From contig JAXDDX010000049.1 of NCBI GenBank assembly GCA_034670405.1, positions 2,108,001 through 2,172,000 of the forward strand: a DNA stretch of 64,000 nt, written 5' to 3'. The notes beneath the pieces are model-generated. The model saw only the letters and a list, made by a program, of their open reading frames with translations, was not told the origin of the DNA and ran no database searches. Shown here piece by piece: positions 1 to 64,000 of the stretch. The translations under genes were made by a program, and so were the position numbers. This stretch comes from Hoplostethus atlanticus. Taxonomy: Eukaryota; Chordata; Actinopteri; Trachichthyiformes; Trachichthyidae. Position 1 is the first letter of the stretch. Every line of letters begins with the position of its first letter.

Positions 1-821
1 CCAGTCTGCCATATTGGCCTTCTCCTACAGCCAGTACTGTCCCATTGGCCTGTACCAGGAATGTGCAGTTCTGACCACACACAACCTGGGTGACAACAGA
101 AAAGATCCACATTGGGGGAAAAACACTAGAAACCAGCAGCAAGTGAAGACAAAGCAGGTTGCCTTGGACAAAAAGCAATTCATATTTCTGGATTAGGCAA
201 AATCTAGAGACTGAATAGTAGCGGTACAGTTAAATATTGGTGTCAATATGTTTGAAATGGTGATATTTATTTAATAAGTAATCTTTTACAGTCTGGTTTT
301 GCCAATATGATCTCCATTGGATATCATGAAGTCAGTGTCCTGAACTAGTGTACCTGTTTTGTCTGGGTCAGTGAGTGTGCAAGAGTGGGGATCATTAGGT
401 TGGTTCCCGTGTCTGCCAACTGTCCATGACGGCCATTCCCCCACAGGTACACCTCACTCTTCCCTCCTTGTTGCCAGTCCTAAGAAAAACAGCAATAGAA
501 ACAGAAATAAGGATTTACAACACCTTTTAAGGAAATAATGACCTTAAAATGAAAATGTCTCTGAAGAGACATCCTTCTGTAAGGCAGGTCATTGGAATGC
601 ACTTTCAATAAAAAGTAGAAGGTAAAAACATAACTGAACAACGGCAACAATTATGGGGTGGAGCCGCTTTTGAATAGGTCAGCAATTCTTAAATCTGGAG
701 CATGGGAGAGAATAATTCCAAATTTAAATCAGGGTGTATTGCAATGTGTTAATACCTCAGGTCTGGTGGTGGCCCATGACATCAGCTGTTCGTCCATCCT
801 GAAGCTCCACTTACTATTGTC
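1..821 (-). CDS. herc1: herc1 second RCC1-like domain (RLD2), start only
   Basis: Three exons: 756-821; 354-479; 1-85 (cut by the window edge). The 756-821 exon reads [21 protein letters not shown]. The 354-479 exon gives the first blade, [18 protein letters not shown]. The 1-85 exon gives [20 protein letters not shown] and EGQYGRL, beginning the next blade. In HERC1 this second propeller is reported to bind clathrin heavy chain and is followed by the HECT ligase domain, which would lie to the left of base 1. Confidence 0.93.
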
Positions 822-3800
822 CTAGAATATAGAGAAATGTCTCAATAAATGCCTACCAATGCCTCATGAAATGTTTTCAGTGTCCACCATTCACTCCACT
901 TTCTAAAACACACAATTTGACACAGAGGGCGATGTCACTACTCACCAGTGCCTTGGTGATCTTGATGCCACCCGCCTCTTGGAACTCTGGAACAATGAAG
1001 GACTCTGGGAAGGCAGTGCCCCTGGCAATAGCCTCGGCACTGCGGACAGTGGTGGCATAAGTGGCCAGCCAGCTCCACTCTGATGGGCAAGAAGGGGTGT
1101 CAGGGCTGGTGTGGTGTGGGGGCTGTGGATAACGGCACAGGTGTTGCTCCAGGGACAAGCCCGCAGTTAAAGAGGCCAGAATCTGCAGGAAGGCACTGTG
1201 GACCAACTGGTCACCACCTGTCACATGGCTCTGCAGAAAGGAAAAGCATACAAAGTCAATTATAGGCCAGAGGCGCTCAGCATATGTGCACAGCATTATA
1301 CATATGCCCACAAATCTGATGATGATGAATCCTTAAGATCCAGTGAAGGTGCAAACAAGTGTAAAAGCCCCTGAGCTGATTTTCCAGAGTCATTACTGTG
1401 TAACCTTTGCACAGAGGTACAAAGTCACCATAGATGTCTCTCAAATGTAGTGGCTTGGTCTTATCATTGGCCTTGTTTCACAGTGTCTCTTGTCTCAGAA
1501 TTAATCTTTGCTGACAGACGCAGAGGGCCACTTTCCATGCCATTAAAATCAACGCACACAACAGAAACACCTTAAAAACACTGTCTCAGTAATAACCCGT
1601 TCATAGGTGTACTGCTCCTGCAGCAGTAAGGGAAGCCTCTCTAGGAAGACAGCCATACAAGGGGCCCGGTTCAGACCCAGGATGCTCTGGCTTCTCAGGA
1701 CCATGCGACAGGAAGCCAGCACATGGTTCTGACTGATCCAATCTGGAGTGCAGCAGATCAACAAAACATCCTAGGGAAAACACCATGACAAAGCAGACAT
1801 TGCATCAAATTCATGCTGTAAAATGATGCAGTCAAAATATATTTGATGAATTTTCATATATGTATAATTTAAGCTCGGTTTAAGTAGTTGGTCTTACTTC
1901 AGTTTACTGGAAATTAAATGAACACTATATACAAAAGCAGGAGGGAGACAGCACTGTGATAACACAGCTACTTTGAGGTCTGAGAGGAATAACGCTGTAA
2001 AGAGGCAAACTTACCTTTGACCTCCCAAAGCAGGCAGCCACACCTATATTTGGTATCCAGATTGTACTGATCACTGAACCCAGCCCTGTCACAGTTTGTA
2101 ATACTGAACCATCCTAAAAGATGGACAGAAAAAGCAGCATTGGTAAAAGTTCTAAAATGAAACAACGTTTATCTTACAGTATTGTACTGAATCATTTGGT
2201 TGGTTGTGTGTGCCTACTGCCATGATATGCATCCTATAATGCCTGTCACCGAAATAGTGATCTTTGCACTGACTCTACATCAGAGGGGGAGGCAGCATGG
2301 TGTTTGGTGAATGGTGTTTTCTGACCTGCAAGGACCAAATGTTGAGCAGTCCTCCTATCCCTCCAGACACCAGAGCCAGTCCACTTGGGCAAAATGAAAG
2401 GGATTTCACTGCTGTGATATGGCCGTTGAGTGTGAACGCACACTTTGCGATGTCACGCTGGAGAATGCAACAGAAACAGAGGATTTCACCAGGGACTAAA
2501 ATGAAGTGTGACTGCACAGTGCTAATTGTTAACATCATTGGTCAAGGTTAAAATGTGTAAATAAGTGTGGTGAGTAAAAAGCTGCCTAAAACTAGTATTT
2601 TAACACAAATCTTAAGTTATCGATAGAACTAAGTCTGCAAAAAAGAAGCCACTTGGGAGCTCCAACAGCAGATCCAAACTGACCTTGACACCACTGCTCT
2701 TTTCCTGGCTGGGGGAGCTGCTCAATATGTTGGGCAAAGACACACTGGTGCCTCCCTGTGGCAGTGTCCACACATACACAGCACCATTCTGACAACCACT
2801 GCAAAAACAAAAATGAGTGGATGAAATACATTCTTGTTCAAATTAACACATCTAGTTAGGAAAGGCTCTACAACAAACCGTTGATTAAAGGAACCTATGA
2901 CAGGATTAACTGACCACTGAGTCATCAATCAGGAAGGAAGGAAGGGATGATGTAAAGGAGGTATGGATGAAGAGAAATTATATTCAAGATTCAAGGTATG
3001 ACAGAGAGAATATTCAACAGAGAGAATTCACTGTGTACACTCACACAGCCATCATGAGCCTGGGTTGGGGTGCTCTGCCAGGGAGTGGGCACCATTCAGC
3101 AACGTTGATGGTGTTGGTGTGGAAGAGGGAGTGGAGGGTGCCCCAGGTGCCCCCAGAGCACCCCAATATCTTCACTATCTCTGAACGGCCTACGCACAGT
3201 AGCAGGTGTCCTGTGGGGTCCCATTTGAGGGCACTTACACTCTCCTATAGGGTGGAGGGAAGGAGAGTGAGGGAGGGCAGTAAGAGTAGAGAGCCTAGCA
3301 AAATGAAACCATCTGGTACAGTGGCTCATCACAGCATGTCATTACGCAGGTTCCTGAAAACCTGTTCTATATCACAAAACGAAAACAGAAGAATAGCACT
3401 TTCAGAATACTAGGGATGTTTTTGTGCTGTTCTCTCTACGTGTTACTTAAGTACATATACTAACATGCTAATATTTTTAGTGGTGCTGCCAAGCATGCTG
3501 TACTAACATGGAAGACTGACAGCACTAGAGGCTGCTCATTGTCACAGGATTCAGCTGTGGCCAGAAGGATCTGTCCATTTGGGTAGCCCACAGCAAAAGG
3601 CTTGTCCACACTGTGCCAGGCTACACACTGGGGGGCTAGGAAAGATCAGAAGAGGAGAAACAGTCCAGTAAGTGTAAGAAGTATATGAGCCCAGAAATGT
3701 CCATTTATCCAAGTCTTCTAATACAAGGTATTGAAGAAAGTCTATGATCACTGAAACACTGACTACCATCATCTATGGTGTTTTGCAATGGGTTGAATTC

Positions 3801-6800
3801 ACACTGACAACATTAAATGTATTAAGGTAAACAATAAAAAAACAATTTATGAATGATTTACATTGTAAATGTCTTAGTGCATCTCCATGTGTCACCTCAC
3901 CTTCTTTCCTGTGGCAGTGGGTGAGTTCGGTGCTCTTAACATGAAGCTCTGATTCCTGCATTGTGACTTGCAGCCAGCAGAGTGAGCCATCCAGCCGTCC
4001 TACCAACAGGCACTCAGCAGGGCTGTCCTTACAGGCCCCTGTCTGGTTGAAAACCAAGGGGCTGAAGGCCTGGGCCCAGCAAAGGGCTGTGACCCATGTC
4101 ACCTGGGCCTCCAAATGACAGTGGGATCCTGAAGAGAAGCAACAGAAAGATGAGTTCCAATTATAATAACTGATGTGATAGTGATTAGGCACCTGAAAAA
4201 ATGGAAAATATTTATTTTTTTCATAGCTGGGAAGGAATTAGAGGTGTGCCAGACCAATGAAGAGAAAGACGGCCAAACTAACCAGTGATGGTCAAGATGC
4301 TGATGTATTTGTTCTCTGGGGCAGCCAAAAAGGTTCCCCCTGCACTCCAGTATACATGGGACAACAGATGAGCTCCACCGGCCCTCTCAGTGCTTGCTCT
4401 GTCTGTCTTACTGCAAGGAGTCAGACAGTAGGAAAACATTACGGCTACAGCTGTAAGCCCAGTTCTCTGATAGCATAAGTGAGGCATTTCATTATGGTGT
4501 ACGCCCCTCTGTGTTATAGACTATAAACAGATCATTACGCCAGCTATGCTTGGCTGGCAATCATGCTACCTGCGTCTAAAGGGACATCCTCTCCCTCTCT
4601 GTGATTAACCTAGTTGTGATTAACCTAGTTAATCACAACAACTCTACTAAATCATTAGTATATCATCTGGTAATGATATAGAGGCTCCCAGGGACAATAT
4701 GAAGGGAATACGCCATAGTGAGGTACCAAGGGAATGCTTAACAGAGAACCACCATTATGGTTGACATACATCAAAAACAATACCTACATATCTTGCATTG
4801 TGTGGCTGTCGCACTTGTTTATAAATTAATATAGTAAATCTCTCTCTGGATAGAAATATCTACTTAATAAAGCAGAGGCTACCTTGTGATACAGGAGAAT
4901 GTGGTCTGCAGCTCTGCAGCATTCTGGGTGATGCCCCACAGTTTCACCATCCTGTCCTGAGACCATGTTGCCAGAAAACTCTGCTCATTATTCCAGGAAC
5001 AGCTTGTCACCTAAACAGAATAACGCAAACTCCTCTGTATTTACTGTTGTTAGTAGTGACAAAGGCAATTTGCTCAGAACATAAGTCATATCATAATATC
5101 CGGTAGGAAAATGCAGGCACACTTGAGTTTACCAGATAAAGGGAAGAAATATGGTCATATACTGTATTATCTGTGCTTGTATTGTCTTTAAAGGTGCAAT
5201 AAGTATGATTTTTACTGTCCCATAGCACAATGAGTTTCATAGGGTTGTTGGTCAATACCAATCACTCTACGATTATTTCACCCAGTGCTGATATTCCTGG
5301 CTTTTAAAACTCACTATCCAGCCCATACTAGTTTACAACAAAAGCTTCCCACCCAGTGGAATTTCAAGACACCCCCACCCACACACTTCCCTGTAATTTA
5401 AGGACCCTTGCCAGAATATAGGCTAAAAGAAGAACAAGAACAAGAGCAACAAGCAAAAGAGAGTTCTCATCAAAACTTTTCCAATCTCAGAAGGAAATAG
5501 GAGCATAACACTTCTGTCTAGGTTTGAGGAAACTCTTATTCAAGGAATATTGTAAGGCCATGTTTGTTTCCCCTGTCTCTGACTGCCAGCGAGCATGCTA
5601 ACTTGCACATCTGATCAGAGCACCAGTTCGGAGCCAACCTATATTTTCATGAAAAAACATTTTTGGCAGATTTTATTGGACATCACAGCCAGAATTGACG
5701 ATCAGTTTAACAGAAAACAATGTGAGCAGAAATAATACATGCTGGGAGTTATCTGTAGTATTTTGTTAGAATGCTAAATGACATTGTTCATACAAATCTC
5801 AATTCATTGAGTTTAAGTACAGGTCCCTCACCTTGCTGTGATATCCTTCCAGCTTCTTGAGTGGACATTTGCGCAAGTCCCCAGCTATGTCATTGTAGGT
5901 CTGGGGCCGGTTACGATTGTCCCTTTCTGAAGCGGCCAAAGCCTGCACCAGCTGCTGGGCGGCCCACTGACGGTGCTTATTGGTCAGCCTAGCAGACATG
6001 GCGCATGCTGCCAACGCATTGGCCAGCTCCAGAGGACCCACTCTAGCTCCAAGTTGGGGTGAGGGGGGAAGAGACAAAGAAGAAGACACCCCTGGGTTTC
6101 CTGCATCTGGGCCAATCAGAGACATATGCAGAAGGTCATGTGGTTGCATTGTGTAATTTAAAGTGCTGGACAAAATTCAAATCAATCAATCAATCAAATC
6201 AAAGCCCTCTCTCACCTTTGGCCTCATGTTCAGCCCTATCTGGGGTGAAACGGTAGCAGGTGCCCTTTGCAGTGAGCAGGGACACCAGACTCTGAGTGAC
6301 TAGGAATGTAGGGGGTGTCGGCTCCTTATAGTCCCTCTGCTGCTGCTGGGCTCCCTGGAACCCACCCATTAGACTGGAGTTCAGACGACCTCTCTGCTGG
6401 GGGTCACTGATCACCCCAATGTTTATTCCAGTAGCTGCTGCTATTAGGTCCTAAAGAAAGTATTATGAGAAGGGTTACAATTACAATTATAGGAATTTCA
6501 CTTAAACATGCAGTCCATCAGGAACTTTAGGACCCCATTCCATAGAGTGATACACTGGTAAGACCGAATGGGACTCCTTGTTATTCCCTAACATAAGTTA
6601 TAATTGCAACATCTAAATAGAGATCAACAGAAAAAAACATGTGCATTATATGTTGTCCACTATCACAGTGTAGAAGTCTGACCTGAGTGCAGATATCCAC
6701 CAGTTCTCTATAGGAAGTAGGGCTGTGGGACACCAGGCTGCCGATGGCTGAGCTAAGGAAGCTGAAGGTGGGGTTGCTGCTCTCTGTGGCAGGGCCCCTG

Positions 6801-9800
6801 ACACCTAACCCCTGTTTGTCCACATGGGTATGGGCCCTACCCGCCGCCGCAAGAGACATTAACCGCACCAGGATACGGATATCTGCCAGACCCAAGGCCT
6901 CCAGTCCGTTTGACTGCCTACACACTGATACACTGGGAGAGGGAGACAAGATGGGACATGAGAAATCAATTCATACATCGAAACAAAAATACACAACAAT
7001 GAATGGGTAAAAATACTGATGAAGATGTATTCTGCTCAAATGTACCTAGAAGCAGTCTGAGATAGAGCTCTCATCACTATGCTGTAAGCCAGCAGGATCT
7101 GGGCTGTGGAGGTGACTCTCCTTAAAGCCTTCAGTCTATCCTGGGAGTCCCTCAATGATGCTGCCTGCTCCCCCAGGCTCAGAGAGGCCTTCTGGTCAAC
7201 AAGAATCCCTGGCGAGGAAAAGAAAACATCATATCATGATAATACTACTAGGAGACATCAACCCCCCAGCGATGGAGCAAAAGGCAAAATGATGCAAATT
7301 TAGTGTTCAACTTGTGAAAGTGAGGTTAGAACGTCCTCTTTCACTTCTCTCATCTGTCCTTTCCATTCTGTCCCAGAGTCGAAAGTAAAGTGTCAGCTGT
7401 CTGCGAAGCCTTCCATTGCCACCACCATATCACCACAGCTTGACTCATTACAGCTCAGGTTGCTCTGTCTGTGCAAATATTAACTGCCATAATTTTATTT
7501 AACTTTATTGTAAATATACTATCTATCATTAATCTTTGTGTGTGTAATCAGTTAATAAATCTTTGTATTTATAAAGAACTAGACCTGAACTAGACCTAGT
7601 GTAAAAACCATCCAGTACCTTTGGGAACCAATGCTCTCATATGGTCAGCAGAGCTGTGAACCAGGGCCCCTAGGGGATCTGGCTCAATGAAGGCAATGGG
7701 GTCTGGCACCAGCTTCTTTTCAGTCAATCCCAGTGGTCTCAGCAAGATCCCAAAGTCCTCCAGCCCTGTCAGCTTGTCTGTGTCACAGTCATCTTGGTGG
7801 CCCATCTCCCAATCATCTGAGTGGGACACATAATGAACCATTGATCTTATATAATACATGTTTTTGAATACCAAACAAATCATTGTACAAATCATGTAAT
7901 ATGCCCTCATGCAGTGTGACAGTGACAGTCAGTGACAGTGCAGGGGTAGGAGTCGAGTAAACATTACATAACATTACACTCCCTACCTTCAGAAGTGCTG
8001 TCCAATTGGCCAATCAAATCATATGTCAGACCTTTAATCCTAAGGAAAAAGGAAACAATGAATAATAATATATTTAAGGGTCAAGTTATCTATAGGGAGT
8101 TGCCCGTATTTGGCTTCATTCTTTGTTTTCTCTATCTTTACAAGTCTCCCAATCCCTGCTCATGGCAGGGATGGCGTTAAATGGATTACGTAACATTCTG
8201 TACACTGATCTTTATCTGAATTCATTGCCTGCCTGGCCATATGTACTATTTCTACTGTACCTATCAGGTTTGGAACCCGGTTCCCCCAGGTTTGCGGTCA
8301 GATACTTTTCCCTGCAGGAGCTGCAGAGGAGGTAGAACGGAAAGTTGGAGCCACACTCCCCTCTGAACCAGACATCAACATAGGCCCCTGCGCTGTCGTA
8401 GCCCTTACGTGCAGCACTCTGCCCACAGCCCGGGTGCTGGCGCTTCATGTGATTGTTGAACTGCAGGGTGAGGGTGTTACACAGTTCACACTTCACCATC
8501 TGACTGTGCTCTTCTCCAGCCTAAAGAAAGAGGGGGAATTTGGTAGATTATAGTGTGTATAGTACAGGCCTACAAGCTTGATTCAAACATAAACAAGGCC
8601 AGCCTAGCCATAAAAACAACCGGGTTACACAATGGACGGACACCTCATTGGTTAAGATCAGAGGCGCATTAGTGTGCCACTTCACAACAAGGACCATTTC
8701 AACAACAAACGAACAATGGCAAATTGGAAAGATTCTGAAATCAGAGAGCTTCTGTCCATTTGTGGGGAAGAAGAAATAAAGCGGCAAATTACCGGGACAA
8801 TATCACACAGTTACTTGTTCGGCCCTGCCTGGCAGTGACGTATACAGATGTAAATATGGTGGTCTTGTGCGGTCTGGTCTGAATGGTGACGACCTGGGAT
8901 AACACGGGACAGTAGTTGAACTGTAGTTCTACTGTAGACAGTAGTTGGTCTGAATGGGTCCAACACAGGAATGATGTTCAATAACCCGTGTAAATCCCAG
9001 GATTTGTGTGTGGAAGGGGTACTATTAGGCTGCTAAACTCCTTCAGAAGTCAAAGTAGGTAGGTATAGAGCTATTATTGTCAATATTATTGTCCACATGC
9101 ATTATATAAAATATGAGGTTTAGACTCCAATGTTTGCCATATTACAATTCAAATCAGAATTGGAACACGTGATTATTTTGGCAGTCTTAGTGAGTGTCAC
9201 CTCCACCATCTGGAGTGCATCTCTCTCTAAGTTGAAGAAGGCAGGGGTGAGCAGGTCCTCATAGGTTTCTTCATGGTATGGGTCATCCATGTAGCCCAGC
9301 TCAGTCTCCTCATCAACAGAGAAGGGGTGGAACTCCACCTGCTGTGGCCAATCAGAAACCCCTGGGTCCTGTCGGTACAGCTGAGGGACAGGGTTGGGTG
9401 ATGGCAAGTCTGAAAGAGGATGGAGACCAAGATAATGTTTATTGCAAAAGAAAGTGCACAGTGGGAGGTCAATGTCTGAGTTTTGTTTTTAATCAGCGAC
9501 AAAAAGATTGCATGGGAGGCTATGATTTTGAGTCATGATGACAGGACATTGCGGTTATGTGGTATCAGCCACCAGGACGTCCCACAAATTTCATTTTTGA
9601 TTCTAGGCTGTGATTCTGACCTGCCCTTCTGAATGAGGTTCTCTGACCCAGGCCAGAGCGTCGTCGCCGTGCTGGAGGAGGTCTATTCCTGGTCAAGTGG
9701 ACATCCAAGAAGTTTTCCCTCTCTACCAAGTCAAGTCCAGGCAACAGGCTGTGAACAAATTCACATGCAGTCCATCAGGATACTGGTTAAATAAATAGTA

Positions 9801-12800
9801 CCAATACCAACTACAAAATGTCATTGTTTCCCAAATCCCTGACCTTTCATTGGGTTCATTAGTGGGGGCCTCGGGACACTGTACTGTCTCTGGCCCATCT
9901 GGGGAGAGGGTGTCCTGTAGCACTCTCCAGTCTTTGTGATCCAGGTGCTTGCTGCTCCTCGGCCAAGGGGTGCTCTAGCATCCAGCTGGCCAACACCTCA
10001 ATGGTCCGGGAGTCCGCCTCACCTGCTACATCTGGGAGGGACCACAGAGAAGGTGAAGTGTCAGAGATCAAAAGGAAATGGAGTCACACAGAGTGTTGCA
10101 TAGCCAATTCACGTCAGAGATCACCAGATGTTCATGCTATTATGTATACTTTAAGGTCAGCTTAGTACATGAGTTCTAAAGATTAAGAAGGATGGGTGAC
10201 AAGGGTTAGTTTGTGAGATTTGTGATAGGTGAAGCTCAGCCTAAAATTTGAGTAATGTGGGGAGTTGAGAGTAAGGAACATACTTAATAAAAAAGCCACA
10301 ACATTAGCATGCATATTTGGACAAAATTTCAAGAAAATTTCAAAGAAACAAATTTTCTTCTAACATGGCCTGACTCTGCTCATTCTGAAAACCTAAACTT
10401 CCCTTCTACAGTACAGGCATTTACCAGCTACAATATCTTGTTTAATCCACCTGATAAATAGGGTTGGGGGTAAATATGAAATATCTATACTGCATAATAT
10501 AATTCTTTCCCCAATAATATGGTATAAGTATTATGTCCATTCCAAGGCTATAATACCAAATGCCAGTCTATCAGAAAGATATTCCTGAAAATGAATGAAT
10601 TAAAAGATGCCTGAACAAACTTAAATTGTATGTAATAATTTATTTTTTAAATAAAATACACCTAAAACCTACAAATAAAATATATTAAAATAATAATAAA
10701 TTTCAAACAATAGCAAATCTGATCTTAGTGTATTATTGCATATATTACAATTATTAGTGGTCATATTAATATAATAATATAATATTTAGAAGTATCTTTT
10801 TAATACATTCAGGATGCCTCTGGTGATTCACGCCCCACTATTATTACCTTAATCGTATAAAGAATCTAAGAATCTTCTATCCAAGGAATAAAAAACATTT
10901 TTTATTGATAAGTAAAATTTTCTACCTTCAAATAACATAAAAAAGCTACAGAACATGGTGGAGAACATGATGAGATTTTAAAGCCCAGAAAAAAATAGAT
11001 GATGCATAAATTCAATGATCTCAGACATCATCTGCACAGGAGTACCTGCTGCCTCCATGGCCCGGTAGATATGTCTCATAGAGAAGCCCATTTCTAGCAA
11101 CCGACCGGCGACAAACATTTGTGTCCTTTCTAGTATTTGAGGAGAAAAAAAGAAAATAGAAAAAACAGAAAGCAAAAACAAGCCCACATCTACCTTTTAC
11201 AGTTCATATTTTCAGATTGTAATGAAATCCAACAGCTACAATATGATAATCAATTCTTTCCAATTTTGCTTATAACATATATTCCTCAGCTTAATAGGCC
11301 TACAGTACATGAGGAACCACTCCATCTCAACACACTCAACTCATTATGGATCCATAATAAATGACAATAACTACATCTATAACCACTCAACTCAGCCTAT
11401 TAATCCTAATGTATCTTAAGAAATTTATGTCAGAACCAATACCTTTGGTCTAATGCACTTCCCAACACTGTTAGGAATAATATTGTAATACCAACAAATG
11501 AGGAAAAAGAATGGTGTCATTCAAGCATGTGAGCGCACAAACTGTGACCGCATGCATTAGACATGTTTTGTTGTCGCATCTGTTCCAACAGGAGAGCAAA
11601 ACACATGCTGTTTTGGGCAACAAATCACAGTCGTGACCAATAAGTTGAAAATTTCAGACCATGCAACACATAGACAGTATCCACTGAGTCATAGATAGTC
11701 ATAGATCTACTTTCCTACTTTTACTAAGCTGCAGGTGTGGAGATTGATTACATTTTTTATTTGTCAATTCAATAGCCCATTAAAACAAATCTAGCATGTG
11801 AAAATAATTTGTTTAGATTTGGTTTGTTTGGTTATCAATAATCTGCTTTCAAAAGGTTTTAAAACTTCTACTTCGATTTCCACAGCTTTTCTCCCAGTAA
11901 AGTTTCTGTGTTCTTACCCAGGCTGCTTCTGGCCTGTGTGCTGCAGGGACCAGACTCCATGAAGCTGGTCTGCTGTTCTGTGAAGACTTCACAAGAAGCA
12001 GAGCTGGCCAGGCTGAAGCAAGGGTGCAGCATGGGGGGAGTGCTAACCAGGCCGGTGAGTGTAGGGAACCGAGCTAGCACCATCTGCCTAAAGGGAGTGA
12101 AGATAAATACAATAACAACAACACAGTGCGAGTAGTGCTAAACTAATATCATAACATATTATAAGTATATATAGTATAATAGTATATATTATAATATGTA
12201 TTATATATAATATTATAATATAACATAATAATATAATATCATAATATTATAACACAATATTAGTATTTGTATACAAGTATACAAGTATTTGAAGGCTTAA
12301 GGTGTGCTTGATTTAACTTGCTAGACACTTGGAGAGCCCCAGAAATTAAGATAAATCAAGTATGTATTCTCTTTTGTCAATTATTTGAAAAGTATTAAAT
12401 ACTTTGCTTGAGCTTGGTAGTGGTATCAACTCACATTGGTTCAATATGTGGTACATGCTGAGAAAGTAGTCTTTGGAGGAGACAATTACTATTCTTGGAG
12501 AAAGCTCTTCCTTGGAGCGCTCTAATTTGTTTTCTACAGAAGGGCAGCAACCACTGTTGTTCTCCCTCTAGATAAAAATAGTCTTCCATTTGTCTTGCCA
12601 AACCAAACTAGGTTAACACTTCCATGCACAGAATGACAATTGAGTACTTTTGCCCTTTTAATTGAGCTGAACTATGCTATGATGTATTGTGGTGTAGCCA
12701 TTTGTCTACTCGCCTCTGAAAAGCAGGAATGCCATTGCCACTATGGTCAGTTGGCTAGGTTAGGGCAGGCACAGGCAGGTAGAGCTGCAGCCTGGGTAGC

Positions 12801-15800
12801 GCAGTCAGAATCTCTCTCTCTCTCTCTCCCTCTTTCTCTCACACACACTCACACGTCCTAACTCACCCATCCCTTGGACCTCAGATGGGCTGCTGTTACG
12901 AACAGATAAAGATCTGTAGCCATCAGTAACTTGAGAATTGCCAATAACTGCGTTTTGTGTTTGTGCGTGCGTATGTGTTTTTCTGATGAGAATATTTTTG
13001 ACTCAACATTTAGTTTGAATGCCTCTCAACCAACATTTCATTCAACTTAATTCAATGTTTGTTCATTCAAAATAAATATCTACATTTGTAATTAGTGCTT
13101 GTCTGTACTCACTGCAGGAGGTTGATGGGGAGGAAAGGGTTGAAATTATCCAGGCCGTCTGCCTGCAGAGCTGTCAGCAGAGACGCAGTTAAGTCATTAG
13201 TAGAGGATGAGGCAGAAGCTCCATTTGATTGGCCAAAGATGGCAGTGCCCTCTGAACCTGTGCTGTAGAGGGAGAGAGAGCTGGAGGACTTGGATATGGG
13301 CTGAGAAGATGAGTGGTGGCCCGACTCTGTAAGGATGAGATAGGAAAGGAGATACAGTTACAACATTTACATCACACGCATTTCTAAACCTATAATGTGT
13401 CTCAAAGCCAAACAGTACAGGCATACTAAGAAAATCTTTACTTAATTATAACCCTGAATGGAAACCCAACAAACTAACTAAGTTAGCAACCAAGGAATCC
13501 TCAATCTAAACCAAAAAGGCAGCTACCTTTCCGTTCTTTGGCTCCTTTGTCTTCTTGCAGCCTGCTGAGCGCTCCTTTGTAGATCATGACCTGGGCCCTC
13601 TCCAGGTCAGCAAGAGACACGCTCTGTTTGATGGGACAGGACCTGACTGCCCATTTCACCATGCTCCGCACCACATACTGCAATACTGACCTCAGTTCAG
13701 CACTCTCATCCCCTGATGTGCTGCCTGCCTTGGCCTGGTCAGGATTAGGGCTGGGGCAGGGACTCATGAGGCAGGTGGGAGGGTCATGTTTAGGCACCAC
13801 GAGCAAGTCTGAGAACTTCCCACAGCTAAGAATTGCAGCCAGGGATTTCAAAGCTCCAAGGAGGAGGTAGGAGACCCTGACTGCTCTCAGCTCGAGAGCA
13901 AAGGTGTCTGGTTTGGGGGTCTGTGGACTCTGGGGTAAATGGGGAAGGTGACTTGAGGTCAACTCTTGATGTTCAAATGTCCTCATGGCATCTTTAGGTG
14001 AGGACGGTGAGCGCAAAGGGTGTCTCTCAACCATCTCCTCCTTAAATTCTTTCCTCTCATCCTCCATCAGCCCTCTGTCCTCATCTGACATGACACGGGC
14101 GATGTCTTCATCCAAACAGCGCTCTAACTCACTACAGGGCATGTTCTCCTCTGAGCATCTCTTCTTGGTGGGGGGGTGTTGGCCCTGAGTCCCCTGCTCC
14201 TCCTGCTTCTCCAGAAGCCCCATCAAATAAGTCAGATCTAACAGTACTGTAGGTTTGAGGCCTCTGAGTCGTGTGACGTCAAAACAGGACATGTCACATG
14301 GCTCCAGTGACATGATTGGCGTGTCGCTAGGTGACCAAGAATTCAGGAAGCTTGGTTAGTGGGGAGGATGGCAAGAACCCACAGATACAGCATGGAGAGA
14401 TGACAGGATGAATTCAAGGGAGATTAATTGATTGGAGAATGAAAAAGAGAAAAAAAGGAAAAGGGTTGGAAGAAAGGAATGAAAAGATCAAAACGGTAAA
14501 TTATAAAAAAAAAAGTAAAATGTTCCAAATAAATGGAAAAGACCAATATAAACAGAAAAGGATGATACAGTACAAAACATGAAGGCAAAAAATGAAAACA
14601 AATGTACAACCGAAGTCCATGAGAAACATATTTAAGCAATAGTTTGCTAAGATATTTGAACATATACAGTATAACATAACATATATATGTATTTGTAATA
14701 CCTGACAGAGAGGTCAGCTTCCTCCCACTGAAGCTTGGCCAGAGAGCTTCCCTCCTTCAGCACCCCAAGCAGAATGGCCCTGCGCCCACTGGGCTTGTGC
14801 AGGCACAGTCCGCCGGCCCGGAGCCCACTGTCTACTCCTCCGATCAGGGCCAGGACTGGCCAAACCTCAGTGCACAGGGCAGCCAGTTGGGCCTCTGACA
14901 GGCCAAAATGATGTGCCATTTCCCCTGTGCCATCACTAGCCTGACCTTTCGCTCTCTCCTTCTCTTTCTCCTCAAAAGATCTGTGGCTAAGACCTGTAGG
15001 AGAATGAGAGACAATGAGAACAGTAATAAGTAGTGGTCACTACCAAGCATCATTTGCCTTGATTAGGATAGTGTAGTCTGTAACACACAGTCTGAGTCAA
15101 AGGATTTGTACAGGGATAAAGCAATTTCTTTCACTCCAGAGCTGGCAAATTGTCTTCAAATTGGTTTCCCCAATTTGTTCTTTACACGGACCTTGGTCCA
15201 CCACAACACCCATCAAACCCCAGAATTGTGAACAACAGCTGGAATTATGGTTGTCTGATGTAAGTATTAGATTTTTTTTTTTTACTTTAATCCCACTTTG
15301 CAATAGCATCAGACAAAATGTTCTCCTGCTCTGGCACAGCGTTAGAATAAAGACAATTTAAGTGAGGAGAGAGGTCCGGCTATGTGAGAGTCGGTTAAAC
15401 TTGCCCACATTTGAGCACTGTCCCAACTTGTGTGCCTGACCTGGCTTGAAGCTTCCTAAGTCACACTCTTTCATCAGGGGACCAATGAGCTCGAGGTGGG
15501 TCTGGATGTGCTGGTTGATGTGTGGGGTCCACTGGTCACACTGGTGAAGCCTGCGGAGGAGCTGCACAGTAGCCTCCAGCAGCACGGTGGTACGGGGGCT
15601 GCACAGGGGCTCCCCAGGAAGCAGGTCACTGGGCATGCCTCGCATCTGGAGGTCACACAGCGCCACCTGTGGGGAACACATAGGTGTCCGAGAAGTTTTA
15701 CAGACATTTCAAGCCTCGCCTAACCTCTAATTACATGGGTTGTCACCTTGGTCTCTATGTATGATCAGTGGAACAGAATTTAGTGAAATACCTTCTCTCC

Positions 15801-18800
15801 AGGATTACTGCTGTAGAACAACACACAAGGGTACAGTTCAGTGGCAACCACTCCTTCAAACGCCAATGTTGGCTCCTAGCAGGGGAAGACAATCAGACAA
15901 AGACACACAATTTCATGAGCTTACATGCATCGAGCACAAGGTTTTCTGAAAATAATTGGTTCGTTATTTTTCCGTTATTTTTCATATGATTTCTCTGCAA
16001 CAGTTTGGATATTGGTTAACCTCAATTCTACAGGGCTCTCATGTAGAGTAAACCAAACAACCCTTCATCTTTCATGGAATCCAAGTAAGAGATCCCAGTT
16101 AGGAACAAATGAAGTGATGAATTAATACTGAAAAACAGCTGCGCTTATAGGCACCACCTACACCGCTTTTGAGCCAGGAAAAACCCTACAGCAGTGCATT
16201 GGCTGTACATGTACAGCTGATCACAAAGAGGAACAAAGCCTGCCCAGACAGACCTTGTTGTTCTTAGCAAATGAGATGGTGTGAGCCTCCATGTCTAGGA
16301 TGCAGGTGATGGTGTCACCGTGGGAGAAGGAGGGAAGCGTGCGGACTAGTTCCCCTCCATGGTACAGGCTGCCACTGTAAGCGCGGTACAGCCACATGTC
16401 AGTGGTGGTGTGGTGGTTGTAGTCTCGGATGGGCCAGCGTGAAACGCCAATACATGTTCCCTCATTGCCTTTGTTCTCCTTGGTAATGTAGAACTGAGGA
16501 GAGAGGGAAAGGTTTGTAATATTAGGTAACAGGACTTAAATGATGAAATTAAATCCTTTAGATTAAAGGGTAAGATTTAAACAGTACATTAATATGGCCA
16601 GTTTGACTGGATAAAGAATATGACTAGTTTGATTGAAAGCCATTTCTTCATGATTACTTCTCTGAGTAAGTCTATTCATGAGTCTTTACCTTCCATATGA
16701 AGCAGCCAGAGGTGATGGCAGTGGTCGCGAGGCCATAACCTTTCCCTCCTGAGCCATGGGAGAGGATGTTCCCATTCTCCAAAGAACAGCAGATTAGCTT
16801 GCACGGGTCAAAGGAAAAATCTCCTATAGGGATACATTCATCATTGCTGCCAGGATTCTGGAAAACGCAAGTCAGACAATAAGACTCAAGCTCAAATTTC
16901 GTGCTAATCAGTGAACTATTTCATCTGCTAACGGTGAGAAGAGGTGAGTAAGCACCTGAAATGTAATAAGTGATACATTGAAATTTTACTGCTTATGCTT
17001 GCTGTGCATTTTTACATGATGTGCTGTTGTTAGTAGAAAGTTGGGGTAAAATGCATCATTTCAATTTGATCACACTGTATAATAAATAAATAAAACAAAA
17101 ACAAAAAAGTCATAAATAATTGTAATCAGAATTGGCCCCAAAAATATGACATCCCTACTAAAGTACAGCAAGAGCCCATAATGACTACAGTATTAGGTAT
17201 ATATTGTCAATATTACCCCCGTGTCTGTTTCAGTCGTCTCCTCGCGGTTTTTCTCAGCTAATGGTTCTTCCCACATACAAACAGACAGGAGTCGAAACAG
17301 TTGTTCAACAATCTACAAGGACACAGAGAAAAGGACAATGTTTAATGTACAATTTGCTAAGATAATGCAAGATAATGCTGCATGAAGCGAATGGTGATCA
17401 CACCAGATACTGACTGGGTTTATGATCCAAAACCCTTTTTAGAGGTATCTGTGACCAGATGCATATATGTATCCCCACTCGTGGGATATCCATAGATTAG
17501 TCTGTAATGAATTATTTCAAGTGAATCATTTTCGTTACATAAACTAACTCTTAAAAACGTAAAATCTTTGAAATTGTTGCATGTTGAGTTTATATTTTTT
17601 TCCTCTGTGTACCTGTGAAGTATTGGTAAATCTTACCTGTTGAATTTGAACTGGCTCAGAACAAGCAGGTAACAGTCTTTCTAAAATGTGGAAGGCCAAG
17701 AGTTTGGTTCTAAGGTTCCGGAAGCGTGGAGATCCTGGAAAGATGGTGGTGGTGGTGGTAGAGATGGTGGCGGTGGGAGGACGTTGGAGAGGAAAGGATT
17801 TCATTATATTGCTCTGCATTGTGAATAATACCGGTGCAGAGGTTTCAGTTATTGTATATGGTCTTACCCAAAGAGCACTTGTGGGAGATGATGGCCATGA
17901 GTGGATCAATCCACTTGACAAAGGTAGAGAGCTTTTTGGTCACTCTTAGCGACAGTATACGCCTCAGAAATACCAGAAAGTCTGCAAGCTGAGATTCTAC
18001 CATTTTGCTGCTCTCCATTCCTACATGGAGGAAAAAGATTTTAAAAAGAAGACATACTGTAGCCAAAACAAGTATTTTCGTTCATGACCACATCTGTCAT
18101 GAACGAGAATATCTTATTCTGCTCTTTAATTTCATGCATGGAGAGGACTATGTAAACAGTATTTCAGTGAGGATTAAACTGGTCTTTATATAGCCAGTTT
18201 AACTTTGTCTCACCAACTAGCTTGGCTCTCTTGCTACTGGAATCCAGTTCTGTTCTGTCTGTTTCCTCAGTTGTGACTTTCTCTGCTGCCTGCTGTTGGT
18301 GGAAAGTGCACAGGATACTTTGGAGCTGCTCACACATCACCTCCATTAGTGCATGGGATACATCCATAGGCAGTGCATCCTCATAGGAGCTGAGGGTACA
18401 GGACAATTTGCTATAAAGTGGCAACACAACCATTTGAATAATTCAATCAATTTCATCATGGTAGAACTCATGCACACTCCACTCTACACCCTCACCTTGC
18501 AGCTATGGTCAATATCTGGAGCAGGCGGGCACAAGCTAATTTGACAGCTCCACTCAGTAGCATGGATCCAGACACAGAGGCTGCAAGCCAGCCCTGGTTA
18601 ATCAGTACACTGGTGTTGTCTGTTAGCATCGATAGGATTTCCAGGATGCCGCACTTGATGACCAACACCAGGTCCACTGGCTGGTAACAAAAGTTCAGTG
18701 CAAACACTGTGGCTAGGAGAAGGTGCTGGCAGGAGCCTGGGAGTGATGGAGACAAGATCTCAAGGGGTTACAACTGCAGGCAAGCTGGAAAATAACTGAG

Positions 18801-21800
18801 CTGAACAAAAAAAATCAATAGATTAGAGTAAAAGGTTATTGAAACAAAAGCCTAATATGTTAAATAGATCTGAAACACACTAATCAACAAGCAAACCTGC
18901 ATGTTCTCTTTCCAACAGGACCTTCTGTCTGAGAACACGCACCACCTGCTGGTAGAGGGTGTGGGCCGCAGATTGGAGCTCTCTTTGGGTATCCATGGAT
19001 GCTGACTGGGTGCCAGACTGGATTGAAAGAAAAACAGGGATTGGACACGAATTTACAGTACTAACTAACTAAACAACTATACAGTATATGTATATACTTA
19101 TAACCATTTCATCTGACTAGTCCTGAATTCATTTTAATCCATCCTTTCTTTTCACATTTATTAATTATAAAGGTCATTGTGACAGCTTAGTGGCAAGGTG
19201 TACCATGTAATGCTGCATCTGATAGTTGGCTCCAGAGAGAGAGCCAATGACGGGTATTCCAAGACCAAAACAACCAGAGAGGAACTGCAGTTGTACCGAC
19301 TGCAACAGACCAGGAAAGTGCGGGGATGCAACGGAGCCACTGCTCTTCTCCTCCATCTCTGACAGGAAGGAAGACATTTGACACAAGGCCTCCAGACGCA
19401 CCTGTCAAAAACAAGCAAAGGGACTGGGGTCAAATTACATTATAAAATGGATAGTTACGGTCCTCAGTTTTGATTGGCTGAGTCATGTTCAAAGCCATTG
19501 TAAAATACCAAATTAAGACCTACAGTTGCGAGAAAGTTTGTGAACTTGCATACTGCATAAACGGCTCTTAGGTCTGATCTTCATCTAAGTCATAATAGAT
19601 AAACACAATGTGATTTAACAAATAACACACAAAACTATTACTTCTATATGTTTTTGTTGAACATATTCAAACATGTTCAAACATTAACAGCCTAAGCAGA
19701 AAAAAGTATGGATAATGACTTCAATCAAGGAGGGTAATTGAAGTCAGATGATCCAATCAATGAGATGACATTCAGGTGTGGGTTAGAGGTGCCTTGTGAT
19801 ATACACACCCCATGAGTTTGGTTAACAACAGAATCTGCTCTCCAAAAAAAAGAGATCTTTTAAAGTATAATATGTCCCAGTCAAAGGGAATTTCAGAGGA
19901 CCTCTGGAGAAGAGTTGTTGAGGCTCATAAGGCTACAAAAGCATTTACAAAGACTTGGGCCTCCATCAGTCAGACAGATTATATATAAAAGAAGAAAATT
20001 CAGTGCCATTGCTACTCTTCTTAGGAGTGGGCGTCCAGCAAAGATCACAGCAAGAGCTGCATTATGGTCAAGGTGGTGACAAAGAACCCTAAGGTAACAG
20101 CTAAGGATCTGCAGGCATATCTTTCTTAGGAGTTTAGGGGTCCACAATAAGAAAAACACTAAACAATAAAGACTTGCAAAAGTACACATTTGTATGTTAT
20201 TTGTTAAATCACATTGTGTTCAGACCATATTTTAGGAGCCATTCATACAGGAATGCAGGTAATTCAAAAGAGTTCGCAAACTTTTTGAACTTTTAATTAA
20301 TTGATTTCTTGGCTGCCTGACTAACAATTCATTGGTTGCTTGTAACTTTATTGAAACTAAGAAAATTGCAATACCTCAGCCCTTTGTTGCTGCTGGACTA
20401 TAGCTAGGGTAATGGCCTTGGGGTCTGCCTGAAGGGGTCTTGGGGTCTGCCCCAGCAGTGAAGGGGGGGAGGCCGACAAGTGGATCAGGTTCCCACAGAG
20501 AAAGTGGAACACTTGGTTGAGGATAGGCAAGTTATCGTTGCCACAGCGGGACATGGTGGTGGAGGGGCTGATACACTGGCGCAGTCGCTCCCAAGCATCC
20601 TTCATGATGCCCAGAGAACACAGAGGCAGGCCTAGAGCAGAAAGAAGTAAGGACAAGCATACTTACGAAAAAAAGGGGACTATACTTTTACAGTACTGTG
20701 ACATTGATGAACACTGAAGACAAACTTCTAAAGGCTGTAGGGATGCACACTAAGTTCTCCACACTGATTTTCACTTACGTTACGAAAATTCTGACAACAT
20801 CTTGGGTGGTTTTTTTACCCTGAAAACAATGCTCACTTTCCTACAGCAATAATGATATTTTGACAGACAGAAGATTCAAACATTCACAGTAGGCCGAGAC
20901 AGAAGTGGAATTATTGCATTTCAGCTCGAGCACAAATCTGTATGGTATGACTTATCAAAATACTACCGTGAAACGTATCGTAGTATTTTGTGGGAAACGT
21001 GTTCTACTTACCCATTTTATTCTTGAAAGACCCAGAAGAGTTTTTGGACTGGTCTAACTAAATTAGAAAAAGATGGAATGTTAGCAATTATAAGGTAGGT
21101 TAGTAGGTGTCACACTGTTGTACTATACAGGACTTACCTGTTTTCTACCATCAACTGTCAACTTCAGTTCAGACTTAGGCTTGAGCAGAGATTCTGCTGA
21201 TGATTTCCTGAATGAGGAAGATATGAGCAACAATAAATGTTAATAGACAGTTGACATAAGTACAAACCTGCACACACTCCCTCACACACACACACATTAC
21301 CTGGCTCTGGTGTTCGGCGCCTGCCTATTTTCCCATTCGTTGGGCTCCACCCAAGCAGGCCTAACCCACAGTAGGAGGAACAGACAATGGGACACCACCA
21401 GATAGCATGCAGCAGGGAAACACAGGCCATCCTCTAACCCCCTCCGCTTCTCCCACTGCTGCTCAGGAACAGGCTCCCGCTCTGGGCTGCCAGGGCTCTC
21501 CATGCTGCTGGGGAGGGTGGAAGTGCCGAAGGACTCGTACACCGTCACATTCTGCTGTAGTTGCATGGCCTCCCGGGTGGCCATGAATGACTCTAGTACT
21601 TCTGCAGAGAGGACAAACCATTGGGAGTACGAGATGTTTCTGACAAAGATGATGTGTGTGTGTCTTTCTGTCTGGGTCTGTCCATAATGATACAAAAATA
21701 CCATTACTCAAGCGTCTGGAAAAGTAATAAAAGAGGGGGGGGGGAAAGACGCTGCATGCTTACCTGACAGGTACATACGACTGTTGCCAAATGTGTCCTC

Positions 21801-24800
21801 CTCTGCCATCACTTCCTGGTTGTGTTTTGCTGTGGCACCCGGGGGGACCTGCACCCCCTGGCTACCCTGACCCCCTGCCTGCTGTTCAGGCTCCTTTCCT
21901 GCCTGCTCCACTGAGGTGCCTAGCTCCTGCCTGTCTTCACCAGGGCTTTGTGAAGCCTGAGAGCTCTGTAGTGCCAGAGAGGAGAGATATAAGCTATACA
22001 CACATTAAAAAGGTACCCATTTTCTTCTTTACTTGAATGATGTCTAGGCTGTTTTTAATGTAATGGAACAAGAAAGATAAATACTGGAAGGAAATTTACA
22101 AAGATATACAATTACTAAATGTATCCCTTTGTAAACCCTTACCATAAAGGTGCCTCTTACAGAGAAAATGAATAAGAATGGTTCACCCCCTTAATGTCAT
22201 TTTATTTTACCAATATTCCGATATTTCCCACATATTATGCAGTGTATAATTACTCTGCTCACCCCTGACAAATATAGCCCAGTTAAATAGATTTAATTTA
22301 AATCTATTTAATTATAAAAATGAGGAGTAATTCTAACAACGGTACCTGTTTGGTGGCAGCCAGAGCCTGTGAGGTCCCTGGAGAGTCTTTATGGGCCAAC
22401 AGAGTGCTTCTGATTTTATAGACCATTTCATAGATCTCTATCAGCATCTCACAGGGCCCATATCTGTCTCAGATAGAGTGAAGAAGAGGATAAAAAACCT
22501 GTACAGTACAACTTGATATACAGTTATTCCTTTAATGCAATACTTTTTTAATCTCATCATTCCATCCTTTGGATATTAAGACCAATTAAACAGACAAAAC
22601 TCTCCAAGTCAGTCTATAATACAAATCAAGTAATTTAGTTGCCCAAACTTTTTAGTGTATAAAAATAAAATGCACAAGAGCAGGCATTTCAGTAAAAATT
22701 ATATTTGTGCTACTGACTTGTCCTGCCAACTGGCCTCATCCTGAAGCCCGGTGTGTTTGAGAAGAGCAGCCAGGCTGCAGCGGCAAACAGTCTCCAGCAG
22801 AGAGTCACCTGAAGGGCCTCCACTCTCCCAGTCTGCTCTCACAACAAAACAACACAGCTTAATTATGAACAAATTCAAAGAAAGGCAAAACACATAAAAT
22901 GTGAAAAATATAAATTTACTTTCTAAATAAATTTCACAGTAATTGAATGTGTACAAAAACATAATATTCAAACGTTCCTGCAAAACATCATCAATGTAAA
23001 GCATGGAACATTATAGACTTTCTCTTAAAAATGGGCACACGAATATGCACACATGTAAAGTACCTCTGCTGCAAGCATAGTCCTTCATCTTCCGCCACAG
23101 GCCACTAGCAGGTTCTCTGGAGGAGCCCAGGGCCAGTTCCAGCAAAGTGTTGGACTCCTCACTCAGACTCAGCTCTGCCAGCCTGGCATCATTACTGCCC
23201 AGCAGTACCACCTCTGTCAGCCATGTCATGTCAGAGTCTACAGGACAAACCAATACATAGAATATAGGGGTATAAACTTAAGGGTAAGAATTTGTGTGAA
23301 AGCCCCAAGAGTGAACAGTATATTGTCTTACCCAGCTGGTCAAAGTCCATCTCAAGTCCATTCCTAAGGAGGACATTCGACAGCCAGAACTCTGACTTCC
23401 TCTCTTGGGGTGAAGGCGGTGGTCCCTGCAGCATGCCGCCAAGGCAACGACCAATTGCCAGTGCCACAGACCGCTCCAGGTCTAGAAGCCAAATCCACTT
23501 GCTCTCCTCCTGCTGCTGCTGCTGTTCAAGCAATGTGGTTGCTTCTTCACTTTTATCTGGATAAAAGGATAATACCCACTCTCTGCATCAAGTTGGAAAC
23601 AAGTGTCTTTATTTTCTTCTGTGAGAAGTAACAACCTAAAGTGTAAAAATGTGCCCTCCGCCATTCAAGACCATGAAAGGACCATGAATGTCAGAACAAC
23701 AGTAGTCAGAGTACCACTGACCTGATTTCTTGATTTCCTGGGTCTCCAGTTCTTGTTCCTCCAGCAGGCCTGTGTCTGGCAACAAGCTGTTAAAGTCATT
23801 GAGTTGCTCCAGCAGGGCCAGCAGATGGCTGAGCAAGGGTCGTATCACGCCCAGGGGGAGCAGCAGCAAAGAGTACATCACCTGGCACAACAGACTGCCA
23901 GCCACTGAGCTGTACAACACCACTGGGGAAAGGTGTGGGGAGGAAAGAGGAGTAGATGAGTGAGTCGGTTGGTGTGTGTGTGTGTATGACGTACAGTATA
24001 ATCCATTTGATATTATTTGTATTACCACGCTTTATTTTCTTTTTATCGTGTGAAGCACTTTGTAACTTTGTTTTGATAAGTTCTATAAAATAAAGTTGGT
24101 GTAATATTATTATTATAATTGTTATATGCATATGTACATAAACATATAAACCAGCTCAGAAGACATTAACTTAAACAACTAACTCTAACCGAACAATAAA
24201 AGAAATAGGCTATAATGAGACACACAAGGCAAGATCCATTATTCTTACTGTGTAGCTTGTTGATAATGTGATTGTCCAGGGAACTCTCCTCCAGCAGTAC
24301 GGTGGACCTCCTGAAGGTCTCGGCAGCACAGGGCAGCAGGAGGCTCAGATGCTTGTGAAGCAGTGTTACACTGCTGTCATCCTACAGAACAATGGAATTA
24401 GTGCGAGCATAAATAAAACTGTAAAATATAATAAATTAGGTGTCAGCATAGGACTACTGTGGTCTGTTTCACAGACAAACTTAAAGGAAAGCCTTTTATC
24501 ATTTTGAATAATATACCATACAGATTTTGAAGAGTGAATTCTGTAGTGTACCTCAGGGCTGGAATAGATGTAGCAGTGGGCAAGCAGGTGTTTGTGAAGC
24601 GCAGATAGCAGGTGGTGGAAGTGAGAAGGAGGTTCAGTCTGTCTCTGGCTCTCACTGTACTGTTGCTTGTCACTGTTTTTCTCCAGCTCACCAAACGCCC
24701 GCTCCTGCAGGAGCACACATACAAAAACAGAATGGGTCTTTATGAGAAGGGACATCACGGTAAAGCCAAACGTATCCATTGGCTCTATTGTATTTATTTT

Positions 24801-27800
24801 GACACACATTACTGTAAACATTGTTTATTAGAACAGGTGCATAATGTAGTTAATCCAACTATAATTAGTTGCCCCAAAAACTTGCTCCACTGGGTCAAAA
24901 CAAACTGTCAACTAACCGACCAACAGACACGTCCCTGTGCTGCATTTACAGCAACATTAGTTCCACCTTCCACAGATAATATAAATATTTGGTTATTTTG
25001 GCACATCCCTGATTATTACAATGTGTATTGGGAATTTGTTGTCATCGTTGGTCACAGTGTAATTTTTTATTTATTTATTAGTTTTTGCATAACATCTTTA
25101 AATATTGTGATGTAATTTGAAGGCCAGATCGTCCACCCCCCAGTTGTGATAAACTAGAGGAAATTCCAGCCAACATTCCTTATAACAGGAAAGAAAATGA
25201 TAAACAAGCACATACACACAAGGTCCTCTTTATTCCATACCGTGTAGAATCCTATGCTGAGGAGAAGGGTCCTGAGCAGCACCTCTGCCAAGTGGAGATG
25301 GTCATAGGCCTCGGGAGGGCTGGATGCAGAAGGCGGCCGGACCTGGCATAGTGGGAGGCAGGGGGAATCCCAGGGCCATCAACTCCCCAGAAGAGCTGTA
25401 GCCTAGCAGAGAGGCTACATGGCCCTGCTCCTGGAGGCTATTCAGGACCATGTCTAACTGCAGACGCTTGATAAAAGAAAGAGGAGAAGATGGTTATATT
25501 GACAACAGGTTATACTTAACTGCTAGACAACAAAAATGCATGTCTACATGTACGTAATGGCCAGGAGCACAACAAAAGCCACCTCTCTTTAGGTGCCTGT
25601 CAGCCAGAGTAATTACATAACTGCAAGGTATTTTTTGTGTAGCAAGATTGCAAATCGATCAATTGCATTTCAAGCAAGCAAATTACCATATTCTGTACGC
25701 ATTAACATTATATATATATATACCTGTCCTTTGGAGAGGTTTTCCCAGCTCTCTGGGCCCTGAGGTAGGAGGGAGTGGAGCAGTTCTGTTCTCTCCCTCA
25801 GAGGAGGCAGCAGCAGGGATGCCCCAATGGACAGAGTGTTCATCACTGCCTGAAGATACACACATCACACATAGAAATCTTGGTCTAGAATTTACTGCAA
25901 GCAACTAAAACAAATTAGCAGCTATGGCTCTATGAGCCCAGATTCAATCATGTTGTGGCTTTCCCAACATCATAAGGACCTCAACTCCAAAAATTGTACT
26001 TAAGACAAGAACAAACACCTCAGCAAAAAGACATGACAAGGTAAAAAGTCCATTAATCTTACATTAAACTGATGGGAGGGGAAAAAACAAGGTTTGGAAT
26101 AAATCCGTGAACAAGTAAAGGCATACCAAAAATACACACATCAAATAGGCCAAGTCTGAGAAGGAACAGCCCAAACGTGTGTATCTCAATTTGCATAAGG
26201 CCTGCATAACCTGAATTAGGCCCTATATGAATTATGGCAGCTCAAAGATATTATAAAAAATATTTAATAATGGATAATCTGTTACATTGATTGCTTAGTT
26301 TACCTGTTGTATGGAGTCTGGCACATTGGAGTCTATGAGCCGAAAGAGCAGGTTTCTGAGGGGCCTACCCTGAGCCCCCAAGACTGTGGCACCAGTGCCA
26401 CCAGCATGGGCCAGAGACAAGTGGATGGACAGCAGCTTCATGCACAGCAGAACAAACTGGTGGTGCTCTCTGGGGAATGGACAGAGAGAAAATTGTGGGG
26501 TAAGTGTAAGGAGGGAAAGAGTGAGTGGTTTTCAGTAGAGGCCATATGTCCTCTTATTGCACTGCCTGGCAGCACAGTGAACAGTGAAGTGGAAACAGAT
26601 GAATTTAACTCAATATGTTTACATGTGATTCTAAACTGAATAAACAAGGTGATGAATACAACCTCCTGGTAACTCTGGGTATGTTACCATTAGTGATGGA
26701 GTGCAGTACAGTTATTGTATGGTAACTCTACCTTTTAGATGGGAATGGGGCAGGGGGTAAGTCGTTCCCTATGCCATCACAGTAGCGTTCCAGGAAGTTG
26801 CGTAGGTAGGTGAAGGTGCTCTCTTCCAAGTCCACACAAAAGGGCCTATGCCATGCCACCAGTTGCCTGACAGAACAAAAATTGAATCATTAAATATAAA
26901 ATATTAATATAAAATTTGTGCCAGCACAAATATCAAAACTAGTAACTGCAAGAACGTATGAATGGTGCTGGCCTGATATACTATAAGAAGAAAAATAAGA
27001 AGAAGAAGTATCTCCAATACTGTCAAATTTTTATTTTATTCTTTTTTTGATAGAATTCTGAAATAGGACATACTTCGTCATCAGTGACTGAAATAAATTT
27101 GCAATATATTTTCATGAAAATCAGAAGCGCAGCAATTAAATGGCTAAAAAAGTATTGTTGAGGTGTTACCTGTCTGTTGGAACAGCAGTCCAAGCCAGAC
27201 TGTGGGAAGTGCCAGCGGTGATTTGCTGGATTGACACCCCCTCTAGACCAATCACCTTCTTGGGTTTGGTGATAGGTGTAGATGTGTGGCCCTGCCCACA
27301 CTGACCCATGGTGTTGTTCCCCCAGGCATATACTTCATTCTCTGATGAAAGGTGGGCAGGATGCAGGGGAGAAAGGAACACATTTAAGGGCATAATTTTC
27401 AAATGCCATCTACAAACTACTACTAAGATTTTTTTTCTACTAAAAAAAATCTAACAATAATTCACACATCTCAGGATGCAGGTTAGGAAGCTATTGTTAA
27501 TTAAGTATTAAGTATCTCTGGTAGGCTGTTAATGGTGTCTTACCATGGGACAGAGCCAGACAGTGGCTGTCTCCACAGGAGATATCAATGATCTTGGTGA
27601 CACTCAGGTCCTCTATGAACCTGGGCCTTAGAGAAGTGGTCTCAGAGGAGCCACATCCTAGGCATGAGCCACATCCCCATGCAAACACCTAAGGAGAGAA
27701 GGATGAAAGGATGTCTTTAAAAGGCAAGTCCCGTAAGGTTTGTGTGTGTCTGTGTGTGTGTATGTGTTGTGAAAGTATAACACAATTGGTCATAATTGTT

Positions 27801-30800
27801 CTGTAAATTGGCCTATCATGAGGGCCACTCCAATGAGCACAGGTTTTTTCATACATAGAGAAAAGTTTGGTGGCCGCTAAGCCTTTAACGCCAAAGTGAC
27901 AATTCTGAGAATAGAAATCTCCATCTGCCCCAAAGATCGACATTGTAGCATACTTGAATAACATCTCACCTGTCCTGCAGAGGTGAGGGCCAGAGACGAC
28001 TGGCTACCAGCACACACTTTCCTAATGATGAATCCATGCAGGGCCTCTATCACCTTGGGCCGGTACACACGGTTGGTGTCTCCATGGCCTAGTTTACCTG
28101 CAATGACGCACACATAATACATCACACATCAAAATACCAACATAAGCCAAAACCAGACAATTCTGCTCTGATAGACCAAAAGAGATACTGGTTTGGGTGT
28201 TGTCCTTCACCTACTAAGAAATCTGTATTCCATCCATGTATTTTCATGGAACAGACAGTAAATGCAAAAATGTTTTAGACTTTGTACACACAGTAAAAAG
28301 CCTAAATCGAAGCACCATATCCACCAGTTCATAACACAATGGCCACCTTGCTTGAATCAACTTGGAGTGCCATCTTTAAACATACCGTTGTCCCCTCCTC
28401 CAAAGGACCACACAATGCGTCCATCCTGTGCCACAGCGATGGTGTGGGAACTGCCACAGGCCACCTGGCCTACACCACTGATATCCTTCACCAGTGTAGG
28501 CACATTCCGACTGTGGCTATCACTGTGGCCTGGCCAGAGAGAAACACAGGAGTCCTAAGGTTCTTGCTAAACATGCTAGATGGGAGTTTTGGGAGTTTGA
28601 TATTGGTGAACCAAATAAACACAAGAAACTAATATGGCATGTACCAAGCCTGCCAAAGTCCCCTTCTCCCCAGGTATAGAGCTCTCCATCATTAGTAACA
28701 GCAGCACTGTGTCGGTAGCCAGCAGACACACAAACAACAACCTGTGAGGGATAGAATCATACAGGAAAGATCAGAAAAAGTTACTTAAGGAGGTACAGGA
28801 ACATCTAGAAACAATCACAAAATCATGTCAAATCACTCCATGGCTTTACATAAAAAAAGACTACATATGAACAACGTATGAATGCCAGTCCTATCTAAAA
28901 TCATTTATTCCTCATTTCCCCAACAAGACGGTGTCTCCATGTTTATCCCTGTATGCTTACTTTGCCAAGCAGCGGCCCTTGTATGATTTTGGGGTATTTC
29001 TGAGTAGCGCTGTTCCCATGGCCCAGCTTTCCATATTCGCCATCCCCCCAGCTGAACACCTGAAAGAAACATGAAAAAAAATCTCATTCTAATATATTAG
29101 AAAAACCTACCTCAGACAAAAACTTCTAAAACTTGTTGCAGACAATTTAAAAGTTTTGTGTTCTGTATCAATCTCTTCTATACATGACAGTGGAAACAGG
29201 TATTGGCCCCAAAATCAATATCATCCAAATTTAATAGCTAGTGGATACTGTCAAGAGTTGTAATTCATACTTGCGACAACTACAGGATGGACATAATCAA
29301 CAGTATGCTATCAAATGGTAGTCGTTCCTACCTCTCCCTCTGCAGTGACAGCTAAAGTGTGTCCATCAGAGCCCTTGGAGGAGGACACCTTCCTCATGTT
29401 CCTGTGTGGCTCCAGCACAAGTTTCTTGGGCATGGATTGATTGTTGGAGTCCCCCAGGCCCAGACGGCCATAACTGCCCTTTCCACATGCTTTCACAGAT
29501 CCATCTGCAGACACCGAGAATGTACAGTACTGTCCTGCCTCGATCTAAAAGGAGGAAGAAAGTGGACACAAGGAATATTGAGGGATGTGAAGTAAAGACA
29601 TTCAATTAATATTATTCTAATAATAAAAAAAATAGGTTTCAAGTTTCAAGTTATCATTGGTTAAAAGCTACAACAGAAAGCAAATTCAATTGATCAGTAC
29701 TTAGCTTTCACAATGGCTACAATCCTGTAATTATGCCCACTATAGCTTATATTCTGGAGAGATGCTGTCTTCAGGATTGTGACTTGTACAATATTAGAAC
29801 CACTGACTGTCAATGCAGTCAGATGCAGATGCACTTGGCATTGGTGCTGATCAGTGGAACTGACTGCATCTGTAGCTTTTAAATTCCTGGGTTTTTGCAG
29901 TGGGAGTTAAGGAGCAACAACATCAATTTGTCACATTTATTTATTGGACAAGCATCTGACCACCTGCCTGGGACATTTCTCTCAATTATGGGATAAATCT
30001 GAGCTGAATGCATTGTTACATCCCTAATAAAGAATTACATTTACTGTTGCATATTAGGTGCCCTGAAGTTTTTCATAGGATTCCCTAGAATGATTTGTGC
30101 AAAAGATTGCACCCATATTCCCATCACCGTGGCCTAAGTGACACACTTGGTGAATAGAAAATCTTTTCACAACCTGAATGTGACAACACAGTGCTGTATA
30201 AATGGAAAGTATGCGCACTGTGCATTAATGATGGGGCAGTGATAAGCCTATTTACTTGCGCATTTACACAATCTGCAATTTTCCTCCAGCAATCCTCTCT
30301 AGCCTTGGCAGCAGCAACTGTTACTTTTCACTGCTGTTTTGTAATGCTCATATTTATTCATTATAATAGTTTGTCTTCTTGCAAAAATCACATAAATATC
30401 CATTTATTTGCCATACTTTCCATTTCTAGTAGTCTACTTAACATGTTGAAATTGTCAACAGCAAATGTTGACATAACCCACAATACGTTATAGTCGGTTT
30501 TAATCCTTTTATGGTTTCATTATTTTATTTGTTATGCTATTTATTTGTTATTGATTATTTTTAGATTCTAGTTGTGCTTATATTCCTCATCTTTGCATGT
30601 AATTGGCCATTTGTTAGAAACACCGCCCCTTTTATGTGAACACACTCATAGCTGGATTACAAAATCCTTGGTTGACAGAGTGAGTTGATAACCATCTTCA
30701 TGAGACCATTTAGCTGGGATTGCCAATGTTAGGTTTTGTGAAGCCAGCGATCACAAAGATACCCTATGCTGAACTTGCTTCGTGAGACAGGCCCCAGTCT

Positions 30801-33800
30801 AGTAAAATCCAGGTGTAAAAGTTTGCAAATAACCCAAGCAATACCATTTGGGCATCATTGAAGCCCTGTGCCAGCTTTGGCTGTAGGATTTTCTCCAGAG
30901 TTCCCTCTGCCAGCTGATGGCTGCTGTTGCTGCCCCACACATACACACTGACTGTGTCACTCTCTACTCCAGGCGTAGATGCACCAGTACCGCAGGAGCA
31001 CAGGCAGTAGGATGCCAGGTTACAGATCTATCACAGGGGAGAGAGGAATGTCCTTTGACTCAGTTAAATAGTGGGAGAGTAAAAGAGTTCCTAACAAAAA
31101 ATATTGAATGAGACAGTATATATCATGTGACTGAACTAGGTTTTGAGTAGGGTCATTCAAATCTGGACGACATGATATAGTACAGACAATAGTGTCTTAA
31201 ATTACTCGTTCTTACCTCCTCAAACAGACAGAGAGCTACCTGGGAGTGTCTACAAAATCCATCTGTATCCTTCTTCAGCACCTGAGTATTGACCGAGTCC
31301 CCACGGAAACCCTAGAAAAAAAATTTAAATTAAGGAATGAAGGGACTAAGTTTAGTTCAATTTCTGAATCAGGAGAACAGCTAATGATACATATTTCAAC
31401 AGAACCAAATGCAAGCCTCTTTGCATTAGACAGTCAGGTCCAGATTGGCTTAATAATAGCCTTTTCAGGTCTGTAATTTAGAAATTCAAAGGTCAACTTT
31501 AAAAATCCCTATTAGAGCACTACTTTATATTAAAAAAAGACCTTCATCAAGGTTCCCGTTGATTAAGAGATGGATAAATCAAGTGGACACAAAGGAAACT
31601 GAGGTCCATATTTACGAGGTGCACTAATTAGTAACATGCGCAAAAACCTAACAATTTAGCAATTTTCAAACGGTTTGGACCGTTTAACATCTGTTTCAAT
31701 AGTTTCTGCCCAATTTAAGTTTAATTGTGATTTCTTGGCCCCATAGAAATGAATGGGGTAATGTTCAGGGAACAGCGGAGCAGGTGGTGCAGTTTTTTAC
31801 ACACAGATATACACGCAGCTCTCTACCTCTCCCTCTGTTATTACTAGTACTAGTACTACTGCTACTAATGCCACTATTACAAATACTGGTATTGTTACTA
31901 CCACTACTTCATCACTTAGTAACACCATAGAAAACATTAGTAATAACCTAGCAACCACCCAGTAACACCCTGGCAACCACCTAGTACCCTACCAATCACA
32001 AAATACTTCCTTGACCCTTCCTCTTAGCACTTGCCTATTTGTTTAAAAACAAATGTGGTCCGACGACCACAATGCATTGTTGAGATTTGGGAGGTTTGTG
32101 CGTCTCCCTGTCTGCGGGCTACGCTTACACATAAAACTCTTCTCTGCATAGCTACGCAGTTTATGTGCATCTACGCAGAAGTATAACTCGGCCTTAAGAA
32201 ATGAATTGCTTAATTGCTTCAACCTCTTTGTAATGAATTTACCTTTTTACCCCCAAACTAATTTTCCTCAGAAAATGTAACCTTTTCTAGTTTCTCATTA
32301 TGCTCCTTATTAATCTCTCTGCCTGTTGTGCTTGTGAACAAATAACACAGCAGCCATGGTTTTCTCAGGGTGAGAAGTTAGAACGTGCTTCTTCACGGTG
32401 TTAAATGCTGTGCACAATTATGCACGTTTTGGTTTAACAAACCACTCACAGAAGACACATTAATTGGGTCAAACATGGGTCAAGTCTCTGCTAGGTGTCT
32501 ACCCCATTTCCATTTACAATATGTTTGTACGCATAGGTTGGTAGATCAGAATTGGCTCTTGGCACAACTGCATTAGCGCCACCACAAGTGCTTAAATATG
32601 GCAGGAACTGGGATTTATCTCCCAGCAGCTGACCAGAGTAAAATGAGTACCAAGATTTTATTTACAATGAGGAGCAATGTTCCTGCCCCCTGAGTGGTCT
32701 AAACATGAGAAGAATATTAAAGCAAGCTGTTGTCACTGGGACAGACACACTGTCAGGCTGATTAGCTTGCTAAGGGAGGAGAGGGCAGGAAGACCAGCTC
32801 AATGTTAATCCTTGACTACACAATACTGCATCATCCTCAGGCTTCAACTCAGACTCTTGAAATCAATACTCAGTCAATGACAGGGATGGATGTGAAAGTG
32901 AACAGCCATCTTCCTTCTTTGCACACATCATCTATAAAATATAACTATAATATAACTGAATATAATATAAAATAATTGAACGTAAGTACCAGTATTGTTG
33001 ATAGTAACAACAGTTATGCCTGAACAGAGTTAAGGGCATGGACAGTAAATGGATGATTACTCCTAAACAATCCTGAACAACAGGGGCTCAAATGTGAATA
33101 ACATGTAACATACTGAATATTGCCTCATTTGAAGAAGGGTTTGATGGATGAGGTCAAAGCCCACACCAGCCTCTGACTGTTGGGGCCTCAATGAGGGTGA
33201 AGAGGTGGAGGAGGATGTGGAAGCAGCCAGGGCCACCTCCACCCACTCCAGAAGAAACTTCAGGGAGCCTCTCTGCATGGCCAGTCGAAGCAACAGCTCC
33301 AGTGCCAACCTTCGACCAGGCGGGTCTGCCCCACCAGTCCCACTACTAACTGATGTCTTCTTCAGGAAGTCGGCCACCTGTGCCAGGCAGTCCAGCCCAA
33401 CTGATGGAATCTTATTCTCATTGGCCAGAGAGAGTGGTGGCAGCGAGGCCAGCACAGACGATGCTGTGGCAAGCACATCATTGCAAAGCGCCGACCCGGG
33501 ATGCACAGAGGCTGCATATCGCCAATTCTGCTGCAATAAGGAGAACAGCAGACTTAGACCTGTCCTCACACCCATCTCTATCAGAACGTCTGTGCCTGAC
33601 TTGGCCCTGGACGTGCCCCCAGGCAGCCAGGGCTCAGAGGCCGGTTCAAGTGCTCCACACTCAGTCCCACTGGTTGTGGACTGGGGAGGCAGCTGTACCC
33701 GGAATTTGTCATGGTACTTGCTGTGGAGTGCGTAGTAGATCCTCTGGAGTACCACCAGCCTGTGGTGGAGGCCCAGGGTGTAGGAGGTCTGTGCCAGCAT

Positions 33801-34076
33801 ACGGTGGGCCAAGCATCGCTGGCTGTGCAGCAGGGCTGACAGATACTCATCCTTCTCCTCCGAGGCACAGGACTCATACTGGAAGTCTGGTAGGCGTGGG
33901 CCAATTAGTTCTTGAACGGATTGGGCCAGACCCACAACTTCCTTGTTGTGAAGGAGCTTGTTGTAGAGAGCAGCGGCACCATGCCTTGTGGTTGTCTGTA
34001 CACTGTCTTCTGCTGCCCAGGAGCTATTCAGGTGCTCCTGCCACTTCAGCATCACATGGGTCTGGACAGGCACCAT
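1..34076 (-). CDS. herc1: HERC1 giant E3 ubiquitin ligase, partial (C-terminal RLD2 remainder and HECT outside window)
   Basis: Large HERC protein of the HECT ubiquitin-ligase family, a cytosolic and Golgi-associated protein of about 4,860 residues in mammals. The order N-terminal block, RCC1-like domain, SPRY, UBA, WD40, second RCC1-like domain is specific to HERC1 and matches my memory of the human protein exon by exon. I placed about 65 coding exons using GT/AG sites and phase continuity. The start is the ATG at 34,076 ([20 protein letters not shown]), two bases inside the exon. The eight residues that an open frame adds upstream are intronic: a pyrimidine tract ends in CAG at 34,079-34,081. 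Coding continues beyond base 1, so the HECT domain is not visible. Two exons hold apparent +1 frame breaks (near 25.35 and 9.95 kb); all other exons are open and in phase. Confidence 0.95.
946..1770 (-). CDS. herc1: herc1 segment between WD40 and RLD2
   Basis: Two exons: 1,597-1,770 and 946-1,230. The first gives [18 protein letters not shown] and [27 protein letters not shown], equal in position to the conserved AANHVLATCR..LQEQYAYE of the mammalian protein. The second gives [39 protein letters not shown] and [10 protein letters not shown]. The methionine-initiated open frame reaching 1,311 is an intron read-through; the exon ends at 1,230, at a CTGCAG acceptor. Confidence 0.92.
2015..5010 (-). 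CDS. herc1: herc1 WD40 repeat domain
   Basis: Eight exons: 4,883-5,010; 4,283-4,410; 3,901-4,128; 3,508-3,635; 3,045-3,244; 2,684-2,798; 2,326-2,457; 2,015-2,113. WD40 blades read [59 protein letters not shown], and [19 protein letters not shown] followed by [10 protein letters not shown]. The domain ends [12 protein letters not shown]40 propellers are protein-interaction platforms; in HERC1 this domain is reported to interact with clathrin together with Hsp70. The donor of exon 3,508-3,635 was chosen as GTTAGT because it gives [14 protein letters not shown], which aligns with the mammalian protein, whereas a nearer GT does not. Confidence 0.93.
5191..5760. repeat. probable interspersed repeat in a herc1 intron
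   Basis: The stretch beginning AAGGTGCAATAAGTATGATT and including GAGTTTCATAGGGTTGTTGG has the wording of a dispersed fish repeat that I recall only loosely. It lies between the exons ending at 5,010 and starting at 5,832, and contains no coding signal. Confidence 0.3.
5832..7208 (-). CDS. herc1: herc1 helical segment before the WD40 domain
   Basis: Four exons: 7,046-7,208; 6,683-6,917; 6,216-6,450; 5,832-6,042. Conserved landmarks are [24 protein letters not shown] with [14 protein letters not shown], then [33 protein letters not shown], and [24 protein letters not shown]. The last exon ends [16 protein letters not shown], the lead-in to the first WD40 blade. For exon 6,683-6,917 two AG acceptors four bases apart are possible (exon end 6,917 or 6,913). 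Confidence 0.9.
7619..9748 (-). CDS. herc1: herc1 acidic segment and Cys/His cluster
   Basis: Five exons: 9,621-9,748; 9,201-9,409; 8,261-8,520; 7,987-8,039; 7,619-7,816. The second is acidic ([17 protein letters not shown]). The third holds a probable zinc-binding cluster that starts CELCN, continues [10 protein letters not shown], and ends with ECGS and [11 protein letters not shown], with at least six Cys and two His in conserved positions. The small fourth exon ([17 protein letters not shown]) and the fifth ([27 protein letters not shown]) match the mammalian protein in order. I do not assign a named zinc-finger class. Unannotated spacer of about 680 bases lies between 8,521 and 9,200. 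Confidence 0.9.
9844..11129 (-). CDS. herc1: herc1 UBA domain, split over two exons, with a frame break
   Basis: Exons 11,046-11,129 and 9,844-10,031. The first ends [19 protein letters not shown], helices 1 and 2 of a ubiquitin-associated (UBA) fold with the MGF loop. The second supplies helix 3 ([15 protein letters not shown]). They are separated by an AT-rich intron of about 1 kb. After EHPLAEEQQ the frame runs to a stop, while the +1 frame ([21 protein letters not shown]) stays open and is in phase with the next exon (9,621-9,748). One extra base in the sequence as given, somewhere in about 9,905-9,975, would explain this. Confidence 0.9.
10032..11045. other. intron: AT-rich, no gene
   Basis: Separates the two exons that make the UBA domain. 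Contains AT-rich stretches (about 10,600-10,800) and no open frame or RNA gene that I can support. Confidence 0.7.
11918..14986 (-). CDS. herc1: herc1 linker between SPRY and UBA
   Basis: Four exons: 14,702-14,986; 13,527-14,350; 13,113-13,326; 11,918-12,087. The first carries a compact conserved module ([42 protein letters not shown]). The 824-base second exon begins [11 protein letters not shown] and holds [23 protein letters not shown], an acidic low-complexity stretch, then [20 protein letters not shown] and the [14 protein letters not shown] motif. The last two exons are serine rich and weakly conserved; I accept them because the splice sites fit and the frame stays open and in phase into the UBA exon. 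This linker is probably disordered, with conserved helical islands. Confidence 0.83.
12140..12290. repeat. AT-rich low-complexity stretch
   Basis: Repeated TATAATATTATAATAT-like words in a herc1 intron. No genes. Confidence 0.9.
12800..12860. repeat. (CT)n then (CA)n simple repeat
   Basis: CTCTCTCTCTCTCTC followed by CACACACTCACAC in the intron between the exons at 11,918-12,087 and 13,113-13,326. Confidence 0.9.
15441..16857 (-). CDS. herc1: herc1 SPRY domain
   Basis: Four exons: 16,690-16,857; 16,254-16,493; 15,792-15,875; 15,441-15,666. They encode one SPRY/B30.2-type beta sandwich, a protein-interaction fold. Visible strands include [66 protein letters not shown], then [16 protein letters not shown] and [17 protein letters not shown]. 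Order and spacing agree with mammalian HERC1, whose SPRY domain lies near residue 2,000-2,200. All exons are open, with consistent phases. Confidence 0.95.
17217..19401 (-). CDS. herc1: herc1 mid-protein helical segment
   Basis: Seven exons: 19,204-19,401; 18,897-19,017; 18,496-18,736; 18,214-18,389; 17,868-18,020; 17,637-17,734; 17,217-17,312. Recognisable conserved pieces are [72 protein letters not shown] and [20 protein letters not shown]. For the exon ending at 18,736, phase with its upstream neighbour favours the acceptor at CCCAG/GCTCC over the next AG downstream. No enzymatic motif is present; this is scaffold between the first propeller and the SPRY domain. A transposon fossil sits in the intron just upstream (19,402-20,374). 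Confidence 0.88.
19523..20296 (+). mobile_element. degraded Tc1/mariner-like element in a herc1 intron
   Basis: Begins about 19,523 with GTTGCGAGAAAGTTTGTGAAC and ends about 20,296 with an approximate inverted partner (GTTCGCAAACTTTTTGAAC). Inside, from the ATG at 19,872, a broken frame reads [20 protein letters not shown], then after stops [14 protein letters not shown]. These match the N-terminal DNA-binding region of Tc1-like transposases found in many fish genomes. The catalytic part is absent, so this is an internally deleted fossil in the same orientation as the plus strand, opposite to herc1. Confidence 0.8.
20375..26866 (-). CDS. herc1: herc1 helical region after RLD1
   Basis: Sixteen exons: 26,732-26,866; 26,304-26,469; 25,724-25,849; 25,241-25,466; 24,552-24,704; 24,249-24,381; 23,722-23,922; 23,332-23,556; 23,064-23,237; 22,718-22,832; 22,346-22,463; 21,764-21,965; 21,301-21,601; 21,138-21,207; 21,012-21,057; 20,375-20,631. 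They encode the alpha-helical, armadillo-like stretch of HERC1. Landmarks shared with human are [62 protein letters not shown] and [20 protein letters not shown] glutamine run ([13 protein letters not shown]) is encoded by a CTG/CAG tract near 23,510-23,525. Exon 25,241-25,466 starts in one frame and ends in another (see findings). Exons 21,764-21,965 and 21,301-21,601 are poorly conserved and proline/glutamine rich, so their acceptor positions are less certain. Confidence 0.88.
27170..31311 (-). CDS. herc1: herc1 first RCC1-like domain (RLD1)
   Basis: Nine exons: 31,216-31,311; 30,845-31,027; 29,332-29,544; 28,961-29,059; 28,645-28,741; 28,386-28,529; 27,970-28,097; 27,544-27,688; 27,170-27,341. 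They encode a seven-bladed RCC1-type propeller. Blade signatures are plain: [92 protein letters not shown] and [15 protein letters not shown], each followed by a SxGxxHxLAL-type strand. In HERC1 this domain is reported to bind ARF and Rab GTPases and to promote nucleotide release. Blade boundaries follow exon boundaries closely. All frames are open and in phase, which indicates strong selection. Confidence 0.95.
29545..30844. other. intron: no gene seen
   Basis: Lies between RLD1 exons 30,845-31,027 and 29,332-29,544. The 100-codon plus frame at 30,191-30,493 has no family resemblance and is low-complexity in part; the region has the texture of old interspersed repeat. Confidence 0.6.
31312..33113. 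other. intron: degenerate repeats, no gene
   Basis: Between the first and second coding exons of herc1. Contains the minisatellite-like stretch near 31,905-31,990 and otherwise unremarkable sequence. Confidence 0.6.
31905..31990. repeat. short degenerate tandem repeat (AGTAACACC/GCAACCACC units)
   Basis: Successive variants of TAGCAACCACCCAGTAACACC appear three to four times in the first coding intron side of herc1. This looks like a degenerate minisatellite. Confidence 0.6.
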
Positions 34077-34078
34077 GT
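33114..34078 (-). CDS. herc1: herc1 first coding exon (N-terminal domain)
   Basis: Single long exon of 965 bases with the start codon at 34,076 and a donor GTATGT just below 33,114. It encodes the conserved HERC1 N-terminus: [11 protein letters not shown] near residue 9, LPDFQYES, the [14 protein letters not shown] segment, [33 protein letters not shown] and [16 protein letters not shown]. The segment is helical and has no catalytic motif. A serine-rich stretch near the end ([12 protein letters not shown]) is more expanded than in the mammalian protein. The next exon (31,216) continues the frame as in human HERC1, so no exon seems to be missing. The long plus-strand open frames across this exon are antisense shadows caused by its high GC content. 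Confidence 0.93.
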
Positions 34079-35147
34079 CTGAACAAACAGAGAGGGAAAA
34101 CATGATTAGAAGAGCTCATGGATCCTACATATTGGCAAATTTGTAGAATTCACATATTAACACTCCCTCTCAAACTAGGCTGCTTGCTACGCTGATGAAA
34201 TGGCACTTTGTCTCAGTCACGGATTTAGTTTCTCAGAACAATGTTTCAGTGGCCCATGTTTTGTAATGTTGTAATGAAGTACATTCAGTGTTTACTAAGG
34301 GTGTCCTATATGAATACATTAACTCCGCTTGTGGTGTTGCCACATATTTCCGACAAGCAGATGGGCTAGTACATATTGTTTCTGCCATAGGCCCAGTGGG
34401 TAGCATTCAAATAGGTCAATTGGCCCTATGGTTACAGCAAATCAACAAGTTAACACAGAGGAGGGTTCAAGCTGCCACTACGCAATACCGTCGCATGACT
34501 ATGAAATGAACACTGATAGATATCACTTTCAGAGTGTGATCAAAGCAAAGGGCAGCCTTGTCTTCATCATCATTTAAAGGCTATTTCAGTTTCATAGTAT
34601 GGCCAGTCAAAAAGAGAAGCCTGCAATGACAGGGAAGGCACCAGTAGTGATAGCAATAATCTGAGCCCCCTCCTAGTTTGATTTTATACATTTCTATTTT
34701 CTGTCTCAGTGAGAAGGCAGTCGTCATAGTCACATTTCAGCTGGGCACATGACCCTGTGACATATGATTCCAATTCCATGCAAAATATATACTGGGCCTC
34801 AACCTCTTGCTAGTGTGTCTGCTCTGCCTTCTCCAACTGCTTTCCTAACAATCAGTGAGAAAGCATATGGGGTTAACATTCAACACATAGACTAGACATC
34901 CATACAAACAGGTTAGTGGCCTACAAGTTATTTTTTGCCAGTATCATTTTCATGACATTCCTATGATACTATTTAAAGCACGTTGATAAAGTGAGCTTAC
35001 CCTACCGATGGCAATCTGTAAAATACTGTATATTTGACAACCACTAGCCTAGTACTAGAACAATTGGTCTTAATGCAAGGCTCAATGAAAAGCACAATGT
35101 TGAGTCTCTCATCACCAGTATTTATACCAAATGCATTCTGTCTAAGA

Positions 35148-35333
35148 CAGTGGTCTTCAACTATGTCCCATCATGTCCCAAAAGTATGCAGGTTGTAATT
35201 CGAATCAAACACTACACCAGATGATTTAACTGATTAGCACAATTTCAGAGATGAGGAACTAATAAATCAGTGTAGTGCTTGATTGGAATTAAAACCTGCA
35301 TGGGTCACAATGGCATATGGTTGAAGACCACTG
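35148..35333. mobile_element. short inverted-repeat element (MITE-like), 186 bp
   Basis: The ends CAGTGGTCTTCAA (35,148-35,160) and TTGAAGACCACTG (35,321-35,333) are perfect inverted repeats of 13 bases. There is further partial symmetry inside. The CAGTGG-type end resembles non-autonomous hAT elements, but I see no clear 8-bp target duplication. Confidence 0.6.
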
Positions 35334-35959
35334 CTGTGAGTAAAACATGTACAGAACATGGCTGAACATAAATGAGGATAAATGCTACTTATAGGCTGCC
35401 AAATATGTGAGCATACCACTTTGACCACAGTGTACAGTCAGAGCGCCTCATCTCTCTTGCCTTGCCTGAAGCCTTGAGGGCTATATGGTTTCGAGTCTGG
35501 ACAAAAATAACAGCATTGATATAGTAATGGGCTCAACAGACAGAGTCACTTTCTGGTGTAACAAGCAACCCCCAGCAGTGTTCGGTGCAACACTCGTCAA
35601 TCATAATATTACCGACAATCTGGAATGGCGGGACATCAGAGTTCAGGGCACTCATTTTTTTACCAACAGCCTGGCTAGCTTAACACTTTATCTAGCGTCA
35701 AGTGTGCAATTCAGGGATGTCACTCTGTCTTGATTATTTACAATATAGCTTCATGCCCATCACGCCTTAATGCCTAACCATGAGCCTTTCAACAAGGCAT
35801 TAATGATAAAACTCAATAGGAAAAACTTCATAAACCCAAGATTAATGAAAAACAATAAACACTCATCCATCACTTAATAATACCAGTCATTGAATTTGAA
35901 TGCATGGAGCACTATATATGATCAGAGGTTTAACCGTTTCGTAAAGTTTTTATAATGGT

Positions 35960-36195
35960 TGTGTAGCAGAAGGGAGGGGGTGTGGGTGAGCCCTTGGCTT
36001 GATGTGGGAGAGAGTCAAGCTGGTAAGCTGGTTCTCCCCACAGCAGCCTGGGACTGATGTAACAATGTGTGTTTCTTTTTGCAAGCAGAGTGGCCTGAGT
36101 TGATTTATGATTTTGAGTTTAAATAAAAAGGTGAAAGCGTATTTCCTCGCACCCTGTCTCTGTCTGTCAAGACCCAAAGTAGTACGTTTGTTACA
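35960..36195 (+). mobile_element. possible solo LTR
   Basis: A 236-base stretch from TGTGTAGCAG to TTTGTTACA, with TG..CA ends and an AATAAA signal at about 36,122. It is flanked by ATGGT on the left and GTGGT on the right, a four-of-five match that could be a target duplication. No internal retroelement domain or second LTR is seen. A 23-base inverted repeat links it to sequence just outside (see findings). Confidence 0.35.
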
Positions 36196-37665
36196 GTGGT
36201 GGCCATTGCCGGGGAAATAGGGTGTTGCTGTTTTATTTAAACTCAAAATCATACTTTAACTTCGTTAAGGCCGTTATGAACGTCTGATCGCTGTCGCCAA
36301 TGACCGGTGACCGATTAGCGACGTTTAACGGCCGTGTACCAGTGAAATTCGCTGATGATGAATGATGATGATGAGTTTGCTGGTCTGTAAATAAAACAAA
36401 TTGATATTAAGTTCGACGAAGCGTCCTCTATTTCAATTTCCCTGTTACACGCTACACACTTGGGCTCTTTCGGGTCTCAAGTGAACATGATGTCAACGTC
36501 ATAACATCAGTCAAGCAAGCTAGGATCTAGGATTACTGACTGACTGTGCCGTTTAAAGTATGGAAATGAAAACAAAGAGTAGTCTATTTTTGGGTGGTGT
36601 AGCTAATTGATAACATTTAGTTGATACCACAATCCATTTTTCACCTCCACGGTACATATCGTCACGTTTTTGGATCGTGAAATATCATCCCACAATATAT
36701 ATCGTTGCACACCTAGAAATAATAAATATCAGTGGTGTTAACTAGGAGATGGCTATGAAGAAAACTGGTCACATTTCATTTCATCCATAAAGTACAGTAG
36801 AAGGTTGACACCAAAGGACAATTGTGAACCATAATCTGGTCATGAGATATAGCATGTGTGACAGCAGTTACTCTCAAGCTTGAGGTAACTGTCAGAGAAA
36901 GAGACCAGGAGCCAAAACATCACATGTCACACATGTCACAGTAACGTTACCTCCTATTGATATACATAAGGTCTTTATTCACACATGAAAATTGAGCTTA
37001 CCCACTGAACCTCGCTAGCACTATTAATAGCCTAATAGTTATTAATGTGCTTATCAAACGTTAGCATGAACTTGATAGCTTGATATTATGTTAACCAGAC
37101 ACAACGACAAACAGGAATTTAACGCTAGATTAGTCCACCTACTTTATCACGTTTACCAATGAAACGAGGCAGTAACTGCTGGGGGTGAAGCAAATGCGAT
37201 ATCAAGTTAGGCAGTCAAGCTAATGACATTCACTATCATTAGCTTGCTAGCTGGCTAACGTTAGTTAGTTTGGAGCTATTTTTCAGCATTTAGTGGTAAC
37301 GTTAACATGACAGCTTAATTACAATCCGCCTGGCTAGCTCATTGTCACCTTGGCATCTTTACACCGGCATTGACATTTGACAATAAGTTATAAGTTACCT
37401 CACTGCCCTGTGTCATTTACAAACACCGGTATGTCTCTGACATTCTGTATCTCTGAGCTGACAGAGCTGAGCTAATGTTAGCTGCAGTGCAGTTGCTAGT
37501 CTGTTTGCTAATGCTAACCGCTGCAACCTGGCAACTGTCAAGACCGACCCAGCCCCTCCGTTTAGCTTAGTTGAAAGCTCGCAGCAGAAATTTCGCGTGA
37601 ATCATTAACGTTACACCAATGAGGTTATTTCCAGAAGAAAACAGAACGAAGACATCTACCGTTAC

Positions 37666-37800
37666 CTTGTTAAATGACTGTCATTCTAGCAAGAAGTACA
37701 CCACGCCGATTATTGCTTGGCGTTACCCGTCCCGTCCCAGTGAGGTCTCCCAAGGACGCGAATATCATAACAATCTGTAGTGGCTGGAGTATGGCGAGGG
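37666..37800 (-). promoter_or_regulatory. possible herc1 non-coding first exon and promoter
   Basis: The first coding exon begins only two bases before the ATG, so the 5' untranslated sequence must lie in an upstream exon. The best candidate donor in a relatively GC-rich stretch is AACAAG/GTAACG, with the GT at 37,664-37,665. I infer an untranslated exon starting at 37,666 and running up to near 37,800; its far end is not defined and I see no clear TATA box. This is a placement by inference only. Confidence 0.3.
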
Positions 37801-37933
37801 ATCCCCACCTACATTCTAGAGAACCACTAACAGTAACGCCTACCTAGATATGTCAGATATGACCAAACCTCTAACTAACCTCTAAGTTTTTCTTTCATCT
37901 TCAGTGGCTTGAAACTTTGATGTATTTGAGTTG

Positions 37934-37974
37934 AACAGTATGTGTGTGTTTGTGTGTGAGAGAGAGAGAGAGAG

Positions 37975-38026
<52 letters not shown>

Positions 38027-38056
38027 TATGAGTGAGTGAGTGAGTAAGTGTATGTG
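37934..38056. repeat. compound (GT)n/(GA)n microsatellite
   Basis: Alternating blocks of GT and GA repeats, ending in GAGT repeats. It lies just upstream of the presumed herc1 first exon. Confidence 0.95.
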
Positions 38057-38080
38057 TGTAAGAATAAGTTGTTGATTAAA

Positions 38081-38329
38081 CTAATATCTTATAGTTTTTA
38101 TCTCAATGTAATGATACCAAAGATGGCTGACAGACGCCTCAAATTCTTCATTGGTACTCTTCATATTCTTCTTTGAACCCTCAGCGTTCCCGGCTGCCCC
38201 TCCACCCAGTAAAAAACCCTTCACTACAGAAACTACAACATTAGTATACATTGTTTCAGGAACAAAAGGCTTACCACAGAAATTCCTAAAGATGGACACT
38301 CTTTGCCCTAATTCCTCCACTTCCTGCAA
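38081..38329 (-). other. unrecognised open frame, possible exon or remnant
   Basis: An 82-codon minus frame with non-random composition (FCGKPFVPETMYTNVVVSVV, GFLLGGGAAGNAEGSKKN). I do not recognise it. It lies about 150 bases from the P2X7-like fragment on the same strand, and the two could be parts of one decayed gene or transposon-borne gene. No convincing splice pair joins them. Confidence 0.2.
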
Positions 38330-38466
38330 AACTGGTTGAGAAACAAGTCAGAATAGGTCTTGGTATGCATTTCAGGAAACTAACTTGCTGTGTCAGTGTG
38401 TTATAAAGGTTGGTCAAATGTAGTGAGGAAACAGATGATAGAATTGCCACCCTCCAACCTGAACCC

Positions 38467-38695
38467 TCAGCATGGCCTGTGAACTGAGCCCTCTACCTCT
38501 TTACCCATCACTCCATCCTCCTCTAGGCAGTACAGGGAGAACGATGGTCCTCGGCTGAGGCACAGGGCTGGCTGGTTCTTGGCCAGAGCATTTCCTCTCC
38601 AAGTCTGTGGGCATGTCCCTGCAATTTCCACACACACACCATGGCACGTGTGGCATTGCTGCAGATGGAGGCACAGCATGCCGACGCTGCATCAA
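38467..38695 (-). pseudogene. P2X7-like cysteine-rich domain fragment
   Basis: The minus frame reads PWCVCGNCRDMPTDLERKC, which resembles the WCxCGxCxxMPTxxExxCC core of the cytoplasmic cysteine-rich domain of P2X7 receptors and of many fish proteins that carry this domain alone. The usual second cysteine of the CC pair is replaced by serine (KCSGQ), and no adjoining exon or receptor body is visible. It could be one exon of an unseen gene, but the isolation and short length favour a remnant. Confidence 0.45.
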
Positions 38696-39365
38696 CAGGG
38701 CATCAAAAGGCCCTGGTTACATTACATTTTTGAAAGCTAGCTAGCAGGCTTGCTAGCAAACTGTTAATAGCGATATAAGGATTTAGGTAACTCGGCATTC
38801 CGAACAGATGGCAGTAAACTTGTCAACGTTAGCAAATTGAATACTACTACACCATAAATATATGTAAGCTAATCATGCCATCAAGAAAAAAAAAAATGCT
38901 TAAAATTCGACCTCGTCATTTTACCTGACAGCTTTCACTTAGAAAGTGAAGAAAAACAGGTTAGACATGCAGTAATCAGTAATATTATTACTTTCCTCGG
39001 TAACAAGTAGTGTAATAAATTACAATAACAACTATAACAAATAGTAAAACTAATTACTTCTCCCAGGGAGTAATAAGTGAAATAGTAATATTACTTTTGA
39101 AATTAGTAAAGTTTTTCAGTAACAAGCCCAACACTGGTAGTCAGCTGTGCTTGTGCACACTGATGATGATGATGGTAAATTTTTTTAATCTTTGCTTTGC
39201 ATCGTCTAAAATAATGAAGGCTGTTTAATTTTCTACGAAGAGTGAGTGCTTGGAATGCTTTGGACATACATTTCTCCATATGAACTGCCCTGCTTCCCAA
39301 AGAGCACCTCTCGACCCTACAAGTTCAAGCCAAAACAGCATTCCTTCATTCCTGCTTGCACTCAT

Positions 39366-39478
39366 GTCATTGTTACATTACAGTCATTTAGTAGACGCTT
39401 TCATCCAAAGCAATTTACAAAGGTGATAGTTTACAGTATGTGGGGATCGAACCCACAACCCTGAGACTGAGCTGTCCG
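39366..39478 (-). repeat. tRNA-derived SINE fragment
   Basis: On the minus strand there is a good RNA polymerase III B-box (GGTTCGATCCC) at about 39,443-39,453, followed by TTGGATGAAAGCGTCTACTA, a tail shared by very common tRNA-derived SINEs of fish. The A-box head is truncated or degraded. Confidence 0.65.
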
Positions 39479-39518
39479 GGCCTGGACAAATCAAATATAA
39501 GGCTAATTTTACCATTAA

Positions 39519-39830
39519 AGGCAAGGCAAGTTTATTTGTATAGGATCTTTCATACATAAGGCAGTTCAAAGTGCTTTACATGACACATTAAAAGACATTT
39601 AAAACAAGAACACTTATAAAGACATTTAAAAAAAATAAAATCACAGTGAATAAAAGGAATACGGAATAAAAGTCATAGTGCAAGTTTACAGTTCAGCAGA
39701 AAGTGGTGGTGAACAGAAACGTGTTTGTTCCAGCTATTTGTTGCATAGTAACTAAACGCTGCTTCACCCAAAATGAAAGTAGAGTACAGCTCTGAATTAC
39801 TGGGCTGAAATCTCACTGGAGAAACAACAC
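39519..39830. repeat. teleost interspersed repeat (AAGGCAAGGCAAGTTTATTT type)
   Basis: Begins GGCAAGGCAAGTTTATTTGT, continues with CAGTTCAAAGTGCTTTACAT, then an A-rich stretch. This opening is widely dispersed in fish genomes. Similar wording (AAAGTGCTGTAAAATAAAAG, then a degenerate tail) occurs near 43,344-43,800, suggesting a second, older copy. I do not assign a class. Confidence 0.5.
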
Positions 39831-41206
39831 ACCAAGAAGTTTCAACTTTTTAAGCCTAAAAAAATTTTATCCAATGACTTTCAAGGCCATGAGTATAGGT
39901 AATCAAATTTGAGATAATTTAAGCTTTTTTCAGGACTTGCAGATACCCTTAGCAAGATTTGTCGTAAACCGGTTTTGAAAAATAAAGTAATTGACAGAAA
40001 AGTTGTTAAATCTAGTAACAATGTCACCAAGTTGGTAACAGTTCATGTCAGAAATGCCATCTACGCATCCAATCAGGCGAAGTCTGATGCTTAGCGAATT
40101 ACTGAGTAGTGCTATTAAAGTGTGCCCTCTGCTGGTCGGATTGTGCCAAAAGACAAATGATTCAAAGTCAATTTTTTCAAGTTTGTTTTACTGTTTGTGT
40201 TTTTTTTCTAGTTGGCACGAAAAGAAAAGGCTTTGTTGGTCACCAACCAGTTTTATAGTGGGTATTGAGGTGAATGTGCTAGGCTACGTGCTTTAGATGG
40301 GAATCTATGTGTCGCTTGTAGTCTGCTTATTTCCTTTTTGTTTATTTGTGTTTTGCTTGTCTTTGTGTATCTACCCTGCAAACTGCAGAATCATGTAGCC
40401 TACTATTCTCAGTGATGTTGTGGTAAATAAAAGTTGGGTAAACAATGACCTCTAGTAAGTCTCTGATCTCTGATTATTATAAGGCAGACAACCACCTATA
40501 TAAACAAAAATCTATACTTCCAGAGAAAAACATTAATTTATGCTTTTACCTTAAACACCCTATCTTCATATAGCCTAATTTGCTATTTTCTTTTAACTAT
40601 CCTACTATAATTTTACCTCACAAAGGTTTGAGTTAGATTAAAAAGGTGGGTAAACTCTATTCCACAAATAAAAAGGTAAGAACATTGAGTTTATGCAGAT
40701 TTACACTCCTCTATATCGCTGGGTATTCTATTGCAACATATTTGACAATATTATTTAATGTCCCATTCATAGAAATAAGATTGCGCGCGCCTGCTACTGT
40801 GCAAACCGTTCAGCCAAACATTAAATGTATTGATGCAAACTGGAGTTGTAGCTCTTTAGCGCTCACACGAAAAACAGACCAAAGATAACTTATGACATCA
40901 GGTCACACGAATTTCAATTCCTGGATGGCGGTGCAGTGTTAATCCCACTTCCACGCCGGATTTCTAAAAAAGGGGCTTGCTGGCAAAGGGACGACAACAC
41001 CGGATTGAGGAAATTGACGAGGGCAAACTATGTGCAAAACAAAGTTGTTCAATGCTGATAACCATACAACCTGATGAACCATAGGTCACTCCACTCAAGT
41101 CGCCCAGAGGTGGTCCAGCTCTCTGTCCAGAGAAAACATCTTTCCGAGATCGTTCATCCAAAAGGCAGCAGCCTTTCAGACGTCCTCCGATTCCCTACAT
41201 CCAACG

Positions 41207-42524
41207 ATGTCTTTTCTCCTTTTCACAGTGTTGTCTTCAATTATTGTGCGAGATGTTGAGGCGTGGGGCGCCAATGTCAAGTACGCAGTGAACTGCCCCG
41301 AGAGATGTAACACGGAGCTGTGTGGGACACAACGGTGTAGACGGACCGTCCTGGATGATTGCGGCTGTTGCCAGGTCTGTGCAGCCGGTAGAGGGGAACA
41401 CTGCTACCGCACAGTGTCGGGGATGCATGGGGTGAAGTGCGGACCAGGATTATTCTGTGAGTTCTACAAGGATGAGGACGATTATGGAGACGAATATGGC
41501 ATTTGCAAAGGTATATTGACTCACCGTGACGCACCTGCTGCACATTAAAGAAAAATAAAATCAAAATCTAGTCGCCTAATATGCTATGCCAGCATGCTAA
41601 GTATTTGCTATGTTTTGACCAGAGTGAATATCTGCTGCATCAAATCCAATATTACGTGATGTAAATGTTATCTTTTATATGTCTAGTATTTGTCGAATTC
41701 TAACAATAGCATCATTATAATGACATTAGCCCATGGCTATAGGCCTATACCACGTGCTGACCTGGATGCAGGCTTGTTTAAGTATGATATGGATATTTAC
41801 ATTTAAGTCCACATTGTCTGACGCTCAGAGTACATACCTTTGAAACATTGCTACTGTAGCTGTCCAAGTGTGGTTTTTTTGTCATTGGCCTATTTCACTT
41901 GAGCAGTGGTTATGTTAACTGTGGGCATGGTTCTATCACACTCAAAATCCCCTGTATCAGCTTCAATTAGATACACCAACCGCTTACACCATTGTTCTGT
42001 GAAACAAAGTAGCCTATATCTGTTCTGTCTTTACAGATTGTATGTATGGAACCTATGGGATTGAGTGCCGTAAGACATGCAACTGCAAAGGAGGCATCTG
42101 TGACAGAGAGACAGGGGTTTGTCTCACCTTCAAATTCTTTGCCAAAGTCCCCAGCAAGCTCAACACTCAACCTCAAGCAGGTAATTCAGTAAAGTTAACT
42201 AATAAATCAAATACCTCATACATTCATACATCTTTAAAAAATGTGTTTATATTATTTGTGACTCTGGGGCTAAAGGCTCTGAATGTTTTGTTTTTTTTAC
42301 CAACTAGAGTGGTATGTTTGTGAAAGACGTGTACAGTTTATACCTCAGATGGCACACCTGTATTAAATGATGAAAAGGTTTTCTTCCCTAGCTTGAGAAA
42401 CTCATGAACTTTTTCATTTGTATTTTCAGGGGGAGAGGTCGGCTCAGGAGAAGTCAGCAATAGCCAAAACACAGAGCAATACACGGACAGATCCACTGCT
42501 ACAAAGTGGCTCAACCCTCGCTGA
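41207..42524 (+). CDS. esm1: ESM1 (endocan), secreted dermatan-sulfate proteoglycan, complete
   Basis: Three exons: 41,207-41,510, 42,037-42,180 and 42,430-42,524, with GT/AG junctions in phase, giving 180 residues (human about 184). Residues 1-19 form a signal peptide with cleavage likely after DVEA. The mature protein begins WGANVKYAVNCPERC and contains an IGFBP-type cysteine-rich N-terminus with RRTVLDDCGCCQVCAAGRG and CYRTVSGMHGVKCGPGLFC. Exon 2 adds the second cysteine-rich segment (DCMYGTYGIECRKTCNCKGG). Exon 3 encodes GSGEVSNS, where the SG flanked by acidic residues is the likely glycosaminoglycan attachment serine, and ends KWLNPR, the same end as the human protein. ESM1 is an endothelial secreted proteoglycan linked to VEGF signalling. 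The gene is divergent from herc1. Confidence 0.96.
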
Positions 42525-44239
42525 CAAGCATTGACAAGACTGAATCTATTCGGTGTAAATATAGCATAATATTAACTTATAAATGAAGGATATATTTTAT
42601 TATGTTAAAAGACCAAAACTTTTTTACAGCATTTTGAAGGTTTATTTGATTTCTTTGTTCTGATGAAATAAGCAGAGTTTGTCAAGTAAAATGCAAATAC
42701 TCTTCAAATTCACCTTTTTTAGAGCAAATTATTTAAATTGATCTTGTGGTCTGCAACCATTACCCATCTTAGCTAGCAACGCAGACATGAATCTCATTTA
42801 GTGTGCCTTTATACTTGTTTGTTGAGGAAATAACAGTTAAAACAAATTTCACAATTGAAGACCATGCATTTTTATATGGTTTACAAATGGGATGCAGCGA
42901 TATTTTTCACGCATCAAACCATTTCATTGCACTAAATCTTTTGAGGTTCTCTTGAATGATCTTTTATTTATATAACTGAAATACTGGCATGGAAAAGGTC
43001 ATGTATATTACACCAGCCAATGTAAAGGATGCTCTTACAATTAAACCAAAGTTATCATTGAAAGAACAACTTTGATTGTAGTGGTTTGCCTTTATTGTAT
43101 AATTTGTCTGTTTATTGACTTAATTAACAATGCTTGTTTCAAGTAATCACATTAACTACACAACATTAACAACAATTTGGTTTATTATTATATTACGATA
43201 ATTACAGGCTAGGCAGTAGTAAATTGATATGCATTGAATTTTCTTGCACAACTGTCATTCAACGTAATCATTTGATCTCACTCACATACACCTACATGAG
43301 TAACCACACAACAGCAACAACATCAATAATAATAATACAATCAAAGTGCTGTAAAATAAAAGATAAATAACAGTCAGTTATAATAAAGGGAAGTCAAACA
43401 ATACTAAAAAAATACTATGGCATAATGAGAGCATTTACAAATGATCAGTTATGAAAAAAGTTTCTAAATATGAGTTTTCAGTTTTGTCAGAGATACAGAG
43501 ATAACTAATTATTTTTCTTCAGGGATATTGAAAGTGTAGGTACCTTAATGACAAATGCTTCATCAACATTTGTCTTTAATCTGGACTTTAGTACAGTCAT
43601 AAGACCTCTTTCTGCATATCAAACCCAATGCTTCTGTACACAGGGAGTAAAATCTCCATGATATAAGCTGCAAACATTTTATTGCTTTTAAAGTAATCAA
43701 TAAAATCTTAAAATCAGTTTAAAATTGTAAGGTAGCTAAAATGGGAGTAATATGATCTTTCCTCTTAGTTCTATTTAACAGCCTTGATTCTGCATTCTGA
43801 ACTAGTTGCAGACAAGAAAGAGCATTGTTGTTGAGGCAAGAATACAGAGTTACAGTCAGTCAGTATGAGTCAGTAATAGTCAGTATGAGATGAAAGGTCA
43901 CAAATAGAAATTACCTTATTTTAGAGAGATCTCTTAACTGGTAGAAACAAGACTGAACAGCTTTTTGGACTTCAAACCACAAAATGACTCCCACATTTTT
44001 GGTAACAAGTTTCCTATTAATTTCTAGGTTGCCAAGATTATTATGAGTTTTTCCATTTGACAGGAAAAATATGGCAAGCCAAGATTTGTCATAACTTGAA
44101 GACTTCATCATATATCTAGACTTTCTGTAAACAAATCTGAACACAGCTGATTAAAAATGTCAAATGTCTTTGTCGTGGCAGAGTTATTTATATGGGGTGG
44201 TATGTGATAAGCTGTTGGTAGCAGAAAAATAAGAAATGT
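42525..44239. other. esm1 3' flank and repeat-like intergenic sequence
   Basis: AT-rich. The esm1 3' untranslated region must start here; AATAAA occurs at 43,355-43,360 but within repeat-like sequence, so the polyadenylation site is not determined. From about 43,340 to 43,870 the text resembles an old copy of the 39,519-39,830 repeat family. Confidence 0.5.
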
Positions 44240-45345
44240 TAAAAGTTACCAGAGAAAAATAAATTCTTTGGGATAGGATCATATAATGGATCTAGTATCT
44301 TTGGAAACTCTGAGGGGGATCTCTGACCTGGGATATCTGGATCTGAAGTGAAGGGACCTGGTAACTTTAGAACTGGTGTGTGGGCTGGACTAAATATTTC
44401 TGGGCACATGATGGAAGAATCTGACATCTCTGGATGCATATCGTGGAGACACCTGACAGCTCTGAAAATAGGGTGGGTGACCTGGCAACTCTAGTAATTA
44501 GGTGGAAGAATGTGGGAACTCTGAATAAGGAGAGGAGAAGGAAACCTTGCTTCTATGAAGAAAAGGAGGGGACACTGACATGGGAGGAGAGTGGAGGGAC
44601 ATCCAGGTATTTCTTTGTAGGAGGTGGGAAAAGGCCCTCATCTCTCTGTGAGGGATATAAAAATGCTGCTTTTTTAGGAGAAGTCTGTAGAGGGGTCCTG
44701 GTTTGCAGGTCCTGGTCCTAACTCTGAATCTCTGGGACTTCCAATGCCTTGGAAAAGAGTTTAGCACCCGTTTCCTTCAGGCACATTAAGAATAAGTGCA
44801 TGTGTTTGCATAATAATTTTTTGCTGCCCATGATGATATGAAGAGGAACATCCAAACATGGAAGCAAAGTGGAGATAATAATTCCAAGCAAAAGGATTGA
44901 AACGGTGATTCAAAGCACATTGGCCTGCATTGCAGGGGCCACAAGGTGCTGTTCAAAGGTACAAAGTGGAGAGCAGAGGAAGGAGTTATTGGGGTAGAAA
45001 GGAGTAGTGGAAGGACAGACATTATCACTGGTTGGAGGAGATTTGCAGTGTGATTCTTCAGTGAGTGCAGATGTAGGGAGAGGCTCTTCAAAAGCAGGAT
45101 CAGTTGTACTGAATATATTTTCTTTTAATACCCCTCTTCATCTCGTTCTTGACAGCAGCAAGCTTGGCTTCCCCATTACATGCTTCAAGTAGGTAATCAT
45201 TGCTATGATGTAAGTCTCTCTACTCTTCTCTCAACCCCTCTACGGAGAAGTTGGCAGAACCGGTGTGAATCTTTTTCCTTAGAGAGGGAACTGGATTTCT
45301 TCATTGTCTAAGTCGAACTCTGGCAAGTGAGTGGCATCCCATGAT
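44240..45345 (-). pseudogene. unrecognised proline/serine-rich coding remnant
   Basis: Several minus-strand frames over 1.1 kb have protein-like character but are broken by stops. One at 44,239-44,439 reads KLPGPFTSDPDIPGQRSPSE; another at 44,786-45,091 is leucine/proline rich; near 45,270-45,345 there is SWDATHLPEFDLDNEEIQ. On the plus strand the first part shows a loose repeat of TGACANCTCTGGA-like phrases. No family is recognised. It may be a decayed lineage-specific gene or an untranslated region. Confidence 0.2.
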
Positions 45346-47412
45346 TCACTGTGGAAATGGAAACTAGAAAAAATATTAGTTACCTTGGGAAAGGATGGGA
45401 TTGTATCCTGAGTTGCATCCTCATTTTTAACAATAGTGGGCATAGAAGGAATAACCTTGTCAGACGTTTTAACTCAGGCTTTAAGTTTATAGAAGTCCTC
45501 AACAAAAGGTTTACATTTGATCCTTTACCTTGGACCAATAACTATAATTGAAATACAGAACAAGTTATGCAAGAAATGTGTATTCTACTCAAGTGACATC
45601 ATATTGTATTACAACAAACATAGTAATCATAGGTAGGCATTTAAGAGTCTAGATAAGAAAATAATACATTCAACATCTTAATATTGCCATTCTTCAGCAT
45701 ATAATCTGCAGAGTCTCTGGATGTTTTCTCTGTGATATATTATGTCGGTTTATGGTACATTCTGGGCATGTACTGCTCTAAATCACCAGGATATATTCTG
45801 CTCAAAATCTTCAGGACGAACAAAGGAACAAGGGCATTGTTCTTGAGCTAAAGAAAATCCCACTGACGTTGTTTTCTTTGTTATACATTTGAAAAATGTT
45901 AAATAATGAGTGTCAAAACACAAGTCAAAATTAAATTAGTTCACGTTACAATTTAAAGAAACTTTGTAATAAATGTGTAAAATAATTGTAATAATTAAAT
46001 AAAATAACTGAAATAACAAAATAAAACATATTAATGTCTATGGACCTTCTTAGACTTCTTGAACTTTTCCTAATAACATTCCTGACTGAACATATCAATG
46101 ATAAGTGATCCTTGATAGGGGAAGATGTTCTTTGCTCTCCTTCACAACAAAACAATCCTCTACAATACCACACTACGCAGAGGTAGAATACTAAACATCC
46201 GGAAGTCAAAAACACGTTTGGTCACAACTGCAAAATAAGCCAGCTGTGGTTTAAAAACAGCTCTTATTGGCCTCACCTCTGACTGTTGCTGGTACACAAA
46301 TGTTTTCCAGTATTCAGCTTGTTTATTTCCTGTGCTTCCTGACACCTGTGAAAATGGCCCTACTTCCTGTTGTTGTTGTGTCTGCCCAGGACAGGAATCT
46401 AAAAGCCAGAACGTTTTCAAGTGACACACCAAAAGCCTGGATTATTTAAGTGAAACACAACTGGAAGACCTGACTTCTGGTCAGCAGATATATCAAGACA
46501 GCACATTTCCTATCCACTTTATCTCAATTCTTTCCTGAAACACAACTTCCAACACATAAACACAGACGAGTTAGGGGAGGAGGGGTGTTCACAGACTTTG
46601 CACACTAATCAACAACCAAGCTATCACAGAGACATCTTTAAAAATGTGGCAACTTGAATGGGCTTTGATATATGAAATATGCCTGAACAAATATGATCCT
46701 ATGAATAGTATATGTTTTTCTAACCCTAATCTCACTGAATGACAAATTGAGTCTGGTGGTAAGAAGGCAGGCCTAATAAACTCTATAAGCAGCAGCAGCA
46801 GCAGCATTCATACATCCCATGAATGCATGACATTTTGAATGTGAGGCTATTCTGTTGCCCTTTGAAAGCAACAGGTTTTTTTTTCTTACATTGACATTTG
46901 ATTATAATGTAGGATCAAGAGAGTGGTAAATTTAAATTGAAACCTGAGCATTAATGTATGGTGAAGTTCACTGCTGTCTTTTATCTATGACAAGCCTCCT
47001 CAAAGCTTCATGTGACCAGATCAAGACCTGATGTATCTCCTGATCCCAAAGACGAGGTGACATGCAGCGAAACAGACAGGTAGGACAATAGGAGAGCTTT
47101 CTGCGTATGAAGGCCGGGGTGTTGATAAGTGTTGCATGCATGTTCCTCTCATTCCCCTGAGAACCGACAGGCCGAGGTCTCGCAACCAAACAAAGGACCC
47201 TGGAAAATAACAGGAAGGTGTTGGTGAGAAATACCCTTTATCTGACTCCCTGAGCACGTCACTGCCGCCTCCACAGAAACAAAGGTGCGTGAACGAAGTA
47301 GTAAATAACACTGATTTACTGCAAATAGACGTTCTGGTATTTACAGTTGGGTCCTGCTTCAACAGGTTGTTTACTATGCTCTGGAATGGTCGCTTGATTA
47401 TTGAAGGCAACA
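45346..47412. other. intergenic, no gene recognised
   Basis: Short open frames on both strands show no family resemblance or splice support. Sequence quality and composition are ordinary up to the Polinton boundary. Confidence 0.6.
46793..46806. repeat. short (CAG)n run
   Basis: About five GCA/CAG units in intergenic sequence. Short and interrupted. Confidence 0.8.
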
Positions 47413-47418
47413 CACACG
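47413..47418. repeat. target-site duplication, left copy (CACACG)
   Basis: Six bases immediately before the terminal AG of the element. Identical to 63,076-63,081. Confidence 0.9.
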
Positions 47419-47850
47419 AGTAGTAATATATGTACCGCCTCCTGTCAAAAAAAGTTTGATGGATTGACCTTTGACCCCATTTGATTGATTGACAGCTTGT
47501 CAAAGGTGACAGTTTTGATTGACAGCTTGTCAGTATTTGACAGGTTTGATTGACAGCTTGTCTGACGTCCTTTTGATTGACAGTTTGTCAAAGTTGACAA
47601 TTTTGATTGGACGCCTGTCATTTAAAAATGGGTCAGTTTGAATGATCCCCCAGTGTTATGTGTCATGTTGTGACCTTTTTAAAATTATTTAATGATCCTA
47701 ATGTTGGGGTATTTCCGGGGGTTTGTGGGGGTTGGAAGCTTTCATTAAATTTGGGGTTTTTGGGAACCCTGAAAGGGGGGTTTTTGGCCCCCCGTGGGGC
47801 CTTGGGGTGTGTTTTTGGCCCGGGTGCTATGGGAAAGTGTTTTTGTTTTA
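47419..47850 (+). repeat. left terminal inverted repeat of the Polinton
   Basis: Bases 47,419-47,609 are an exact reverse complement of 62,885-63,075 (191 bp). From 47,610 homology to the right end continues to about 47,850 but with many substitutions that extend neighbouring base runs. The first part contains about five spaced copies of a TTTGATTGACAGCTTGTC-like unit. Confidence 0.92.
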
Positions 47851-50133
47851 TGATCCTATTGTTTCAAAAGGGTTATTTTCAAACGGGTAAGGTTGAAAAA
47901 GAAAAAGGAAAAAGAAAAAAAAAAAAAAGAGGCGGGTTTTTAAAAAAAAGGTTTAAATACGGGGGGAACCGGACTTTTTGGGGTCATCTTTTGGGAAAGG
48001 TCTTTTTTGGAAAGGGCAATCCACCCGTTTTGGGGCCCCCCTTTTCCAAACACCTCAAAAACCCCATCGGGGGATAACCCAGGGTGGGGTTTGTTTGACC
48101 CTTTCAGACCCCCGGACCCTGAGAAAAAGAAGATGATTTTTTTGGGGCCGGTGGTCGAAACCGTTTTGCCCCCGTCAGAAAAAAATAAAACCCCGGGCCC
48201 TTTTTAAATAGCAAAATGTTTCCGTGGGGTATGTTGCAACCCTTGTTTTTTCAACAAGAAAACTAGGGCAAGATGAGACAGAAGGGGTGATGGATATGAA
48301 GGAATGATGAGAAGATAAAAAAAATTTAAGCCATGGCGGGGGGGGGAGGGGGGACATGGGGAAAATCTGGGCCCGGGACCGAACCTAAACTTTCCCTCAG
48401 AAAGTGGAAGAATATATAAAGGGGGAATCGACGTTGATGAGCAAAAGGTCAAGCGAAAAACAAAATTTTGGGGGGCCCTTTTTTCAAGACTTGTCCCGCG
48501 TCTCCCTTTCAGAGGTGTAATTTTTTAAAGGCCATCATGCATATGTATCTAAAAAAGTTTTTTAATTTCAAAGCGGAAACCCAAGGGGTTTGGGGGTTGT
48601 AAAAAACCCAACCTGGGCCAAAAGAAGGGGCCTTACCTGTGTTTTGGGGAGACATGCCTTTTTTATTTTACGGGGAAAAAGGGTTTTGTGATAATATTTT
48701 ACAAAGTCTTTTTAGAAATTTTAATAAATTTTTAGGGGGCATCTAAAATATATATTCAACCCCTGAAAAATTTTGGTTTTTTTTTTTTTTGGGGCCCTGA
48801 AACGTGGCTGTCGAGTCAAGCAGGGGGGCATTGACAAGAAAAATGGTATTTTTTTTAAAAAAAAAAACTCATCACCCTGCCAATGAATTCTAACATCTTT
48901 GAAGTGTCCCAGGGTGGGTGGTGTCCTTTTGAGAATAAATTAAACCCGAAAAAGGGAATACGTGACTGTGAAAAAAAAATTTTTATTATTTTTTATTTTT
49001 TTTTATTTCAATAAATTTTTTGGGGTATCGATATTGTAAATAAGATTTGGGGTCTATGTATTTTTTGGTACTGTATTTTGGGTTTTATGAGCAAAAAAAA
49101 AAAATGTAAAAATAAAATGCCCTTTCCCAAAACTTTAATGATTTTTGGGACTCCCCATTCTCTTCTCTTTTGGGTTTTTAGGCATCACCAGGGATGCCAA
49201 AAATTTTTCCCGAAAAATTTATTATGGACCTTTTTGAAACCCCCGGGTATTTGGGGTTATTTCAAATTAAAAAAAAGGGGTTAAAAAAAATATCGGGGTT
49301 CACCCTTTAAAAAATTTAAAGGGGGAAAGGGTTTTTAAACAAGGGAAGGGGGCTTTACATTTTTTTTGCAGGTTCAAAAAAATTTTTTTAAAAATCGGGT
49401 TTTTAGTTACGGGTTAGAATGGACATTTTCAGGCGACTTGGTGGAAAAGGGCCCAGTACTAGTGCAACCGATGGGTTTGCGTTTATTTTGCCCCAATTTT
49501 CATGGGAGTCTTTTCAAAATCGCATGGGGGTTCGTTTTTCTTTTTTTTCCTTTTGGGGGAAAAAAATTTTGGGGCCCAAGGGGTTTTTGTAAAACATTTT
49601 AAACACAGGGAAACTTTGTCCCAAAGGAAATTTTACAAACAGTGGGAAAGGAATTTTTTTTAAAAAGGGTTCTTTCCCAAGGACTGATGGAAAGTTAATA
49701 TTAAGCATTTTCAATTTTAAACGGGCCCAAGGTGTTTTGGTGGAACGTTCAACAGGACTCAAAAAAAACTGTTGTGGAGATTTTTTAAACGGGGTTTAAA
49801 ATTCACATCGTTAGTGATAAACGGGGGCGGTTTGGTGGGGGAGCTCCAACAGATTATCTAGATCGTTTTAAAAGGGTTTAATCTAAATCAAGTAAATTTA
49901 AAGGGGAAAAATTTTGGAGAAAGTTGTTTGTTTAAACAACCTTAAAAAACAAACCCGGGGTTTTTTAAAAATTTAAAGTTTTTTTTGGGGGAAAAATTAA
50001 ATTTTTTAAAAACCCCTTTTGGCCCCCCCGTTTTTAAAAGGGAAGAAAGATTTTCAGGGTATTTTTTAAAAAGGGGGTTTTTGGAAACCGGAACCCCCGG
50101 GAAAAAAATTAAAAAAAAATTTTGGGAAAAAAC

Positions 50134-50166
<33 letters not shown>

Positions 50167-53100
50167 TAAAAAAAAAAAAGTTTTTAAAAGATAGAAAATT
50201 TATTGGCTAAAAAAAGGGAAGGGGCTTTTAAAAAAAATGATGCGGGTTTTTAAATGGAAGGATGGCGGGAAAAATTCAATTCCGGGGTTTTTTAGGGGGT
50301 TTTCAATATCTAATGTTAAAACAAACTTTCATTCTACTTTTTGGCAGAGTAGGTGTAAGCAAAAACCCAAATATGCCCAACGGGGGTTTTTTTTTTTTTT
50401 GGACATTCCCCAGTAATGCTTTCATCTTCATTTTTTAACCCCCCGAATAAGATATGGAATTATAGAAAAAAAATTAGTAAGACTTTTAAATCTAAGGAGG
50501 TTAAAGTAGGGGTAACAAAGGGTTTTTCCCGGCCCAAAGGGGAAAAAGTTTTTAGGAAAGGGCCCAAAGGGGAGTTTGTGTTTTAAAACCCCAAAAATTT
50601 TTTAGCATTATCTAACCGTGGGGAAATTATGACGGTTTTTCCCCCAGGCCCTAGGAAAAAATTTAAAAAAAATTCGGATATTACTAAAAAAGGAGGTTTT
50701 TAGAAAAACAACTAATTTATGAAGCATTAAAAACCTTTGGGGGTTTCTTTTCGGGGCCCAAAAATTTAGGCATTGTTTTTTCAGGGGACAGTGGCTTTTT
50801 TTGGGGAAATTCACCCCGGAATTATTTTCCCTTTGGGTTTTTCAGAGCGGGGAAAGGGCCTTTTTGACGCAGTTTTTTTTTAGGGAAAACCCCCGGTGGT
50901 TTCCCCATGGGGGGAATTTTTTAAACCAAATGTTTTTTTAAAACGGGAATAGCTTATCAGTTTTGGAGTAGCCCAATTTCCCCCCCCAAAGTTTTTAATT
51001 TTACGGAACGCGTAAGAAAAAATTTGATTTTTTGACAAGACTCCCCTCGTCCCTTCCCCAAAAATTTACTATCGGGACATCGAGTTTTTAAAGAAAGCCC
51101 AAAACCAAACCCAATTTCCCTTTTTCCCCTAGGGAAAAATTTCATTTTAAATATACACTTTAGCCCTATTAAAAGAGCCCTATAGACAGGTCAAAATGGT
51201 ACCCAACCCGCGCTAGGGATGAGGGAAAGTTACCAGCGTATTTTTTAAAAATTTCAAGGGGCCCAGTGCTTTGGGATTTTACGGAACCAGTACACATTTA
51301 GGGGAGAGGGTTTGGCGGCATTTTCCCGCAGTTTTTTCCCAAAAGGGGGCCCACCCCCTTTTAAAAAAAAGGCCGGGACCACGCAAAACCCTTTTAAAAA
51401 AATTCGGGCCGATAAAATTTGTAGCGGGTGTTGCAAATATAGAAAAGCCGCCAAAAGACAAGAAGAACCCCCAAAAATCCCGGGTGGGTTTTTTGGTCCC
51501 GTTTTTTTTTTAAAAGCCCCAATTTAAATTCCCCCACCAGTCGTGGGGGGGGGTTCCAAAATTTTTTAAAAGACCCCAAGAAAAAAAAAATTAAAAGCGT
51601 GGGTCACTTTTAAGAAGAACTTTTTAAAACCCCTTAAAGGCCCGAAAAGATTATGCAAAGGATAAATTTTAATTTAAATTTAGAAAAAGGGCCCCTTTAT
51701 ACACAGTATGTCAGGGGAAATGTTTTTAAGGGGAAAATTTGGATTTTAATTCCCCGAGGGAACAAAATTTGGGCAATAAAAAAATTCCAATTATTAAAAG
51801 GGGTTTAACGCCTCGGGTGGCCATCACGGGACAGGGGGTCCTTTAGAGTTTTACATATGGGGCAAGCACCCGGAAGACTATATGATTTTAAAAAACCCCT
51901 TTTTTTTGCTTTCCTTTGTTAAAAACAGGGAAAGCTAAAGGTAAGATATAGGGGCCTTTGGGTGGATGGGTAAGGGTTTTATAAATTTCCCCGGGCTGTA
52001 ACTATTCCCCCGGGTCGTTTTATGGGGGATAGTTTGGTTTAGCAGTTTTTTCAATACCTAGTATCGGGATATAAAATTTTTGCTAAATATGGATGGGAAA
52101 GTTTGGGAAAAGCCCCAATTTTAAATTGGGGTTTTTTTTAAAAGTTGTGCCGGGGCCCACACAGGGCCCCCCGATTCTTTTCCCCAGGGAAAAATGAGGG
52201 GCTAAAGGAGAGGTTCGCCCTTTAGGGCACCCAGTCATTTGAAAAAACGGGATTTCGGGGGCCCTGTTCACCCCGTTTTAATTTTTTCAAAAAAAATTAT
52301 TATTTGAAAGGGGTTGATTTAAATTTAAATTCTTAGGAAAAAGTGTTTTTTTGCTTCATGTTAGGGGGTAAACCCAATACACGGTGTTAAAATCTTGTTG
52401 TCTTTAGCGTTTTTTTGGTTAAAAAAAAGGTTTTTTGGGGGATAGTATCAAGCGGGGCCACCCCAAAGCTTTCCCCCCCATATTTAATGCTAAATCCCCA
52501 TGGGGGGAAATGTTTTTTCTATTTTAAAAACTACTCCATACGGCGGGGGTACCAGATTTTGAAATTTAAAGACAATTTTTTTTTGGGGGTCGGGATCCTA
52601 AATTTTTCATTATGGTTTGTTGACAAAAAGCTTTTCCAGGGCAAAAGGTCGAAACCCCTTCAGATTTAAAATTATGATACGGGTTTCCCTAGTATTTTCC
52701 CGGACGGGAAAAATATCCGTAAAAATTTTTTCCAACCGATTTTAAAAAAACGATATTTACCAGGGGTTTTTTAAATTTTAATTAGGCAAAAGGGCGACAG
52801 CTGAAAGACCGGGGGGGGCTAGCCCCTCTTTGATGATTTTGACAAAAGGCAAATAATTGTTTTTTTTTTAATTTAAAATTGCAAAGGGCTGTGGACAACA
52901 CGTTTTAAATGATCAGAACAGGAAATGTCGGCTAAGGCCCCGGTTAAAAAACAGTTTGGCTGAAAATTTAAACCCTGATTGTTTATGCTTTTTTTATGAC
53001 TTTTATTTCAAAAATTACCCAATGCGGGAAAAGTACTTTTGGGGGCCCACTATTAATTTTAAACCAACCAGATAAAATTCCCTAGAGCTGACATGGGTTT

Positions 53101-55125
53101 TATTGAAAAATTCCCCAAAAAGGGGCTTTTTTTTTTTGGGGAGTGTTTGGTTGTGTTCAGTTTTCCCTACGAAATTGAAAGAGGGGGGGCCCCCCCATGT
53201 GTTTAGTCAAAAAGACCCAGCACGTTTTCCCCGGTGAAATTGGGTTGGAATTTCCATAAACCCCCGTGAGGGCTTTATTTTTTTGTTTTTGGAAATCCCC
53301 CTTGGCATTCTGGACCCCATATACAGTTTTCCAAACCATTTACGGGGACAATGTGTTTTATTCTACACCCCAAGTAAAAGACAATTGGTCCAATCTGGGA
53401 AAAACATTTTTGTGTTTTTTTATTTAATTTTCAAGAAGGGGGTGTCCTAAAAAAATGTATTAAAAAAGTTATAGTGTAATCTGCCCTGTTCGATGTTTTG
53501 GGTTTCTGTAAAATTTTTTTAACCGGATACGGGCCCGAATATGTTTTACCCATTACGATTTTCCCGGGATCCCGGGAGTGCATGTGCTAGTTTGGGTAAT
53601 ATATTTTTCCATCATGTTTAGGGAGGTGATGAAAAAAAAAACGACCCAAGTCAAAAAATTTTTTTTTTTTTTTTCGCTTTTAGTGTTTTTTTTTTAAACA
53701 TGAAAGATTTTTTTTTAAGCAATACAAAATACAAAAAAAAAAATTATATTTCATTCAATAAGGGTAATATACAAAAAAAAATAAAAAGAGGAAAAAAAAA
53801 AACATTTGAACAAACAAAAAAAAAAAAACCAAAAAAACAAAAAATATTAAAACAGTAGGTACCCCAAAACTTTTAAAATGGGTCCGAAAATAAAAAATGT
53901 TCTTTTTCACGGGAAAACTTTTTACTACCCGAGAAGAAGGGCTCTGGGAGCTCAAATTTTCGATTGGGGAAAAAAGGCATTATTTATATCCCGTAAACCC
54001 AAGGGGGCTTGCCGGGTGTTGGGGGATAGAGGTTTTTGAGGCAATTTTGATCAGTAGGCTTTTTTAAAAAAAGCGCCAAACCTAAAAGGTTGGAAGAATC
54101 ATTAAATTGTTTGGGAAACGGGGAATTCTTCAAAAATCTTAAAATGTGGAAAAAACCCCTTTTTCACATGCCATTAACAATAAGTTCCCCAAAGGCCCGT
54201 ATGTAAAACATTTTTTGGATTTTGCATTTTAAGGATGGGGTTTTCGTTACTTTCCCCCTTTTTTGAGGTATTGTGTTTTTTGAACCCCCTCAACCCCAAC
54301 GGCATTTTTTTTTTTTTTCAGCCCTGTTTATCTTTATTACATTTAACCAAAATCATTTATGAGGAAGGGTTTTGAGCGTTTAAAAATTTCCCTTTTTTTG
54401 GGCACCCCGTTAAACCAATTTGGGCAAAAAACGCTGTAGAACACGAGGGATATTTTTTTTGCTTTTTATGAAAAATCGGTGTTTGGAAACCCCCAAAACA
54501 TTCAGTATTTTCCTTATCCGTTTATTTTCGGGGTTGTCTAATTTGATTTGCGGGGAGCACTGGGTTTTTTTATTGCTTGAGTTTATGTTGTGGTAACCCG
54601 TACAATTTTTTTTTTGGGTAAGTTCCATGTGTCGGGGAAAAATTTACAACCTCTTGAAATAAGGGCTGGTGATAAAGGGTTTAAAGCGGGACCCAAAACG
54701 GGGAAAAGAAAAACCCGGTCCCCGTTGTTAAAACAAAAATTTCTTTCTTAAAATTTGAAACCCTTTTATCGGCCCGCAAACCCGGTCCCTTCTTTTGTTT
54801 TTTAAAGTTTATACTGCGTCTTGTTAAAGGTTTAGCCCCTTTTTTTTGAATTTAAGGGGTATTTGCAAATTTTTGTTGTTTAAAAACATTTGTGGAGTAG
54901 TTTAGAAAAAATTTCCTTTATTGGGAGGCCCGGGGCCTTATATAATAAAATTTTAGGGGTCTCTGTTTCTATGAATTGGTTTACGCCCTTTTCCGGGGGG
55001 TCATTGTTTTTTTTTGGAGTAGACAATGGGTGGTCTGACAAACCCCAAACCGTTTTGGTCCTTTGAGAAACCGAAGTCTTTGGGTTTTAATTTTTTTTTG
55101 GGGTTTTTTTTTTTTTTTTGGTTTT

Positions 55126-55157
<32 letters not shown>

Positions 55158-55779
55158 TTTTTGTTGGGTTTTTTTAAATTTATTTGTTTTTTTTTTTAAA
55201 ATAAAGAAAGGATGGTTGGGGGTTTAAGCTTTTGGTCTTTTTTTTCCCTAAAAATATTTGCCCCTTTAAAAAAACAGTGATTTCCAAAGGGTTAATTACC
55301 CTTTTTTAAAAACAAAAATTTTGGTTTTTTAAATTTTACCCGCCCCGAAAAAAATTCTCAAGTACCAAACATGAGGTTTTTTTTTTCGGGGGTTTTTTAA
55401 ATTTTTTTAAAAACTTTGGATTCCTTCCCCAATTTATTCCTTATTTTAACAAATTATTTTTTGGGGGTTAAAAGGGGTTGCAAAGAAAAAGAAATGGGAT
55501 TTCCTTAACAAAAAATTTATTTCCCTTATTTTCAACCCAAAATTTGACAAAAGGTTTTTAAAATTTGGGGAAAGGGGAAAGAAAACAAACTTTTAACCGG
55601 AAAAGGTTTCCGATTATTTAAAACCTTCTTTTTTTAAAATTTGGGGCCTTGAACCAAAAAAGGATGTGAAAAGGGAAAACCTTCTTGTTTAAACCCTCTC
55701 AGGGTTTTTTTACTGTAGGTTTTAAGGCCCCGAGCCTTTCTTTTTTTTTGCTTGAATTTGGTTCTTTTCTCTGTAGTTA

Positions 55780-58700
55780 TTAAACCCCCCCGTAGCTGAT
55801 TGCCCCAAAGTTTTCAACCCGTCTGCCTTTGTGTTCTTGGGGCGTGACAACTGCGGCGTTTTTTGGGGTTTTGGGGTGGGCACCCCTTACAATTTTTTCC
55901 ACGACTTGTTTTGATGTTGCAGTAGGGTAGCATTTAGGACCTATGACAGTAATCGGTAATTTTAATTTCCTGCTCGGAACCCCAGATTTCACCCTTTATT
56001 TATTCATCTGTCAAAACCCCAAAAAAAGACCCCCCTGGTGGAATCCCTTCCCCCCCCCGTGACACAAAGATTATTATCGGTGTTAAATAAAGACCCTTCT
56101 TGTAAAATTTTTCCCCAAAAACGTACAGCCTGAGTTGGCCCTGGGCGGGGGGTCATTGCCCCCCACAAAAACATTTAAATTCTAGGTTAGGGGGCTTCCT
56201 AGTTTTGTAGCGGCCCCTGACCGAGCCACCGTGTCAGAGATTTAAGGAAAACTGACGTACAAAATATTGTCGTAAAAATGAACTGTAAAGGAAAACGTTT
56301 TTAGGTCAGTTTAGTTGGGGGTAGTAAGGGGCCGTACGGGAGGAAAAAACGTCCCCCACAAGCTGTTCAAAAAGAGCTTGTTACAGCTTTTTGACGCTTT
56401 ATTACAAGGGTTTTTTGGGATTTTAGTTTTTATGCCCTTTTCTGTGTAGGAAATTTTTGTACTGTGTTGTGCCTGAAAATTTTTTATAGGGTGGGGTTTT
56501 CCTTTAAGCCCCTTGCTTACACTTTTAAAAAGGGTTTTTAAAAATTTTTAAACGAGTGTCTGAATGTTGGGGGAAAAACCCTACCTCGTCAAAGGTCGTT
56601 TTTTGTATCCCTTTTTTAAGAGCTTTTTGAGTTTGAATGACACCCCTGTGTTTTAATTTTGTTCTTCTTCCCTATGTGCCGGGATTTTAGATGTTGGTTA
56701 AGCTCCCGCGGCCTTTTTGGGAAAAGGGGAAAAATAATTTTTCATGACAAACTGTATGGGAGGCCCCAGGGTGATTTCGACCTTTGGGGGGAGTACAGAA
56801 ACCCCTTTCCCCAAAACCAAAAATTTCTTATCGAAAAGGGCTCAAATTTTCTAAAGATAAATTTTTGGGTGTCCCAAGGATATGGTTCCCAGGGCTGCAC
56901 TGTGGGGTAAAAGAGAAGTGAAGTCGTAGAAACCCGATTTTTTTTAAAGGGGTTGTATGTTGTTTTTAGTAGTTTATAGGCATTTGTTTGGGCCCCCCAA
57001 AATAGAGCTTTTCGTGGGTTTAAACCTTGTGGGGGGTTTGTAGGTTTCCCCCAAAAACCCCTTTTAAAAAAGCCCTCTGTTTTTTCTTTTTTCCCCTTCA
57101 CAATTTTAGATAATTCCACACAGGGGACCCTAGTCTTTTTTGAGGACTGGATTTTAACACTAAATCCTTTTCTTTTCGACCAAATTCGAAACCTGTGAAG
57201 GATTTTTATGGGCCCGGGTTGTAGAAAGATAAAAACCGGTGATAAAAAAAACCCGCAAATTCGTGGGGCCCTATGGGTGTTTGGGGGCATATTTGTAAAG
57301 AAAGGGGCCAAACTGCTTTTCTTCCCGCATTTGGGGGCGTGTTGAATTTATACCCTGTGGTTTGCTAAAAATCAAAACCCCTTTGGAAAGGAGACTTCGA
57401 AAAAGGTTTTTGTGGGTGGTTTTACATATGCTCCCCGTATGTTTAGAGTAAAAGTGTTTCCGGAAAAATTTTGTTTTGTAGATGGCCCTACAGCATGATG
57501 CCCGTGTTGGTGATGAGGGGAAACAAAACCTTTAAAAAAGAATGAGGGGTTTTTAGGGAAAGGCCCCTACACGCCCTTTTGTTTTAAAAAAACAAAATTT
57601 GGAAAAATAGCGTCCCAAATTCTTTTGGGAAATCAAAAAAATCTCTTTACGGACGGGTGTTTTTTCCCGGTCATGAATGTGTTTTGTCCCCTCTGACTTT
57701 TTTCGTATATAATAGGAAGGGTCTGGGTAAGGGCCCATGTAGGGGTTCATTCGCTTTGTATTTTAAAAGTGTTTGGGGGAAAAAACCCCCTTTTTACATC
57801 GTCCCAAAACCAACGCTGCGGGGGGTTTTTGACAATCGCCCTAAGGGGGAAAGCTAAAAAATTACCCCAACTGTTTGAATGCTTCTTCGACTCAGAATTT
57901 ACCCCACTTCCCCGGGGGGACCCGTTTAGGTGTAATGCCCCGTCTTGTAAAATTTCCCCTCATTAAATTTTAGTTGTCGAATCCCGAGGCTTGTGTGTAC
58001 AAATGTGTAAATTTTTTTTACCCTTCACACTTTACTGTCTGACCCCAAAATTTTTGGACAATTGAGAGGTGGCCCCCCGGGTCAAAAAATGTTATTGCAG
58101 TCAAAAATTTTCTCGTGTCTCCCATCCTTTTTTAGCGAGTTTTTAAAACATTTGAAGAAAGTTTTTTGTTTTTAGACGTTCCCCTTTGGGGTAGGGGTGG
58201 ATGTAGCAAGTGTGAAACTCGTAGCGAGGGGGTCCCCAGTGTTACACTTTCTTCTGAGCATGTTTTTGGAAACGGTATATCGCTACCGTCAGCGGTTTTT
58301 GGGGGTTTTTGGGACAAAAAATAATTACCCCACAAGTCGATATTTTGAACGTTTGCCGGGGAAATAAATCCCTGTGGTTTTTGGGGAAAAAAGGCAATGT
58401 GTTTTATAACATTTCTTTGATTAAATTAGGCTCACTGGCCAAATTTTTTCGTTGGGGCCCGGGGGGTGGGGAAAAGTGTTAGACACGTTTCAGTGGGAAA
58501 TTTTCTTTGTTGGGTTTCCCGTATGAATTTTCATGGTTTTTCCGGGATTCGCAGAGAGAGTGTTTCCGAAAAAAGTTTTCTTTTACAATAAGGTGGTAGT
58601 TTTTCATTGTGGGAGTTTTTAAACCTTTTAGTGTTTGGGTGGGGCTTGTCGCTGTTTGATAAAAACCCGGTTTTTGCGTGATTGGGGTGGTGGAAAATTT

Positions 58701-59665
58701 GGGAAATTTTTTAAAATTTAAGGGTGCCTTCAAAACTAGAGGGCATCAGGGAAAGTATCCCTTTTGAAAAAGGGTGTATTTCCCCCAAATTCTGTGCATT
58801 TTCTTGATAAGCCCTCTCCCCCTGGGAAATTTTTACTGCCCCAAACCCTAACTTTTGCATTATTTCTGCAATGATTTTCGTTCGTTGTACGACAATTGAG
58901 CTTAGGGTGAGCAATAAGTGGAAAAAGCACAGAATTTTTCCCCATGTTTTGGGGCTTTAAAGACAAGGTCTTTTTTTTACGGAAATTAAACTCATCATAA
59001 GGTTATGGGTCCCAATTTCAAAAAGTTAAACCTCCCCCCTTTTGTTTGGGGGACTGTAAGACAAATTCTAATTTTTGTCATCTGTAGGGTTTTGGGATTA
59101 CTCTGAAACCCCTGTGCTTTGCTTAAAAAAAAAAGTCGCAATTTTAGTATCCCTCAGGGTTTTAAAACGGTTTTTAAAAATCGTAAACGAGAGAGGGACC
59201 GAAACTCATTTAACCGATGCCTGCCGGGATTCTCTGTACAGTGGTTATCACATCCCGTTGGTTGTGTCTCACAGATTTTGGGAAAAAACTTTTAAATTAT
59301 CAAAGATATGCTTTAAATTATTGGTGCCCAAACTTCCCCCGCATTAAAACCCTGGGATATTTCGGTGTTTGAAAAGGGGCCATCCCCCCGTATCTCTTGG
59401 CCCCAAAATTTGGTGTTGGCCGGATAACTATTATGCTCAAAAAACATTTTCCCGTGATTCGGGTGTGTAGGTTCAATTTGTCAAAGCTCTCTGCTGTAGC
59501 TGTCATCGCCTCCCCTTCTCTCATTAAATAAGCCGGTTCCATGTTTCTTTGCTGTAAAGGAAGGTGTATCCAAACCCTCTCACTATACTTTTTAGTCCCA
59601 TATTTCAAACTTTTCAACAAGCTACATTGGGTGGCTGTGTCTAATTCATCAAAGTCTTGCGGCAA
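55780..59665 (-). pseudogene. Polinton protein-primed DNA polymerase B, frame broken many times
   Basis: Landmarks of Polinton/adenovirus-type PolB occur in the right order on the minus strand. These are an exonuclease-side segment GPYPDPSYY (57,709-57,738), a degraded GGRTNA-like segment RKALFWGAQTNAYKL (about 56,973-57,014), a degraded motif A region (SLLFYPTVQ, about 56,893-56,922), motif B KLFLNSLWG (56,353-56,379), a degraded motif C with a TD core (about 56,070-56,087), and GPKCYPTAT (55,915-55,941). A clean 115-codon frame at 59,318-59,665 may be the N-terminal part, but this is tentative. Spacing suits a protein of roughly 1,200-1,300 residues. Frame changes between segments coincide with base-run distortions, so the breaks may be sequencing error rather than true mutations. 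Confidence 0.75.
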
Positions 59666-61403
59666 AATCTCATCTACCCTGTATCCCCAAACGGTTTTAG
59701 CCTGAAGACCAAGTCTTGCTCCTCCCCATATCTTTATCCCTCATTAGTGGGTATGTTTATGGGTTTTCTTGAAATTTTTACGACCCTTCACTGATTTTAC
59801 GATCTTTTCAGGGTTTTTTCAACAGCAAAAAAAAAAAAAAAAAACCCTTTGCAATTAAAGTATTCCCAAAAAAAAACCCCTAAAAACCCGGGTGACACTT
59901 TTTGGTATATTTCACAAATAAAAATTTTTTTTTTGTCGGAAAAGTTTTTATCTCAGCAAGAAGGTCTGTGTGTGATGGGCGTATCGCGAGTTTTGTTTTC
60001 TTGATGGCTTGTTTATGCTAAACAAAAATTTTTGGGGGGAAAAATCGTGAGCTGTTCATAAAATTCATTATTTTTTTAAAAAAAGATTTGGATATGCCTC
60101 CCATGCGCAAATTCCCCGGATTTGCTCAACAATTGGACATTCGATTTGCTCACCCTTGCAGTTTACGGGCGGGTGGCGGTTTTGGCGGTTTTGGGTTTGA
60201 CGGACTTTTCTTCGTGAAAATCTGTGTCAGCCCCAAAATCAAAACGATCCCGAGGTTTCATGTCGTCATCAAATAGCTTGGGCCGATGCGGAAATTTTAA
60301 AACTTCCCGGGAGGCGCTGTTCCCTCCACCCTTACTAAAAAAAAAGACACATTAGATGGTATAGTCATTAGGGGAAATTTTTATAAAAGGGATTTAATTT
60401 TAGGTTTTTTAAAAATGGATGTTTAGGGGGTTAATTTTATTTCCGTTTTCAGAAAACTTGTGCGGTTTTTTTTCCTTTGGCCCTGTGTTCAGGTTTTTTT
60501 AAAAAGACGATTTGAAATGTTATTACATATTGTTCAAAATTTTTTTAAAGCCCCGGTTGATGTTTTTTTAAAAAAAAAAGAATGAAAAATATGAGATTTG
60601 GTTTATTTTTAAATTTTAATTTTAATTTATATCAAAAATTCCCGGTGTTTTGGGGGGAAAAAAATTTTTTAAAGGGGAAACCTTTTGTGCGCGGGTTTTT
60701 TTTCCCGAAGATAAGGGGAAAAGCTTTAAACAAAAATGAACGTTAAAATCGTTGAAAAATTAAATCATTTTTTAAAAAATCCCGGTTTTAAAAAATATGC
60801 GCCCGAATGTAGAAATTTAAAAAAATACTTTTGGGTTTGGGGTTTAAAGTCGGGGACCCCTGGTATAGATTTTAAAGTTCCTGGTTGATTTTAATTTATT
60901 TTGTTTCTTTCTAGAGAGAAATAGGGGAAAAAAAAATAGAAATCGTGTATAGGCGTTAAATAGTTTAAATACGTGGTAATGCATCTCAAACTAAAAAACC
61001 TTTATTTGAATACATTGGATTTACCGTGGCTTGTAGAGGCCTCTGTAAATCCCCAAATGTGTTGCATTCCCCCCCAATTTACCAAAACAAAAAGAAAAAC
61101 AAATCGTATTAGTTTTTATAAAAATGGGCTTTTTGGTTTAAAGAATATTTAATAGTTAAATAGAATACTTACAGTAAACAAACATTTGTTTTTGGTTTTG
61201 GTCGATTCCGCAGGTTGAAACCCCGTTTGCGAAAAAAAGGGGGGGGTTTTGGGGGTTATGCAATGCGGGATGCGTTTCGGGTGGGCAACATACATCGGTC
61301 CGTGCGCCCTTTTATCCCCAAAGGGCGACTTTCGAAATTAAAACTTTCACATTTTAAAATTTTTGCGCTCCCAAAAGTAACGTGGGATTGGGCGGTTTAA
61401 ACC

Positions 61404-61649
61404 TTAATTTCTATCGTTTTTAAAAACCCGATGTTGGCGTTCGCCCCCCCCCTTGCGACCCAAAAAAGGCCTTTTGCCCCGAGCGTGCCAATTTGTTTGG
61501 CAATAAACCCCTTTATTTATCATCCGAAATAGTTTCCCCAATAGGGATTTAAAAAAAATTTTTAAAAAATATGGGGAAGTCCACCATCCCCAAAGGGCAT
61601 CTTCATCAGTGTCCAAAACAAAATTTTGGTTTTTGTCCCAAGGTATCAT
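61404..61649 (-). other. unrecognised open frame inside the Polinton
   Basis: An 81-codon minus frame starting MIPWDKNQNFVLDTDEDALW, with less run distortion than its surroundings. It is on the same strand as PolB and upstream of it. I do not recognise it; it may be part of a structural or accessory Polinton gene. Confidence 0.25.
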
Positions 61650-62055
61650 ACAGACACTCGTTCTGAGGCCCGGGCCCTATCCCACGGACTGTGGTTTTGT
61701 GTGTATGGTTTTGTTTTTTGTGTGTGTGTGTGGGGGATGTGGTTGGGGCGCACCCATGTGACAAAAACATTATTTATAAAAAACCAAAACCTTTTTTAAA
61801 AGGACTATCTTTTCACATTAGATTCTTTTTGTTGTTGGTTGTGTCCCGTGAAATTTTGCCTGTCTATTATTTTCTAATTTTTTGAAGTTTTTTTTAAAAT
61901 ATTTTGGTTTTATTATAACATGGCCAAATAGCCCTTTTCCTTTTACCCAAATTTGTATATCAACAGTGATGTAAAGATAAGTCCTAGGGGGGGTTTTTAT
62001 TTTTAGTAAAGAAAAAATCAGGGTTTTTAAAAACCCCAAAACCCGCATTTGCCAT

Positions 62056-62470
62056 AGATCAATAGACTTCCTTAAGGATTATAAAACAAATTGTCCATTG
62101 TCCATTGTTTGACAAGTGGTCAGTTAATGAGTATAAACAAAAACACTTTCCCATAGCTCTCCAGATGTCACACACAGATCCCCGTTGTCCCCTTGTTTGA
62201 CACTGATCAGTTAATGAACATAAAACTAAAACAGACCATAGTGCCCCTGGCAACACCCAGATCACCATTGACCATTGATTGACACTGATCAATAGACTTC
62301 CTTAAGGATTATAACACAAAAAACAGTCTCATGTGACATCCCACCATCCCGAAGAAGCACATCTGACATAGATCAACACCCTTCTGAACAATGGGAGCAT
62401 AAAACTAAAACAGGCCATAGTGTCCCTTGTGACACACAGCTCCCATTGTTTGAACCTGGTCAGTTAATGA
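62056..62470. repeat. subterminal interspersed repeats of the Polinton
   Basis: The phrase GATCAATAGACTTCCTTAAG occurs at about 62,057 and again at about 62,287. A second phrase of the type GTCAGTTAATGAGTATAAAC occurs at about 62,119, 62,206 (variant GATCAGTTAATGAACATAAA) and 62,459. Together they form a degenerate repeat array just inside the right end. Confidence 0.7.
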
Positions 62471-62478
62471 GTATAAAC

Positions 62479-62824
62479 CTAAAAACACATTCCATAGCCC
62501 CCAGGTGGTCCCACAACCCCACAATGCCCCTCAGTTGGTCATTACCCCCCGTTTCAGGATCACAAGAGCAATTGAATGACACATCCACCCACATCCTCGG
62601 GAATACCTCCTCATTAGGGTCATTCAATAATTAAAAGGTCTCAGATTTCCCCATTGTCCATTTAAAACTAAAACACTTTCCCATAGCCCCCAGGTGTCCT
62701 ACAACCCCCAATGCCCCTCAGTTGGTCAATACCTCCCTTTCAGGATCAAAAGCCCAAATGAATGACGCTTCCACCCACACACCCGGAAATACCTCATCAT
62801 TAGGATCATTAAATAATTAAAAGG
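62479..62824. repeat. two tandem copies of a ~160-bp subterminal repeat
   Basis: Copy 1 covers 62,479-62,638 and copy 2 covers 62,668-62,824. Both run from a CTAAAACAC-like start through CCATAGCCCCCAGGTG and ATGCCCCTCAGTTGGTCA to AATAATTAAAAGG. The second copy overlaps the extended right terminal repeat. Confidence 0.8.
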
Positions 62825-63075
62825 ACACAACATGACACATCACACAGGGCATCATTCAAAGCTGACACATTACTGACAGGCTGTCAATCAAAATTGTCAA
62901 CTTTGACAAACTGTCAATCAAAAGGACGTCAGACAAGCTGTCAATCAAACCTGTCAAATACTGACAAGCTGTCAATCAAAACTGTCACCTTTGACAAGCT
63001 GTCAATCAATCAAATGGGGTCAAAGGTCAATCCATCAAACTTTTTTTGACAGGAGGCGGTACATATATTACTACT
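62640..63075 (-). repeat. right terminal inverted repeat of the Polinton
   Basis: Exact inverted partner of the left end over 191 bp, then recognisable partner of the left sequence further in. This copy has ordinary base composition throughout and so serves as the reference for what the left copy should look like. Confidence 0.92.
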
Positions 63076-63081
63076 CACACG
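63076..63081. repeat. target-site duplication, right copy (CACACG)
   Basis: Six bases immediately after the terminal CT of the element. Identical to 47,413-47,418, which supports an intact insertion with no end erosion. Confidence 0.9.
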
Positions 63082-64000
63082 CATAGTGACCAAGGAAATT
63101 AATTGATGTCCGGATCTTCCACTTAACGGACATTGGATATCTAAATTGAGACTTTAATACTGATTAGGTTTTCTGTGTACCCTGCGTGCCATGCATTTAG
63201 GAATCGTTCCAGTAGAGCTTTGAAGTGACAAGTTACCCTTTTGCACGCAGCCTATCACGGCACTGGATTTGACTCAACCTTTAACGGGACCCAGTCTGAT
63301 TAATGATTTCTTTGGCTCCTTCGGCTTTGGGGTTTCATCTCTTTTTGGTTCTCACAAACATCTTGCAGCAAACTGGCAACAGTGAATCAACAGGCTGGAG
63401 CCTTGACCTCAGCGACCTGACAGACTGTTAACCCCTTTAAAGGATTTGTTGAGGGGGAACAAATGAGGAAAAACATGTGAATAGGTTAGGATATGTTATC
63501 ATTCATGGCAGACACCTCCACATTACAGAGAGCTGTAATGATAGTATGAGCAGCCAGTCACCAAATGTGTCTGAATTGTGTCCTAATAGTCCGTTTCTAT
63601 TTCTGTGAGTATATTACTTTATTACTCTAGTGTGGCTTCCTATCAGATGAAAACTGGAGTTAAATGTTGGTCAAGATTTATTTGAGCATTGTGTTTGATT
63701 GAAAACACTGGCTCATTGTGAGTTTCTCCTTTTTTTTCTGTTACCCTTCCTGCACCAGAAAATAGGTAGCATAAATGTTATCCTTTTACTGCCACACCCT
63801 GCTGGCTCTTACACACTATATGCATAATATTATCTGAGAAAATACTGAGCCAGCAACAGAGCGTATCTGTTGGACAATGATAACTAGATCGGACAATACA
63901 TTGTTCACCTTGATGTTTTTTTGCAACATGACCAAAATATGATTAATCTGATTCTAAATTATGGACTAAATGTTTCATGGGAAATTCCATCTTTCAAAAA
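63082..64000. other. right flank of the Polinton, no gene
   Basis: Normal composition; no open frame longer than background. Base quality appears restored, in contrast to the element interior. Confidence 0.7.

What the first reader, a model, noticed from the sequence alone, without database searches (positions are those of the whole stretch)
47413..63081. Complete Maverick/Polinton insertion with perfect 6-bp target duplication
The two ends are exact inverted copies over 191 bp, start with AG, and are flanked by identical CACACG. The length between them is 15,657 bp. Each of these properties fits the Maverick/Polinton class. Identical termini and an unmutated duplication point to a recent insertion, possibly polymorphic or still active. 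Such virus-like elements encode DNA polymerase, integrase, packaging ATPase and capsid proteins and are thought to be related to adenoviruses, virophages and giant viruses.
Basis: partly seen in the sequence, partly recalled or inferred. Interest (0 to 1): 0.88.

Follow-up and report, generated by a model that had tools for sequence, protein, structure and literature searches.

The report
Maverick/Polinton insertion with garbled interior
A textbook virus-like Maverick/Polinton element sits in what looks like a vertebrate genome, but its interior is too corrupted by sequencing or assembly error to say whether it still works; its ends carry a regular row of sites matching a DNA motif bound by embryonic host regulators, which would be worth testing.

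Summary
Element 47419-63075 is flanked by CACACG, has 191-bp exact inverted ends and begins AGTAGT / ends ACTACT. This matches the published terminal signature of vertebrate Mavericks. A piece of B-family polymerase (Pfam DNA_pol_B_2, E = 9e-4, below the family cut-off) lies on the minus strand at 56347-56634. Integrase, ATPase and capsid genes were not detected.

(1) The interior, 47676-62050, is garbled: homopolymer compression 1.97 against 1.37 in host sequence. Where the left arm can be compared with its clean right counterpart, 22 of 26 mismatches and 20 of 23 extra bases copy a neighbouring base, which points to read or consensus error. So the inverted repeat is at least 413 bp, the 15,657-bp length is probably 1-2 kb too long, and broken genes here say nothing about activity. 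(2) Each arm carries a row of TGATTGACAG, the Prep:Pbx "DECA" site: 9 of 9 copies in the window, 0.24 expected.

Verdict: ordinary new member of a known kind; "recent/active" untested. The TALE-site row is a post hoc lead.

The parts
47413..47418 (.). left target-site duplication CACACG
   Evidence: sequence
63076..63081 (.). right target-site duplication CACACG
   Evidence: sequence
47419..47850 (+). left terminal inverted repeat; first 191 bp exact copy of the right arm, rest (47610-47850) aligned but error-laden
62663..63075 (-). right terminal inverted repeat, clean copy, at least 413 bp
47486..47583 (+). four TGATTGACAG (Prep:Pbx DECA) sites in the left arm
   Evidence: motif identity from PMC6023610 passages
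62881..63008 (-). five TGATTGACAG sites in the right arm, spacing 30, 31, 27, 30 bp
47676..62050 (.). interior with homopolymer inflation and neighbour-copy errors (sequencing/assembly artefact)
56347..56634 (-). piece of B-family DNA polymerase (PF03175 positions 323-386), below the curated cut-off
   Evidence: E 9.2e-4, 18.6 bits, cut-off 25.8; one open piece alone, 56314-56547, (E 0.0028, 17 bits)
56003..56174 (-). candidate polymerase motif C region, read by eye from two frames
   Evidence: fragments; motif recalled; no Pfam match to the pieces
56745..57347 (-). candidate upstream polymerase piece (201 aa open frame), read by eye
   Evidence: no Pfam match
51249..51524 (+). open piece resembling a small basic capsid-associated protein, tentative and by eye
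   Evidence: recalled resemblance only; no Pfam match
62474..62824 (.). 186-bp tandem repeat (1.9 copies) in the clean right end, overlapping the inner part of the right arm

Best explanation
A member of the vertebrate Maverick (Polinton) group inserted between host sequences. Inferred working: a protein-primed B-family polymerase copies the linear element from its tips, using the AGT-AGT repeat to jump back; a retrovirus-like integrase inserts the linear copy with a 6-bp stagger, giving CACACG on both sides. Shown here: tips, inverted repeats, 6-bp duplication and (weakly) the polymerase piece. Inferred from the family: protein priming, integrase, packaging and capsid. The interior as deposited is a low-accuracy stretch, probably raw or weakly corrected long-read sequence placed between clean contig ends (this cause is inference), so gene integrity and activity are undecided.
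For: End motif (AGT)2//(ACT)2, perfect 6-bp duplication, inverted repeat in the published 46-1447 bp range and length in the published 12,723-24,620 bp range (PMC8097293 sections). In 36 stop-masked frames covering 47600-63075, the only Pfam match with E below 0.1 is DNA_pol_B_2; 10 host frames gave one match, E 0.55. Artefact: at 26 mismatches the left base copies a left neighbour 22 times and the right base a right neighbour 3 times, Fisher p = 1.7e-7; 20 of 23 extra left bases copy a neighbour. The left inner arm's compression (1.93) is close to that of the whole interior (1.97), against 1.47 for the clean arm.
Against: The polymerase match is below Pfam's cut-off. No integrase, ATPase, protease or capsid match in any scan. 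The two-module strand layout is supported only by the strand of the polymerase piece and by an AT-skew change near 54.2 kb that 225 of 5000 permutations equal. A simulated neighbour-copy error run on host sequence reaches the interior's compression only at error rates above those counted in the arm, and then underestimates its long-run fraction (0.25-0.30 against 0.36), so the error model is rough.
Confidence: 0.92

Rival explanations
1. A Maverick fossil whose genes are truly broken: the frameshifts are mutations, not read errors.
For: 96% of vertebrate Maverick loci are degraded (PMC8097293). The longest open frame wholly inside the element is 201 aa.
Against: The mismatches and extra bases copy a neighbour on one arm only, and the inflated segment ends abruptly inside the element while both tips are identical over 191 bp. 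In homopolymer-compressed form the interior is not CpG-depleted (1.05, against 0.35 in host and 0.58-0.64 in host smeared to similar compression).
Confidence: 0.06
2. A different large DNA transposon or virus-like element with AG ends and a 6-bp duplication, not a Maverick.
For: No integrase, ATPase or capsid match was found.
Against: The full AGTAGT/ACTACT motif, size and polymerase piece together.
Confidence: 0.04
3. The inverted ends are an assembly palindrome rather than one element.
For: The interior is of poor quality, so a join error is possible in principle.
Against: The arms stop at the two tips, different host sequence follows on each side, and a 6-bp duplication flanks them; a palindromic join would not create that.
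Confidence: 0.02
4. The inflated homopolymers are biological (a mutational process confined to the element).
For: No comparable segment was found in 1-47675.
Against: A neighbour-copy pattern on one arm with the other arm clean fits no mutational process I know of.
Confidence: 0.01

Closest known systems
Vertebrate Mavericks / Polintons (PMC8097293), (AGT)2//(ACT)2 end type
   Same: End motif, 6-bp target duplication, inverted repeat length, overall size, a weak match to B-family polymerase.
   Different: Gene set and module layout unreadable here. The DECA-site row in the arms is not mentioned in the parts of that paper I read; its main text has no occurrence of 'transcription factor'.
Adintoviruses (animal Polinton relatives)
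   Same: Presumed same gene kinds; recalled from general knowledge and a search listing only.
   Different: Not compared; no sequence of that group was available.
Adenovirus inverted terminal repeats
   Same: Protein-primed replication from inverted ends. Jumping back on end repeats is stated for adenoviruses and expected for Mavericks (PMC8097293 discussion part 1). Host transcription factor sites (NFI, Oct-1) in the ends are recalled.
   Different: Here the candidate host sites are Prep:Pbx DECA motifs; the pattern TTGGCN5GCCAA (NFI, recalled) does not occur in the clean terminal 1,025 bp.

Membership tests
Vertebrate Maverick/Polinton | 6-bp end motif (AGT)2//(ACT)2 or other listed types | tested here: met
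   AGTAGT from 47419, ACTACT up to 63075 (definition PMC8097293)
Vertebrate Maverick/Polinton | perfect 6-bp target-site duplication | tested here: met
   CACACG both sides; among lengths 4-11 only 6 matches
Vertebrate Maverick/Polinton | terminal inverted repeats of 46-1447 bp | tested here: met
   191 bp exact, alignable to 413-432 bp
Vertebrate Maverick/Polinton | length 12.7-24.6 kb for intact elements | tested here: met
   15,657 bp as assembled; roughly 13.6-14.5 kb if the inflation estimates are applied
Vertebrate Maverick/Polinton | protein-primed B-family DNA polymerase | tested here: inconclusive
   PF03175 E 9.2e-4, 18.6 bits, below cut-off 25.8; leans positive
Vertebrate Maverick/Polinton | retroviral-like integrase, packaging ATPase, adenoviral-like protease, capsid proteins | tested here: inconclusive
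   no match in 36 + 9 stop-masked frames and 20 selected pieces; about 24% error (54 differences per 222 bases) in the comparable arm leaves little power
Vertebrate Maverick/Polinton | two gene modules on opposite strands pointing inward | tested here: inconclusive
   polymerase piece on minus in right half fits; AT-skew change near 54.2 kb, 225 of 5000 permutations as large
Potentially active ('intact') Maverick | eight intact intronless reading frames | not testable with these tools
   interior sequence unreliable
Recent or polymorphic insertion | empty allele with a single CACACG in other individuals | not testable with these tools
   no vertebrate genome could be searched; the genome search unanswered in 9 attempts

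The most novel reading that the evidence does not exclude
The terminal repeats of this Maverick are a landing array for maternal TALE homeodomain factors (Prep:Pbx). A row of 4-5 same-orientation DECA sites about three DNA turns apart in each arm would recruit host factors present in early embryos or germ cells, either as promoter/enhancer or as an auxiliary replication origin in the way NFI and Oct-1 serve adenovirus ends (recalled analogy). That would tie element activity to the developmental window in which germline copies are gained.
Probability: 0.15. Interest if true: 0.65.

Novelty: new member of a known kind. Interest (0 to 1): 0.3.

Why it matters
It adds one well-delimited Maverick, and it warns that frameshifted genes in such elements can be sequencing or patching artefacts. 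Surveys that score Mavericks as 'degraded' from frameshifts could undercount intact ones in similar assemblies. If the TALE-site row recurs in other Mavericks, it would give a testable answer to how these elements are switched on in the germline.

Tried and rejected
Tried without result: Pfam on 36 stop-masked frames across 47600-63075 (polymerase E 9.2e-4, DUF7915 E 0.74, nothing else up to E 1); 9 shorter plus-strand frames over 48000-51399 (nothing); 20 selected pieces out of the several hundred open ones (polymerase again, otherwise MtrE 0.14, DUF4528 0.12, EMC6 7.8, taken as chance); PHROGs on 3 frames (nothing); PDB with the polymerase piece (nothing); viral contigs with two translated pieces (17 and 11 pattern matches, none confirmed) and with the 21-base tip (none). 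Two degenerate polymerase-motif scans gave 1 and 3 contigs. Judged by eye from their reading frames only, L002-L004 look like phage or prophage DNA and L001 was not identifiable; I set all four aside as chance matches without a family search. A scan for three DECA sites in a row found one contig, L005, where they form a 22-bp tandem repeat; judged unrelated, not searched further.

Rejected: extension of the inverted repeat beyond 432 bp (score 260; 60 shuffles, mean 228, largest 276). NF-Y partner sites as in zebrafish blastula DECA regions: in the clean terminal 1,025 bp there is no CCAAT and one ATTGG at offset 364, well inward of the row at offsets 68-195; this counts against the simplest TALE/NF-Y reading. 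AT skew as firm evidence of strand layout (225 of 5000). Host gene searches in the PDB gave nothing; of 7 host frames put to Pfam one matched, an IGFBP domain in 41078-41545. A Walker-A-like stretch near 53.2 kb minus, noted by eye, had no Pfam match.

Full report
Observation. The element runs from 47419 to 63075 (15,657 bp). It is flanked by CACACG at 47413-47418 and 63076-63081; of flank lengths 4 to 11 only 6 matches. From the tips inward the two ends are exact inverted copies for 191 bp. The tips read AGTAGT and ACTACT.

Identity. In a survey of vertebrate Mavericks (PMC8097293; outline, results part 1 of 2, genome-mining section, discussion part 1 of 2 and term passages seen) the commonest end motif is (AGT)2//(ACT)2, with a 6-bp duplication, inverted repeats of 46-1447 bp and intact lengths of 12,723-24,620 bp. 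All four are met. Pfam scanning of 36 stop-masked frames over 47600-63075 gave one match with E below 0.1: DNA_pol_B_2, E 9.2e-4, 18.6 bits against a cut-off of 25.8, at 56347-56634 minus. Over 36 frames about 0.03 matches of that strength are expected for any family. Ten of twelve possible frames of host sequence 42000-47300 gave one match, E 0.55. By eye, neighbouring minus-strand pieces look like the flanking polymerase motifs (motifs recalled), but Pfam did not match them. No integrase, ATPase, protease or capsid match was found.

The interior is not reliable sequence. From 47676 to 62050 homopolymer runs are strongly inflated: raw/compressed length 1.97 against 1.37 in host sequence and 1.44 in the clean right end; the segment scores 1468.8 nats against 13.7 for the best segment in the sequence to its left. 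The left arm past position 191 can be compared with its clean right counterpart: 245 columns, 191 matches, 26 mismatches, 23 extra and 5 missing bases on the left. In 22 of 26 mismatches the left base equals a left neighbour; in 3 of 26 the right base equals a right neighbour (Fisher p 1.7e-7); 20 of 23 extra bases copy a neighbour. The compression of this arm piece, 1.93, is close to that of the whole interior, so the same error process plausibly covers it all. I infer raw or weakly corrected long-read sequence between accurate contig ends. It follows that the 191-bp limit of exact identity is where clean sequence stops (the arms align to 432 and 413 bp; no further extension, score 260 against a maximum of 276 in 60 shuffles). 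Length is probably overstated: the arm piece is 1.086 times too long, and simulated smearing of host DNA to similar compression gives 1.13-1.17, so about 13.6-14.5 kb is likely. Frameshifts inside the element are no evidence of decay. The simulation is rough: run at the rates counted in the arm it gives compression 1.69 only, and at rates that reach 1.9-2.0 it underestimates the fraction of long runs.

Age and activity. Identical 191-bp arms and an unchanged duplication fit a young insertion, and the interior is not CpG-depleted after compression (1.05; host 0.35; host smeared to similar compression 0.58-0.64). But polishing could make arms identical, the clean right end itself has low CpG (0.26), and no second copy or empty site could be looked for, because the genome search did not complete (9 attempts). 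Recent insertion is my inference; activity is unknown.

Mechanism. Shown: tips, arms, duplication, polymerase piece (weak). Inferred from the family: protein-primed copying that uses the tip repeat to jump back (stated for adenoviruses and expected for Mavericks in PMC8097293), integrase insertion with a 6-bp stagger, and packaging. The polymerase on the minus strand in the right half fits two inward-pointing modules; AT skew changes near 54.2 kb, but 225 of 5000 permutations do as well.

A lead in the arms. TGATTGACAG occurs 9 times in the 64-kb window and all 9 are in the arms: 4 left, 5 right, same orientation relative to the tip, spaced 30, 31, 27 and 30 bp; 0.24 expected, at most 2 in 100 shuffles. 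In the five right-arm copies the flanking columns vary (invariant: 1 of 6 upstream, 4 of 7 next, 1 of 10 after); the 10 motif columns are invariant, but that is true by construction, since I picked the copies by exact match. What it does show is that five consecutive units of the row keep the motif while the spacers drift. The 10-mer is the DECA site occupied by maternally deposited Prep:Pbx in zebrafish blastulae (PMC6023610, 12 passages seen). Against a functional reading: the copies belong to one tandem array, so they are not independent; the match was noticed after the fact; the two arms are one observation; the NF-Y partner site is absent from the row; in that paper one of seven DECA/NF-Y elements drove a reporter in HEK293 cells. 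A search for papers holding Polinton, Pbx and Meis found none; the listings of three related searches (9 papers, 10 shown of 40) show nothing evidently on the point by title and abstract start. Only open-licence papers were searched.

Host. The window looks vertebrate (CpG observed/expected 0.08-0.71 per kb over the 47 windows up to 47 kb, four above 0.45; an IGFBP-domain frame at 41078-41545). Teleost is my guess; the species was not determined.

Conclusion. A new member of a known kind; the interior is artefact-ridden; the TALE-site row is a modest, testable lead.

Noticed in passing
41078-41545 (+): Frame with an IGFBP domain (E 1.4e-8), looks like an endocan-like (ESM1) exon; gene name recalled. 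No PDB match.
   Followed up: partly
33063-34115 (-): 350-aa open frame on the minus strand with no Pfam or PDB match; possibly an exon of a very large host gene.
   Followed up: partly
13501-14355 (-): 284-aa open frame, also without Pfam or PDB match; may belong to the same large host gene.
   Followed up: partly
12151-12260 and 37952-38050: AT-rich minisatellite and GA microsatellite.
   Followed up: no
62050-62660: Clean subterminal stretch with several diverged short repeats (for example 62049/62279, 62216/62395) next to the right arm.
   Followed up: no
59318-59740 (-): 140-aa open frame in the 59-60 kb stretch, which has the lowest homopolymer fraction of the 1-kb bins from 48 to 62 kb; no Pfam match; could be an accessory gene.
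   Followed up: partly
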